64,000 bases of DNA, from NCBI GenBank assembly GCA_031763025.1, contig JASSKH010000038.1, positions 248,001-312,000 of the forward strand, written 5' to 3'. The notes below the pieces were generated by a model. The model made no database searches. It saw nothing but the letters and a program-made list of their open reading frames with translations, and was not told where the DNA came from. The translations under genes were made by a program, and so were the position numbers. Shown here in pieces: positions 1 to 64,000 of this stretch (position 1 is the first letter of the stretch; every line of letters starts with the position of its first letter). The stretch comes from Macrocystis pyrifera (Eukaryota > Sar > Phaeophyceae > Laminariales > Laminariaceae).

Positions 1-760
1 GATTAGAATCTGCCTCGCTCGGAAGAGCTTGGTGATTCTCTTCTGCGGCGAACCACTTTTTGCGACTTGAATCTGCCTCGCTCGCAAGAGCTTGGTAATT
101 CTCTTCTGCGACGGAACCCGCCACTCCTCGTATTACTCGAGAGAGACGTCGATTCACCAACCGCATTTTTTTTTTTTTTTTCATCCTCCGGCGGATTGGT
201 AAAAATATAGGTTAAGCTCACCACACTTCCACGTTCCAATTTCGTGTCGTGTGTCAATTTAGCCCATAGCCCCCGTTGTAACATCAGAACAGGCTGTTGT
301 TACCCGTGGAGTTTGGGCACATTGACTCGACCTGACCCCCGAGAGGAGCACGTGCGGTGGAGATAGCCAATCGGGAGAGTCATCTCTCCCGGGTTGTGTG
401 GGACTTGCGCGAGCTCACCCACTAACAAAAACCGAGGCTGTGAGGCCTTCCCGCCGGACTTGGTCCAGTTACGGTCCGCCCTACCCGTTGGGGCGTTTGT
501 CCTAAGGTTTGCGGTTTGAATCTGCCTCGTCAGGAAGAGTCGGGTGATTCTCTTTTGCGGTGACCCCCGGTTTGCGATTGGATTATACCCCCGCTAGTAG
601 GGCCTGGTATGTCCATTTTGTGGTCAACCATTGTTTGCGATTTCAATATACCCCCTCCCAGTAGGGCACGGTACTTCCTTTCTGCGGCCGCCCCTTGTTT
701 GCGATTTGAATATACGCCCCCTAGTCATTTCCTTTATGCGGCGGAATCCGTCCTTCCTCT
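1..760. repeat. Degenerate ~60-bp repeat units
   Basis: Six diverged units can be seen, beginning near 1, 62, 513, 573, 637 and 699. Each starts with a version of 'gcgatttgaatmtgcc' and ends about 45 bases later with 'cttctgcggcg' or similar. Units 1-2 and 3-6 are separated by about 400 bases of unrelated sequence, which includes a T16 run at 166-183. I see no credible gene; the short reading frames here simply translate the repeats. The segment after the T-run (tcctccggcggattggtaaaaata) recurs at 45605-45630, just outside the 3' LTR of element II, so this region is probably old element flank. Confidence 0.6.
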
Positions 761-784
761 GTCTTGTTCGAGAGAGACGTCGAT

Positions 785-1012
785 TCACTACCCACTGATT
801 TTCCACTGGGTGATTTTTGCGTGGATGATTTTCCACTGGGTGATTTTCCACTGTTTTTTTTTTTTCCGTGGATGATTCTCCACTGGGTGGTTTTCCACTG
901 GGTAATTATTCCGTGGATGATTTTCCACTGGGTGATTTCACACTGGGCGACTTTTCTGGGGATGATTTTCCAGTGGGTGATTTTCCAGTGGGTGATTTTC
1001 TACTTAGTGATA
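785..1012. repeat. 15-bp minisatellite (GATTTTCCACTGGGT)
   Basis: About a dozen imperfect copies of the 15-base unit GATTTTCCACTGGGT run head to tail. Variants read 'gtggatgattttccactggg' and 'cagtgggtgattttc', and one T-run interrupts the array near 857. Frames across it give low-complexity peptides on both strands and are not genes. Confidence 0.85.
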
Positions 1013-1288
1013 AGTCATCCCTTTCACCCACCGGCGTTTTTTCGCGCGATGCAAATTTTGTTTTGAATGGAACCATACTTTTACGCCCCCCCACAAATCA
1101 TGCCTCCAGTTTCTCGCTACCCTGCTACTCCCAGTATATTATTATACGACGCCGTAGCCGCTGCACATCCTTTTACTCCGGACGTTGTTGCCGATACGGA
1201 CGGTTACTGTCATATATTCAATTTTTCGACACAATAAGCTCGTACTGACAACAAGTTCGTCCCTTCCCCACCTCTTGCGGCTACGTGT

Positions 1289-2022
1289 TTGGTTCCGTTC
1301 TGTTGTGTCTCCCAGGACGCCGAACCACCTGCCATGGCGGAACCGAGCCAGGCGCCGGACTTCAACCTGCACGCAGAGGACGAGTCACTGCCCAGTATCG
1401 CATCGGCACCAGTCCCAGCTGCCGACAACCCTTCCGCGCCATCTCGGACAACGGCGGAGAACACCACGGTTCCGTCAAGGACCACGGCAGGGGGCGTACG
1501 GGATCAGTCTGGTCTGCCCCCCATCTCCACCATCCGTAAGGCCTCCATGCCCATGGGAGCCTGGGCCGAGCTCCCGCCCCACGTGCGGGACAACCTCGTC
1601 ACCGGCGAGGCAGCAACTGGGCGAGCCTGTAAGGCTACCGATGTCGCAGACGCTGCCGCCGAAAAAGCGGCCATGGACAAGGCTTTTCGCGCCAAAGTGG
1701 AAGCCGCCCCCGCTACCGACGACGAATGCAGATCGGCCGTCGAGTCTACTGCGGCCAAGGTCGCTCACCTACGTGTGCAACTAGACGTTGCTCAACGCGC
1801 TCAGGCGACTGCCATCAACGCTCGGGACGAACCCCCCAAGACCAAGGTGGTCACCAACCGCGAGGCGGTGGAGCGACTGCGCTCCAATAAGCCCTCGCCA
1901 CCGCTTCCGCTCCCCTCGCCCGACATCGCGGCCTGCCCCTTCAGCTACACGCCGACTGCCTTCGACTTCGCCTTCGTACACCTGCCGATTCCAACCATCG
2001 CCAGGCACAAACAAACCGCCTT
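1289..2022 (+). pseudogene. Gag-like N-terminal fragment, cut by an LTR
   Basis: This is an open GC-rich frame of about 245 codons. It has a Pro/Ser/Thr-rich first third, a short 'WAELPPHVRDNLV' block, then an Ala/Glu/Arg-rich stretch (roughly residues 120-200) with coiled-coil character. The same layout (W-x-x-LP-x-x-x-R, then an Ala-rich helix) occurs at 34.4-35.0 kb in element II, so I call it a capsid-precursor (Gag) fragment of the same family. It runs straight into the LTR at 2023. If the LTR and one copy of the flanking GCCTT are removed, the frame continues without a stop from codon GCC-TTC to a TGA at 2555-2557. The start at 1289 is not supported by anything beyond being an early start in an open frame. 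Gag assignment is moderate. Confidence 0.45.
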
Positions 2023-2458
2023 TGTGATATGAGTAGAGTATTCATGGGCTATAGATATAGATAATACGTTGCAGTCTTGTAGTTTCACGAATACGAGAAT
2101 AATCCAAAGAATAGATTAACCCGGCGGATATTCCGTTAGTCGAGAGTATCGTTATTTTAGGAATGTTCCCTAGGGCGGATAGCCCGTTAGACGAGAGTAA
2201 TGTTCCTTGATGCAGATAGGACTACGAAGTGAGAAGTTCTTATATTAGCAGAAGAACGACCGGTAGCCATAGGAAAGTTCTGTTGGAGTACATCAGATAA
2301 GAGGAATTTAGGAGAGCTTGTGGCGTGGGGTGGGACGAGTATATCTGGGCGTCGAGTCCCGCCCCCCTACCTCTCACTTCTCTACCAGAGCACCTCCTCA
2401 GCTCTCGCCATCAATAAGAAGATCTAATCAGAAGAAGCGAAGCACTGCTTTTCCAGCT
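2023..2458 (+). repeat. LTR 1 (5' LTR of element I, or a solo LTR)
   Basis: It begins TGTGATATGAGTAGAG and ends near TTTTCCAGCT. It is repeated at 14576-15010 with three substitutions and one 1-base indel in about 436 bases (my count by eye), so the pair is recent. The sequence contains several 'cggatattccgttagtcgagag' / 'cggatagcccgttagacgagag' internal near-repeats. The five bases GCCTT occur immediately before it (2018-2022) and immediately after it (2459-2463), which is what a solo insertion with a 5-bp target duplication would leave. That conflicts with a simple reading of it as the 5' LTR of element I. No primer-binding site starting TGG follows directly. Confidence 0.8.
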
Positions 2459-2463
2459 GCCTT

Positions 2464-2557
2464 CACCACATCACATCTGACGTCGTCGCATCCAACGAAT
2501 GTTCTGGCCAAGCTTGGGACTGCAGCGCTTCTTCTAGATCTTCTCACGATCACGTGA
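2464..2557 (+). pseudogene. Possible continuation of the gag-like fragment after LTR 1
   Basis: When LTR 1 plus one GCCTT is removed, the gag-like frame ending at 2022 continues here for about 30 codons to a TGA. The peptide (HLTSSHPTNVLAKLGTAALL) weakly resembles the segment after LTR 2 at 15060-15140 (a His/Ser/His...G..LL pattern), and the DNA 'caccrcatcacayct' is common to both. This could be interrupted gag or a coincidence of open frame. Confidence 0.3.
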
Positions 2558-2565
2558 GCCATCCC

Positions 2566-5531
2566 TATCCGGGAGGCATCTGGTTTTGAAGTCAACTTTT
2601 TATTTATTTATTTTTGTTTATGTTCCCTGTTTCTCGTTTCTTTCGTTCTTCTTGCTCTCTCTTTTCTTCCGTTTTTTTCTTCTTTTTATTTTACGAACCC
2701 GCGTTACTGAATGCGTTTATAGTGTAGAGCGTGACAAGCTGCCTAGTGGCACAAGTAGACGCTTCTCCCCCCCCCCATATACCAGTATAGGTGAGTAGAC
2801 GCTTCTTCCCTCTTATCAGGCACCGTCAAATCGCACGTGCAAGTACGTACAACAAGCTCTGTTGTTCGTAAGTATTGATTGGTGCTATTAACAGTGCTAT
2901 TAGCAGTATAATCGAGGTTTGTTTTTTTTCCGCTCCCTATACCCCGTCTCCGCCGTGGAATGACGAGGTCGATAACCTCCACGATACGTGACACCACGTG
3001 GTTGAATGCACCTGGAGACCCCCCAAATGACCTCGTGCTCATCGCACAAACCAAGCAGCGTTTTCCTTTGTACCCCTCCGCCTCGATATGCCCGCCCTTT
3101 CACAGGGAATGCACGTAGTAAGTCCTACTGTAGGTGGAACTACTGGCACATTCTTGCCCGCAGACATTTTGTCTGCATCTTCCGGTTTATACCCGTGTTG
3201 TATGGGATTTGACCCTTACCACGACTACAAAGAAGCTGCTATCGTACTGATAGGACAAACACGCAGCAGTACCGACACCTTATTCTTTGGTACGTGATAT
3301 GTATGCCGGTGGTGTGACTTACTACGCCATCGTTAGTATACGCATCTGTATGCAGCGTACAAACGGCTCGACCATAATTGCGAATTGTATCCGCTTGTAT
3401 CCATCGCATGGAATATTCGCCTGCGAGTTCTTGAGAGGCCATTATTATTATTTATTTATTTTTACCTGATACGAGCAATGGTATACGTATTGACTGACCT
3501 TACTTGCGACCCCCTGATAGCGAGAAGAGCCACATATATTGTTTTATTATTTTTTTTTTCATGCCCTTTTTTTCTCATGCCCTTTGGTTACTGGATTTCA
3601 AACCACATACTGGCCTACAGAGACTGGTATACGAGCGAGGTACAAATAGTTCATAGTGGTACGATGGTACGTAGTACTGCCATTACGAATATAGTACCAA
3701 AATTTCCCGTGACCCCCCCCCTCGTTCCCTGCCATATATTTAGGTAGCCAAACGATACACAATTGGGTAGGTCCCCCCGTCTCGATGTGATGGAGTCGCA
3801 CATCCATCGTATAGGAACGCATATACTCGCAGACGAATCTTATATGTTGCACGTAGCTCTTTAGGGATATACCATATATCTGTAGGCGAATCTCACGTGG
3901 TTATACGTACCTCGTTTGGGACCAGCGTACATATCTGCACCCCTCTTCAGATTGGCCCATCGTTACGCTGCTTCTACCCTACGAGGTACAGAACAAGCGG
4001 CATGATGCACCTCCTGCGGAGCCTTTACTATATAAACAGGGCGCATGTTGCCGAAATTGCCCAGATTTCTGCTACCTTTTTTGCCCCACCCCCACAGCCT
4101 GTAGGATACAAACAACGGCCATTATTTCCATTTTTTTTGTTTTATTTTATTTTACTGCTGCTCTTTACGTGCACGTTTCCCAGCGTTAACGACATAACAC
4201 AGCTTTATGATGCTGAACCTTGTCCCACGGCTGCCTGTGTGCATCTAAATTTCTCAGTTTTACACCAGAAATAAGGTATAAGCTGCCTACGTGCACGATC
4301 TTCAGCGTTAACAATACAACGAGGCTTTATGGCGCCCAACCTTGTCTGACTACTGCTGTTTACGTCTACCCCCCCCCCAGCTGTACTACATTAACAGTGA
4401 TCTGGTCCGAATATTTTGTTTGGTCGTGTTTGTTTTCCCTCCCTTTCCCGTTTCGCTTTCGACTTTTGTTTTTGTTTTCTCTTTTTTTTTTCTTCTCCAC
4501 TTTTTAGCCAAAGCAGGGTAGACACTGTTCAAGTTTGTTACAAGTGTTATTTTCCAGCGCATCCCATCCCCACCCGCTTTTACAAATATGCAGGGTACAG
4601 GCTGCCTAGAACTGTAACACTACAAAGGTTACACAAACGAGTAACATATCATCTGTTTATCCCTTGTTTGTCCAGCTTCTCACAAAAACAGCAACTGCCT
4701 GCTGCTCATATATGGAACATAATAACTGTGGCCCGGGCAGTGACCAGTTCCAAAGAGATGAACTAAATGCTGGCCAAATTAAACAAAATAATATACCTGG
4801 TACAATTTTTTCGCGGCGGATTAGAGTATTGGACCTCCCCACAGGAGCCAAAGGATACCCTTTTCCACATTTTTACGTACCGGGGTCTATTTATTTATTT
4901 TTTTTTGTTTCTCACTTGTGCTACCTCTACGATACCCTACGTATCTCACATCGTGTCGGACCTCGCGACGCCCCGAAATGCACCGGTTACTGTCTGTTTT
5001 GCCACGGAACGACAAGCTGCCCACCGTTCAGGGAATCGCCCGATATTCTGTGCAGCTACTAAATAGTGCCGGCATGCTGCATTTTTTTTTTCCCGACTCG
5101 ACCTGCACATTTTCTTTACGGGTACTCTTATTTGTATCCCAACGAAAGGTCTTGCACTGCCCACGCTCAGTAAGCGTCACGCCCTGTTATCATTACGAAC
5201 ATTGGGCATTTCAGACGGAGTTCTGTTCAATTCTGTTCAACTGATATCACTTGAGTGACCCCGGCGCGACTACCGTCAATCAAACGCGAGGCGCCTGGCG
5301 CTAGTTAGATGCCCTCAACTATAAAAATATCCTTCGACGGGCACTAAAATCGTGGCACGCACAACCTCAACACCCCCTATCGTACGTCCTTACCGTCACC
5401 CCTTTCTCTCTCCTACATCGGTTTGTTGGTATTGTAGCCGCCTACCCTGATCCAAGCCTGGATCCACCCGCCCTCTCCATCTTCCACCAAACCTTTTCCC
5501 GCCCCAGTACAAGCGTTCCACCCGCCTAAAC
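2566..5531. other. Pyrimidine-rich non-coding leader of element I
   Basis: Nearly 3 kb lie here without a credible gene. The + strand is T-rich with runs such as those at 2640-2690, 3545-3575 and 4425-4500, and short frames on both strands are unlike any protein. It includes a duplicated ~122-base block (4171-4370). Element II has no counterpart of this length between LTR and gag, so part of it may be a nested insertion. Confidence 0.5.
4171..4372. repeat. Direct duplication, ~122-base period
   Basis: Block 'gtgcacgtttcccagcgtta...ctttatgatgctgaaccttgtc' starting near 4171 recurs in diverged form near 4292 ('gtgcacgatcttcagcgtta...ctttatggcgcccaaccttgtc'). A third weaker echo ('tacaggctgcctagaactgt') lies near 4596. 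Confidence 0.6.
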
Positions 5532-7172
5532 ATGGCCGAGAAAGCTTCCTCCACCAATATTCCCGGCGCCCACTCCCCCGACGCCACCAACCCCCGCGAG
5601 GCGAGGTATGCCGCAAGGGCCTTTCGCGCTACCGACGACGACACCCCTGGCTTCGAAGCCATTCTGAGCGACTTCACGCTACACCCCACCACACCGGGAT
5701 CTTCTCCAATGGGAGCAGGCACGACCAGTGCCGGGCCTACCATCAACCCGGAGGTCTCTGCACAGGAAACCTCCACCCTGGCTCTCAATCCGGGGCGTTA
5801 CCAAGGTGATCCCACGGCCCTCCGTGAGCGCCGTGCGGCCCTTAAAGCCCACCACGAGCAGCTCCTCCTTGTCGCGAAAGAGGGCGCTGACCTCCTACTC
5901 GTGTTACCGCCGTCCCCCACCCCTTCCTCGAACCCTTTCGACTCCACCTATGGGACTACAGCTGCGACCGCGGCCACCACGGCCCAATCGCAGCCGTTCG
6001 CTCCTCACCATGGGCACCCTATACGTCCGCCGCGATGTCTAGGACCACCACCTCCCAGCCTCCCAAAAACCAAACTGGGACCATGATGTCCCAGGCACCA
6101 CTACCGGCCCAACCCTTGCCAGCCCCCACACCCACTGGACACCGGCACCCGCAGACGTTCGGCTTTGAGCCCAATGACTGGGTCTTCCTCGATGCTAAGC
6201 TCCGCTGGATGCAGAGTACACGCGACGCGACGGCCTCGGATGTCTCGCTAGAGGTACACCGTGTATGGCGGCTCTTCACACCCGACTGTAACCCGTCGAT
6301 CACTTTCGTTCTGGCCCGCGCCGCCACCGAGGGTGTTTCTTCCGAGTTCATCGGGGGCCGCCCATACCCGTTTACTCGAGCCACGGTATTTTCATTCGAA
6401 CGCCGGCCGCGGCTACGTGTGGAACCCAACCGTCTCGACCCGCTCCCCCGACACCCTCAACCACCCGCCCCACGACGGACATGCCGTCGCCGGCGACACC
6501 GTCCCTTCCCACCTCGACAGCGCCCCCTACGACGACAGCGCCCCGCTCCTCACGAGCGCGTAGCCTGATGACGAGAGCCAACACGGAGCCCACGACGGAG
6601 GCCGAACGTCGTGGTGTCCCACGCCCAAGCCCTACGAGCTCACGGTGACCACTGCCCCAACTGCAATGGCACGGACATAGTATGAAGACTTGCCCCCTGC
6701 GCTTCGCAACACGTTCGGCATCCTCAGCCCGGTAGTCGAACACGCCTACCGCCAATGGCAGCAGAGGATGCTCTCCTACCGCCGTGGACAATACGAGCGC
6801 AACCTGGAGCGAAACTCCAACCGCTACGACAACAACAACCGTCGAGGCAACAACAACAACAACCGCAGCGGAAACTACAACAGCAACCGCTCCAACCAGA
6901 ACCACTCCCGCAACTACCGCGGCAACAACGGGCGCTCCGGCAACTGGCGCCACAACAACGGCCGGTCATACGACAACGGCAACCGACAGTCGCCAGGGCA
7001 ACAGTTCCAACAACAACGCATCGAGCCGGACCCCTCGTCTTCCGCGTTGACGGTGCATACCCCTGCGACCAATACTTCCGCACCTGCCGCCCCCGCGAAC
7101 ATGCGGATGGGCAGCACCAACTCGGGCACCCACCCGAACCAACGGCAGCCGGGAACCTTCCGCACCAACTGA
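5532..7172 (+). pseudogene. Element I gag (structural protein), frame-broken
   Basis: The region is GC-rich and coding-like, and its reading frame changes several times (frames starting at 5532, 6035 and 6690). From N to C: an Ala/Glu-rich segment with an 'RERRAALKAHHEQLL' helix near 5830-5880; a more globular block at 6140-6400 (FEPNDWVFLDAKLRW); a zinc-knuckle remnant at 6653-6693; then a basic Asn/Arg/Gln-rich tail (about 6770-7020) typical of a nucleic-acid-binding nucleocapsid. The block after the knuckle (LRNTFGILSP...QWQQRMLSYRRGQYERN) aligns with element II at 37130-37240, confirming shared descent. Gag packages the element RNA in virus-like particles. With the indels present no full protein can be made. 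Confidence 0.65.
6653..6693 (+). other. Degenerate CCHC zinc knuckle in element I gag
   Basis: Spacing fits C-x2-C-x4-H-x4-C: TGC CCC AAC TGC, then four codons, then ATA (Ile) where His is expected. The last Cys is in another frame because the span is 41 instead of 42 bases. An in-frame TGA sits at 6681-6683. So the knuckle is recognisable but doubly damaged. Confidence 0.55.
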
Positions 7173-7999
7173 CAAGCCGATGGTGGAGCAACTGCCGCAT
7201 CTCCACCAACAGCATCTACTGCGAGCACCCGAGGCTCCCAGGACGCACGAGTAAATCACGTGCATCACGCCTCCCCGACCCCTGCCCTCCAATGCCCCCC
7301 CCCTACCCCAGCCCATTTCACAGCCACTTGTTCAAGCACTGATCATCTTGCCCAAGTGATTGCCTTGAGGTGTGGGCGGGAGGAGGCCAAGACGCCGAGC
7401 CCTACCGGGATGCTCCACTCGACGTCTTCTGGCGGTGAGCAACGCTGCTTGCCGACTATTGCCGAGACCCCAGACATTGCTACCCTGGGAAACGTCTCGA
7501 CGATTACGGCTACCAGCGGTTCCGGTTCACACGAAACTAGTGTTTCGTCTACCGGGCCATCGCCCCCTGAGCCTGCCTCAAATTGGCCGCTCCATACGCG
7601 CTTGTTCCAGCATGCGCGCATTTCTTGTGACAGCGTTGAACCCGCGAACGACGGGCTTCCTCCAGCTGCCACGGTGTTGACACCACCGCTGTCCCTGAGC
7701 CTCGAGGGACAGTCCCGTTTTAAATACGGAAGACTCGCGACCAACGTCGACCAGGGTCTGCCCTGAGCCCCCTGACCCGTCCTCCTCGCCTGCTTCGCGC
7801 AAAGCGTGGACACGGACCCCAGGTGTGGCATCCCCTAGCGAGTATGCCCCTGTTCTCCGAACGTTGGACGATAGGGGGCTTGAGGGTCGTTCCGCCCGGC
7901 TTATAAGCCCCGGCGAGGACCGCCCCGGTACCTCGGCTTTGCCGAGCAATTCCCCCGCGAACACGAGGGTTCCGGTCAGCACCGCTCGATCGTTGCTGA
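7173..7999 (+). pseudogene. Gag-pol linker of element I, unrecognised
   Basis: Frames are open in stretches (7260-7766 and 7825-8030) with Ser/Thr/Pro-rich, low-complexity composition. The frame beginning at 7825 reaches the C-run at 8046 and ends as '...DRKDYRRPPPTPN', while the NADAR frame is +1 relative to it from 8000 on. No domain is recognisable. It may be a spacer between nucleocapsid and the NADAR domain. Confidence 0.35.
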
Positions 8000-9895
8000 C
8001 TCTACCTCCGTCGACGCCAGGCGGCGATAGGAAAGATTATCGTCGCCCCCCCCCCACCCCCAACACAAAAGACGCCATCAACTGCACACGTCACCGCAGA
8101 GGCCGCCTCATCTTTCCACTTCTTCTGGGGCTCCTCTTCGGTCTTTTCGCAGTGGTACCTGTGCGACATCGAACACGATGGCGTCACATACAACTGCGCT
8201 GGGCAGACGATGATGGCGCAGAAAGCCGCGCTCTTCGGGGACATCACAACTGAGCGCCGCATCAAAGCGACCCGCGACCCGGCCCGCCAAAAAGCACTTG
8301 GGCGAACCGTTTCCGACTTCGACGAAATGGTCTGGGAGCGACACCGCTACACCATCGTCCTCTACATTAACTTCTCCAAGTTCCGGCAACACCCGGAGCT
8401 ACGGGAGGAGCTAATAGCAACCGGCGACAAGCACATCGCCGAGGCCAGCCCACACGACCTCATCTGGGGCATAGGCTTCAAGGCCGACCATCCGGACGCC
8501 TGTGACCCGACGCGTTGGCGTGGTCGGAATCTGCTGGGCAGGATACTGATGGACGTTCGAGAAAGCCTCGGCGCCAATTGCTCCGCCCAGCCTCCATTTC
8601 CTCCCCATCTTCACGACCCGGAGCCAACACCCGCCCCCACCGACTCCACTCGGGTCTCCCCCACAGCCGACGGCATCCACGAAACAAGCCCGACCCCTCC
8701 ATGGCAACCGCCTACCTCTCCACTTGGGCCACTCCTACCGCCGTCTACCCCCGACGCCTACCCGAGCAGCCACTTTGCCCAAGGGTCCACCATCAACACC
8801 GCAGCCCACAGCCACCTCCCTACCCACCGCCCGCCGATACCGGAACACGGACCATGCGGCATCATTACCGTCGACGACGCGTCGTTCACGACGAAAGTAC
8901 TCGTGCACAGCGGCCCCACCGCCACTACGCGCCGCGAACTCGTGGCACTGCTCGATACCGGCTCGCCCCAGTCGTTTATCACCGCAACCGCGGTGGAACA
9001 ACTGAAGGCTTCCCAGGCAGCCACCGATGCGTGCGAACGGCACAGTTCCCCCCGTTCATGGGGAGGTTTCGGCACCTCAGCCCCCCTCTCCACCTCCGTC
9101 TCCATCCGCTTAAGCATCCAGTCTATGCGCCTCCAGTCCCCCACCGCTGCCCTGGCAGTATGGGCCTGCGTAGTTCCTGCAGGAACCATGCAGCACCCCA
9201 TCCTTCTGGGACGAGACAGCTGGATGCGCCTCGAGCAACGCTCGTATACCACGCTCCAGCAACAGCCCACCCCCCCCCACCAACCTCCCCGGCGAACCCG
9301 CGGTGAGCTCTCCTTGAACCACCATGACCCCAACGGAGCCTCAGCATTCATTCCCGACGACCGTTCCACTGACGACGTCTACCACCTCCGATTCGCCGGC
9401 AACAAAGCTATTTCGCTTTCCTCCACCCCCAAGCTCGTCAAGGTCAACCTGGCGCGTCAGTCAGGCGCTCCAGCATTTACCGGGAACTACATGGTGAACA
9501 TGCTCCCCCGCGAAAACCCCCTGTCCGACCCGGCCATTTTCGTCTCCGACGAATACCAAACGGTCCCACTATCTGGATCTACCGATCTCGAGCCGGGCGA
9601 CCTCCTCGGAACCTCCTGCTCCCCACTGGTACAGGTACCACTTTCCACCCTTGGACACCCTTCCTTGGCCCCTCCCCATCCCCCTCCGATTCCGGATGTA
9701 CATGCCCTCCACGACAACATCCCCGTGGCCGACCAGAGTCCATCGACAGACGACTCTCCTACCGCACCAAAAGCCCCGTGCCCACAACTTCTTGCACGCC
9801 TCAACGCCGACCAACGGGAAAGCTTCCTCGACCTCTGGGAACGTCTGCCGTTACACCTACGCGACGTCAACTTCGACCTTCACGGTTCTAGATGA
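8000..9895 (+). CDS. Element I pol segment: NADAR domain + aspartic protease
   Basis: The frame is open without interruption from the TGA at 7997 to the TGA at 9893. Counting from 8000, residues about 35-190 form a NADAR (DUF1768, YbiA-like) domain: FFWG..., VFSQW, a Tyr-x-x-x-x-Gln block with QKAALF, W-E-R, KFRQHPELREELIATGD, EASPHDLIWGIG and RWRGRNLLGRILMDVR. This is the family's motif order. NADAR proteins cleave N-glycosidic bonds of ADP-ribose-type substrates. The conserved Glu of the N-terminal motif is Gly here (GGG). A Pro/Ser-rich linker follows, then a retropepsin-type protease (residues about 290-420) with LLDTGSPQSFI and the later [11 protein letters not shown] motif. A beta-rich linker ending LEPGDLLGT completes it. 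Protease and linker are the usual Ty3/gypsy order; NADAR there is not. The closing TGA replaces a TGG seen in element II and the RT frame continues past it. Confidence 0.85.
   Translation, partial: LYLRRRQAAIGKIIVAPPPPPTQKTPSTAHVTAEAASSFHFFWGSSSVFSQWYLCDIEHDGVTYNCAGQTMMAQKAALFGDITTERRIKATRDPARQKALGRTVSDFDEMVWERHRYTIVLYINFSKFRQHPELREELIATGDKHIAEASPHDLIWGIGFKADHPDACDPTRWRGRNLLGRILMDVRESLGANCSAQPPFPPHLHDPEPTPAPTDSTRVSPTADGIHETSPTPPWQPPTSPLGPLLPPSTPDAYPSSHFAQGSTINTAAHSHLPTHRPPIPEHGPCGIITVDDASFTTKVLVHSGPTATTRRELVALLDTGSPQSFITATAVEQLKASQAATDACERHSSPRSWGGFGTSAPLSTSVSIRLSIQSMRLQSPTAALAVWACVVPAGTMQHPILLGRDSWMRLEQRSYTTLQQQPTPPHQPPRRTRGELSLNHHDPNGASAFIPDDRSTDDVYHLRFAGNKAISLSSTPKLVKVNLARQSGAPAFTGNYMVNMLPRENPLSDPAIFVSDEYQTVPLSGSTDLEPGDLLGTSCSPLVQVPLSTLGHPSLAPPHPPPIPDVHALHDNIPVADQSPSTDDSPTAPKAPCPQLLARLNADQRESFLDLWERLPLHLRDVNFDLHGSR
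8045..8060 (+). promoter_or_regulatory. C-run ahead of NADAR: candidate frameshift site
   Basis: A run of ten C (8046-8055), broken by one A and followed by four more C, lies where the upstream linker frame and the NADAR frame overlap. Element II has a C7 run at the matching place (near 38508, about 60 bases before its NADAR domain). Slippage here could join gag to pol, or the run may simply be an indel hotspot. Inference only. Confidence 0.3.
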
Positions 9896-10043
9896 ACCCC
9901 GTCGGTGATCAACAACCTGGGAGACGTCCTCTGCGAATTCCAGGACGTCTTCTCCACCACCAAGACTGACTTCGGCTCGTGCCCGCTCATGCCGTTCAAG
10001 ATCACCGTACCCCCGGACAGCCCAACGGCTCGAGCTCCTTTCA
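9896..10043 (+). pseudogene. RT N-terminus remnant of element I
   Basis: This continues the protease frame after the single TGA. It reads VLCEFQDVFSTTKTDFGSCP...MPFKITVPP, the typical start of a Ty3/gypsy reverse transcriptase (x-F-x-D-V-F-S, then P-F-x-I). It stops abruptly at '...TARAPF' (about 10040), after which the sequence resumes in another frame as the end of RNase H. The palm, the Y-x-D-D motif and the body of RNase H are absent. Element II keeps the matching part (39.9-41.4 kb), so this is a deletion of roughly 1.3-1.5 kb. Confidence 0.75.
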
Positions 10044-10046
10044 GCG

Positions 10047-10960
10047 TACACCTACACGCTGGAGTACCGGAAGGGCACGGCCAAAGGCAACGCCGACTTC
10101 CTCTCCCGGCTTCCCCAACCAGCCACCGACGCCGACCGCACCGGACGTAACCACCGCACTGGCCCCGACAACGTCGGCATCTACCTCATCCGCCCCTGCG
10201 GCTTCGCGCCGAACGACCCTTCCACCCCGGGTATCGGCTTGGGTGGGCTCGTGTCCCCCCCTTCCAGACCCATCCCAACCGTCCAGCCGCTCCCCTTCAC
10301 CGACGACGACTTCCGCGACTTTCGCCTACTCGGACCACGTATGGAGCACCCCACCCTTTCCCCCGCAACCCACACCTTCATCGGGCCTATTGCGACCCGC
10401 GACTCCACCACCGGACAGCTTGCCGGCACCGAGAAGGCCGCCGTGAACACCGTAGCTCCTCCAGGCTCGGCTTCCATGCCGCCCGTCGTCTCTCCGCCGC
10501 CCACCATTGGCGCCACGACACCAGCCCTTCCAGGTTTGATATCTTCTCGGACCCGCCATCGCGTCGCCGCTGCCGCGGGAACCCCTCGGCCTACAGCCGA
10601 CTACCGGTTTGGACGCCGACCGCCACCCAAGCCATTGGCGCCCACTACGCAAAGATCGACCCCCTCAACAACGCCCTCTCAGCCGGCACCAACACCACCG
10701 GTAGTGCCCCTTCTTGAGCCCGTCGTCGAACCCGATGACGACCCCTACCTCCTCGCCTACGTCGAGCACTACACCTACAAAGACTGGGCGCGAGAACAAC
10801 GCGCGGAGCCCCTGTGCTGCGCCACCATCTGCTTCCTGTCGTTGGACTCCCCCAGCCCCACGCCGCACGACCTCCTGGACTTCATCCCCCCGGCCCGGCG
10901 CCCACAACTTTCGGACGTCCTCACTCTTGCCTCCAAAAGCAAGCTACACCGTACCGACGA
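10047..10960 (+). pseudogene. RNase H end and RNase H-integrase linker of element I
   Basis: The sequence resumes with YTLEYRKGTAKGNADFLSRL, the classic closing motif of Ty3/gypsy RNase H. It goes on with GIYLIRPCGF...PGIGLGGLV, which aligns with [10 protein letters not shown]...PGVSLGGLV of element II at 41570-41650. The rest is a Pro/Thr-rich linker. The frame switches near 10960: the C-terminal part of this frame reads past the integrase start, which is in the next frame. Non-functional as it stands. Confidence 0.7.
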
Positions 10961-12702
10961 CGAAAACCACCCTCCTGGTCCAACGACCACCCACAACCTC
11001 ATCCGGGAACAGCCTACCATCACCCGCCCCCTCTACCCCACGCGTCTACATGCCAATGTTAATGCGCCCTTGGGTGCTGAACACATGCCACGCGACCACC
11101 TCTCTACACCTGGGAGTCACCCGAACGGTCCGCATGTTGGCACGTTTCTTTTGGTGGATTGGCATGGACGCTTCCGTCCGCTGGTGGATCCGCCGTTGCC
11201 TTCAATGCCAGGCGCGGAAGACCTCCCGGCACACCATTCGTTGGCCCATCCTTTCTCTTCCTTTGCCCAACGGGCCTGGCATCACCGTCAGCGTCGACTA
11301 CTTCGGGCCCCTGTCGCTCACGCCGCGCGGGAACGTCCACATCCTAACCTTCACAGACCGCTTCAGCCGCCGCGCCGATATGTATGCCGTTTCAGTGGCG
11401 CAGTTCACGGCCGCCGGCACTGCCGACATCTTCCTGAACGAGTACATCCCTCTCTGGGGGTGCCCGGTTACACTTCTCTCCGACAACGGACTACACTTCA
11501 CCTCCAAGCTTGCGAACATCGTCTACGAACGCCTTGGCATCCACAAGGTCAACACCAGCTCCTACCACCCCTGCACCAACGGCGGCGTCGAGCGCGTCAA
11601 CCACGTACTGGCCCAAATGCTCTCTATGGTTGGCAACGAACAGCAGACCGACTGGGACGTGCTGCTCCCACACGTGTCGTCGGCCTACAACAATTCTGTG
11701 AACGCCGCCACAGGGCTTGCACCTAGCGAAATCCACGTGGGCCGCCTTCCTCGCCTCCCGCTCTCGGTCTTCGAACCCGACAATATCGGCGGTCACCAAA
11801 GCCTGGACCGCGATCACCTGGTTTACATCAACCTCGCCACCGACCGACAACGACGCGCCTATTCCCTCGTCCGCGAACTACACCGACTCACCGTCTCGCG
11901 TCTTCAGCGCCGCAATGCGCCCATCATGGCCGCCCTCCTAGCACCCCCCCCCTTCACCGTAGGCGGCTGGGTTTGGGTCTACAACTCCGCCTCAACCATC
12001 CGCCAAGGCGTCAAAAAGGGCACCGACGCAACCGTCCTCAAGGCGAAGCTTTCCCTGAACTGGAATGGCCCCTTCAAGGTCCTTGCCGTAGGGCCGACGC
12101 CCGCCTCAAACACCCCCGACAATCGCCCCCTTCACGACAAGCTACTTTTCCTCGACCTTCCATCGGAACTTCCGGGACGGGACTCCAAGCCACGCGTCTC
12201 CGTCCAACGATGCAAACCTTGCCGGAACCGCGACGACACCAGCGACATCCCCAAGCATCTGCCCGCGGACCTTACTACATACGTGCTCACAGCTTCTGCC
12301 GCCAAGTCCCCCCCTTACCACGTCACCGTCGACGACGTCACTCCTCCACCGGAACGCCTCGAGGTCGAGCAGATCACTGCCCATCAACTCGTACGCGGCC
12401 GCGGCGGGGTCATCGCCGTTCTGTACGAGACTCACTGGACTGGACTTCTCAGCCCCTCGTGGGAACGCGAGCTGGACCTTCAACACTTCCGGCGCCACAT
12501 CCTACTTTACTGGTCACGATCACCAACCCAGCACCGCCAGACGAACCGCCTCTACCGCCAGATGCGCATCGGCGCCGCTCACCGCGAACTGTCCCGATCC
12601 CAAGGACAAATCTTCCTCGCCCCAGGCTATGCCTTGGTCTCCCGCAGCCTTTGGCTCCACAACTTCAGCACCACCATCCTACCCTCCGGAGCACACATAT
12701 GA
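10961..12702 (+). CDS. Element I integrase (DD35E) with chromodomain
   Basis: One open frame carries an H2C2 zinc-binding domain (H-x5-H, then CLQC; about 11080-11215) with the ARFFWWIGM signature. It has a full catalytic core with SVDYFGP (first Asp, about 11296), LLSDNG (second Asp) and NGGVE (Glu), and exactly 35 residues lie between the second Asp and the Glu. The chain continues with an SH3-like C-terminal segment (GGWVWVYN...LNWNGPFKVL) and a chromodomain at about 12355-12515 (LEVEQIT...YETHWTG...SWERELDL...LLYW). Chromodomains tether such integrases to methylated histone tails and bias where the element inserts. After it comes a conserved QINRLY/QTNRLYRQMRIGAA block shared with element II. 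The reading frame ends at a TGA (12703) where element II has TGG. Catalytic residues look intact. Confidence 0.9.
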
Positions 12703-12960
12703 TATAAGGCGCGCGACGGCCTTTGGTGGCTGGGCAAGGTCGCTCACAGCTCACCCCCTGACGCCTCTTCGGGAACTCCGCCGGAGTCTTCACCGGGAAG
12801 CTCCTACATCGTCCGGTTCCTGGACGACCCCGGCCCGATCAAGATCGACCTCCAACCCGCCCGCTACACTACAGCACGGAACGCCGTACACGGATCGTGG
12901 TGTCTTCAACGCCATGGGAATGGGAGCCTAGCACGTGGGGTGCTGCGAAACTCTGATGTG
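12703..12960 (+). pseudogene. Tudor/Agenet-like C-terminal tail of element I pol
   Basis: Read through the TGA, the frame continues with a conserved module: DGLWWLGKV, then YIVRFLDDPGPIK, then PARYTTARNAV and SWCLQ. Element II has the equivalent DGLGWFGHI...LLRFL...DDPGLIK...[10 protein letters not shown] at 44290-44440. The spacing of aromatic pairs and the short beta-strand pattern resemble Tudor/Agenet/SAWADEE-type reader folds; that fold is my inference. It follows a chromodomain, so this family may carry two chromatin readers at the pol C-terminus. Confidence 0.5.
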
Positions 12961-14575
12961 TCCCGCGGAACCCCCACCGTTTCCACCCCCCCCCCCTGGT
13001 TAGCCTTAGTTTAGTCTTTTGTTAGTTCTGGGTATTTGGTTCTGGTTAGTCTGCAATATCTTACGAATAGTTCTTCAGGGCTAGTCTTCAATAGTCATCA
13101 GCAGCCATCTTCTTGGGAGTGTTTGTTTCCATCTACCGCCACCGGTATCGCTTGACCGACCCCGTGTTGGCTACCGATCCGAGGCCGTGTATGTTTCTTT
13201 TTTTTGGGTGTGTTTGGAAGTATCATCGTCCCCCCTCACCCCCCCCGTTCTTTTTTCTTCTTATCGTCTACGGCTCCGTGTAACCTCCTTACGTTCAGGC
13301 CACTGACTCGTAGCGATACCTTCATTTGCATTTGTGTTTGTACTCCACTAGCCTACAGCCAATTATCGGCGATATCACGCCGAGGTAAAATCGTGTTGTG
13401 GCCTGAGCTGTGCTCTGACCTTAGTCGACTTCCGCCGACCCGTGTTTCAGACGATCCTCGAGCTAAGACTATATCGAGCTTCCAGCTCACCCGTGTTTCT
13501 TCCATGTTTGACAAGTAGGGTCCCGATAGCATTGCCGCCCCATAAGGCCGCTGAGTTATCGGCCATACATATGCGGTTCGGACACGATCGATCTCTCCTG
13601 ACCTGTGTCCAGCTTTTTGTCTGTTTTCTGGTCCCGATGGTATTTCGTTTTCTCTTTCCCTTTTCTTCTTCTTTCTTTCTTGTCCGGTATCCCGCACACC
13701 CCCTCTGTCCTCTGGCAAACGACACCACGTTTAATGTCGCCCCGGTTGACCGAGTTGCACACGCTAGTTTTTGGGCCCCGCGCTATCTACAACTTCGAAC
13801 TGCACGCATTAGGCCGATTTTCTTGCGGATTTTCTTGCGATTTTTTTTGCCGCCACCGTCTTTGAGTTTGTTTTTGTTGAGTTGGCTACCTTGCTACGTT
13901 TGCTGGTTTTGTTCACACCACGGACAGGTCTCCGAGACGCCGCGTTGCTTGTTGCGTCTCTCGGTTTTAGTAGTCCCTAGTACACGCAGCCCTCATAGCA
14001 CTCTAGCTGTGTCCCTTCTGTCTCGCATGATGACTACCATGTTAGGACTTTCGCCACAAGACAAGGCATGGGGCCTAGCGGATATATATATATATGTTTT
14101 TGAATTGTGATCGCTGTCTCCTTTTTAGAGTTTCCTCGTTCGCCAACCCGGTTCAGCGAACAACCCTTTCGTACTTCCTTGGGCCCCAGACAATGGCTCC
14201 AGTGAAACGCTTGTACGTCCTTCTTTTGTCTTCATTTGGGTCTTCGTTTTCTTCTTCGGCCTTCGCTTCGGTTTCTGCCTCATTTTGCGTTCGTCTTTCT
14301 TTGTTTTCATTTCGGGTGATTTTTCCTTTCGCCTCTGCTATGAGTTCTGTGTCTCTCTCTCCTTTAGTCTCCCTTTCCGTGGTTGTTCGCAGCGAGCACC
14401 CCCTCTTCGTAGTGTTTGGGTTTTATTACGAGGTGTGGGGGGATCTATAGCCTCATTTCTTTTGTTTCGAATAGCCGCATCTTCGACCACCTTTTTCTGG
14501 CCGTTCGGGATGAACTTTGTCATCACCCTCCGACCATCTTGTGGTCTGCATATACGACTATTCAGGGTGGGCTAA
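12961..14575. other. T-rich 3' untranslated region of element I
   Basis: There is no credible gene; long C and T runs dominate (for example 12986-12998 and 13195-13206). Close to the LTR, 'rgccgcatcttcgac' (about 14471) matches element II at about 45041, so this is the genuine 3' end of the family. The last bases before LTR 2, cagggtgggctaa, are a plausible though short polypurine tract. Confidence 0.5.
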
Positions 14576-15010
14576 TGTGATATGAGTAGAGTATTCATGG
14601 GCTATAGATATAGATAATACGTTGCAGTCTTGTAGTTTCACGAATACGAGAATAATCCAAAGAATGGATTAACCCGGCGGATATTCCGTTAGTCGAGAGT
14701 ATCGTTATTTTAGGAATGTTCCCTAGGGCGGATAGCCCGTTAGACGAGAGTAATGTTCCTTGATGCAGATAGGACTACGAAGTGAGAAGTTCTTATATTA
14801 GCAGAAGAACGATCGGTAGCCATAGGAAAGTTCTGTTGGAGTACATCAGATAAGAGGAATTTAGGAGAGCTTGTGGCGTGGGGTGGGACGAGTATATCTG
14901 GGCGTCGAGTCCCGCCCCCCTACCTCTCACTTCTCTACCAGAGCACCTCCTCAGCTCTCGCCATCAATAAGAAGATATAATCAGAAGAAGCGAAGCACTG
15001 CTTTCCAGCT
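14576..15010 (+). repeat. LTR 2 (3' LTR of element I)
   Basis: It starts TGTGATATGAG and ends CTTTCCAGCT, and is about 99% identical to 2023-2458. It is preceded by a purine-rich tract and by sequence homologous to the 3' end of element II, so it is at the expected place for a 3' LTR. Flanks are gctaa before and gccag after, with no target duplication. Confidence 0.88.
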
Positions 15011-15278
15011 GCCAGAACAACCTGCGTCCCTTGCCACTACCCTTACCACTACCCTAGAGCGGTCACCGCATCACACCTTCCGATCGGAGCACGCGAAGGT
15101 GGTGTACGCCGCGGGCCCCTCACTGCTGGCTTTTATGGACGCTTTCCCAATGAAGACCTTGCACATGGTGCTAACGAACTCCGACCCTTCGTTGCTAACG
15201 GCGACATTTATTACGGTCTGCGACCAGCTGTTCGCCCTACGCAAGGCGCATCAACAACTCCACAATCATTACTACTAA
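15011..15278 (+). pseudogene. Gag-like open frame after LTR 2
   Basis: The frame leaves the LTR open and runs about 88 codons to a stop at 15278. It includes HTFRSEHAKVVYAAGPSLL and a helical tail ending FALRKAHQQLHNHYY. The 'S-E-x-A-K-V-x-Y-A' pattern is common in retroelement capsid regions. It may be flanking gag of an older element into which element I, or its LTR, inserted. No start of its own is evident. Confidence 0.35.
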
Positions 15279-15631
15279 TAATCGCAAATGAATTGTCACC
15301 ATACGAGGGCATAGTGAAATCAAGTTGTTTTTCAGGCACAAAACAACAAAAAAACTGCTAGTAGGCGGAGCTTGTGCCGACGGACGAGCTGCGCGTCGGG
15401 CACGTCGCGCACCTCACACAGACGGACAAGAAACAGGAAGTCTCGCATCAGCTTCACAACGAACGGAATGGTCGATGCAAGACGAGTCAGGCGACAGGCA
15501 GTCGCCCGAGGGATGTATGTTTGGTGACTGCAAAAGCGCAGCATCTCGTCTTGTCTGCGAGCAGATACGAGGGCCAACCGCGGTTACAGGGGGAACAACT
15601 GTGCCGGGCTCGGGTGCCATGAGCAGAGGGA

Positions 15632-15672
15632 GAGGTGAGACCCGAGGACCGAACGTCCTCGGGTCTCACCTC
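15632..15672. other. Perfect 18-bp inverted repeat (hairpin)
   Basis: GAGGTGAGACCCGAGGAC at 15632-15649 pairs perfectly with its reverse complement at 15655-15672 around a 5-base loop (CGAAC). The stem is GC-rich and would be very stable in RNA or cruciform DNA. No T-run follows, so this is not a bacterial-type terminator. Confidence 0.85.
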
Positions 15673-17164
15673 ACTAAACGTATAATCGTGCATCGAACCT
15701 ATCCGTGTTCATACTAGAAATAGAGGGCCCTGCATGAGGGTAATTGAAGGAATGGGGGGCGCCGAGCCGGTCACGAAACAAAATAGTCGGATTTTCAACG
15801 TGACGGACATTATACACCCGAGAGAAGCTTGGCCGACTATCCTGCTGCGCCCAGAACGAAAGGGGCTAACCGGAGTGCCAGAGCGCTTGTCGCTGTGTCC
15901 GGCCTGGCAGCGGGCTGCAGAGTAGAATCAGCGGCAAGTATGGGCGAAAGGAACGAGGGTCTACCTGTTGTTGTAAGCAGTGACAGAGGGGCTGTGGCAC
16001 GACTAAAAACAGTAGTAGCAGGGGGGGCACCGACGCTCGAGTTGTCAACAAGCAAATAACCAGGCAGACGGGAAGAATACGAAGATTCCCCTCAGTCGCA
16101 CGGACCAACACCGCGTGAACCTGTAGCGGCTGTTGCATCAGCCTCACCGCGCTACGCGCTGGGGAAGCGGTGGACATCATACTCTCGAACGCAATCACCA
16201 AGAGGAGAATACATCAAATAAACAGCAAGAAGCCGAAAAAACAGACTACAAGACGCAAGAGCGAAAAGCCGGATTGTCGGCGGAAAAAAAAATCAGACCT
16301 GGAACAGGTACCAACAGCGTCCTGCCGACGACGCCAGTGTTAAGTGTGCCTTAGCAGTATGGACCTAGGGACCGACTACTGCTAGCAGGTTGATGCTTCT
16401 GGCTCTGTTCTGGTCACTCACACGAGGACCTGGTGCTCGATGGTGGTATAAGCTCTTCTTGTATTAGTTGCTATTTGCCTCGCCAAATGTCTTCTGAACG
16501 AAGGGCGAGGCGCTCATAAAAAAAGCAGGCGACAACGCCTGTCAGGTACGAAGAGAGAACGATTGCTACTAACGATAACGCCGCAACAGGGGAGAGGGGA
16601 CAGAACGCCGCAACAGAGGAGAGGGGATACCATAACGGCCCAACGATGGCTGCGCCACAAATCATCATAAATTAGCACGTGTTGCCACATGCGCTGTTGA
16701 ACGTTATAGGCAACTGATGCTGTACAGCGAGGAAGAATATCGCCGAACCTAACGGATAATAGTGACATAAAATACCACGACTTCAAAAAAGCGTCCAACG
16801 ATTGACGGCACACACGCGTAGACGTGCACATTGGTGGGGCACGGAGTTTTTTCGGAAAAGGCATCCAACGTGTACTACTACAGGTAAATGTGCCCTTGAG
16901 CCAGTCTGATAGGCTATACCTCGCCTACATTCGGACAACGATGAGTTGTTCGAATATAATATTAATAGCTATAATAATAAATTATGTTCTTGTGGTAATA
17001 TTAACAATAATAGTGGTGTCCCTGAATCCATACAGCAGCAAGCAGTATACTCGTATATGCTCGTAATACGATGTACTACGCACGTACTCTTAAGAATAAT
17101 ATTATACCAGGTATTATTTAGTACGATGTCGCCGGACATCCGCGAGCCTATCAAGATCAACTTC

Positions 17165-17181
17165 GTGAGTTCGAGTCTCAC
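17165..17181 (+). other. tRNA T-arm / pol III B-box-like motif
   Basis: GTGAG-TTCGAGT-CTCAC forms a perfect 5-bp stem with a 7-base loop matching TTCRANY. I could not fit an acceptor, D or anticodon arm upstream, so this is not called as a tRNA gene. It may be a tRNA or SINE remnant. Confidence 0.25.
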
Positions 17182-17409
17182 CGAGTGCATGCTCGTAGGG
17201 CCTTTTTCTTGCGTGAGTTAGCTGTACATTCGATGAAAATCGACGGGGAATGCTGAACCCTATGCGCGATAAAATCTAAAGTAGGCACGTACCGGGGGAG
17301 AGAAGGGACGGCAACTGTGACCACGGCTTGTCCAGAAGCTCGCTGGGGGTAAACCCTCCTACGAGTTAGGCTGAAAAGTAAAAGTGATGACAAAAAAAAA
17401 TAAAAATAG

Positions 17410-17459
17410 CCCTAACCCTAACCTAACCCTAACTCTAACCCTAACCCTAACCCTAACCC
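17410..17459. repeat. Interstitial telomeric repeat (CCCTAA)n
   Basis: About eight units of CCCTAA with two variants (CCTAA, CTCTAA). On the C-rich strand reading rightwards, the orientation is that of a left chromosome end, with 17460 onward as the chromosome body. Confidence 0.92.
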
Positions 17460-17460
17460 G

Positions 17461-18131
17461 AAGATTGGGCCGTGGCGGGTGACAGCCATTGAACGGCCGG
17501 GTATTAGCTACCAGGCGACAATGATTGGCCGTCGGATCCGGAGGAGGACGGTTTCAGCTGCCAACATTAAGAAATTTCACGTGCGGCCAGAGCATCTGCT
17601 CCATGCCTCCGAGGACGAATTTAATTCGCGCATCTGGTAGTGGGCGCGGACTTGGGGTTGGCAGACACCTCGACGGTGGCGGTGCCGCTCTATACCCTGA
17701 CAGACCGGCGAACCATGGAGAGCACGGAGACCGCAGCACCGAGGGCGATACCAAAGTGGGGTGGAGTCACGGTGGCTACCTAAACGGAAAGTGAGGGACA
17801 CCTTCGCCTCTCTGCAACTCAATGTCTTCCATGTCCGCTGAGGAGTGTACACGGGAAAGGACTGCCGCCCCCGGCCGCCGGAACCTCTACCGAAGGAAGA
17901 GCGTGACCAGAGGATGCATACGAGAGCGCTGCTGAACTTCACGACGGGGACGCAGGTCAGGCGGTCGTTTGCTGGATCTGACGGGGTGAATCGAGCGGCG
18001 GTACGAAGGGTGTACGACTTTACGGAGCCGTATAGGCGAGTGAGATACCCTGACGGAGATTGGGAGGAGCTTAGCCGCAGCGAAGTGACTCGCGGGGTCG
18101 AGGGACATCGGAGCGCCGCCGGTCGGGGGTG
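17461..18131 (+). pseudogene. Integrase C-terminus of another Ty3-like family (element III)
   Basis: Starting one base after the telomeric repeat, the frame reads IGPWRVTAIERPGISY...RRRTVSAANIKKFHVRPEHL. This is the SH3-like C-terminal domain of a Ty3/gypsy integrase (GP-[WFY]-x-V ... R-x-V-x-A-x-x-[IL]-K-x-F). It stops at TAG 17638. Further on, in other frames, VYDFTEPYRRVRYPDGDWEE (about 18010-18068) is a chromo/Tudor-like tail of such a polyprotein. The N-terminal 90% of pol is absent; the join to the telomere repeat is the breakpoint. Element I and II tails do not match it, so it is a different family. Confidence 0.7.
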
Positions 18132-18240
18132 ACCCCCGTCAGCAACAGACGGGGAACGGAAGCGGTGAGCCGATTAGCATGGGGGGACAAGAAGCATTCG
18201 GCTGCTGGGGGGGGGCGTTTTGCTCCGACGCATGCTGCGC

Positions 18241-18470
18241 CGGGCAGGGGGGGTGTTACAGCGCCGAGAAACTGTTACAGAGCCACAGAGCTTCGAAGAA
18301 GATAACACGGCGCGAGACAGCTGTTCTGATCAGTGTCACGCGTCGGGTCTATTCGATGGGCAGAGAACAAGCTCTGGTTAGCTTCTCTGGGCGAATAGGT
18401 GCAGGGAGGATCCCCGGTGTGGGAACGCCTTCAGTACTGTGTAAAAATCAATAACGAGGTCACGGAACAA
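18241..18470 (+). repeat. Polypurine tract and LTR start of element III
   Basis: After the end of the pol remnant, GGGCAGGGGGGG is followed by TGTTACAGCGCCGAG, the usual polypurine-tract/TG LTR junction. A second junction of the same kind (GGGGGGGGGG then TGCTACAGCGGC) lies at 19353-19376. The end of the LTR cannot be placed; the right limit given is arbitrary. Confidence 0.4.
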
Positions 18471-18830
18471 CCCGGTGCTTACTAAACTCCATGAAGTGAG
18501 GAAAGAAGGTCAAAGCCAAGTGATCTGTGATACCCGTCCTATCGACCCCCAGCCCCTTGGGCCCTGCCGTGCCCGTCGTGCCCGTCATCGTGTCTGTGGT
18601 GCTTCGTTGATTGTTCACTCTGGTTGCTTGCATCTCGCGTATTTTATCGATTCGTGTTATGCGTGACCCGATCATTACTGCACGAAGGCTCTTCCTCGAA
18701 CTCTCAAGCAGCAGGTAAGCCGGCCTCAGAGATCTAATGAGCGCAGGTCCTTTTTCAGGTCTGAGAGCTGTACCCTGCTATAACAACAGTAGGCGTCACA
18801 ACGTCTAAAAACCCGATATTTTTTGCCTAG

Positions 18831-19112
18831 ACTTGGTGTATGTGTTGTTCAAGTTATTTTAAAGCGCAATCTCCCAAGGGTATTTTTTTTCAGGGGTCGA
18901 GAAAGTCAGCAATACAGCCCGCTGTTAAAAACCCTGAATGAAGATCATTTTTTTTTTCACCAAGGTACGTGGTCGTGACTGTGGGTGCATACTGTAAGTA
19001 TCATAACTTTTAAACAACTCGATAAATTTTGACGAGACTTGGTGTATTTGTTGTTGAAGTTATTTTGAAGTGATTAAGGCAATTTTCAGGGGTCGAGAAA
19101 GTCAGCATTACG
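18831..19112. repeat. Diverged direct duplication
   Basis: 'gacttggtgtatgtgttgtt' at about 18831 recurs as 'gacttggtgtatttgttgtt' at about 19038. Both are followed within 50-60 bases by 'tcaggggtcgagaaagtcag'. The two ~75-85-base copies are ~207 bases apart. No coding signal. Confidence 0.75.
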
Positions 19113-19352
19113 AGTGAGCGCAATCCCGAGGGTTCCTCAGAGAAGGCGTGCAGTAGACGTCCAGGAAGGCCCTAATCTTAAGGGGACATCCGGTTCACCA
19201 CGTTTGTGAGTAAGGAGGTACATACGTGAGCGTACTGGGGAGGGATTTTCCTAGCGGCAAAGGGCCGGGTTTCTCTCCTCTGTTTGGTTGGTGCAGGGGA
19301 CCTTGGATCCACCGCTCGGGATATTGCTTGTCTAACCTTGTCGGGCTAATCA

Positions 19353-19440
19353 CGGGGGGGGGGTGCTACAGCGGCTTTCCCTAGGATCCGGGGAGTTCCT
19401 GAGAAGAGGCATAACGTACGGGTTGTTTCGTTCATTTAGC
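19353..19440 (+). repeat. Second polypurine/LTR-start-like junction
   Basis: A G-run ending at 19363 followed by TGCTACAGCGGCTTTCC resembles the junction at 18254 (TGTTACAGCGCC). This is probably a fragment of a related LTR. The rest of 18.3-20.6 kb shows no gene. Confidence 0.3.
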
Positions 19441-20016
19441 GTTTTTTTTTAGCTTAGGCATGATGTCGCAATTCTGGAGCTCAGCGAGGTTGACTGGAGT
19501 TCGTGATCTGCTACTACACGACGGCTGGGGCCCCGTGACAGAACAGGTGTACGAAGTATCCGAAGGAAGCCAAGTGCGTGCACAGTGGGGTGCCTCCCAT
19601 CGCCTTCTCGGACCCTTAGGAGTCGTTCATTAATGTATATGCATCCGATCTAAAGAAACTCACCTATCTCCGAGATTAATAAATCAATTGCAGCTACATG
19701 AATCACATCAATCAGCCAATTAAAATACACCGGACATTTGTGCGACTGTGAGCAACTGCTATGTTCTATATTCGTTACGATGCGAGTTTCATGTTTTGTT
19801 GGAGCTATAGAAAAAGGACATCTTTCCCAATTATCAATTATTCATCCGACGTACCAAGGCACACAAGTTGACGATATTGACAAATATCTTGCAGTGCAGG
19901 TTCCCAGAGCGACAGCTGCTCTAGGCTGTTTTGTTATTTGTAAAAGAGAAGCTTCGCATCTGGAATTGACCATTTTAGTGTCTGTACCAGCTCGTAGCTG
20001 GTGCGTACGCTTATAC

Positions 20017-20074
20017 CAGATTGCCGATGACCGGACAATACCATACAGATTGCCGATGACCGGACAATACCATA
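20017..20074. repeat. Exact 29-bp tandem duplication
   Basis: CAGATTGCCGATGACCGGAC... (29 bases) occurs twice head to tail, at 20017-20045 and 20046-20074, with no differences. It lies in an open frame on the + strand (19738-20118, unrecognised) and keeps no multiple of three, so that frame is probably not conserved coding. Confidence 0.95.
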
Positions 20075-20619
20075 CAGTCTATATACATTTAGATTGCGAG
20101 ATCCTAGATAATCCTTAGGGGAGCAATTATATTATATATTATCATGTCCCTCCACATCCCATCCATTACCGTGCTTCTTTCTTCTAGTGGGGTATACTTA
20201 TCCTGTGACGTCGCTGGGCCTTGTGCGACAACCCCTATCCCTTGAACCTAAAGGCATTGTTCCATTGAGGACGTTGCCAAAAAAAATGAGGAAATTGTAG
20301 CCTGTCTGCATATGGACGTGATGAGGCTGTGAGCGGAAGCTAACTTGCCGCAAGGTACCCCACTGGCCACCTGTGTGTAAGCACGCCGGTAGCAACAAGC
20401 CGTTTGCGTACAGGCAAAGCGCGACCTCAACCAATACTCGAAGCCTGCAAAGCAGCCCGCATTGAACTCGATTAGTAACTTGGTTTTGGCGAAGGCATCA
20501 AACTAGCCTTCCGCTTCATGCCCGTCCTTCCCTCGCTTCATGTACATACGACAAGTCAAGGTGGAAACGAACTATCGATGACAACCGTGAACGTTTTCCA
20601 TAGGCGAAGTTACAGCGAA

Positions 20620-20820
20620 CTACGGCGGAATGTTTCCCAACGGAAGCCTGGAGCTCGACACGCTGTCCCAGGTATCGACCGCTAGTTGTGACGAAGTGCA
20701 CTCTTCCATCCCGGCTAAACCGGAGTACTGCAGCATCTCTAAGCGCTCTTTGTCAGTGAACTCCGATGAATCGTACACCTTGTACATTGGTGCTTCAGGC
20801 AGGAGCGTCACGCCTTGTAC
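20620..20820 (-). CDS. Glycosyltransferase-like gene, last exon
   Basis: The acceptor is ...caccctag|GTACAAGG, with a phase-0 entry. 66 codons then TAG. The protein has [19 protein letters not shown] near the start and an unremarkable C-terminal tail. An in-frame stop lies immediately upstream of the acceptor, which supports the splice site. This is the least certain exon because no strong family motif lies in it. Confidence 0.5.
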   Translation of the reverse strand, partial: VQGVTLLPEAPMYKVYDSSEFTDKERLEMLQYSGLAGMEECTSSQLAVDTWDSVSSSRLPLGNIPP

Positions 20821-23800
20821 CTAGGGTGGTGTCAGCCCGGAATCGAGCGTAGGAACGGCGAGTTCGTTTGTTGAGTCAGTTTATGCACGTGTATACTCGA
20901 GCGCGTCATGTAACGGGGAGCGGAGGCATTGGAGTAAAGTATACTGTTGATTGTACTCAGTAACACGACATATAAGATCCGTGGAAGATTGGGGAGTTCC
21001 ATGCTGGAAAGGGATTCCGGCAGTAGGGTAATGGGATCTCGGGGTAGTGTGTGCCCACCAATGCCACTCGTCAGCAGGTGTAACCTTATACTGCATGTAA
21101 GGCGAGTCAACTCGACAGCGAGGATGTAATATATGAGGAGTTCCATTTCATGTCTGGAGTCAGCCACGCGTTCCCGTGCCAGCTGCGCCTAGAGATCAAT
21201 CAACACACTAGTGAGTACCGGTGATCTTCTATTGGCAAGCGTAGCCAAGGCCAACCTAGAGAGGTGGGAACCTGCTTCCAGCATGTCTATTCTTTTTTGA
21301 TGATGTGCTTCGTCAGGGAGCCAGCGTGTGTGTATTTTGAAAATGAGATCGACGTCCTGGAGGAGAGGACGTGTGTGTGAGACGGAGAGTCGGGAGATGC
21401 CGCACCAGAAGCAGCAGCGATCCCAGCAGGGCCAAGTTTGAGCCGGACCTGATAGAATCGCTTGGCACTGGTGGCGAAGGCGCTGGCGAATAGCAGTTGC
21501 AGGGGCAGCAGCAGCTCCAGCAGCACCGTCAGCAACGTCAGCAGTCAGAGGATTGCTGCACGTTTGTTGCGACGATGAAGCGCATGCAGTAAACCCCGTT
21601 AACGCCGCCGCCGTCGTCTCGACCGGCGCGTAACCGTCGCTGCTGCAACACCCCGGGATAGCCAGGGATCTGCCTGAATCTGTGGGTTCGCTGCGCGCTG
21701 GCGACGTAGATGTAGAACCTATATTATTACATGAAAGAGGGAGTTTGGCCGGCAGGAGCCGGAAGGGAAGGTGGAGACCACTGGAGCGGCGCTGGAAGTG
21801 TTCTGGCAGAATCGTTTGCCTCGACTACTGAAGCACCACGTTGATGGGGGGAACGTTGGCCCCGAGGAAGGAGGCGAGGGAGAGAGTGAAGATAGGCGCA
21901 GTGGGGAGGGGCCTGAATCATCTGTTCGGGATGCGCTGCCCCAAGAGAGAGGATGAAAGAGAAGGGATCGAGGTGCCATCAGCAAGGACTTATGTCCGCA
22001 CCAGGCACGTTTGACTTTGTTGATCGATTGCTGTGGTGATTTCCGTTTTTAGATTGATTATGTATCGATTGAAGAGTGGTAGAGAATCTGCGAACATTGG
22101 AGATTCAGATTAATTTGAGAATGTTGGAAATGAAATGAGATGCACAGACGTATACGTATACGTATAAGTATAGCTTCCCTCATTGAAGGTTTCCTGTGGA
22201 CGCACTGTAGGACTATGACGTCTGTCTGTTTTATCGTTGACCGGTCGAGGGCTCTGGTGGGGCATCGATACGAGCACGAGTATGAAATGAAAAGGGTGAA
22301 GATACTCTAGAATTTAGTTGGGATACGTGCGAATGATGTGAACTCAATGGCTGCACGAAGACCCTTCACCCATGTGCACCTGTTGACGTCATTACGGATC
22401 ATATACAGTAAAAGGATTGATATTCCCACCCTGTTGCTGAGTTTATCATTGCGTTAGTCTGATGCTGGCAGAACCGAGCAAGTACAGCAGAAAGAGGTGT
22501 ATGTGTTGAGCCGTTGTGCCCAACTACAGCAACACGTCTGTTTGCGGCATTTCACATATTTATTATCTTTGTATGCGGGTATCTCGTTTTTGAGTTGTTG
22601 GGTTGTTGTGTAGCTGTGTAGCACGACCCGCGCCACTTGTTACGTGCCAAAGGCAAGATATTTGCGGACGGAATAATATGCTATGCGACTACAGCAGCAG
22701 CAGAAGTAGTATGGGTATGAGCTGAGACGAAAACAGTTTGCTTAGCACTGGTGTATATGTTCATCAAGTACGTACTGCAGTGTATAGTGGTCGAGGAATA
22801 CATGGGCTTGATGTGGGACCAGATATTCTCGTTGACAAGTAGCTGTTTATTTGCAGCAGCATTTGAACAGTTAAACTATACCAAAGAGGAGTTTGCAAGC
22901 AGAGCATGCGTGAAAAGAGCGAAACAACCAATGCAGACCTAATCGCTCGAATACACGTCCCATCCCTTTTCTGTATGCTGGGTCAATGCTGCAGAGCCGA
23001 CGTTTGATTTCACCCAGGGCGTATAGCTGGATGACCCGAGCCGCGGTGACGCCATGAGACCGGACGGAGAGGCAGCCGCGGCGGAAGCAACAGCAGTAGT
23101 GTTCGGGGCATCGGGGTGATTCTTGTTGAAATGTGGTTGCCTGTGAACCTGATGAATATTTTTTGTTTGCTTGTATTTTGGAATTGTTTTCTGGTCGATT
23201 TAGATTCCGCGAGAGTTATTGGAGTTTTCGAGTAGTTGCAACGTCAAATAAAATTCAAGTGAAGGAATGTATGCTATCTCGCATTACCGTCGCGATCTGT
23301 GTATCTATGGCGGGAGTAGGAGATAAGGGGAGACTCTTGTCCGGAGGAACGGGGTTCCTTGTGATCTCTAGCATAACATTTTCTTAGCTTCATTTACATT
23401 TTTGATGAGTATGACCACTGTGATATTTCCTATGATTTGCATTAATCCTTCATGAAATAGAGGGACAGGTTTTGAATAAGACTGGAGAGAGACTATGAAG
23501 CGCTGGGGGCGTGTGCGGTCCATGGAAAATGTTTTCTGATTGGGAAGGTTTGGGTAGTATTTCGGAAATTGAGAGTTTGATTTTTTTGGTCCTTGAAAAT
23601 TTGTGCTTTTGTTCAAAGTCAGTACTGACTGAGCGGTCTAGCAGGTAGTGCTATATAATTCCCTAGGGTGGGTCGGGGGTTGAAGTCTCGCCGAATTCGT
23701 AAGTTGATCCTTACGAGCGTGCGCGCTGGAGGCAATACGAATGATTATGATAGTGTGCCTGTAGACACCAGTAGCGTTTGGCGAGGGGAGGGCCACGGAG

Positions 23801-26800
23801 ATCCCTGTACTAAGTCGATGAGATTCCACTGAATATCTTTGGACCAATTCCGCGGAAAATGCCGTTATACCTGACTGAATCCGAGAAGAATGCCGTTTTA
23901 CCTAGCATTGGATTTTGAGAGTTTTTGTGTTTGCAACAGAGAGGCCGGGGATTTGAGCATTTGAATACTGATTTGAGGATTGGAGTGTTGATTCAAGAAT
24001 TTGATTTTTGAGTTACATATTGGATTTTTGACTTTCTTAGTTTGATTCGAGTTGGAAATATTAAACCTGCGATGTCGTACATTTTCATGTACAGAGCTGA
24101 GGGAAATATTGATCATGTACAGGAGCAGGGGGGATATTTTGTATGGTCGTGAATAATGAGTAGGGGGGACGTTGATTGTACTCCGTAACACGACATAGAA
24201 GATCCATGGTAGATTGGGGAGTTCCATGCTAGAAAGGGATTCCGGCAGTAGGGTATTGGGATATCGGGGGGTAATGTGTCCTCACCAATGCCACTCGTCA
24301 GCAGGTGTAACCCTATACGTGTCTTCACCAATGCCACTCGTCAGCAGGTGTAACCCTATACTGCATGTGAGGCGAGTCAACTCGACAGCGAGGATGTAAT
24401 ATAAGAGGAGTTCCATTTCATGTCTGGAGTCAGCCACGCGTTCCCGTGCCAGCTGCGCCTATACCTTTACAGATCAATCAACATATACCCATCATTGTTT
24501 ATAACGTGACGAGGTCATTATCCTACGCCGCATCACTCAGAGCTACGCAAACTTGGATGGCATCAGAGGTGTTTCTGCGGGATCTTTGTTATATCTTCCT
24601 CTACGGATCGAAGGTTTACGCACGCCTAGGCTCGGAGAATCAGCCGACATAGGGACAAGAGAATCAACGCCAGTACCGGTTCCCGGTAGAGAGACCTACC
24701 TCAAAAGACGCATCTCCTGAGGCCCTCGCGGCGATGAGACGCCCTGAAGTGTGGCCGAACACGCACCCGTATCCATCGCATTTGCTGGACATGAAAATTG
24801 TCTTCGCCCGCGTGTGATACATGGTGAGCTCTCCAAGCGTCGACCTTGCCGCTGCCAAAGCATCAGCGCACAGCATCGCTTGCAGGTCTACCTCAATACT
24901 GCGATTCTGTTCATTTATAAAACAACAACAAAGACGGGGGGTAGCTGTTGGTGCAAATATGAACTCATAATAAATGCTTCGTGCAGCATGTACGCCCCAA
25001 CATCCCAGACACAGTCCAGGGCCCCAACTAGGACACCAATGAGCATCGTCAATACACTTCCACGCGTCAACAAGCTTGCTCACCACATGGATGTAAATAT
25101 CCGTATTCGGCCATGTCCCTATGTTCGCCATCATCCTTAGCACGGGCACCACAGGGTTCTCGTCTTGCTCGTCGGCCCTGTAAGTAACAATATCCACTCG
25201 ATCCCAATCGCGATTGTTTATCACCCCGATATAGTAGCTTAGCGGCGGCTGTGGGAAAGTGTGTTGTTGCAAATCAGCAGGGGCGTAGAAGGCAGTGTGA
25301 AACCCGTGAAACTCGACGTGCGTGGTAAGGGGGAAATCGACGGTGGGTCTTACAAAGTAATGCATACGTACGATTCATGTGGGAGGTGTAACTATTTCCT
25401 AACCCAAATACGTCTTTACGACAGGACGGGATTGAACCCTCACAGGATTGAACCGGAAGTTTCGGACGGGTTTGAGATTTCACGGGATTGCAATAGACGA
25501 CATTACAATACCACGGGATTCTATGGGACGGGATTTTGCCGGACAAAAAATGGGAGGTACTCCACAGAACGAGATTGAGATATCACGGGATTGCACGGGT
25601 CGGGGCTGTGGTTTGTGCGTGCAGACTATCAAAGGGTAACGTCCGTATATACATCTCCTCCCTGGCCTTCTCGAGCCCAACAGAGAAGAGCACCGGTGCC
25701 TGGTACCTTGTGCCTGGCACCGGTACCTGGTATGCGCGGGACGTTAGCCTCATCAGTGTACTGCCTTCGCCATGGTGCGCTGGCGTGGTCACGCTGACGG
25801 GGATTACACCCCAATGATCGTGGATTAGGTCCGCTCCCTCGCGGTCTTTTAAGTCTGCGGCAACGATGGGGCATCGTCGCGGAACGCGCGGGCTCTGTAG
25901 TATGGAGGATATATATGACAGGAAATCCCACGTGGGTAAGCAACCAACCGGACAGGGTGGAGGCGGATGTGGCGAGTCGGGAGTGCTGCACTCGACGCGT
26001 TGGAAGCAGGGCACGAACCAAAGCAGGAGAAATGTTAGATGGTATATAGCTGCTCGAGAAAAGAGAAGGAGGGGTGAACAACGCGGCGAATTTATCTAGC
26101 GGTACGAAGGGCCGCTAGATTGAAAACTCGAGTGGGCGCGATGGCCGTGGGCACATTGAACGTCCGTACTCTGGCCGGAAACGGCCAAGACGATCTTGAC
26201 CATGTCGAGGAGATCATGGAGGTCTGCATGCAAAGCCAGTGTGATACTGTTGGGTTGCAGGAGATAAGACAAGACTGGCAGGATGGGTTGGCAGCAGCGG
26301 ATTTCTTTCTGTACTGAAGTGGGGCTGGCGGAGGTGGCACGGAGGCCGGGGGCCAACGCGGAGTAGGGCTAGTCATCAACGAGTCGATCTGGCATGATTT
26401 CAAGAAGGATGGACTGGATGTAGAGTACATCAGTACTCGACTCATGAAGGTGCGGCTAAACTTGAAGGGGAAATCGAATGGATTTCCTTTGCGGTTGCGT
26501 ACGTTCCTACTGATAGTCACAAATCAGTCCGTGACGCAGACTGTTGTTTTGGACCACACTCGGCAGCACTGTTGCTGAAGTGCCTAAAGGAGAACACCTT
26601 CTTGTCGTGATGGATGCTAAAGCGAGCACTGGCGCAAGGGGGGAAGGTTGCGTCGATGACAAGGTGCTCGGTGCATACGGGTTGGATACGCTGAATGACA
26701 ACGGACGGCGTCTTCTGGCATTCTCAGCAGAGTCCCAACTTGCTCTTGTCAATACGATTTTCAGCGCACCCAATGAGAAACCTCTTACACCTTCCGAAAT

Positions 26801-29800
26801 CCAAATCGTGGGAAAAGTCGTTGCCGCCTGGATTGTATCGTCACGCGGCAGTCAAATAGACAAATCGTACCAAATGCTACTGTGCACCGACCTCCTCCAG
26901 TTTAAACCTGAATCATATCACAATCTGGCCACGGCAGACACCCGGCTGCGGGGATGCTTTGCCCCTGACGGGCGTAAGCAAGAGATGAAGGGCAGACCGG
27001 CAATCGATCTCTAACAACTGATGGCGAACCCCCAACTGCAGAGATTCCTCACCGAGGAATTCACGCCCCTACCCCCTGGCACGGATGAGGCGTTCTACGA
27101 TAGAGGTTTCCTAAAGAATATCTGAGGGTCCTCACTTCCGGAGCTCCATACGTCACCCGAACACTGACTTTAGCCAAAATCAAATTGCATCCCGATGAAA
27201 AATCCCATGGCCCAAGTAGAGAAAAACATCATTTTCGCAACAAGATTGGCATTCCGAGGATTTGAGTAAAGAACCCCGTCATTCACGAAACCGATAAGCG
27301 ATAATGTGCCACCTCTATCGTAGAACACGTCGGATGTGGATGGTATGGCAATGGTGCTCGTTGAAGCGATGCTTTCAACCGCTCCCAACTTCCCGCCACG
27401 TGCAAAGCGCACTCTACGACCGGGGGGTGGTGTTCTAGCGGGGAAGCCAAGGCGGAATCGTTTAGGGCGTGGCAAGAGAGGGAAGCCGCGAGGGAGCTAT
27501 TGGGCGCGACTCCGAGCAACAGCAACCTCAGGACATCCCAAACAAAACACCTGGAAAACGCCTAATACGCGTGAGGCACGAGGCTGTGACGAGATTATTC
27601 GAGGAATTCGTCAGTCGAATTGATGTGCGCATCAAAGCTGGCGACCAATCTGGTTTCTACGAACACCACAAGCGGATGTATTTCGAGGGGAAGAAATCGC
27701 GCACCTCTAAATGCATCAAGGATGCAGAGGGCAGTTGGCTTCGTGATATGGGGCTCATTCGCGTTCGGTGGGTTCAGTGGTTCAGCTCTTTGCTCAACAC
27801 TAAGTCGCCAACGCTTGGTCCAAGCATCGTCTAAGAGCTTATGGTATGGCCCCCGTGCACACATCTCGGTGGTTTGCCTTCGATCGTTGAGGTGGAGGAA
27901 ACCATCAAGAGGCTGTCAAACGGAAAGGCTGTAGGACCTGATCATCTTCCCCCTGAACTACTCAAACTCTCGTTTGAAGGAGATCGCGACGGTAACCGCC
28001 TTATGCCCAAACAGGTCCACGCCATTCTGATTGCCATATGGCAGGTCGGGGGTGTACCACAGGAATGGAAATATCCCACGACCATAGTGCGATATAAGAA
28101 GAAAAGTCGGACTGAGTACGGTAACTACGCTCGTGGAACACGTTGACAAGGTTGTCCTCAAGGTAATTGCGAGTCGCCTCAGCAATTACTGCGAAATGAA
28201 GAACATATTGCCAGAGCAGCAGTGCGGCTTCCGACCGCAGCGGTCGACGATTGATATGATATTCGTGGTTGAACGACTTCACTAGTTGGCACGAAAGAAG
28301 AACACTACTCCTTACATGAGTTTCGTCGACCTCTGCAAGGGATACGATTCAGTCGACCGGACTCTCTTGTGGACAGTGCTCGATCGATTCGACGTACGAT
28401 CAACGATGCTCGAGGTTATTCTCCACTTCCATGATGGACTCTTAAGCGCATCCGGACGGACGATGGTGAATATTCAGACTGATTCAATGTGGGGCAGGGC
28501 CTACGGCAAGGATGCGTGCTCATACCATTGTTGTTCATCATGCCATTTACTGCTGTACTTCGTGCGGTGGTAGAGCGGTTTAGCGCCAATGCAGATGTCG
28601 TGAAGGACATGGTATGCATCAAGTTTAAATATGAGAGGGCGGGGGGGGCTAGGGGTCCAGAGAAAGAGAAAGATAGACCCCAGGAGACTGTGGCGGAACC
28701 GCAACTGATCTGGGGATTGCTGCATACAGACGACGCGGTCACCCTTCCAGATCAACGAACAGCGTTGCGAAGATGATGGCAGATATCATTGCAGTGTTCC
28801 GATTGACAGCTCTGGAAGCCAAGACTAAGACCACGGGCTTGATGACGAAAAAAATGGGCGGGGTCACTTTCGTTACTGAGGCAGCCGGCCAGGTGTACGA
28901 ACAAAGCGCCAAGTTTGTGTTTCTTGCGGCAACTGTGTGCGAGAACGCCGACATTATTTCTGAAATCAACCGGCGCGTGCTGTTGGCCAACCTAAGTTTT
29001 AGACAGTATAGTTTGCCACTGTACGACCAGCCCCCACCGTACCGCTCCGGCTCAAAGTATGAAAGCTCAAAGACGAGGTAATGAAGACTATGCTATACGG
29101 GTGTGCAACGTGGAGCTCCACTATGGCCCATCTCGTCATTCTGAGGACAGCTCGCCACTGATGTCTCCTTCGCTATATCGGATGGAAGAGAAACCTCGCG
29201 ACAGCTACCATATGCTCTCATACGCAGACGCACTGGCCAAGACTTCAAGTGAGAACGTCGAAAAGACCGTGCGAAAGTGGAGGATACTTTTCGCGAGGTT
29301 CGTGGCTCGTATGGGAACCAAGAGACTACCCAAACGAGTGATGTTTGGGGAATTGGAGGGGGGAAATGGTGACTTGGGAGGGCAAGAGCGGGACTTGATG
29401 GGTTGTCTTGAACCCGGTCTATCGTTGCTCACTTGCCCATCGAAAAGAAACAATGAACGCTTGCAGCGAAAAATCGGGCAAGCGGTTCAGACGTTTTGAA
29501 TTAACACCACCGCAATGAATGAAGCGCTGGTTGTATAAGGAGAAGCAGAATGTAGCAAAATGACGATCGAATAAAATGCAAAATTCGCAGCAACTTAATC
29601 AAGACGCCATTGGGCCCAAGGCCGGCGGGGGGGGAGGACGAGGAACCACGTTGAAGGAGGCGTAGCAACGGCAATTACGCCGGTGATGAAAGTGAGAGCA
29701 CTCGACAAACCTTTCTAGTTCAGACGCCTAATGACTACTGCCTGATGCTGTGTCACAATCCCTGTTATATTGTTTTCATTGTTGGTTCGTTTGTTGTGAT

Positions 29801-32800
29801 ACCCTATCCCCTGCCGAGTGAATGGTGCCCCCGCCGAGCCATCCCACGGTAGGGATGCACCCGACGCGTGCCCTGTCATTCTGCGTCTGTTGCATCACCT
29901 TGATATTATATCTGTGTTTGTTACATTTCCTTTCGTTTCCGATTATGTTCACATTATTTCTTGGTCCGTCTGTCTCTGTCCTCTTTGTGTCGGTCGTGTT
30001 GCCCTTGACCCACCAACTGGACATATCACTGCTTATTTCTTGTTTGTTGTTGGTGCTTTGTCTCGACCCTCTTCTTGTATTCTCGCTTTCTGTCTGGTCT
30101 TCTTATGACGTCCATTTGTAGGTCCATCGTATGGACATATCATACGACTGGTCGTACCCGCAGACAGCAGCCTTGTCCTCCGGACCCGTCCTGCGCCTTG
30201 GGCGCATGTTTGCTTCGTTTTCCTATTTTTATTCTTCCCTTTCGTTTTCTCTTTGTTTCTCCGCGATTTTCTCTCTTCGTGTTTTACAATTTTCTTTTTC
30301 ATTTTTGTCTTGTCGAGTGTACATAAAACACCATAGACTCATTCCTGGTGGTGTTAGGTTGAAAGTGATACGGGATGGTATACCACAGCTCGTTAGCACC
30401 GATTCCCTCACGGACTGGTATGGTACTGCCGCGCGCACTATTTCGTACTTGTTTGCTTTCTCCCATCGAGATGCAGTTTTCGCTACAGCCTGGTTTTGAT
30501 ACCATAGGCAGGATTTCAGGGATGTAAGCCAATGTGAGAACATCCATTATCATCATTATGACAGAATGGACAGCGTGCAATACAGGGGTGCATTCATGTC
30601 GTTTCGATCGCACTGAATTACCTTTACTGAAACAAAAGAAGATAAAAGAACGGTAATTTTGTTGTACCGAAAACATTTCTAATCAGGAGAAACTAGTGTA
30701 GAAAGCATCTGGAAAATATAATACTACAATTACAAATTCTACAGCCATTGCACGAAAGCATGGCTTCCAGCCTTTGAGTTGAGTACGTCTAACCCCTAAG
30801 CTATACTTCAAACATCGCTGGAAAATTTCGATGTATCAGCAATCTTAGGATAAATAACGCGGGATCACAAACCCACGAGACTGGTTTGGACGGTGTTCGG
30901 GTAATCACAAATTTCACCCTTTTGCACGGGACGAGAATTCACGGGAGTTGCATACATTTCACGGTACTAGATTACAAGGGATCGGCATTTGAAAAACAAT
31001 CACGGGGCGGAATCATGCTGGAAGGGTTACCCAAGTCCTGCCGTCGACGCCATATGTTAAACTCAAATCAGGACACTTTGCACCCCTTGATTGGATTGCC
31101 TATTGAGCGGTTACTCGTTGGGACTCACGTGTGTCTTCTGCTTAGAGATAAAAGAAGAGCAGTTTTATGCCTTTCGTGCACGATGGGAACTTGGAGCAAG
31201 AGGCGTTCTACGGTAATATAGGTTACCCTATAAACGCTGGGGCTCCAATGTCCCCACAAGTTATGATACATAATTCAAAGGGGATCAAATATGAATAGGA
31301 CTATTAATCATGCTACAAGCATCTCGTACGTGTACGTACACAATTTGCCCAAGAATATAGAGCACAATATACATACTAATCCCTCAATTCGAGCCCGGGC
31401 AAGCACGCCGAGGTGATTTAGAAAGGTTTGCCCATATGTGATACCTCTATCGTAGACCACCTCGCAAGGCTTGTGCCTCGTTGGGAAAACCTCTGGTTTT
31501 CCTTCTAAGATACGCCTCCCAAGTACTACAAATACGATCGCAATACCTGAGCCCACCACGTAATAGCCAGCCCTTCAGCCTCATTCAAAACAGTGTACCA
31601 TAACAATCGATAATTGCGAACATTTCCATGGGATAAGTTCGGACTGGGACCCTTGTTCCAAAATTCCACGGGATCACGAGATATCCCGTATCCCGTCGGA
31701 ACGCGCGGTGTTTTTGCGGCTATTTTCACACCGAGAAAATCCGGAAGAAAATAGGGTGGCCTTAACTATACCTGAAGCTCCCGCCCTGACGTTTCGTATC
31801 ATACGATGAGGCGTTTTCTGAAAAACAGCATGGGGTTGTGTGTCCCCAGCTTTCGAAAACCTAAACAAAAAAAAACACGAGCAAGCACGGGGCAGCTATC
31901 GATCAAGCAACAAGCAGCTGAACACCGCCGCCGCCGCTGCGAGCCCCGAGCCGCAAGCGAGAACCACCGGAACTTTGTTTCTGGGCTCCGTCCTGTTGGT
32001 GTGTTTTTTGCTGTACGATTGCTGCGCCATGGCGGGACAGCTGCATCTCGGCAGCCTCGACTCAAACACTCCTTGCGAAGCAAAACAAATTCCAGCAGCA
32101 ACAATGGCGGCATCCCCCTGGTTTAGTTTTCTCCGACTCGAAATTGACTCCAGACTCCAGAATGACCTTTTATTAGCGCTGCGCGCACGTATTTACGTAT
32201 ATATATACTAGCAATGACGCGGCAGTAATGTTGTGACTACTGTACAAGTACGTCGTACTACATTTAGACGATACAGCAGTAGGAACGTATCTGAGCCTGA
32301 TACCTCATCCAGACGTCTTCTCTTTTGTGTGCGGCACTACAACAATACCAGTATAGTAGTAGTAGCGTATTGTAGCCTATCCAATGTCGTCAATTTTGTG
32401 ACCGAACAACAACCACACATATTTCTACAGTACAGCGAAATGTATTATGGAGAGTCGATGATACCACAACGACTACGATAGTACCACAGTCTACCATCCA
32501 GCAACGCACAGAAGTTGACGGCAGTTTTATATACCTTGCTGCTCGAATTCCTGGCGATAGCTATACTACCTGAAAGGAGTCTTAAACGCGAGTCTCTCGT
32601 CTGGACACGCACGCCCTGCCACAGTGTGTCGCAGCTGATTTGTCGATTAGCGTACAAAGTCGTCTACATGCATCTATTATGGAACTGCGTTTTTTTTTTA
32701 AAGCCCGGTAGTTACCTGGGTTCAGGTATTTGGCGTCATCTTTGTAGTACTTGGGAGGCGTACCTTAGACGGAAAACCAGTGGTTTTCCCAGTAAGGCAC

Positions 32801-35800
32801 GAGCTTGGGTCTCAGTCTCCGGGTGCGCCAAAGGAATAAAATGGCTCTTCTTCTATCTCTGAGCAAACAACACCCGTGAGTACCAACGAGTACCAGCTCG
32901 ATGGGCAAACCTGTCCAGGGATACAAAGTGTCCCGACCTTGATCTTAACAAGTCGCGTCTGCGGCTCAGGATTTTTTCACCTTTTCGTTGACACGCGTTT
33001 GGCCACTCTTTCTTTTCTGTTTGTTTTCCTATAGAACGTTTTCCCACCGCAACTGCACGATGGAGACTTAAGAGGTGGGAGGGTCTGATTTCCATTGCGG
33101 TGGCCGATCCGCTGAGGCCCAAGGCCCCTCAGTACCCCATCGCCGAAGGAGCATCGATCGGAGTCGAGCGTCTTGTACAACAGGCCAACAAGGGGAGCAA
33201 GAGTCTCGGCAGGTGCTCCAAGACGACGATGTGGATAGAAGTCCTTGCACAACAGACCAACAAGAGGAACAAGAGTCTCGATAGGAACCCCAAGACGAAG
33301 CCCGAGCAGCCCCCAGAAGACGCACCTCGTCCAAAACACCCTCCGTGCTTTGTCGCTCGACTGAGCGAGTTCTGCCGTCCAAGACAACTGGACGCCCCCG
33401 CTCCGTGTCAGCAGCCAGGCCTTGGGTATTGTAGGTTTGACTGCCCCCTCGAGCCCTCTACCGTCCAAGACACCTGGACGTCCTCGCTCCGCTGAGCGCT
33501 TACGCAGCCAGCCCGTAGATCTCGCTGCTTCTGCGTTGGACCTGAGCACCTTGGACAAACCTGGACCCAGCGGTCTCCACACCACCCAGCTGCACTTTCA
33601 GCATCGGGTCTACCCGCGTCTGGGCTACAGTAGATGAAGGATTGTTCGAGATTGAGGTTCTGCTTCGTATTCCATTGCTGTCCGACCCTGCTCGTACTCG
33701 TGTGATGACGGCAAACGAAAATGCCGCTCGTGAAATTTTCCCCGCGCCTCGCCCACACGATTGCACACCGGATTCCAGTATTGCACCTTCTTTCCTCGCT
33801 GGGATTCTGCCTTGTGTTTCAGTACTGATGCGAGTCTTGATACTGCTCTTAGTGGGAGAGACGCTGCCACTCGTTTAATTTTTTCCTGCACCAAGTCCTC
33901 AAGTTTGACCACTGAATTTCAGTTTTGAGCCTGCTTTCCTCGCTGCTGTCGCCACCAACAAAGTTTCTGCTGGGAATTTCGGTGCCGATGCGAGTTTTAG
34001 TAGTACTACTAGAGGGAGCGACGCCTCGAATAGGCCCTCCTGTACAGGGGACATTAAACCACTAACCACACCTTCTGTTAATACACGTACAGACAGTGGA
34101 GACCGGCCAGACGACCGCCCTTCCACCGCGACACTTTCTGTGGGCGGTGCTCGCTCTCCCAGCCCTCGTAGCGTTCGCCGCATGGCACGCCAAACCTTGA
34201 CCACTGCTGTACAAGTTGTTAAAACAAGCCGCGGCTGTTTACACCGTTGCTCTTGCGCCTTGCGACGCTGTGACTCACCGAATCAAGTTCCCCTCTGCCG
34301 TGGTCTCCCCCCCTGCCCCTGCGTCTTCCCTCGCTTCCATAAACTTTGCCCGTCCCCGCCACAGCATGTCACGGGAGGCAAGTACATTGGAGGCGGCATC
34401 CCGCCCGGACGGGTGTACCAGCGAGCTCAGAACTTACGGCTCCTCACCAGCGTCAGGAGAGCGGTCGCTCGAGCTTCCAGACCTCACAACTCCGGAGGAC
34501 GCCGTGGACTTCGAGCCCACCGACTCGGAGGACGAGCGTCTGGCGGCCGCGAGACTTACAGTGTGCAAGCCACGCCCCCTCTACTCCCTGGAGAATGGAC
34601 CTCCCTCCCGTCGCCGGCCAGGACGGCTAGTCTCGTGCAGTGGCCTGCCATTTGGGGCATGCCGCGGAGATCACGGTGGAACGCCAGGCTCCCGTCCAGG
34701 CCGACGGACTTTGTCCGGCGCCTACGACCGGGCCGACGGCGTCGCGGCCGAGCGGGCGTAGGCCGCCGCCGAAGCCTTCGGAGACGCCTCGGAAAAATCA
34801 GTGAGACTCCGGGCGGTCACGATCACGATCGCCAAACAAGAAGCGGAAGCTATTGCTCGCGCCGTCACCGCCGCCGCCACAGTCTCGGACACTGCCGCCA
34901 GCGCCTCTAAGGCTGCCGTGAGTGCTTCCGAGGACGCAGTGCGCTCCGCCTCCCGTGCCCGGGAAGCCACCTCCTGCGCCGCGCCAAAGAAGCTCTGCAA
35001 ACTGCCCGGATAGACAGAACCACGAAAACCCGTCGTTTTTCCGAGGCTGACGCCCCAGCTGAGAGACGATCCTTCATCACGACCGCTCCCGCTCTAGCCC
35101 CCGTTTCAGCCCCCCGACAGGGCACGTCGCACCAGAACACACCGGCGATGTCGCGGTCGACTCACGGACCCGGAGGTTCGGGGACGGGAAATATTTTTGT
35201 AGGGGAGTGTCGCCTGCATGGCGGCCGAGCCCAAACTGTGCTTTCCTTCTGAGACGGCGACAGTGGTGATCTCGACCGCCCACCGACTCTGACGCGAAAT
35301 GCCCGACGAAGACTTTTCCGTCGACGACGCCTGGATCCAGATGGCTGTTGGCCTCTGTGAAGCTCAGCAACGCCGAGCGAATACCATGACCCTGGTGGTC
35401 GGCCTCCGGAAGGCGCACGGCGCTTCTCCCACCGCCGTTTCCTAGCCTGAACCTGAATCCTACATCGCCCACTGCAAGCGTCAAACATATTCCGTCCTCC
35501 AGAGACACCAGCTACCACACGTGGGGAAAGACTCTAGACTGGACCACGCCCCCTTCAACAGCCCCTCGGACAACCGGGTCCACCCGCACCCCAGAGTTGG
35601 AGATAGCTCTGCGGCCCGGGACAGCGCCCGCCGCGCGCCGGGGACCCGGACCACCGGCGCCCGAGAGTTGGAGGAGACTCGGTCGGCCAGGACGGCGGAT
35701 CTTGCCGTGGCGTAGGAGCGGGCAACGGAAGCGGCAAGTCTCGCCGAAACGGGGCTGAAAGTCGGGGAAACCGCGCCAAGGGTAAGGAGAGCTCGAATAA

Positions 35801-38800
35801 CGGGCGGAACAGGAGAAGCCGCCCATGAAGAGACGCTTTTCGAGCCAGCTGCTCCAGCCCTTCCACGATCGGAAGCAGAAGAGCTCTCGTCCCCGAGATG
35901 AAGGACATGAACATCAAGAGGCAAGTGGTCCCCTCATCAACTGACGTTGTTTCTCCCTCCGCGCTTCTTTGCCGCTTGATCATGTCCAATGACCGCGTCA
36001 CGCCCGTATCGTCAGTCATTGCTCACGCCCCGACATCGACGATCGACTTCGCCACCGCAGCCGCCGCGAAAAAGTACACCGCGGACGTTAAAGGGGTGCA
36101 GACAACACCTGAGACTCAAATACATCTCTCGCTCTTTTTTTCTACCCTTTCCCCATTCGATCAACCCTTCCGACGCCGCGTAAAATCTCACTCGTTCGGT
36201 CAAGGTCTCCGAGTCTGAAATTATCATGATGTTCAACGATGACAGCCACGAAAGCCATAGTTCTACCAATTGGATCCTCATTTATGAGTACCCCCCCCAG
36301 AATTTCTTCGCATGTGCCATCATGCCTGATAAACCCACGACCGCCCCCCTTACTACCTTGGTGAATGATTGGTTTGGGAGGTGTCGCGTGCCCTCACAGG
36401 CTGAATCACGGGACCGGAGGCGTTCACGTTCCTCCTGAGGCTACTGAGCAACCACTTCGATCGCACCGACTCCGGGGCCAGCTACACTAATTTCATAGTT
36501 TGGGCATATCTAACGGGACTCCCTTGTGGGAGCTCAGCTAGGCATTTCAAGGGGTGTTGTCGGCAGCAATGGGGACTGAGCATGTTTTGGCACGGGGTTT
36601 GGAGGTTGATTTGGAAATAGTTCGGATGGCAGTTAACGAGTAGTACCCCAGTTTGATGCCCACGCTGTACCCGGACGTTTGACTCTGGTATCGAGGCCGT
36701 TCGGCACTTTGGACGTCATGTGGTCGGCGTTTGTGACTCGAGCCATGTTTTGCTTTGCCTGCTTCTTCGACGGGTGCGCGGTCATCTGCCCCGTCGGAGC
36801 CCCGACTAGCCAGTAGTGGTCGCAGCCAGGACCGGACACCTGCCCAGTCGCCTTCATGGCAGACGGGATGGTGAAATAATCTGCTTCTGACCAACGTCAA
36901 CAAATCCATCCCTGACTGCCTCGATCCGTGACTGGGCACGTCCTCCAACTGTTGGGCCCTAGACGAACGCCACTACCCTGACGTTCACACTGTCTGCCGG
37001 TTCATCCAGTCAGATGACCCTCCCCTTTGGAATGGTCTACGTTCATCGTCCGCTCATGCAACTACACTCGGTGAAAACCGAGGCTACTGCTTTAAATTCC
37101 TCGACGATTCACACTCCTTCAGACAGTGTAGACATCCTTTCGAAAACCTTAGCGGCATTTTGAACCACGACCTCGGAATTCTCGGTGACGACGCCGAGGC
37201 GTTCCGACGTTAGCAAGAACGCATGATCCGACACCGCCGGGACAACAATCCTAACGACCGAACATACACCACATCACGAAACACCACAAGCGTCGTTTTT
37301 GTCACTCGCGTGGGCAGCTCCAAGGCCAAACTTAGCAGAACAGAGAAAGCGACGACTACAACACACACGCTGAACGAGGACACCAGCAGTCTAACTCTGC
37401 TCATCACGGTGGTCGTCCGACCGCCCCTGCTTCTTCATCCCCAGCTCCCGCATCGGGGATATACTACGGTGCTTCGCACAACTCGGGCGGAAACCCGGAC
37501 GCCAGTCAGGCACCTTCTGCGCCAGTAACTGACAGATCGACGGCGGTTTGGTCCCTCCTGCCCGTCCGCCGCCAGCATTTCCGGTAGAAACAACATTGAC
37601 CTCACAAGATGCGCGTTTCCCAGACTCGCTCAGCGCTCAGCGCCGACCTGCCCCGACCTTGCCCCGCACGTTGCCCCGTACGTCGGACCGACGCAGCGAC
37701 TCAACCTTACTGTTTCACAGGAGAGCCCCCGGGGTTCTCTTTTGGCGTCGGGAGCCCGCGCCGCCAACGCCGCTTCACTCGGCCTGGGCACGAGAGCAAG
37801 CGCGCCTAACGCCGCTCTCTCGAACCACGCACCACGAATCACCACGATTGTCGCGCCGTCGCGTTGTTGGTTTCGGCGAAGGTGTCTTCATCCTTCACCT
37901 CCCGGCCATGCGTTGGCAGTCGGTTTGCGGTGCGGGGAGACCAACACACCACACCCCCGAGATTTCGGTTGCAGCTTGACTCAGCGTTTCCTTGCAATAA
38001 CGGTGACCGCTCCACCCGGTTTCCTATCACGGAGGAGTCGACAATATTATCTACCTCGTTCCCCTTTCCCGAAATGCTCTACAGGAAGGAAGCCCTCATC
38101 GGTGGACACTCCGTTGCCCCCACCCGAGCACCGTTCGTGACGTTGTCTACAGGGTCTGCAGGCCTTCGTTCGTCGTTGCGCACGCGACTCCACGTGCGCA
38201 GCGCTTTTCGGCTCCAGTGGAACAGGAATCAACTGACACTACGCGTAGAGCCACTGGTGACTCCACGGCTTCCGGGCAGATCAACTGGACAGCATACCGA
38301 TTAAGATCGGAGGAATCGTAGCTCTCGTCAAACAGAACGAGTTCAGAGCCCCCTGCCCTCTTTGGTCCTAGACAGAGACCATCGGGCGCAGTACGAGAAC
38401 CGTCTGGAGAATGTTTACCTACATACAATGGTGACACAGAGCGAGTATATGTGGAACCGGACTCGCCTCGTGCACCAGGTGCTCAGTGTGCTCAGAGAGG
38501 CACACTGCCCCCCCATACCGCAACTGCGGCCACCGACGTCTCGGCACAGTCGGTCTTCGACCCTACTTTCGAGGATTCAACGGGGCAGGTGGCACTGTTC
38601 TGGCAGCCCCCCTCTTATTTTTCGCAGTGGTCCCCCTCGTCTTTGGTCGTTGACGATGTGTCATATTCCTGCGCGGAGCAGTATATGATGATTGAAAAGG
38701 CTCGTGATGTTCAGGACCACGACGCAGCGGAGCGGATTATGGCCTTGCCAGACCCACGCGCGCACAAACGCCTCGATCGAGGCGTGCATAACTTCGACTG

Positions 38801-41800
38801 CGCTATCTGGGACCGCGTTCGGGAAGACGCCGTCTTCGCAGGCGCTTGTGCTAAATTTACGCACAACCCGGCCATGAAGGAGCACTTATTGAGTACTGGC
38901 ACCAAACGTTTGGCTGAAGCCAGCCCTTTTGACCCCGTGTGCGGCATCAATCTCCCGGCAGACGACGCCGAGGCCCAAGATCCCTCTAGGTGTTGTGGGA
39001 TAAAGTTGTTCGGGATACCTCTTTTCGCCGTTTGTGACACCCTTCGCGCAAGTGAGGCCGGGTTGGCGCACCTCGCCTCCTCTCATCAATTTTGTACTCC
39101 AACCATGCCCGACAAAACTCATGAGATTTCGACTGCGCCCCCAGCCCCTTGGCCGTGGCCCGCGCATGTCCAGGACCTCTCTTAGAGTTTTTGACCTGTT
39201 TTGCGCACGCGCCTGCTGATCACAACCCCGAGGTTTTGGCTGTCGCACGACCCCTCCGTCGCGCTTCCAGAACTCGGTCCCTGCCTCGTCGGGGGCACCA
39301 TCACCCTCGACGATCCCTCTTTTACAACCAAAATCGCTTTTCACAGTGGAGCTGTCCTCGCGCCTTTTGGATGTATGGCGCTTCTAACCACTGGCTCCCC
39401 GCAGACTTTTATTCGACGAGACGTTTTGGATCGCATGCTCTCGTTTGGGGCGCAATCCATCGCGTGCGATCAGAAATACTCCCCTCGTGCTTGGGAGGGG
39501 GTTGACGAATCGGCCCCTCCGAAATCTTCGACGAGTGTACAACTGAACGTTCAATTGGTTCGAGAAAATGAGGCTACGTGCTCCTTCGCTGTTTGGGCCT
39601 GCTTCGTTCCCCCGCAGTGATGCAGCATGCTGTACTGCTGGGACGTGACAGCTGGATGCGCTCTAATAGCCGCTCCTACCCCTCTCTGCCACCTCGGCCG
39701 TCTGACCAACGCAGCAACGGCTCCCCGGCACTGACCAGACACTACTCGGTCGACCTGATGCCCCAGCCCGACATTTCCTCGGTTGAGGAGCACTTCGTCG
39801 CCTCCGGACGACAGGTTCTTCCCCTTGTTGGAGTGGCGAATCTCGAGCCGGGGGATATCCTCGGCGTCGCCCACGACCTAGTGATGAGAGTTCCGCCTTG
39901 ACGTTTTTCTCCACCACCACCGAGCCCCTCACCCTCCCTCTGGACTTGCTGGGGTGTCTCCGGTCTCAGCAGTTACAGCTTCACACAGCCTCGCGCTCGC
40001 CTGCTCTGCTTGAGCGCTTGGGTCCAGAACAGCGCACTTCGTTCCTGCGCGTCTGGGCACGTTTGCCGTTATATCTGCAAGCGGTGGCGTTTGACCTCAC
40101 GGCCCGGACTGGACCCCTGAGGCCATCGAACAGATGTAGGGTGTTCGTTGAGAATTTACTGACGTTTTGTCGAAGTCCAAGTAGGAGTTTACTTGCTGCT
40201 CCCTGATGCCTTTCGTGATTTTGGTCCCGGAAGGAAGCGCTCCAGTCATGTCCAGGCCACACCACATCAATCACATCTTGACCGAAGACATGGAGACCAC
40301 CTTAGACCAGTACCTGGCGACAGGAATCATCCAGCACTCGATCTCTCCGTCCTCGAGCCTGCTGATGGTCATTCCGAAGAGGTTTGGTGGCGTTCAGATC
40401 ACCGTGAACTACAAGAAACTTAACCAGATCACCAGCCTCAGCCAGCTGCTTATCCCTCGCCCGGATCACGTCCTCAACGTCCTGGGGGAGGGGCGCATCT
40501 CTTCCTCCTTTTGTTTGGTCGCTTCGTTCCTCCAGATTACCACGCACAAGGACGCTGTTCGCCTCACGGCATTTGGCACTGCCACAGATCTCTACACTTG
40601 TCTCGTCATGCCCAAAGGCACCAGTTCTTCGCCCGGCTGGTTCGTCAAGGTGATTAACGAAACATAAAAAAATTGGCACAGGTGGCGGCCTACCTCGATG
40701 ATGTGATCATTTTCGACTCGGATCGGACAGGCCACGTCAAGACGATACGAGCCCTCTTTGAACACCTGCATAAAAACAACTTCAAGCTTTCCTTCTGGAA
40801 GGATCACCTCGGTGCCACCGACGCGCATTTTCTGGGGCACTCTGTTTCGCCCGTGGGTATACGCCAAAATGCGGAAAAAACTCGGCTTGGATGCAAATTC
40901 CCATGCCCAAGAACCTCAAGGAGGATCGTGCGCCGATGGGCGGCGTGGGATATTTTCGCTATCTCCTGTCTGACATGTCCAAACGGATGCATCCTCTCAC
41001 CGACCTTCTCCGAAATGGGATTAATTAGATCTTTACGCCGGCCATGGAATTTATCGTCAGCCATTTCCTCGCCGAGCTCGCTGCCTCACGATTTTAACAT
41101 TTCCTGACTGGGACGCCGTAGCCGACGGCTCCTGCCCCTTCCACGTGTAGCGCGACGCCTGCATCGAAGGTTTAGGTGGCGCTCTCGAACAAGAACAAAC
41201 GGACAACTCGATACGGCCAATTACTTATATCAACCGCGCTACCCTCGATTTCGAGCAGTACTGACCCCGTTGTACCTGAAAACTGGCAGTATTGTCCGGG
41301 CCATCAAAAGACTCTGAAGTTACCTATGGGGCTTGGCGTTTCTCATATTTTCGACCCACAAAGCGCTTGAGAGCGTCGGCAAAATAGGGGACCATAACAC
41401 GCGAGTCCAGTGGTGACTCGTATTCCTGACCGCGTTCGATTGTAACTTTGAGTAACTCAATGGCAGAGTTCAACGAAAATACTGATTCTCTATGTCGTTT
41501 GTCGGCGCCCGACACGGAACACGACGGCAGTGGGTCTAGCAGCCTCACCCCCTTCGAGGACGGTGGTATCTTACTCATCCGAGCCTGCGGGCTCCGCTTT
41601 CGCTCTTCGCCATCCCCTGGTGTCAGTTTGGGTGGGCTGGTGCCCCGCACCGAAAATACCGCCTTGGATGGATTGCCTTTCACCTCTTTCGGATTTTCGC
41701 GATTTTCACGCACACGGACCACGTATGAGGACTGTCGACCTCTCCGATCATTTGGGGGAGATTCGTCGCTGGTGTATCGCTTCCGTCTCCACCGTCGATT

Positions 41801-44800
41801 GCTGTCTTGGCTTGGGGTTGGTTTCATCCACCACCAACCTCGCAATTGCTTCGGTGTTTGTCGTACCCTTAGGGGGCGACCAGGGCCCTCGCTGCGGCGA
41901 CGATTGTCGCCCAGCGCGCTGCTCTTCCAACGAGCACTTTGCAGGGAGCAGATTCCGCCGTGATCACTGATCCGACCGCGTCTGCCCCTCCGCCGCCTGA
42001 CAACCCGGCGCCTCTGATTGCATTGCCACTTTCAGGCCGCATCTCCACTCGGACGCGCCAACAAACAGCAGCACCGGGACGCCTGCTGTGGAATATGGCT
42101 TTGGGCCCGGCGGGGCGCCTAGACCATCCGTCCGGCGTGCTATCACCCCGCCGCGAGCCCCATGGGCGCGACCGCCCGCACGCGTCGTTATGGCCCCGAC
42201 TCCTGCCGCCTCGTCGGTCCCGACGGTACCCATCCCATCCGACCGCGACCGCACGAAGAATGTGGTAACTCTTATTTTAAGGTTTCCGCCGCTAACTGAC
42301 GCACCGCCCGTAATTACGACCGGCTTGGACGCCCTCGGCGTAGCTGCCGAATTTCAGTTCGGTGATTCCGCTGCGCGCTATTCCCACGCTTACTGGGCCC
42401 GAGGACAATGGACCGAGCCCGCGCGCCGCCATGTGATACAAGGCCCTCGGCCGGCCGGAAGTGTTTCCTGCCGACGTTTTGTCGTGTTTCCGTTTCCGCC
42501 AGCGCCCTTCCTTTTCGGAGGTTCAGGAGCTGGCTAACAAAGACCACTTGCACACCACCGACGCGAGCATTGTTCTACTCGCCCGACAGGTGCGGGCACG
42601 CAATGCCCGGTGGGTCGTACGGCCTGTTTTTTAAACGACGAGCCTACTCTCATTTATGTGCCGCTGCTCATGCACCCCTGGGTCATGCAGGCTTGTCATT
42701 CCACAGCTTCCTGCCACCCAGAAACCGCGCGCACTCGTATAGTCGAGCGTTTCTATTGGTGGATCAGTGGCATCTGCACCCGGTGGTGGTTACGCAACTG
42801 CTTTAAGTGCCAAGCACGGAAAACATCGCTGCAGACGGTCCGGTGACCCACCATCACGTTGCCACTGCCAGAGGGACGTAGCATCGCCGTCAACGGAGGC
42901 TAGTTCGGCCCTCTGCCGGTGACGTCGCGAGGAAGCACCTACACATTGCTTTTCACTGATAGTTTCAGCCGTCAAGCCGACATGTACGCCGTCACAGCGG
43001 CAGAGTTCACCCCTGAGAGCACGGAATACATTATAATCAAACGGTATATTTCCCTCTGGAAGCGCCCGCGCAGCGTCCTCCGAACAACGGTCTCCAGCTC
43101 TGCTCCAACCTTTCCCACGTGGTTTATCAGCCTCCCTGGCTTCGGAAATTGCCACCCGCTCCTACCACTCAAACGACATCGGTGGGGTAGAATGTGTAAA
43201 CCACGCGATGGACCAAATAATGGGAATGATCGTGAACGAGCTCCAACACAACTGGGATGAACAGCTCCCTCGTGTCGAGTGTGCGTAAAACAATCCCGGT
43301 AGTGCCGCCACGGGGTTGGCTTCCAACGAGTTCCATATGGGCCGGCTTCCACGCCTCTCCCTAGCGCTTTTCGAGCGTGCTGGAGGCGCCGGCCACCAGA
43401 GTTTGTCCCGCGACCACCTCACTTACTACGAGCTTGGGACGGACCGCCAGCAGCGCGCGTGCCATATCGTTTACGATCACCGCGCCGCCACTATTGCTCG
43501 CGTGAACCACCGCACCTCCGCCCTGCCCGACGCGCTGCATCCAGTCCAAACATTCACCGTTGGCGGCTGGGCGTGGATGTACAATACGATAGGGCGCAAA
43601 GCCTGACACGGACGCCAAAGTCGTCAAGGACAAACACTCAGTCAACTGGATGGGGCCTTAAAAGTCCTCGCAGTTGGCCGCTGTTCCCTAGCAGACGCCC
43701 CGGACGAATCTCCTCTCGGGGCCAAACTCCTGTATTGGATACTCCTTCCGATTTTCCCGGCGCTGATGCTCGCCGGCGAGCGTCAGTTCATCGCTGAAAG
43801 CCCTGTGCCAACCCCCACGACCGTGGCGACATGCCTAAACATTATCCAGCGGGTTTGACGTAATACGTGCTCAACAACATCTCCAAGAAATCCCCCTCGT
43901 ACCACGTCACCCAGGGCGACGTTTCGATCCCTCTTTAACGACTCGAAGTGGAAACGATCACCGGAACCCAATCGGTTAGAAGTCGAGGTGGCTTCATCGT
44001 GGTGATGTACAAGACGATCTGAGCAGGACGATCCCGTCCATCCTGGGAACGGGACCTGCAGCTGTCTCGCCACGAACGTTTGCGCTACTGGACCGGCACC
44101 CCGAACCAGCACCGCCAAATCAACCGCCTATATCGCTGGATGAGAATCGGCGCGGCACAACGGGCGCTTTCTCGGAGTATCGGCGAGCGGTTTCTGGCAC
44201 CCGGTCATAGCTACGTATCGCACGCCGATTGGCTTTGGCGATACACCAACATCGTGCTTCTCAACGGGGCCCACGTATGGCACAATTGCGACGACGGTCT
44301 GGGGTGGTTCGGGCACATCAGCGCGACTACACCAACGGATGGGATATACTTGCTTCGATTTTTGATGACCCGGGACTAATCAAGCTACCTCTTTCTCCGG
44401 TGCGCTACACGACTTCGAGGAGAGCTGTACGGAGATATTGGTGCCAGCAAATACGCTTGGCTAGCGCTTTCGCACGGGGGGTCCAACGTAACGTAGATGA
44501 ACCTCGAAACGCCGCCGTGGTTAGCTGATTTTCGCTTCTCCGCCGCATTGGTTATTTGTTTCTTGTCGTTTCCTTGGACGTTGGGAGGTGTTTTTTCTAT
44601 TTTCAGACGCTTTTCGAGTTTTAGGGTCGGGGTTTTGCTGCTCGTTCTGTTCCTGTTTTCGTTTTCTTGGACTGGGTTTGGGATGTTGTTTCTGCGTATT
44701 TTGTCCTGTCTACCCCCCGCTCAGTGTCGGGTTTGGTCTGGGTAATCGGGTCACTCATTTATGGCACAGAACACGTTTCCGGAGTTGAGGACTGGATTTA

Positions 44801-47800
44801 CGTGGCTCTTGACGCTTTCGGTGTTATTTTCTTCTCGTTTTTAGTGTTCACGTTTCGCTTTCCGTAGACACTTTCTCGCCCTCCCCTCGTTGCGGGTGGC
44901 ATGGCGATGGCTTCGGTTGACTATTTCGTCCAGTCCCTTACGGTTAGGGCTTCTTTTCTCTCTGTTTTACTACGTACCTTACCGGCTTCGTTACCTCGCT
45001 GTTGAGGGGTGTGGGGGTGGGTTTTTGATGAGCCGCATCTTCGACTCATGTTCTAGTTCGTGGAATCGGGATTTCTTTTTATTTCCCATGATAATTCATT
45101 TTCGGCTCATCAGCGAGGGCTAGCGTTACGATGCTGCCTTGAATGAGGCTGAACGCCCGGTATTTAACCAAGTTCAGGTAATTGGGATGTTACTTCCAGT
45201 ACTTGGGAGGCGTATCTTAGATGCGAAACCAGGGCTTTCCCCGCGAGGCATAATCTTGGGTCTCAGTCTCTGCGTGGATGATATAAATAAAGCTGCTCTT
45301 CCTCTGTCTCTAAGCAAACATCACACGTGAGCACCAGCGAGTACCAGCTGAATGGACAAAACCGTCCAAGGATCCAAAGTGTCCCGACCTTGATCTTGAC
45401 ACATCTGCATAAGCTACCCCGACCAAACCGTCACGGCGGGTATATGGTTTTGCTGCCGTCGACGTCATCCCGTTGCGCATTTGCAGTTACAAAGGAATGT
45501 GTCATACATGCATGTTTCCGCATGTGCCCCCGCTACACTAGGGCACGGCTGCGTGCGCAAAGTACTACAGACAATGCAGTAGTGCGCTTTTCATTTTTTT
45601 TTTTAATCCTCCGACAGATTGGTAAAAATACAGAATTTCATTGAGTAAGCAGGATGCTACCAGCATGCAACACCAACGAGTATCAGTTGTGCTACCAATA
45701 TGCCATTTACGAACACACATCTCAACCAAGGAAAACACCGATCATCGAAGTGCGAGTTTCCACGTGCCCATCACACGTTCTGCTACCTGTAGCGCACGTT
45801 AGCTTGACTCAGGGTGATGTATCACCTGTCCGTAGTTTCCGTAGGCTTTCCGAATTCGAAATATGTCCCCTGATCGTATGTGAACGACGAGGTTGCCAGC
45901 CGTCTCGATGAGTGACTCCGATACCCTCGCCGGTGTCGCCAAGGGGCCGGAGGAGGAGCCGGCAGATCTACAGACGTCCAAGGATTTGGGGAAATAGTAC
46001 GCAGCTTCGCACTCCAAGAGGCGAACGCTCCTAACACATAGCGCCAACTCCTTCTGTTGCATCTTACCGTACGGGCTTTCACCTGGAAATCATGGTGCAA
46101 GACACACACCGATTATCAAACGAACAGCAAGCTAACGTATCATCAACACCGTGCACATATTGTGGACGACGCCCAGATGACCAAGGGATCCTCTCTTGGC
46201 TACTCTGATAGTGATAATGCGGACACAAAGTGGTAGAAGGGGCAACGGGAGACATCATCGCGGGTATGCAATTTGTCACCGTTGAAATTGTCCTTTTTTT
46301 GCCATGACGATACGGTCGATTCCAAGCCCTGCACTGGTGTTAAGAGGTTATACTCTTATTTCGCCGGTGCCCAAAAATGCATACGAAAATGATTTACGTT
46401 CGATCATGTCACAACGCTATAGGGGTTAGAAAAACACCTAATATATTGCAGCTCCACACTCGGGATGAGTGAGCTATAAGTTTATACTATTAATACCTGT
46501 TTCATTTGGTTGTCCAAGCCGCTATCACATAGCGCAACCAATAAGCCACAAACATTCCATCTTGACAAGATAGAATACTAATCATATACGTAACCGATTA
46601 TCACCTGTACTACCCACTGCTTGAGGAGTACCTAGTCTACTTCATTTTTACTTTTGCTTAAATATATTTATTATGCTCACTCGATGTATTCTGCGAGTGA
46701 CTGCATGTTTTTTCTCTACGTCGCCGTTGCTTCTGTTGTCAGCATAGTATTGGAAATACGTGACTACTGTACTATATTTAATCCATTTTCTTTTTTCAGG
46801 GGTGAATTAAGATGTGGTCAATCGAACAATACCTATCATCGTAATAAAAACGCTGAGATCTTGGAGTAGAACGAGGGAAGTCATATCATGAATTGGTACG
46901 AACTTCCGAACGCCTGTTCCACCATTTCGATCTCGTCGTAAAACTGTCAAAGCATAAAGCCCAAACCACATGGCAATACTTGGACTCTAACGAAGGCATG
47001 ACATGAATAAATGTGGACGTTCCTCCTCAGCTAACCCCAAAAAAACCGAGACTAAACAAAACCAAATAAAAACACAGTTAACGTTTCTTCTCAAAACCGG
47101 AAAGCTTTCTCGAACGTATACGTCAACTCACCTGAATCGAAATAAATCTGAAATATCACTGCCCTGGTAGTGTTGTTGGGGGACTGGTACTATCTTCATT
47201 GTTATCGCTGCGATGATGGACTATACAATAAATGTACGTACAAACCTATTGTATGGAAGAGTCATTTTGGAGAGAGGAATATGAGGTACCAGGTGATTTC
47301 CAAACCGGTACCAGGTAAGTAGGTATTTGATCATATTTACGATGGTACTGAATGCCAAAATCCACTATTACGGGGGACCATAGTTAACAGCACCAAATAT
47401 TGTTAGTAAAAATACGTAAATATATAGGGTTTTGTACCGTAGGTCCTGTTAACTATGGACCACCGTAATAGACTTTGGCTAAGAAACCTTTCCCCCTTTG
47501 CTGTATGCCAAGCGATAACATCCGAGTATTTGTGAGAGAAACAATTCCTCGTACTCAGATGTACCGCCTAAGAGGCTCTACTGCGCTGTATTTTGAAGAA
47601 ATACCGGTATACTAATGGCATGACAACCCACGGCTCAATCTGATTTGAATTTCTTGGCAGCTATAAGAGCAACATATCATATCGTGTTTAATCCCAAAGG
47701 AACTCAAAGCCCGTCAGCAATTGTTGTCTTAATGATATCGAACAAGTACCCTGAGGGGAAGGTGAGTCAGATCTTGCGACAGCACGCTCGCAGTCCATAG

Positions 47801-48574
47801 TGAAAGCGTTATGCGCTACACGAACTCCGCACGAAACCAATATCGAAGCACCGACTGCTCAGGACTATTTTAATCTACTGTGAGGAAAAGGTGCGGTAAG
47901 CGCTGCAATGCCGTGTATATCTTCGTACTGTGGAAAACGTCCGACGTATACTAGCACCAACAACTTAGTACGCGCGACCGCACTTCATGTTTTTCCACTG
48001 CGATCATTGAAAAGGGCAACAGTCGTTTATTCTTTCATGGCCCACGAACCTAATGTCGTGGCACGAGCATCGTCTGGGACTCACTTCGTGCTAAAAACGC
48101 ATTGTACGCCTCGGAGCCCCCCAAGGTGTAGTCTCCAGCGCACTCCGAGGATGAATTAAAGCCCGGCACGTCGGGGGCGTCGGAAAAGTCAAAGTGACGC
48201 GGCCCAAAAACTCCTTCGCTGAACAACCCGGGTGCCAGTACGGGGTCTTTGGGTGGCAAGGTTACCTGGAGGATGGGGTTGCAAAAGTCGGAGGCTGGTG
48301 AAAAAGCTATCCAGCGCAGGTGAAGGGTAACGCGCAAAGTGTGTTTAGGGACTTGGTCGGGGTAATTAACACCACCTTCGTACGCGATCGACAGCTGAGA
48401 CCTCCCCAAGTATGTGCCATTGCCGAAGACAAAATATAGAGGTGCTCCTATTTCAATACCACCTGCGGAGGCTGGTTCGAATTTCCTCTCCTCACAACGA
48501 ACATATATCATACGCGAGGTGTTATGCGTGCGGTAGTTAAATATGAGACGACGGCTTACTTCCACGCCTGCTTT
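20620..48574 (-). CDS. Glycosyltransferase-like host gene, five exons, split by transposons
   Basis: Five minus-strand exons join in phase through GT-AG introns: 48574(approx.)-48085, 46082-45826, 25248-25084, 24906-24700 and 20820-20620. The product is about 400 residues with the upstream end open. Diagnostic blocks are [10 protein letters not shown], then YGQ|PPLSYY across an exon junction, then W-D-R-V-D-I-V, NPVV, and [11 protein letters not shown]...ARSTLG. This order is seen in GT-B-type glycosyltransferases of the fucosyltransferase-like group, where H-x-R-x-G-D-x-F and the late D-L-x-x-L/S-T motif sit at the nucleotide-sugar site; donor and acceptor cannot be told. Introns are 2,002, 20,577, 177 and 3,879 bases. 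The two large ones hold a LINE and element II, and a small LTR element. Whether the gene is still expressed, or is a pseudogene broken by the insertions, cannot be judged from sequence. No start codon or N-terminal membrane anchor was firmly found. Confidence 0.72.
20945..21205 (+). repeat. 5' LTR of the 3.5-kb element
   Basis: 261 bases, TGTTGATTGTACTC ... AGATCAATCAACA. Contains gggattccggcagtagggta and the block ccaccaatgccactcgtcag once. The second LTR has this block twice. Confidence 0.9.
24170..24483 (+). repeat. 3' LTR of the 3.5-kb element, with internal duplication
   Basis: This matches 20945-21205 but carries a tandem duplication of ~42 bases (tcaccaatgccactcgtcag ... twice, about 24278-24360) and a ~10-base insertion (ataccttta) near its end. 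It is followed at once by TATAC. Differences from the first LTR date insertion as not recent. Confidence 0.9.
24700..24906 (-). CDS. Glycosyltransferase-like gene, exon with DLQ...STLG motif
   Basis: 69 codons in phase 0, from acceptor ataaatgaacag|AATCGC to donor TTTGAG|GTAGGT. It carries [20 protein letters not shown] followed by TLGELT, the C-terminal sugar-nucleotide-binding segment in this type of enzyme. If the donor is ignored, the frame runs 11 codons into the intron to a TGA. Confidence 0.7.
25084..25248 (-). CDS. Glycosyltransferase-like gene, exon PPLSYY...NPVV
   Basis: Exactly 55 codons, from acceptor ctttcccacag|CCGCCG to donor CATGTG|GTGAGC. Contains [19 protein letters not shown] and [10 protein letters not shown]. 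The first codons complete the YGQ-PPL-[SA]-[FY]-Y motif begun at the end of the exon 20.6 kb away. The 177-base intron that follows is a multiple of three without stops, which is why exon and intron appear as one long open frame (24664-25365). Confidence 0.78.
25430..25610. repeat. 'ACGGGATTG' degenerate repeats
   Basis: The words gacgggattg, cacgggattg and cacgggattc occur about eight times at irregular spacing. A related stretch lies at 30900-31010 and another at 31650-31700. No coding signal. Confidence 0.45.
25691..25733. repeat. Imperfect palindromic GGTACC/ACCGGT cluster
   Basis: GCACCGGTGCCTGGTACC and GGCACCGGTACCTGGTAT stand side by side; each is nearly self-complementary. The CCTGGTA/TACCAGG word recurs at 47285-47320, 62530-62546 and 62972-62982. 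Confidence 0.5.
26094..26120. other. 9-bp hairpin at the 5' end of the LINE
   Basis: ATCTAGCGG (26094-26102) and CCGCTAGAT (26112-26120) pair perfectly around a 9-base loop, about 20 bases before the first ATG of the LINE frame. It may be part of its 5' UTR. Confidence 0.6.
26141..27014 (+). pseudogene. LINE endonuclease domain
   Basis: Begins [19 protein letters not shown], with LQEIRQDW and, after a TGA at the Trp position of 'LY-W-SG', [11 protein letters not shown]. These are the conserved N-terminal EN motifs (TxNVRTL, LQExR, GVG). The C-terminal half resumes in another frame at 26544 with [16 protein letters not shown] and [13 protein letters not shown], the GDxN-like and N-G motif region. 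It would nick target DNA to prime reverse transcription. Frame breaks make it inactive. Confidence 0.85.
27092..27326. repeat. Insertion with 16-bp inverted ends inside the LINE
   Basis: GTTCTACGATAGAGGT at 27092-27107 is exactly the reverse complement of 27311-27326. The core word TCTACGATAGAGGT recurs in reverse at 31445-31458. I find no target duplication. It might be a small foldback/MITE-like insertion or an inversion footprint. Confidence 0.5.
27340..27840 (+). pseudogene. LINE EN-RT linker
   Basis: Reads, across frames, as [11 protein letters not shown], an [13 protein letters not shown] helix, then [24 protein letters not shown] and [18 protein letters not shown]. This is the segment that precedes the fingers of RT in this LINE type. 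It ends in TAA 27832 and the RT begins directly after. Confidence 0.75.
27841..29090 (+). pseudogene. LINE reverse transcriptase, frame-broken
   Basis: Contains [20 protein letters not shown] (RT motif 1), [15 protein letters not shown] (motif 2a), [19 protein letters not shown] (motif A), [10 protein letters not shown] (motif B, in a shifted frame), then HTDDA in place of YADD (motif C) and CLMTKG-type and GATVCEN-type thumb blocks. At least four frame changes. The Tyr/Phe-Ala to His-Thr change in motif C plus the indels make it inactive. Confidence 0.88.
29040..29499 (+). pseudogene. LINE C-terminal domain
   Basis: Encodes [11 protein letters not shown] (shifted frame), then [47 protein letters not shown] and a final K-x-x-x-RF end. 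This is the conserved tail found after RT in this LINE type. The frame ends at TGA 29497. Confidence 0.75.
29561..32702. other. Intron filler without a supported gene
   Basis: No credible protein. 29780-30330 is T-rich and resembles leader/UTR sequence of the LTR elements; it includes 'tggtgcccccgccgag' at 29823, which would suit a primer-binding site, but no LTR precedes it. A frame at 31840-32211 has one hydrophobic stretch ([17 protein letters not shown]) but overlaps equally long frames on both strands, so I do not call it. Confidence 0.4.
31469..31593 (-). repeat. LTR scrap of the element II family, reverse orientation
   Basis: The reverse complement reads TTGAATGAGGCTGAA ... GTAGTACTTGGGAGGCGTAT ... 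CGAGGCACAAGC. It matches the first half of element II's 3' LTR (45138-45260). The similarity ends where the word TCTACGATAGAGGT (31445-31458) begins. Confidence 0.7.
32703..32950 (+). repeat. 5' LTR of element II
   Basis: Diverged match to 45155-45401 (roughly three-quarters identical by eye). Best blocks are CAGTACTTGGGAGGCGTA, TCTTGGGTCTCAGTCTC, GCGAGTACCAGCT and GTGTCCCGACCTTGATCTT. The upstream ~30 bases of the 3' copy are not found here; a T-run precedes it, so it is probably truncated at its left end. Confidence 0.78.
33075..35012 (+). pseudogene. Element II gag N-terminal region
   Basis: GC-rich from about 34.1 kb. After a short W-x-S-L-P-x-x-x-R block (near 34600), an Ala/Glu/Ser-rich helix of about 75 residues (34765-35012) has heptad-like spacing, as in the fragment at 1289-2022. 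The 33.1-34.1 kb part is in mixed frames and unrecognised. It is a Gag precursor by position and composition. Confidence 0.5.
35013..37530 (+). pseudogene. Element II gag central and nucleocapsid region
   Basis: Strongly frame-broken. A zinc-knuckle remnant is at 37088-37129, and directly after it [20 protein letters not shown] and an [13 protein letters not shown] block align with element I's post-knuckle segment. Upstream blocks ([20 protein letters not shown] at about 35310; [12 protein letters not shown]) are helical and unassigned. No full frame survives. Confidence 0.55.
37088..37129 (+). other. CCHC zinc knuckle with one Cys lost (element II)
   Basis: Exactly 14 codons with C-x2-F-x4-H-x4-[15 protein letters not shown]. 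The second Cys is Phe (TTC). In element I the same knuckle keeps that Cys but has lost the His, so the two copies confirm the motif between them. Confidence 0.75.
38451..39185 (+). CDS. Element II NADAR domain segment
   Basis: An open frame of 244 codons. NADAR motifs: [21 protein letters not shown] with the conserved Glu present, [29 protein letters not shown] and LAEASPFD. The C-terminal motifs are altered: D-x-x-W-G-I-G reads DPVCGIN, and W-x-G-x-N-x-L-G reads CCGIKLFG (Trp to Cys, Asn to Lys). A C7 run lies about 60 bases before the domain. It ends in TAG with a second stop soon after, then the protease continues in the same frame. The domain lies between gag and protease exactly as in element I. 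It is an independent witness that NADAR is a family trait. Confidence 0.8.
   Translation: MEPDSPRAPGAQCAQRGTLPPHTATAATDVSAQSVFDPTFEDSTGQVALFWQPPSYFSQWSPSSLVVDDVSYSCAEQYMMIEKARDVQDHDAAERIMALPDPRAHKRLDRGVHNFDCAIWDRVREDAVFAGACAKFTHNPAMKEHLLSTGTKRLAEASPFDPVCGINLPADDAEAQDPSRCCGIKLFGIPLFAVCDTLRASEAGLAHLASSHQFCTPTMPDKTHEISTAPPAPWPWPAHVQDLS
39201..39901 (+). pseudogene. Element II protease and beta-linker
   Basis: The protease segment reads [20 protein letters not shown] ... [11 protein letters not shown]; the catalytic Asp of D-T-G is Thr, so it is dead. After a TGA at 39618 a shifted frame gives [10 protein letters not shown] and the linker end LEPGDILGV. Both align with element I ([46 protein letters not shown]). 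Confidence 0.8.
39902..41033 (+). pseudogene. Element II reverse transcriptase
   Basis: From N to [21 protein letters not shown], a frame change, [39 protein letters not shown], a K-R-x-G-G-V-Q-I-x-V-N-Y-K-K-L-N block, then [11 protein letters not shown], a stop, and [11 protein letters not shown] with the catalytic Asp pair (about 40690). The thumb follows with [13 protein letters not shown] and, in another frame, [20 protein letters not shown]. This is the part deleted in element I. Stops and shifts make it inactive, but the Y-L-D-D motif is intact. Confidence 0.88.
41034..41520 (+). pseudogene. Element II RNase H
   Basis: [11 protein letters not shown] ... [15 protein letters not shown] ... 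[14 protein letters not shown] is a Ty3/gypsy RNase H with the 'D-A-x-x-x-G-x-G-A-x-L' core. The tail [20 protein letters not shown] follows, then [13 protein letters not shown], which corresponds to NADFLSRL of element I. Three or more stops interrupt it. Confidence 0.75.
41521..42590 (+). pseudogene. Element II RNase H-integrase linker
   Basis: [10 protein letters not shown] and [10 protein letters not shown] match element I's linker. The rest is Pro/Arg-rich and frame-shifted, ending with an [14 protein letters not shown] block (about 42550) that precedes the integrase zinc domain. Confidence 0.55.
42591..43860 (+). pseudogene. Element II integrase
   Basis: Zinc domain with H-x5-[10 protein letters not shown] and CFKCQARK. 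The catalytic core is broken: the first Asp site reads NGG-stop-FGP where element I has [21 protein letters not shown] is intact, and the second-Asp region is shifted. The C-terminal part is recognisable ([29 protein letters not shown]). Clearly inactive. Confidence 0.85.
43861..44530 (+). pseudogene. Element II chromodomain and Tudor-like tail
   Basis: The chromodomain remnant runs LEVETIT ... [10 protein letters not shown] ... LRYWTG. The shared block [20 protein letters not shown] follows, then [23 protein letters not shown] and, in a shifted frame, DDPGLIK...[13 protein letters not shown] (Trp) of GAHVW stands where element I has the TGA at 12703. The extra module beyond the chromodomain is conserved between the two copies. 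Confidence 0.65.
44531..45154. other. T-rich 3' region of element II
   Basis: No gene. Long T-rich frames are low complexity. 'gccgcatcttcgac' near 45041 and 'cagcgagggctagcgtt' near 45110-45127 match the 3' end and polypurine-like tract of element I (cagggtgggctaatgt). Confidence 0.5.
45155..45401 (+). repeat. 3' LTR of element II
   Basis: Pairs with 32703-32950. The LTR probably starts a little earlier, near 45126 after the purine tract. It contains gatgatataaataaagctgc (45276-45295), a TATA-like promoter site at a usual place in an LTR. Confidence 0.78.
45590..45640. repeat. Repeat shared with the left edge of the window
   Basis: A T-run followed by atcctccgacagattggtaaaaata matches the T-run and catcctccggcggattggtaaaaata at 166-211 with two or three changes. 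Probably a scrap of the same repeat. Confidence 0.6.
45826..46082 (-). CDS. Glycosyltransferase-like gene, exon with HIRSGDIF motif
   Basis: 257 bases, from acceptor gatttccag|GTGAAAGC to donor GGACAG|GTGATA. Phase-1 entry, phase-0 exit. Encodes a Cys-containing helical region, then [23 protein letters not shown] in two parts (motif [10 protein letters not shown] and end YGNYGQ). The 3' LTR of element II ends only about 420 bases beyond the donor. Confidence 0.78.
46083..48084 (-). other. Intron of the glycosyltransferase-like gene
   Basis: Bounded by GTGAGT and TTTCCAG. AT-richer than the exons, with no coding frame. Contains the foldback repeat at 47354-47479. Confidence 0.55.
47354..47479. 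repeat. 126-bp foldback (MITE-like) element
   Basis: Arms of about 38-40 bases: gccaaaatccactattacgg ... gttaacagcacc and its reverse complement ggtcctgttaac ... ccgtaatagactttggc, with a few mismatches, around an AT-rich ~50-base centre. No target duplication is evident. It would form a strong hairpin. Confidence 0.75.
48085..48574 (-). CDS. Glycosyltransferase-like gene, upstream exon
   Basis: An open frame of about 160 codons. The donor is CACGAA|GTGAGT, a near-perfect match, leaving one base that combines with GT of the next exon to give Ser in frame. The protein is beta-rich with [24 protein letters not shown] and, near the end, [16 protein letters not shown]. If unspliced, the frame reads on to a stop at 48050. 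The upstream boundary is unsure: an in-frame TAA lies near 48588, and acceptor candidates are at 48570-48580. Confidence 0.62.
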
Positions 48575-48588
48575 TGTATTTACACCTT

Positions 48589-51500
48589 ACATGCAATGAG
48601 CACTTAGTTGACACCAATGCGGTCGTTGATTATGCTTTTTATTGTTGTCGGCCGTTCAGGTCGATGTAACGGATTCTATCGAATCCATATCCCGATCGTC
48701 TCACCATGGTACCTCTAAGTGCGCATTTGGTTATTACATGTGTAGCGTTGGCGCTGAGCGTTTACAATCCCGAGAAACATATCTATGCAGCAATTCTTTG
48801 CGCGGATGCAACGCGATGGGTGCTCGTAACCCACTGCGAACACCGCTGTGCAGGGGGACAGTGGTTGCTAAACCGCCAGATCGATTCAAGGAATGATGTC
48901 TTCACGTGGTTGTCCGACCGTTCAGAACGCCGCACACGGTCCCCCCATGGAGCATGCTTGTCGCGGCATACCATAGGTGGCAATCCACTGGTTGGTGGCT
49001 TGTAATATTGACTCGCTACATCTGATAACGTTGCACGACATAATGCGTCAAAACATGCTTGGTTTGAACCCTCGCCGAACGAAAGGTGGACGAATCGCCC
49101 TTCACGGCCTCACCAGCTTGGCCTTGCAGCAGTAGCCCAGCGACAGGAACCGTGATGCAATCGTGAAGTGGTTTCCAAGTCGTCCTGTTAGAGGCGAGGC
49201 ACACGTGGCTAGAATTTTGACACGAAAGACGTTTTATAGCGACACTCAGTGAGACATCGCAGGGTAGTGCAGGGCGAGTACTGCCTATAACGAAGATTGC
49301 CTCACATACCTACTTCACAACGATCTTGCTGTTGTACAGTGGTTTCATGAACTACCCATCCGAACTGATCTTCGAGTAGTAAAATTGTGATCCAACTCAT
49401 GGGTACAACGATACGAATCCCGAATTTGGTAGACTTACTCAGAGTTAATCGCAAGAAGCGATCAGGCTATCGAAGCCTAGCTTATCCTGCGAGGACAGGG
49501 TAGGCAAAGAAAAACATTCAGATGAGTTATACCAGGCCTTGCCCATCAACTAGCAGCGCCCTGGCGCTGGCCCTGGCGCCCATGACCGTGGTGTCCTCTC
49601 GCCAATTCGGGATCGGACCTCGGCCAACTTCTACTTGAACAAGAACCAACACGGTCCGCCACACACTGACATCCATCGAAGAGCCGTTCTATGAGGTTGG
49701 AGTCAGGAGTGGGCGGGGCGGGTGTTGGTGGAGGACTGGACCATGATGCTTGCGGCAGCGCACCAACAACGATAAATGCAACGGGGAGCGCACTGCGGTT
49801 GGTGGGCTATTATATCCAATAACATGTGTTGCGTAATTCTAGCAGTATGCGGAAACAGCAGAATATTGATACTGATGTCCATCTGTTTTCCGAAATATCG
49901 CCCATGGTTACTGAACAGACTATATGGCTATACCAGTATGAATAGGTAGCACGGGCAGATCGGGGAGCGTAATACGACAGCTATATTGTATGGGTACCAC
50001 CACGAGCGGAGTTTACACGAGAGCGACTGCTAGAACAAGACAGCAGCACGCCGCAGCAAGAAGCACGAGTGGCATCGGCATCAGCAGCGGCGGCCTCACA
50101 GCAGAATAATCCGAGGGCATCTGGCAATGAACCGCAAAACAGCAGCAAGCATCTGCCATCTACCGTGATTATCCACCTATCATACATCCGGAACTTCAAT
50201 CATTTTTTTTTACAATACACCTACTGGATGTGTACATTGTGTGTCACCACCTATTTGATTGATGGGGGCCAGGAATAAACTACAATATTACTCTTCCTAA
50301 TATATAGGCTCTCTACGCTACTTACAACTTTGCGTGCATGACCTACAGCGGGTATACTAAAGTTGTGGATCAAAGATTGAAACCTATTTTAGGCACAAAA
50401 TGAAAACTATTATGTGGTACAACGCCTAGATGTCCTTGCCATGCATAGCAAGGCGAACAAAAAATGTCTGTTCTGGCTCTCCGCAGCGTCATGGGAACGT
50501 AGACATCGAGCTATGTCACGAACATTCATGTATATAGGCAAGACTGCAATTATATCGGTAGTTCTACAGTAATATCAACCCTAATAGGAAGTAGGAGGTA
50601 TATGTCGGATAATGGACAAAATCGTAAACAGGCGACGTGCAGTAGGGGCTTCTACAATATACTACGGCACACACGGTATATACATATGCTAGCACAATAT
50701 GGATAGGATCACCTGGCAAAAAAGAGTCGTCGTTATCAATAGGGAACCAATATAATAGATAAAGATGGTAGTATTCTGAAATATAATGTGTGTTTTTCGT
50801 CGGGGAAAATACCTACCTGGTATGACTCTACCATTTAGATGATAGTTTTTACTATTTGGTAGCTCGGGCATATCTCACCAGGTATACTCGAGCAACATGT
50901 ACCGACATATACTGTACCTCCGAGATAGGACTAGAGACGTGAAGTAAGTGGGATACAGAATGTGGTAGGAGCATAGCACATGCAACGAGGGCGACTTGTC
51001 AGGACGTCTTCTTAAATGTCTATGCTGGACAATCTCCAAAGGTCAAAAAGCGAGTGAAAACCGAAAGTCTGGCGACCGCGAGTATGTAAGATGTCGATAG
51101 TAAGTACGCGCTCACGGGCAGCATATGGACGGCGAGCCTGTTACGTATGTTTTACGCTGCCCAATCGGTATAATTTCCGTGGGTAGAGCACGGCCAACGA
51201 AAGCAGGGAAGAGACTGCAGAGAGCATAGCTAGGTACCAGATCGATTAATAGTAGACAGACCTGTCTAACTATTCGTACTACAAACTGCTGCGGCTGCCT
51301 GGGGACTGTTTTCGTTTTGTTGCGCTTCGGTTTGCCTGTTCTGTGCTCAGGCTCTTTTACTCTGTCTATATTTGCTGTGGCATTGCTCATTTTGCTGGTT
51401 CTTGGGTTGTCTGCCACATCTCCGTCGGGGGGCACGACGCCATACTTTATTTTGCACCAAGCATACACCAGGTATTATCCCTGGCATCTATTTCCAAACG

Positions 51501-52091
51501 CGTACAAAATATACAGTCGTTGTATTACTTCGACCTGCTCGGTCCTGACAACCATCAGTTTGCCTACATTGGGATCACATAACCTTAAATCAACCATACA
51601 ACCGTGGCCCCGGGATAAAGGGGCCTGAACAAGGTAAACTTCCTAGATATCGAAGCATATACTCATCAAGCTTAGACCTTGGGACTGTTATGTAGCAGCA
51701 TGACCCACAGCACTTTATTCCTACGATTACCAACGTATCAACAACGTTTTTATCCAATAATCTGAACTTACCCATACAATCGCAGTCCCGGGACAACGGC
51801 ACCTGGGAAACGTATACTCCTTCTATGGCGACATAGAGTTATCGAGTACCGGTATGTATGCACCTACGAGTAAGAGGACCTACTTCGAGCGCCCCACTAA
51901 AACCTGAAAACCTACACTCGTATGAGCGGAAATGTTGTCCTGGACGGACCATGTAGGGTTGTCATGATAAACTACGTAGTACCAATACGAGCCGGGGCAG
52001 CCTTCGAACGGACTTGCTTTTGTCTATGCTGTGTCATAGCACACAAAACAGGGGGGGGGGGGGGGGGGGGGGGGGTACTCGATAGGAGAGA
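48589..52091. other. Region without a supported gene
   Basis: AT-rich, with stops in all frames. A minus-strand frame at 51112-51468 has basic residues followed by a ~25-residue hydrophobic stretch (RIVRQVCLLLIDLVPSYAL). It could be a type II membrane anchor exon of the glycosyltransferase-like gene upstream of 48.6 kb, but no splice evidence ties it in. Confidence 0.3.
52051..52075 (+). repeat. G25 homopolymer
   Basis: Twenty-five uninterrupted G residues about 16 bases before an LTR-like repeat copy. Similar G-runs precede or follow other copies (62987-63004) and lie at 52593-52603. Confidence 0.95.
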
Positions 52092-52590
52092 TGTACTCGA
52101 TCTCATTCATGGCCGTAGCCGTATGACCATAGACCCTCGCATCCCTACAATGCCGGGACGGAGCATGTCGGGTTTTCACCGACCAGGCAGACATTGCTTG
52201 CACCAACCGCGAAGCGCCGTGACGTGTCCGGCGAGTCGCATGAAGGGTGAGCTGCATCCTACTAAGAACCGCTTGTTAGGCGGACTTGCATATGGATGAC
52301 AGCTTCAATGAGTTAGTTTAATTTCCGGTGTGGCCACTTCCAGAGACAGCAATGGGAGTACTATGTAACTGCCTCTTGGGTGCCGTACCTTGAACACTAC
52401 GTGATACGATCAATTCCCTTGTGCAGAGGAAAGGTTCTTTACTTCGCACAAATGATCTAACTAGACGACCAGCTGTGGGCGACCGCCGACAAAAAAAAAA
52501 AAAAAAAAACGGTACCCTGAATGTCTATTAATAGCTCACGTAGTGAGCGGCATGTTTTACAGTGTCGTTGCCAACCGACGCCAACCCTTT
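52092..52590 (+). repeat. LTR-like repeat R, copy 1
   Basis: Starts TGTACTCGATCTCATTCATGGCCGTAGCC and contains gaccatagaccctcgcatcc, a block 'cttgcaccaaccgcgaag' and an A19 run at 52491-52509. It matches copies at 62029 and 62569. The tail 'ggcatgttttacagtgtcgttgcc' is shared with copy 2. Confidence 0.8.
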
Positions 52591-52612
52591 CTGGGGGGGG
52601 GGGTAGATTGAT

Positions 52613-52995
52613 TGCTGTGTTTGGGCGTGTATGGGTATACTTGATTGCATTTGTGGAGGATTATGCTGAATGATGAAATGTTTGCAAGGATAGCAATAGA
52701 GGTGTAAAAAAATGATTACTGGTGACTTTGATAGATCCTCTGTTTGGTTGTGTGTGATATAAACTGGCACTTACCTGCACAAGTGGGGGTATATGCCGAA
52801 TGCTTATATGCGTGCAAGGGTAGCGATAGCGTTGTACAAAGTTGAGTACTGGTGAGGTAAAGTACATAGATTCTCTGTTTGGGTGTGCACGAGGTATATT
52901 GGTACCTACAGTAATTGCATGCGTGGGATGTTAATGTTGAATGCTGAATTGCGCTCAAGGGTACCTGGTACAATATTGAGTGCTGATACGCAGTA
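52613..52995. repeat. ~130-bp tandem repeat, three copies
   Basis: Units begin 'ctgtgtttgggcgtgtatgg' (52614), 'ctgtttggttgtgtgtgata' (about 52738) and 'ctgtttgggtgtgcacgagg' (about 52874). Each includes 'atgctgaatg...gcaaggatagc' and ends with 'gagtactggtga' or similar. Identity among units is moderate. Confidence 0.75.
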
Positions 52996-53859
52996 ACCTC
53001 AAAAACGTAGAAAAAAACTAAGTAGTCCTATAGAAAAACAACCGATTCGCAGGAAAAGTGCTTCGCTGAGTCAGGTGCACCACATTTTTGCTTTTAGTTT
53101 ACGACTCGGCCATGATACTGTTGATGATGACGCGACTATGGTCCCGTTTGTACATTGCTGTATTAGTGGCAACCTACTGCCGTTGCTATTTCTCATGTGT
53201 GCATTGCTGTTGTTAGTGGTATACTACTGCTGTTGTTATTTTTCACGTCAAAAACAATCTTGTTGCATGCCAGAGATGGGAGTAATACAGCAAGGACCAC
53301 ACCCGGTTTGCACCGACGGAAACGTCCTCACTAGTTATATACATATTATATGAAGCAACAGTAGTTATCCACAGTGGCTGGGACTCATGGGATGATACGT
53401 TTAGTTTTTTCGTGGTTTTCACTGTAAATCAACAAATGAGGATAAGTCTCACACAGTACGCAGGGCTAATTTTGTTTTTTGGCACGATCTGACAACGCTG
53501 ATACCTCAGACAGCAGCGTATTTTAGTACAACCAGCAATATGCCGGCATTCTACACATGTTGTTTAGAAGCGAGTGGCCCTCTTTGCACGTGTTCATGTT
53601 GTTCACAACCTTATTTTGCACGTACCAATTAGGTGAGTTGTATGCTAATACACCTGGCACTCTTTGTATGAGAGCAAACGTGGGATGTGCATACAGGCTG
53701 TTGTTCGAGTTAAGTGATGGATACTACTATTGGTCTTCTTGGTATGATAGCATCCCTGAGATGTTCCCATATCGGCTGTTGTTGGGATTATATGGTAGCA
53801 TGCTGGGGAGCGAGAAAATTGTCATTACTTGCAGGCGGGGTGGCGAGGTGAGCACCCCA

Positions 53860-54110
53860 CGGAGTGACCTCAGTGAAGGTGAGCACTTATGAGCGTAGCA
53901 CCGTGCAAGTGGAGGTAAGCACTTGTCATTATGCTATCGCTGAGAGGGGAGGTGAAAGCGAGCCCCTCGCTGAGGTTTTGGGTGCTGTGGGCTTTCCAGG
54001 TGCTTGGTACGTTTGCGTGCTGTCGAGTGTCCTGGGGTCTGGTTTAGTGACGAGGGGAGCGCCCCCGTGGGTCGAGCTCGGTGAAGGTAAGCACTCGTCA
54101 TGGTAGGGGC
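53860..54110. repeat. 'GTGAAGGTGAGCACT' short repeats
   Basis: 'cgaggtgagcaccccac', 'gtgaaggtgagcactt', 'gtggaggtaagcacttgtcat' and 'gtgaaggtaagcactcgtcat' recur at 25-160-base spacing. They look like splice donors by chance; no exon structure is supported. Confidence 0.4.
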
Positions 54111-54229
54111 AGAGAATGGTGAGCTCTCTGCTGAGACTTGTGTTTTGTTGAGTTTGTGGGGGTTTGGTATGTGTTTACTGCGTCACATAATCGGCAATGC
54201 ATACTATAGCTTAGTACCACTTACAACTC

Positions 54230-55040
54230 AGATGCACTCACGGTTGTTACAAAATGGGTAATGGACACTAGAGCATCGTACCACTTACAACTTAGATGCA
54301 TTCACGTTCGCTCCGACAACCCTTAGACGATGTGCCTTCGTTATCACAAAGGCTGCGCCATACCACTCGCAACTTGGATATACTCACATCTACTCGCCGT
54401 CGTTATGAAACGGCTATGTCACTTGTTCTCAGACGATGTGGGGTTGTGTGCCGTCGGTATGGCGAATGCTGTGCTACTTATGGTAGTGGATACTACAGCA
54501 CCGTACCACTTACCACCTAGATACATTCACAGCAGTTATGTGCCGTCGTTGTGGCAAAGGCTTTGCCACCATCGCTCAAATTACGCGAGGTTATGTGTCG
54601 TCGTTATTGCTAAGGCTGTGCTACTTTTTCCATACAGTGTGAGGTGTTATGCTGTCGCTGTGGCTAAAGGCTCTGCCATTTGACCCAGGCGACGTGAGGG
54701 TTTGTGCCTTGTTTGCTCAGACGGCGTGAGGTTGCGTGCCGTCGTCATAGCAAAGGCAGGCGGTGGGAGGCAGAATATCGTACCCGGCACTGTGGCAGTG
54801 TACTTACCTAATTTCTAGAGCGAACGCTGTACCACGTTTACCCAGACAACGTGAGGTAGTCTTATGCCGTCGCTGTGGCAAACATCTCTGCCATGTTGGC
54901 CTGGATACCGTGCGGTTTTGTGCCGTCGCTACTCCGAAGATCTACCACGTTAATGCAGACGACGTAAGGGTGGGTCCGGTCGTCGTAGCAAAGGCGGGCA
55001 GTGGGTGGCAGAGGGTCATACCCTGCCCCGCAGCAGTGTG
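54230..55040. repeat. Degenerate satellite, ~60-80-bp units
   Basis: The unit consensus is roughly 'gacgacgtgaggttgtgtgc' followed by 'cgtcgttatggcaaaggctg' and 'tgccac'. At least ten diverged copies run from about 54310 to 55040. Open frames through it are repeat-derived. Confidence 0.65.
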
Positions 55041-56046
55041 ATGTATCTGATATATATATTCCATGCATACATGGCCTGGGTGCTCCGATAACAGACGCGC
55101 GAAGATCTCCGGATGACCTATGAAAGGCATCCGGTTGGCCTGTTGAGCCGGCTCGTATTTTGTCTAGCTCCGTGTATGGCATTGACGAGCAAGCAGGCAC
55201 GTGCACGCGCCGTACTCGTGTACGGTCTCGTAGCTGGTCACTACAGTTTGGACGTTGCCCATAATAAAGCAAGGAACTGTTAGTCCTTTACCAGTACATT
55301 ATATAATACTGCAAAGAACCTTACATGCAACATGATGGTAACGACAAATGCAACACTATCGTTCACGTGTACACGAACACTTGTATCAGTACGACGGTAT
55401 ATCTGATTCAATGTTTTCTCAGGGTTTAGGTTTGTTTCATGCACAAGTTTTCAAGCGTGCATACCACAATATCCACTTGTGCGATGGTTCATTTGATTCG
55501 GGGTGTCATATTAGTTTTTGCTTGGCTCACGTTCGTTCTCTAATACCACGGTATCCTGATTGCTGCTGTGTTCGAGAGAGTGGACGGCGCAAGGAAAAAA
55601 ACATGCAGGGAATATAACTAAGTTTATCTACATGCCAAAGTCAAACTCCCTACGTCTACACCTCCGCATATTATTTGGAACGCCCCTCAAGGCAGAAATA
55701 ACATATACCTGGTGTCAACATATCAAGGTCAACCTCGTTAAACACCCGTGCGGATTCTCTGGTGCGTGTTTCAAGCCACGAAATCAACCGCGTTGACGGG
55801 TGTAACAACTGTAATGGTGGTCGGAACAAACTAGTTGAATACGTCGCTCGAGACGACAGTGAGTACAGGATGGACAATGTACGCCTGAATAAATTCTGTA
55901 CGTCAACACGACACCAGGACTAGCTCAAAGCAAGAGCTTAGCATCCCACCGAAAAAAATTGTCGTTTTCAAATGAATATATCACAATGATAGACACACGA
56001 CCGAGGAGATGAAGTTGCTCTTCGATGTCTTGCGTTCGCTCAGCAG

Positions 56047-56600
56047 ATACAAACGGTAGGGGGCTGGCGGGGGGGATGTCCAAGGTAAAAGGAATACTTT
56101 AGGCGGCCAACGTAACCCCGGGGTGAATCTCCCCCAAACACGAAGAAAACCCGAACATACTCCAAGGATATCCGAGGTAAGAGGATTGCTTTGAGCGGTC
56201 GTTGAGTTCCCCCACGATGAAAAGGTTCATCAACACGAAGGTAAATGGGTGAAAAAGGAAGTGGAGAATCGAGTTCAAGGTCAAGATATTGGGATAAATA
56301 GAACAATTGGTTCCAAAAGTATAGGAATTGCTCTCAAACGCGAACCCAGTCAAGAGCGGAGTTCCTATTCTCCTGGCGCCCGTGCTCGAAGATCGAAAGC
56401 TCAAAACAAGGTAAAAGTCATAAAAGGCGGTTCTATGCGTTGATGCAAGTGCCACAATCATTAAAACAAACGGGAGAGTCATCAATGTGGCGGAAGCGGA
56501 AGGCTTTTCACGGGGTGCTACAATTGCGAGGCTATATATGAGGGTCATCAATGAGGCAGAAAGGCAACAGGATCCGGAATTATCACAGATACGGCAATGA
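56047..56600. repeat. Short duplicated blocks
   Basis: 'tccaaggtaaaaggaatactttaggcgg' (about 56078) recurs as 'tccgaggtaagaggattgctttgagcgg' (about 56170). 'agagtcatcaatgtggcggaagcgg' (about 56474) recurs as 'agggtcatcaatgaggcagaaagg' (about 56538). Several copies carry good GTAAG/GTAAA donor-like sites, so this may be the 5' part of the spliced gene downstream, but I cannot prove exons. Confidence 0.35.
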
Positions 56601-56984
56601 AGGTAAGTAGAATCAAGCCCAACGAGACAGGAGCTACAGATAACCGGCTACAGCGCCACCACGGGTACTACCAAGGAGGTAACATCGTCACGCTCAACGT
56701 TATTGGAGAGAACGGTATCCGGCTGGTAAACGGCTTAGAACGCTTAGAATGGACCAGCGTGCCTCGAAAACGATGCGCACGACTGGGAGTGGTCAATTCA
56801 GGGGCAATTCCATTACACTCCAAAACCGACGCTATACCCAATTAACCTGGGCCAACGTAGTGGGAACGGTAGCCCCCTCGGTCAGTGTGACTTCCTACCG
56901 GTGAGAACGGGTCTCCACACGGTCCACTAGCATAACGACTAAACCTGGCCAGGCCAGACAGGAACGTCCAACACATGCAAGCGA

Positions 56985-59391
56985 ATGAGAACAAAGGGGA
57001 AGTCTCGCAAAGTAAACACGAACTCCGAGCGGATGATCGAGTGTACTGTGGCCTTCAGTCAATCACGTAACGCCAGGCGGTCATCCTTGGCACAGGAGGT
57101 GAGTGCGGTGTTGTGGTCGGTAAACCAATTCAGATGATAAGCCTTGGCAAGGGAGTTGCCCGTCGTCGACCCGGCTGTTCGAAAGTCAGAGACGTTCTTC
57201 CATGCGGCGCAAAATGGATTTGCGCTTCATCGAGTACGCCATGGACCTGTTATGGCCACCCTATGCTCACCACCTGCTCCCGAATACCCTGTCGAGGTTA
57301 GAGTATTCTGCGTTGAGGTGATAGCTTCAGGGAGGCCTTTCCAGACGATGCACCATGTTTTCAAACGTAAAGAGGTAGTAGTATCGGAGGGCCATAGCCT
57401 TGCCGAGCTTGGTGGAGACGGAGAGGTTGCATCGGCAACAGAGAGGGATACGGCAATTGCAACCAAGCAATGTGTACATGTCATGTGCCACCTGCTATGC
57501 ATGCATTCAACCTGTAAACGATCTCGAAGCCAGATAATCAACCGCGTCGTGACCGTCATAACATGCCTGATCAGTCAACGACGATGGCTGTAAAGACGAC
57601 TGAAAAAACTAAATATTGTGACATTCTTGGTGTTGCCGAGTCGCTATACCGTAGCTGTGGATTATATCCAAGGGCCACGAGTGACCCGTACGTTTACCCG
57701 CTGCTATATCAACCCAAGAGACTTGGCACAGTGCAGAAGTTGCGGTCGTTGAAGGGAAACGAGGGAAGAGGTGGAGTGCCTCGACTGAAATGCGAATATC
57801 CTTAGACGATCTTGGGCCAGGTGAAGAGGTAAAAATGAAGAGGGATGGTACCTGCAATGCCACGAAGGTATACGCCAGCAGGCCCTCAATGCCGAGGACT
57901 CTAAGCTAGGTATATCAATGGCGATGATAGCGGAGTTGTGCCCCTTTGTTCGCAGTACGTTTGGTTGTCGGGACGTGGCACGCACAACGTTGCTAACCCG
58001 GGGCAAGTGATACTAGCTCGCGCTTGCCAAAGGCGTAGAGTGTGTGCTCTTTGTTGAGCGCAGAAGGAGCAAATGGGTGACCACGCAAGTGGCAGTACTA
58101 CCGTCTACCCCCCCTACAATGGTGGAAGGTCCCTGAGATGTACATCCAAGGCCTTGAGCAGGGGCTGCAAACAGGTAATAGGTTCGAGGATGTGTTGTTG
58201 TTGGTGCATTATGCCAGCACATCCTTTGCTTGTAAGTCCAGTACCGTTGAAGGAGGCCCTCGCGGTAGTCGTCACACTCAGCGATGTGCTTTTCGGAACC
58301 GCTATTGGTCCGGGGCGATGCAGGGGGGGGGGGTACAGTGTAGGTAGTAAAAACTCTGTGCCAATGGCTGAAAATGTCTATGTGCTACGGTCCCATCCGG
58401 GGGGAAGTTTACAGTCTTGGTGGTGAAACATCTATGCCAAACATCTATGCCAGCGGCTGAAAATGTCTATATGCTACGGTCCCGTCAACCATCCCCGAAG
58501 CTGTCGAAACTCTGGGGGAGTGGCTACAGAAGACATTATCGGGACGCTGCAGGTCTTGGCCTCTTCAGTGAGACAAAGAACTACTCCCCAAGTGATGAAT
58601 TCGACGCTTCACCCCAGATCCTTACCCACCATGCTTTCCATTCACGTTGGCCGGGCCTATCACTGATGTGTATCAGGCCTGAGTTAAACGTTTTCATGCC
58701 TGTATTTGATTTGTTGTAGTACCTACTATCTTATGTTACCTGGACGGGTGCAGGGCCAAGGCGAGGACGACAAACTGAGGACGACGGTGGTTGCGGTGGG
58801 CATGACGATATTCATGAATGCTCTGAACTCGATCATGCCGTCGATTCATGGCTCGTGCATCTGGTCGAGGGTTTTATTCAGGACTTGCTCAAATTTACAC
58901 TTTGGCGGAAACGTTATACACGATGACCGATCGCAGGCTCTCACAGCACGTGGCAGATCCAAAGGTATGCGAGCATTTTTTACCTGGCTTGACGACCATA
59001 ATCCGAGAGTGAGTATCACTCCGCTACAGCTGCACGTACTTCTGGTGGAGGCACGTAAGTACGGAAGTAGTCTTCAACTGGATCACGATGAGGTGAGTAC
59101 AGGCTCCACTCCAGTGGATATGGTTTACCGTTTGTAAGGACTGCACTACCGGTCAGACCGCCGTTCTCAGAGTGCCATTCTCGCTCGCTGCAGATGCTAA
59201 CACGGCACAAGCTAGAAACAGTTTTTGGAGCAGCGAGCGAGAGACACGGGCTAGATACAACGTCAGGAGGGAGTTTCCAGACATTTGAAGGCGGCAAACG
59301 TTCATCAAAGACGGGTACGACGTCAGTTACTACTAATTGCGAGTGGGGTATCCAAATGAAGATGGAGAGTAGTTCGATCGTCAAGCGCTAA
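56985..59391 (+). CDS. Unrecognised spliced gene, plus strand
   Basis: Exon-like segments with matching phases: 56985-57098 (donor CAGGAG|GTGAGT), 57190-57317 (weaker acceptor), 58754-59092 (acceptor GGTGCAG|GGC, donor GATGAG|GTGAGT) and 59194-59391 (acceptor TCGCTGCAG|ATG, ending TAA). The middle connections between 57.3 and 58.75 kb are not resolved. The first segment is basic (MRTKGKSRKV), the second contains LRFIEYAMDLLWPPYAHHLL, the third FFTWLDDHNPRVSIT and LQLHVLLVEARKYGSSL. No family is recognised and no function is proposed. The last two exons are the best supported. Confidence 0.4.
58754..59092 (+). CDS. Unrecognised gene, penultimate exon
   Basis: 113 codons in phase 0 at both ends. 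An alternative donor (GGCAC|GTAAGT) lies inside it at 59055, 38 bases upstream of the main donor. Composition is ordinary globular protein, unlike the repeats around it. Confidence 0.5.
59194..59391 (+). CDS. Unrecognised gene, last exon
   Basis: Sixty-five codons then TAA, phase-0 entry after a pyrimidine-rich acceptor (cattctcgctcgctgcag). Ser/Thr/Gly-rich. The preceding intron is only 101 bases. Confidence 0.45.
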   Translation: MLTRHKLETVFGAASERHGLDTTSGGSFQTFEGGKRSSKTGTTSVTTNCEWGIQMKMESSSIVKR

Positions 59392-61612
59392 ACTAAACGA
59401 AACAGCTGGCGACCACTTCAGTCTAAACCGTTTGCTCAAGCGGTGAATCTGGCTGGAAAGGGGAGAAAGGCATGAAGGACTTCAATCGTCCTGATCTAAA
59501 GCGGCACAAGGTGCTTGCGGTGATCTCATTCTAAACCGTTTGTTCAAGCGGCGGGTCTGGCTGGAGCGGGAAGAAGAGCTCCGCCATACGGGGCCGCACT
59601 CATTTAAGATTTGGGGGACCATACCAGACTTGGGGGGGTAACGAGTCGAGGCATGCAGCCACGAGCCGTTGGGTGCAGAGTATTACTCTGTGGGTGTGGG
59701 AAAAGTGTTTCATTCAGCAGACGGTTTCTGGTTGCTAAATGCAAAACGTATGACCAAGATGTTTAGCGCGTGCAGCGCATGGGCCGTCAACCGATATCTT
59801 TAGACGCTCCCCAAGTAAGGAAGAGAATACGGGCAAAACCTAAAACCTTAACCAAACTAAATACTGAGGGATTATAGGCTAACCCGACTGTTCACTCAAA
59901 AAAACGCATCATTCCGCGTGATAGCGGGCATTATCGAGTATCCGCATCGGTGGTAATCAGGGTTTTTAGTTTACGTATGTACGTATGCTTCGCTCTTGCT
60001 TGAGCAAAGCACTGGAGCCTTTGACTGCCGACGGCATCAACTTACTAACTGAGGAGGCGAGTCAGGTGAGAGTTGGCAGCTCACGCCGAAGAGCTTGCCG
60101 TAACACAACCTCATCGCCACTGAGGTATCTTCTGCGCTGTGTATGTACGTCCATGTACATGCAGGCGCCCCGCCTACTTTCGTCTGCCGCTGAGGCGGCT
60201 GCTGCTCCACTGATGCTTCGTTGCTGCATTTCAAAGACGCTGCTGAGGCGTAAATATCGGACACCCTACCGGAGTACTATATTGATGTATATTTCTGCGG
60301 TGTGATATATTACTGCTACAGTACTAGTATATCAATGTGCCTGGGACCTGTACACCATATGTAGGTCACAACAAAGCAAGGCACCCCCGGGGGAAAGGTC
60401 TGCGCCCGTACGTGTTTGCAGCCGCCATTCTTAATGTTATTCCAGGTAGAACACGAGTGAGATCTGAGGCTGTGGCGGTTACTGGTAGCCACTGCTGCTG
60501 CGACGTAGGTATGGTGGCCTTTTTATAGGTAGTTCGAAAATGCAGAACGAAACGATTACTAATACGAAGTACAGTGGCCGCCGTTGATTGCAAAGTCAGA
60601 CACCGGCTAGTACGGGTAGGCGATCCTCGAGCACACAATCCGATTTCGAGTATACGCCGAGACCAACTGCTGTTATTGTGGTCTGGCCCCGCGAAGAGAC
60701 GTGCTGGGTGCGCTGCACTGCTCGAAGGACCCACGCGTTCGAACTCCCGCTGCCTTCGTTTGGTCTGGCAGTGAAGAGACGTTCCGAGTACACTAGAGTC
60801 AACCTGGCTTGGTATTTTACACCAGTATTTCACAATGTAACTGACTGATGTCGCTGTAGTCTACGAGTACGTATTTACGGAGAGGTGAGCGCTGAGTGCG
60901 CTCCTCTTGGTCTCTAGGTCCGAGCCCGCGCCAGGCGACTGTAATTTGGCTGGGGGAAGACGCGCCCCCCGATGACCGCGCGTCGGGCGGAAAGAAATGT
61001 GGCTATACAGCTGTGTCCCCATCCGACTCATCGATTGTTCTGCTGCTGCTTTCTGTCGATCAAATATTCTAGAAGGTAGAAACTATGGTAGGTTTCGATT
61101 TGAAAGTCTGATGACCCAAGTGGTCGGATTTCGGGCCAAAATCCGACGACCTGGGCCCTCGTATTCTCATATCGAATCATTGCCGGTCAGATACTGTATA
61201 TTCGGACTGCAGAAGCCGATGCGTTCATTTTGGAGATCGAAAATACGAATCTAAAGCTCGAAATCGAACCCAATAGAAAACAACCTATCAGCGCTCCTCG
61301 TCGTTTCTTAGACATATGTCCTTGAGTTGTTCGTGCTAGCGAGAAATAAGGTTCACCTTACGAAACGAAGATGCCTCATCGTGATCCCCGACCCAGGCTA
61401 TGTTGGGAGCGGCCTCGGGCGTGCTTGGGCCGTGCCCTGGCTGCCGATTGACCGGGTGTGCTGTACCCGTTCTTTACAGAAACCTTTAAAATATGTCAGT
61501 TGTGAGTGGGACCAGTTGAGTGGTCGATACTTGATTTATCAGAGTCTCGTGGCGAAAGATGTGGGTTGATGGTCTACCATTGCCCCGTCAGGCATATATT
61601 TGGCCCGTCACG
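59392..61612. other. Region without a supported gene
   Basis: A short duplicated phrase ('tctaaaccgtttgctcaagcgg' at 59420, 'tctaaaccgtttgttcaagcgg' at 59531) is present. Frames on both strands at 60.4-60.8 kb overlap and show no family. Confidence 0.35.
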
Positions 61613-61639
61613 CCCTAACCCTAACCCTAACCCTAACCC
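61613..61639. repeat. Second interstitial telomeric repeat
   Basis: Four perfect CCCTAA units plus CCCG, in the same orientation as 17410-17459 and, like it, ending '...CCCTAACCCGAA'. No retroelement coding sequence follows this one. Confidence 0.9.
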
Positions 61640-62028
61640 GAAAGTATACAAGGTAATAGTATGTAGCATTGGGATGTCCTTGACAGCTGTCCGTCAAGGG
61701 GCAAATGTGCCATCAACCGACATCTATGCTCGCTCGTGACGGCAAACATGTTCTGTTTTCGATGCCTGCATCCAGATTGGACCTCTTCCCCTTTGGCCGA
61801 AATGGGAGAGGCCGCAGCCTTCGCGACTTTCGACAGCTCCTGGCAGCAAGAGTGTGGGAAATATGGGCGGGGGCGGACGGTCTCGTGCTCCGCCGTTGCG
61901 CGTGAGTTGAGGGTCAGGCGTTACAGAAACAGGTGTAGAATTGCCGATTCGGGCTAGGGTAGGCAAAAAACAATTTACTGCAGCCACACTCAATATTTTT
62001 CCTTTTGGGCCCGTCATTGGGTGGGGAG

Positions 62029-62547
62029 TGTACTCATCATCATGCATGGCCGTAGTCGTATGACCATAGACCCTTGCATCCATACAATGCCGCGACGGAG
62101 CACGTCGGATTTTCATCGACCAGGCCGAAATTGCTTGCACCAAGCGCGAAGCTCCGTGAGTTGTTGGGCAGGTCGCATGAAGGGTGAGCTGCACCCTACT
62201 AAGACCACGTTAGAGGCGGAGTTTCTTAGATATGGATAACAGCGTCAATGAATGGATTTATTTTCTGGTGTGGTCACTTCCAGAGGCAGCAATGGCTTTA
62301 TCACGTAACTGCCTCGTGGGTGCCTCACCATATATACACTACGTGCTGTAGTCATCCCGCTTGTGCGAAGAAAAATTTCTCCCTGCACAAACATGATCTA
62401 ACCAGACCGCCAGCGGTGGCAACCGCCGAAACAAACAAAACCAAAATCGGTACGCTGGCTGTCTAGCTCACACGGTTAGAGGCATGTTTTGCAGCGTCGT
62501 CGCCAGCCGTCGCCAACCAAACCTATGTACCTGGTATACCAGGTACA
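62029..62547 (+). repeat. LTR-like repeat R, copy 2
   Basis: Preceded by gggtggggag, starts TGTACTCATCATCATGCATGG and ends CCAGGTACA, a TG...CA pair with inverted ends (TGTAC/GTACA). It shares blocks with copies 1 and 3 throughout. Confidence 0.78.
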
Positions 62548-62549
62548 TA
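62524..62549. other. Perfect 26-bp palindrome
   Basis: TATGTACCTGGTATACCAGG continued by TACATA is its own reverse complement over 26 bases, centred at 62536/62537. It spans the right end of repeat copy 2. Confidence 0.95.
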
Positions 62550-62568
62550 ATATTGCGGGGAGGAGGGG

Positions 62569-62982
62569 TGTACTAATTGCCATGCATGGCCGTAGTCGTA
62601 TGACCATAGACCCTCGCATCCCTACGTTTGCCCGGACGAAGCACGTCGGGTTTTCACCGACCAAGCAGATATTGCTTGCACCAAGCGCGAAGTGCCATGA
62701 GGGATTGGGCGAGGCACGTGAAGGCTGAGCAGCATCCTAATAAAAACCGCTTTAGAGATGGATTTTCTTGCCTTTATGACAGCATCGATTAATTGATTTA
62801 ATTTCTGGTATGGCTAATCCAGAGACAACAATTGGTTTACGATGTAACTGCCTCGTGGGTGCCTTACCATGTACACACTACATTATGTTTATCCCCCTTG
62901 TGCGGCGTAAAGGTTCTCCCGGCACAAAAATGATCTACCTTGACCGTCGGCCGTGACGACGCCAAAACCTATACCAGGTACA
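62569..62982 (+). repeat. LTR-like repeat R, copy 3
   Basis: Preceded by GCGGGGAGGAGGGG, starts TGTACTAATTGCCATGCATGG and ends ACCAGGTACA, followed by caacatag and a G-run. Only 21 bases separate it from copy 2. The tail between 'cgccgaaac' and 'cgccaacc' seen in copies 1 and 2 is absent. Confidence 0.78.
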
Positions 62983-63129
62983 CAACATAGGGGGGGGGGG
63001 GGGGTCGCTTCTCCTGGTATATTAGACGCTATATAAACAACTACGCAACACAAATTCGTATACATTACAAGTCACTTGATGATAGACTGATCAATCCGGC
63101 AGTCTAGGTCACGTGAGTAGCGCAAGTGA

Positions 63130-63399
63130 CATGAGCTTAGTACACCACAGATACCTTTCTCTACACGACATATACCTTTCTCGAGTTCACCGTGTACAAA
63201 TGCGCCGTTAAAGTGCATATTTTGTCCTGACCAATGGGAACGGATGTACTCAATGAAGAGTCACGTGAACACCAAGCACGTGAAGCTGAGGAGCAAGGAC
63301 TCGGACGGTCAACAGTTTCTTGCGAGTATTGTTGTCAGCGAAGTTGAAAAGAAAAGTGTGGGGGCATTGTTAAAAATAGGTCTTAAAACGAAGGAGTAG
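63130..63399 (+). CDS. Possible C2H2 zinc-finger exon
   Basis: This open frame without its own early ATG contains a canonical C-x2-C-x12-H-x4-H finger: KCIFC..., HVNTKH (63211-63282). It is followed by a basic-acidic segment VVSEVEKKSVGALLKIGL and a TAG at 63397. Finger spacing is exact and the rest reads like protein. Flanking splice sites are not proven, so gene structure is open. Single fingers of this kind occur in DNA-binding and transposase-derived proteins. Confidence 0.4.
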   Translation, partial: HELSTPQIPFSTRHIPFSSSPCTNAPLKCIFCPDQWERMYSMKSHVNTKHVKLRSKDSDGQQFLASIVVSEVEKKSVGALLKIGLKTKE

Positions 63400-63421
63400 A
63401 GCTATTGGTGCACGCACAACT

Positions 63422-63589
63422 CAGGTGCCACTTCGTGGCCAAAATACGGAAGGAACCTTGACCGAAGACAGAAACAGGAACAAAGGTTCCGGGGGCGACG
63501 TCAGCATTTTTAGCGAATCTGACAGTGAATTTGACAGTAACATCGAGAGCGAGGAAGAAGAGGACGGAGTGGATGACGATGAGGAAAAC
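63422..63589 (+). CDS. Possible acidic exon downstream of the zinc finger
   Basis: After an acceptor-like caactcag|GTGCC, a frame of about 55 codons ends in a Ser/Asp/Glu-rich tract (FSESDSEFDSNIESEEEEDG) and TGA. It may belong to the same protein as the finger exon. Purine-rich sequence continues to 63710 (GAA/GGA repeats), so the acidic tract could also be a by-product of a purine-strand repeat. Confidence 0.3.
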
Positions 63590-63715
63590 GAAGACGGAGG
63601 ATGATAATGAATAAAAAGGACAAGGGAAGAAGAAGAGGTGGAGGGGGAAGAAGAAAAAGTAGTAGAAGAAAAAGAAGAAAAAGAAGCCGGCGGGGAGGGG
63701 GCGGGGACAGGTGAG
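63590..63715. repeat. GA-rich purine tract
   Basis: About 125 bases almost entirely A and G on the + strand (gaagaagaggtggaggggga, aaagaagaaaaagaag). Produces a Ser/Pro-rich spurious frame on the minus strand. Confidence 0.75.
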
Positions 63716-64000
63716 GGGAATAGTGACCGCACGACGTCTAAAATAAAATGTTCAAATTGTGTCTGTAAGTAGCAGAGGCCAGACAGTGTTGGCGAAGAGG
63801 AAGTGGAAGGAGGGGTCATCATCATCGGATGTTGAATAAGGGACGTAGGGGCAGGGGACGGTGCCCTACCAGAGACGGGGCAGGGGAGGATAATTGCAGC
63901 GGCCGAATCGTGGCCGAGGGGGTCCGGAGGAAATGGTCGGAGGTTTGATTGGCTATGTATGTGCCCTCTTGCCTTTTCGGGCGTGCGTGCGAGGATAATT

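Follow-up and report, generated by a model that had tools for sequence, protein, structure and literature searches.

A YbiA-like NADAR domain upstream of the retropepsin in Ty3/gypsy-type retrotransposons of Macrocystis pyrifera, a possible particle-packaged ADP-ribose hydrolase

Introduction

Removal of ADP-ribose from guanine is reported in the available text of PMC11543638 for the NADAR of the DarT1-NADAR system DarTG1 and for the P. nicotianae NADAR, so that the chemistry which an earlier note on the DNA studied here had ascribed to the family has been measured. The DarT1-linked subfamily is described with an Asp in place of the Glu typical of the YbiA family, in a source whose accessible part calls the roles of eukaryotic NADARs unclear (PMC11125620). 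As a module of RNA-based elements, NADAR is also described in polyproteins of RNA viruses (PMC9503650) and in ORF1 of Tx1 LINEs of Crassostrea gigas (PMC12477816), which belong to other element classes and are likened to the present case by description. The closest described system is one NADAR-bearing Gypsy lineage of Ectocarpus, for example Gypsy-12_Ec32 with a putative C-terminal chromodomain (PMC12477816, Genome Biol 2025, in its available text). The NADAR-Pol layout, which the earlier note did not know as a standard one for Ty3/gypsy elements, is thus already published; among the literature matches listed, we recognised no further work on NADAR in retrotransposons.

The window analysed here is the whole stretch of 64,000 nucleotides of Macrocystis pyrifera contig JASSKH010000038.1 (positions 248,001 to 312,000). 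Set against its description, the Ectocarpus lineage comes from another assembly (200.2 Mb there, 537 Mb here), with two NADAR families being found here, and the window copy differs from that lineage by the loss of the reverse transcriptase (RT), by a Gly at a conserved Glu position and by a chromodomain match that stays below threshold. Unlike the P. nicotianae NADAR (PDB 8bau) and E. coli YbiA (PDB 2b3w), the domain sits in a retrotransposon polyprotein. It shares the NADAR with DarTG1, but no DarT gene was found among the 16 protein queries of two Pfam scans (15 from the window, introns ignored), and the motif matching the DarT1-linked Asp appears, from the alignment, to have a Glu. Selection data, a multiplied RT-less group and a possible exchange of the module are added here to PMC12477816.

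Results

NADAR and retropepsin in a single frame

A single uninterrupted frame of the window encodes the NADAR domain, a linker, a retropepsin and a post-protease region, with the following features:

8000-9895, forward strand: open frame with NADAR, linker, protease and post-protease region (open reading frame list, Pfam scan)
8120-8569, forward strand: NADAR domain (PF08719 match)
8201-8203, forward strand: Gly codon where the alignment presumably places the Glu of the ADP-ribose site (E43 in the NADAR of P. nicotianae, E88 in that of E. coli C7)
8222-8224, forward strand: conserved Lys codon (K50 of P. nicotianae NADAR, K95 of E. coli C7 NADAR; alignment)
8570-8842, forward strand: linker rich in Pro, Ser and Thr (in the model of copy L031, the matching stretch is disordered)
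8843-9247, forward strand: retropepsin domain with the DTG motif at 8954-8962 (sub-threshold Pfam match; the corresponding region of L031 is predicted to fold as a retropepsin)

The PF08719 profile matched this frame over positions 1-162 of 163 with 162.3 bits and an E of 1.5e-47, far above the cut-off of 35.1. The predicted structure of the domain exhibited a YbiA fold with the P. nicotianae NADAR (8bau) as best structural match, the identity being 35% to 8bau and 31% to E. coli YbiA (2b3w). The claim of the earlier note that a NADAR lies just before the protease inside a Ty3/gypsy-type polyprotein is borne out by the full-length profile match and by the retropepsin in the same frame. In the L031 model (P0200), the pLDDT was below 50 at residues 170-260, which correspond to the linker stretch. 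The pairing of the two domains recurs in other proteins, since 44 of the 63 proteins retrieved with the window frame carry PF08719 and 39 of them PF08719 together with a DTGS motif (hand count). As a separate observation, the precomputed Pfam domains of P0063 (882 residues) place PF10021, PF03747 and NADAR in one chain, perhaps several ADP-ribose-processing domains together.

The window element and its defects

The frame is located in an LTR element spanning 2023-15013:

2023-2461, forward strand: 5' LTR, 99.1% identical to 14576-15013 over 439 aligned columns, outer ends placed by eye
6681-7763, forward strand: probable gag remnant rich in Arg, Asn and Gly, with one internal stop (open reading frames 6681-7172 and 7173-7766, same frame)
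10025-10029, forward strand: junction of a deletion that removed the RT domain and most of the RNase H, about 1.17 kb in all, as judged against copies L032, L033 and L040
10705-12699, forward strand: integrase frame with an H2C2 zinc-binding domain, an rve core and a sub-threshold chromodomain match on the C-terminal side (Pfam scan)
14576-15013, forward strand: 3' LTR, pairing with 2023-2461

The insertion looks young because its LTRs are so nearly identical, and inspection of the element ends by eye showed no target-site duplication. In the integrase frame, Integrase_H2C2 scored an E of 1.2e-15, rve remained just under its cut-off (E 1.3e-6, 29 bits for a cut-off of 32.6) and the chromodomain far under (E 0.1, 13 bits for 25.1), and the Pfam scan gave no match in the probable gag remnant. 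The order protease, RT, RNase H and integrase is found with its first three members in L031 and as protease, RNase H end and integrase in the window element, where the RT is deleted; with the two LTRs, this domain order agrees with an element of the Ty3/gypsy type. In L029, L030, L012, L019 and other copies, the Pol frame is overlapped at its start by a long frame lying upstream, in a different reading frame. Elsewhere in the window, direct repeats of 99 and 143 bases (93% and 96% identical, spaced by about 3.2-3.3 kb) were observed at 20946-24461 and repeats of about 370-515 bases (about 78-79% identical) at 52085-62968, and no tRNA gene was found in the window.

Two NADAR families and a multiplied RT-less group

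A second Ty3/gypsy-type element, carrying a NADAR of the other family, was found in the same window:

32700-45401, forward strand: second element, degenerate, with putative LTR remnants at 32700-32950 and 45152-45401, 78.7% identical (window self-comparison)
38598-39047, forward strand: NADAR of the second element (PF08719, 116.9 bits, E 1.4e-33)

Its Pol is frameshifted throughout, and its NADAR retains the Glu and the Lys with the WGIG motif lost. In the 537 Mb assembly, a first look for PF08719 gave 1264 candidates, and all 150 that were scored passed the cut-off, 126 of them without internal stop. We read 101 rows from 100 places, window included, 61 from the window family and 40 (39 places) from the second family, the NADARs of these two diverged families being about 50% identical. 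L031, of the second family, encodes at least 1503 residues without interruption, and in this frame NADAR, RT and RNase H are above cut-off with the DTG motif between, so that NADAR, a protease of predicted retropepsin fold, RT and RNase H stand together in a single frame.

This recurrence bears on the case, raised in the earlier note, of a host gene transduced in this copy alone. Such a transduction, or a chance fusion, found no support and was ruled out by the 150 of 150 scored matches and the second element within the window, together with the constraint described below; the public homologues combining NADAR and protease and the Ectocarpus lineage described in PMC12477816 stand against it as well, and we give it practically no credence.

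Among the seven copies of the window family that were read over 5 kb, L034-L037 cross the RT-deletion junction and L032, L033 and L040 retain the RT. The junction is also crossed by L026 and L028-L030 among the shorter loci, where L017 and L018 are ambiguous. Because several copies have the same junction, the window copy is one of a group of RT-less elements which have spread, presumably by mobilisation in trans.

Conservation of the ADP-ribose site

The site residues were placed by alignment to 8bau, with its chain numbering and the mutants given in the available text of PMC11543638, and the Glu (E43/E88) and Lys (K50/K95) would correspond to domain residues 28 and 35. In the window family, the Glu was conserved in 58 of the 61 rows and the Lys and the Asn of the NLLG motif in all 61, with no internal stop in the NADAR (0/61); in the second family, the Glu was found in 39, the Lys in 38 and the Asn in 28 of the 40 rows, six of which have internal stops. 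The Glu of the EASPxD motif, which may be equated with the last-strand charged residue of the YbiA family, is present in 61/61 and 40/40 rows. In the wider set, the Glu is kept in 25/28 retrotransposon domains, 127/127 short proteins and 80/80 viral domains, and the Lys in 28/28 retrotransposon domains.

In the 101 rows, the Glu exceptions are all Gly and occur in three closely similar copies (the window, L096 and L070) and in L050 of the second family. The Gly shared by the window, L096 and L070 suggests that Glu-less copies have multiplied as well, perhaps with help in trans; independent changes are possible. The window copy keeps the Lys; it is not expected to be active by itself, because the Gly replaces the conserved Glu and the RT is lost.

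Selection on the NADAR

The dN/dS between families, with L031 compared to L032, L033, L037 and L040, was 0.17-0.21 for the NADAR, 0.18-0.21 for the protease and 0.37-0.41 for the post-protease region, and with L031 compared to L032, L033 and L040 it was 0.08-0.15 for the RT and 0.06-0.07 for the RNase H, all of them rough values given a dS of 1.3-2.8, near saturation, and a second family represented by one copy. The stretches flanking the L037 deletion (0.12 over 74 codons, 0.25 over 34) were excluded from these ranges. The NADAR is constrained between families like the protease, with a dN/dS of about 0.2.

Within the two families, the mean dN/dS was 0.60 and 0.51, in a sample biased to conserved copies by the choice on NADAR score. 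Sorted by the number of copies sharing a variant, and on small counts, the ratio was 0.66 and 0.81 for variants found once, 0.55 and 0.26 for two to four copies and 0.45 and 0.62 for at least five. In the pairwise comparison, single pairs had ratios as high as 1 to 2, with few changes behind them. These within-family ratios are as expected for copies decaying after insertion, but they fit weak selection as well. Together with the Gly in the window and its two nearest copies, within-family values of 0.5-0.6 would suit a catalytically idle NADAR with a binding or structural role (RNA, ADP-ribose or tethering), a reading that we consider unlikely in view of the Glu and Lys retained in nearly all 101 rows of two families and in the wider set of retrotransposon domains.

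Origin and possible exchange of the NADAR

The NADAR tree was built on 109 rows, namely 28 of 73 retrotransposon candidates, 56 of 127 short proteins and 25 of 80 viral rows; 45 retrotransposon candidates were dropped, mostly for a profile coverage below 85%. In this tree, where the retrotransposon label was assigned by similarity (for P0065 by 67% identity alone), the retrotransposon NADARs split in two, one group with P0137 and P0144, both short proteins (support 99/88), and the other with P0165 (support 99/92). They were united in 0 of 200 bootstrap trees, and the single-clade test did not reject one origin (p 0.273).

Compared with P0003, the window lineage is 76% identical in the protease and 77% in the post-protease region versus 51% in the NADAR (120 columns), and compared with P0005, 82% in the protease versus 71% in the NADAR. 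L031 and P0008 are 62% identical in both domains, and in several other pairs the NADAR is not below the protease. The window NADAR is 41-54% identical to free-standing NADARs, which is comparable to its 51% with P0003. The excess divergence of the window-lineage NADAR may possibly come from module exchange, from faster evolution or from saturation near 50% identity, and trees of 20 rows for the protease and for the NADAR conflicted, by eye, at weakly supported forks only. Because the families group with different free-standing NADARs, and given the contrast of 51% with 76% to P0003, the lineage might have acquired or swapped its NADAR more than once, as a swappable particle-packaged ADP-ribose hydrolase; we put this forward as a rather improbable scenario.

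In viral contigs, a single-domain query gave two stretches fitting a pattern and no relatives, and the query with alignment A1 gave 536 stretches, 481 of which encode a NADAR, with 80 loci kept as tree rows. Phage was rejected as a near source, as all 710 matching records among 50,697 phage records are below 60% identity.

Discussion

It appears to us an even chance that the frame is the N-terminal part of the Pol of a Ty3/gypsy lineage that captured a YbiA-like NADAR, and that selection retains this domain as an ADP-ribose hydrolase packaged in the particle. In intact relatives, the captured NADAR would be synthesised within Gag-Pol and packed into the virus-like particle, where the neighbouring protease may release it. 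We infer that the retrotransposon NADAR is catalytic; it would act by hydrolysis on ADP-ribose in N-glycosidic linkage, the likeliest carrier being the RNA or cDNA of the element, or else on nearby ADP-ribose compounds, and so would keep the element genome copyable. The modification could be made by a host defence enzyme or by ordinary metabolism, with a slight lean to the host, as has been proposed for the NADAR and Macro domains in RNA-virus polyproteins.

The position in Pol, which would place the NADAR near RNA, could also suit a housekeeping role in which it processes the RNA of the element, e.g. NAD-derived ends or RNA-repair products. A role in processing the RNA intermediate is proposed in general terms in the available text of PMC12477816 and a link of NADARs to RNA repair systems in that of PMC9503650, but the accessible parts of the cited papers show no NADAR activity on RNA ends, and we regard this role as doubtful.

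A role in counter-defence is plausible by analogy. In its strict form, the host would ADP-ribosylate the RNA, cDNA or proteins of the element and the packaged NADAR would reverse it, which we hold as a tentative possibility. Bacterial NADARs act as antitoxins to ADP-ribosyltransferases in the descriptions of PMC11543638 and PMC11125620, NADAR and Macro domains of RNA-virus polyproteins are argued to target host ADP-ribosylation (PMC9503650, available text), and the stronger divergence of the window-lineage NADAR than of its protease from P0003 is what an arms race could produce; this divergence may, however, come from module exchange, saturation or weak constraint, and the host genome showed a single PARP exon match (35 bits for a cut-off of 26.7).

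For the reading as a packaged hydrolase kept by selection, the high copy number and uninterrupted frames like that of L031 make the question testable. If transposition requires hydrolysis by the NADAR, this would point to ongoing ADP-ribosylation, of nucleic acids or of proteins in the particle, in a eukaryotic host, and if the packaged hydrolase is indeed swappable, it would mark a continuing contest with a eukaryotic defence based on nucleic-acid ADP-ribosylation.
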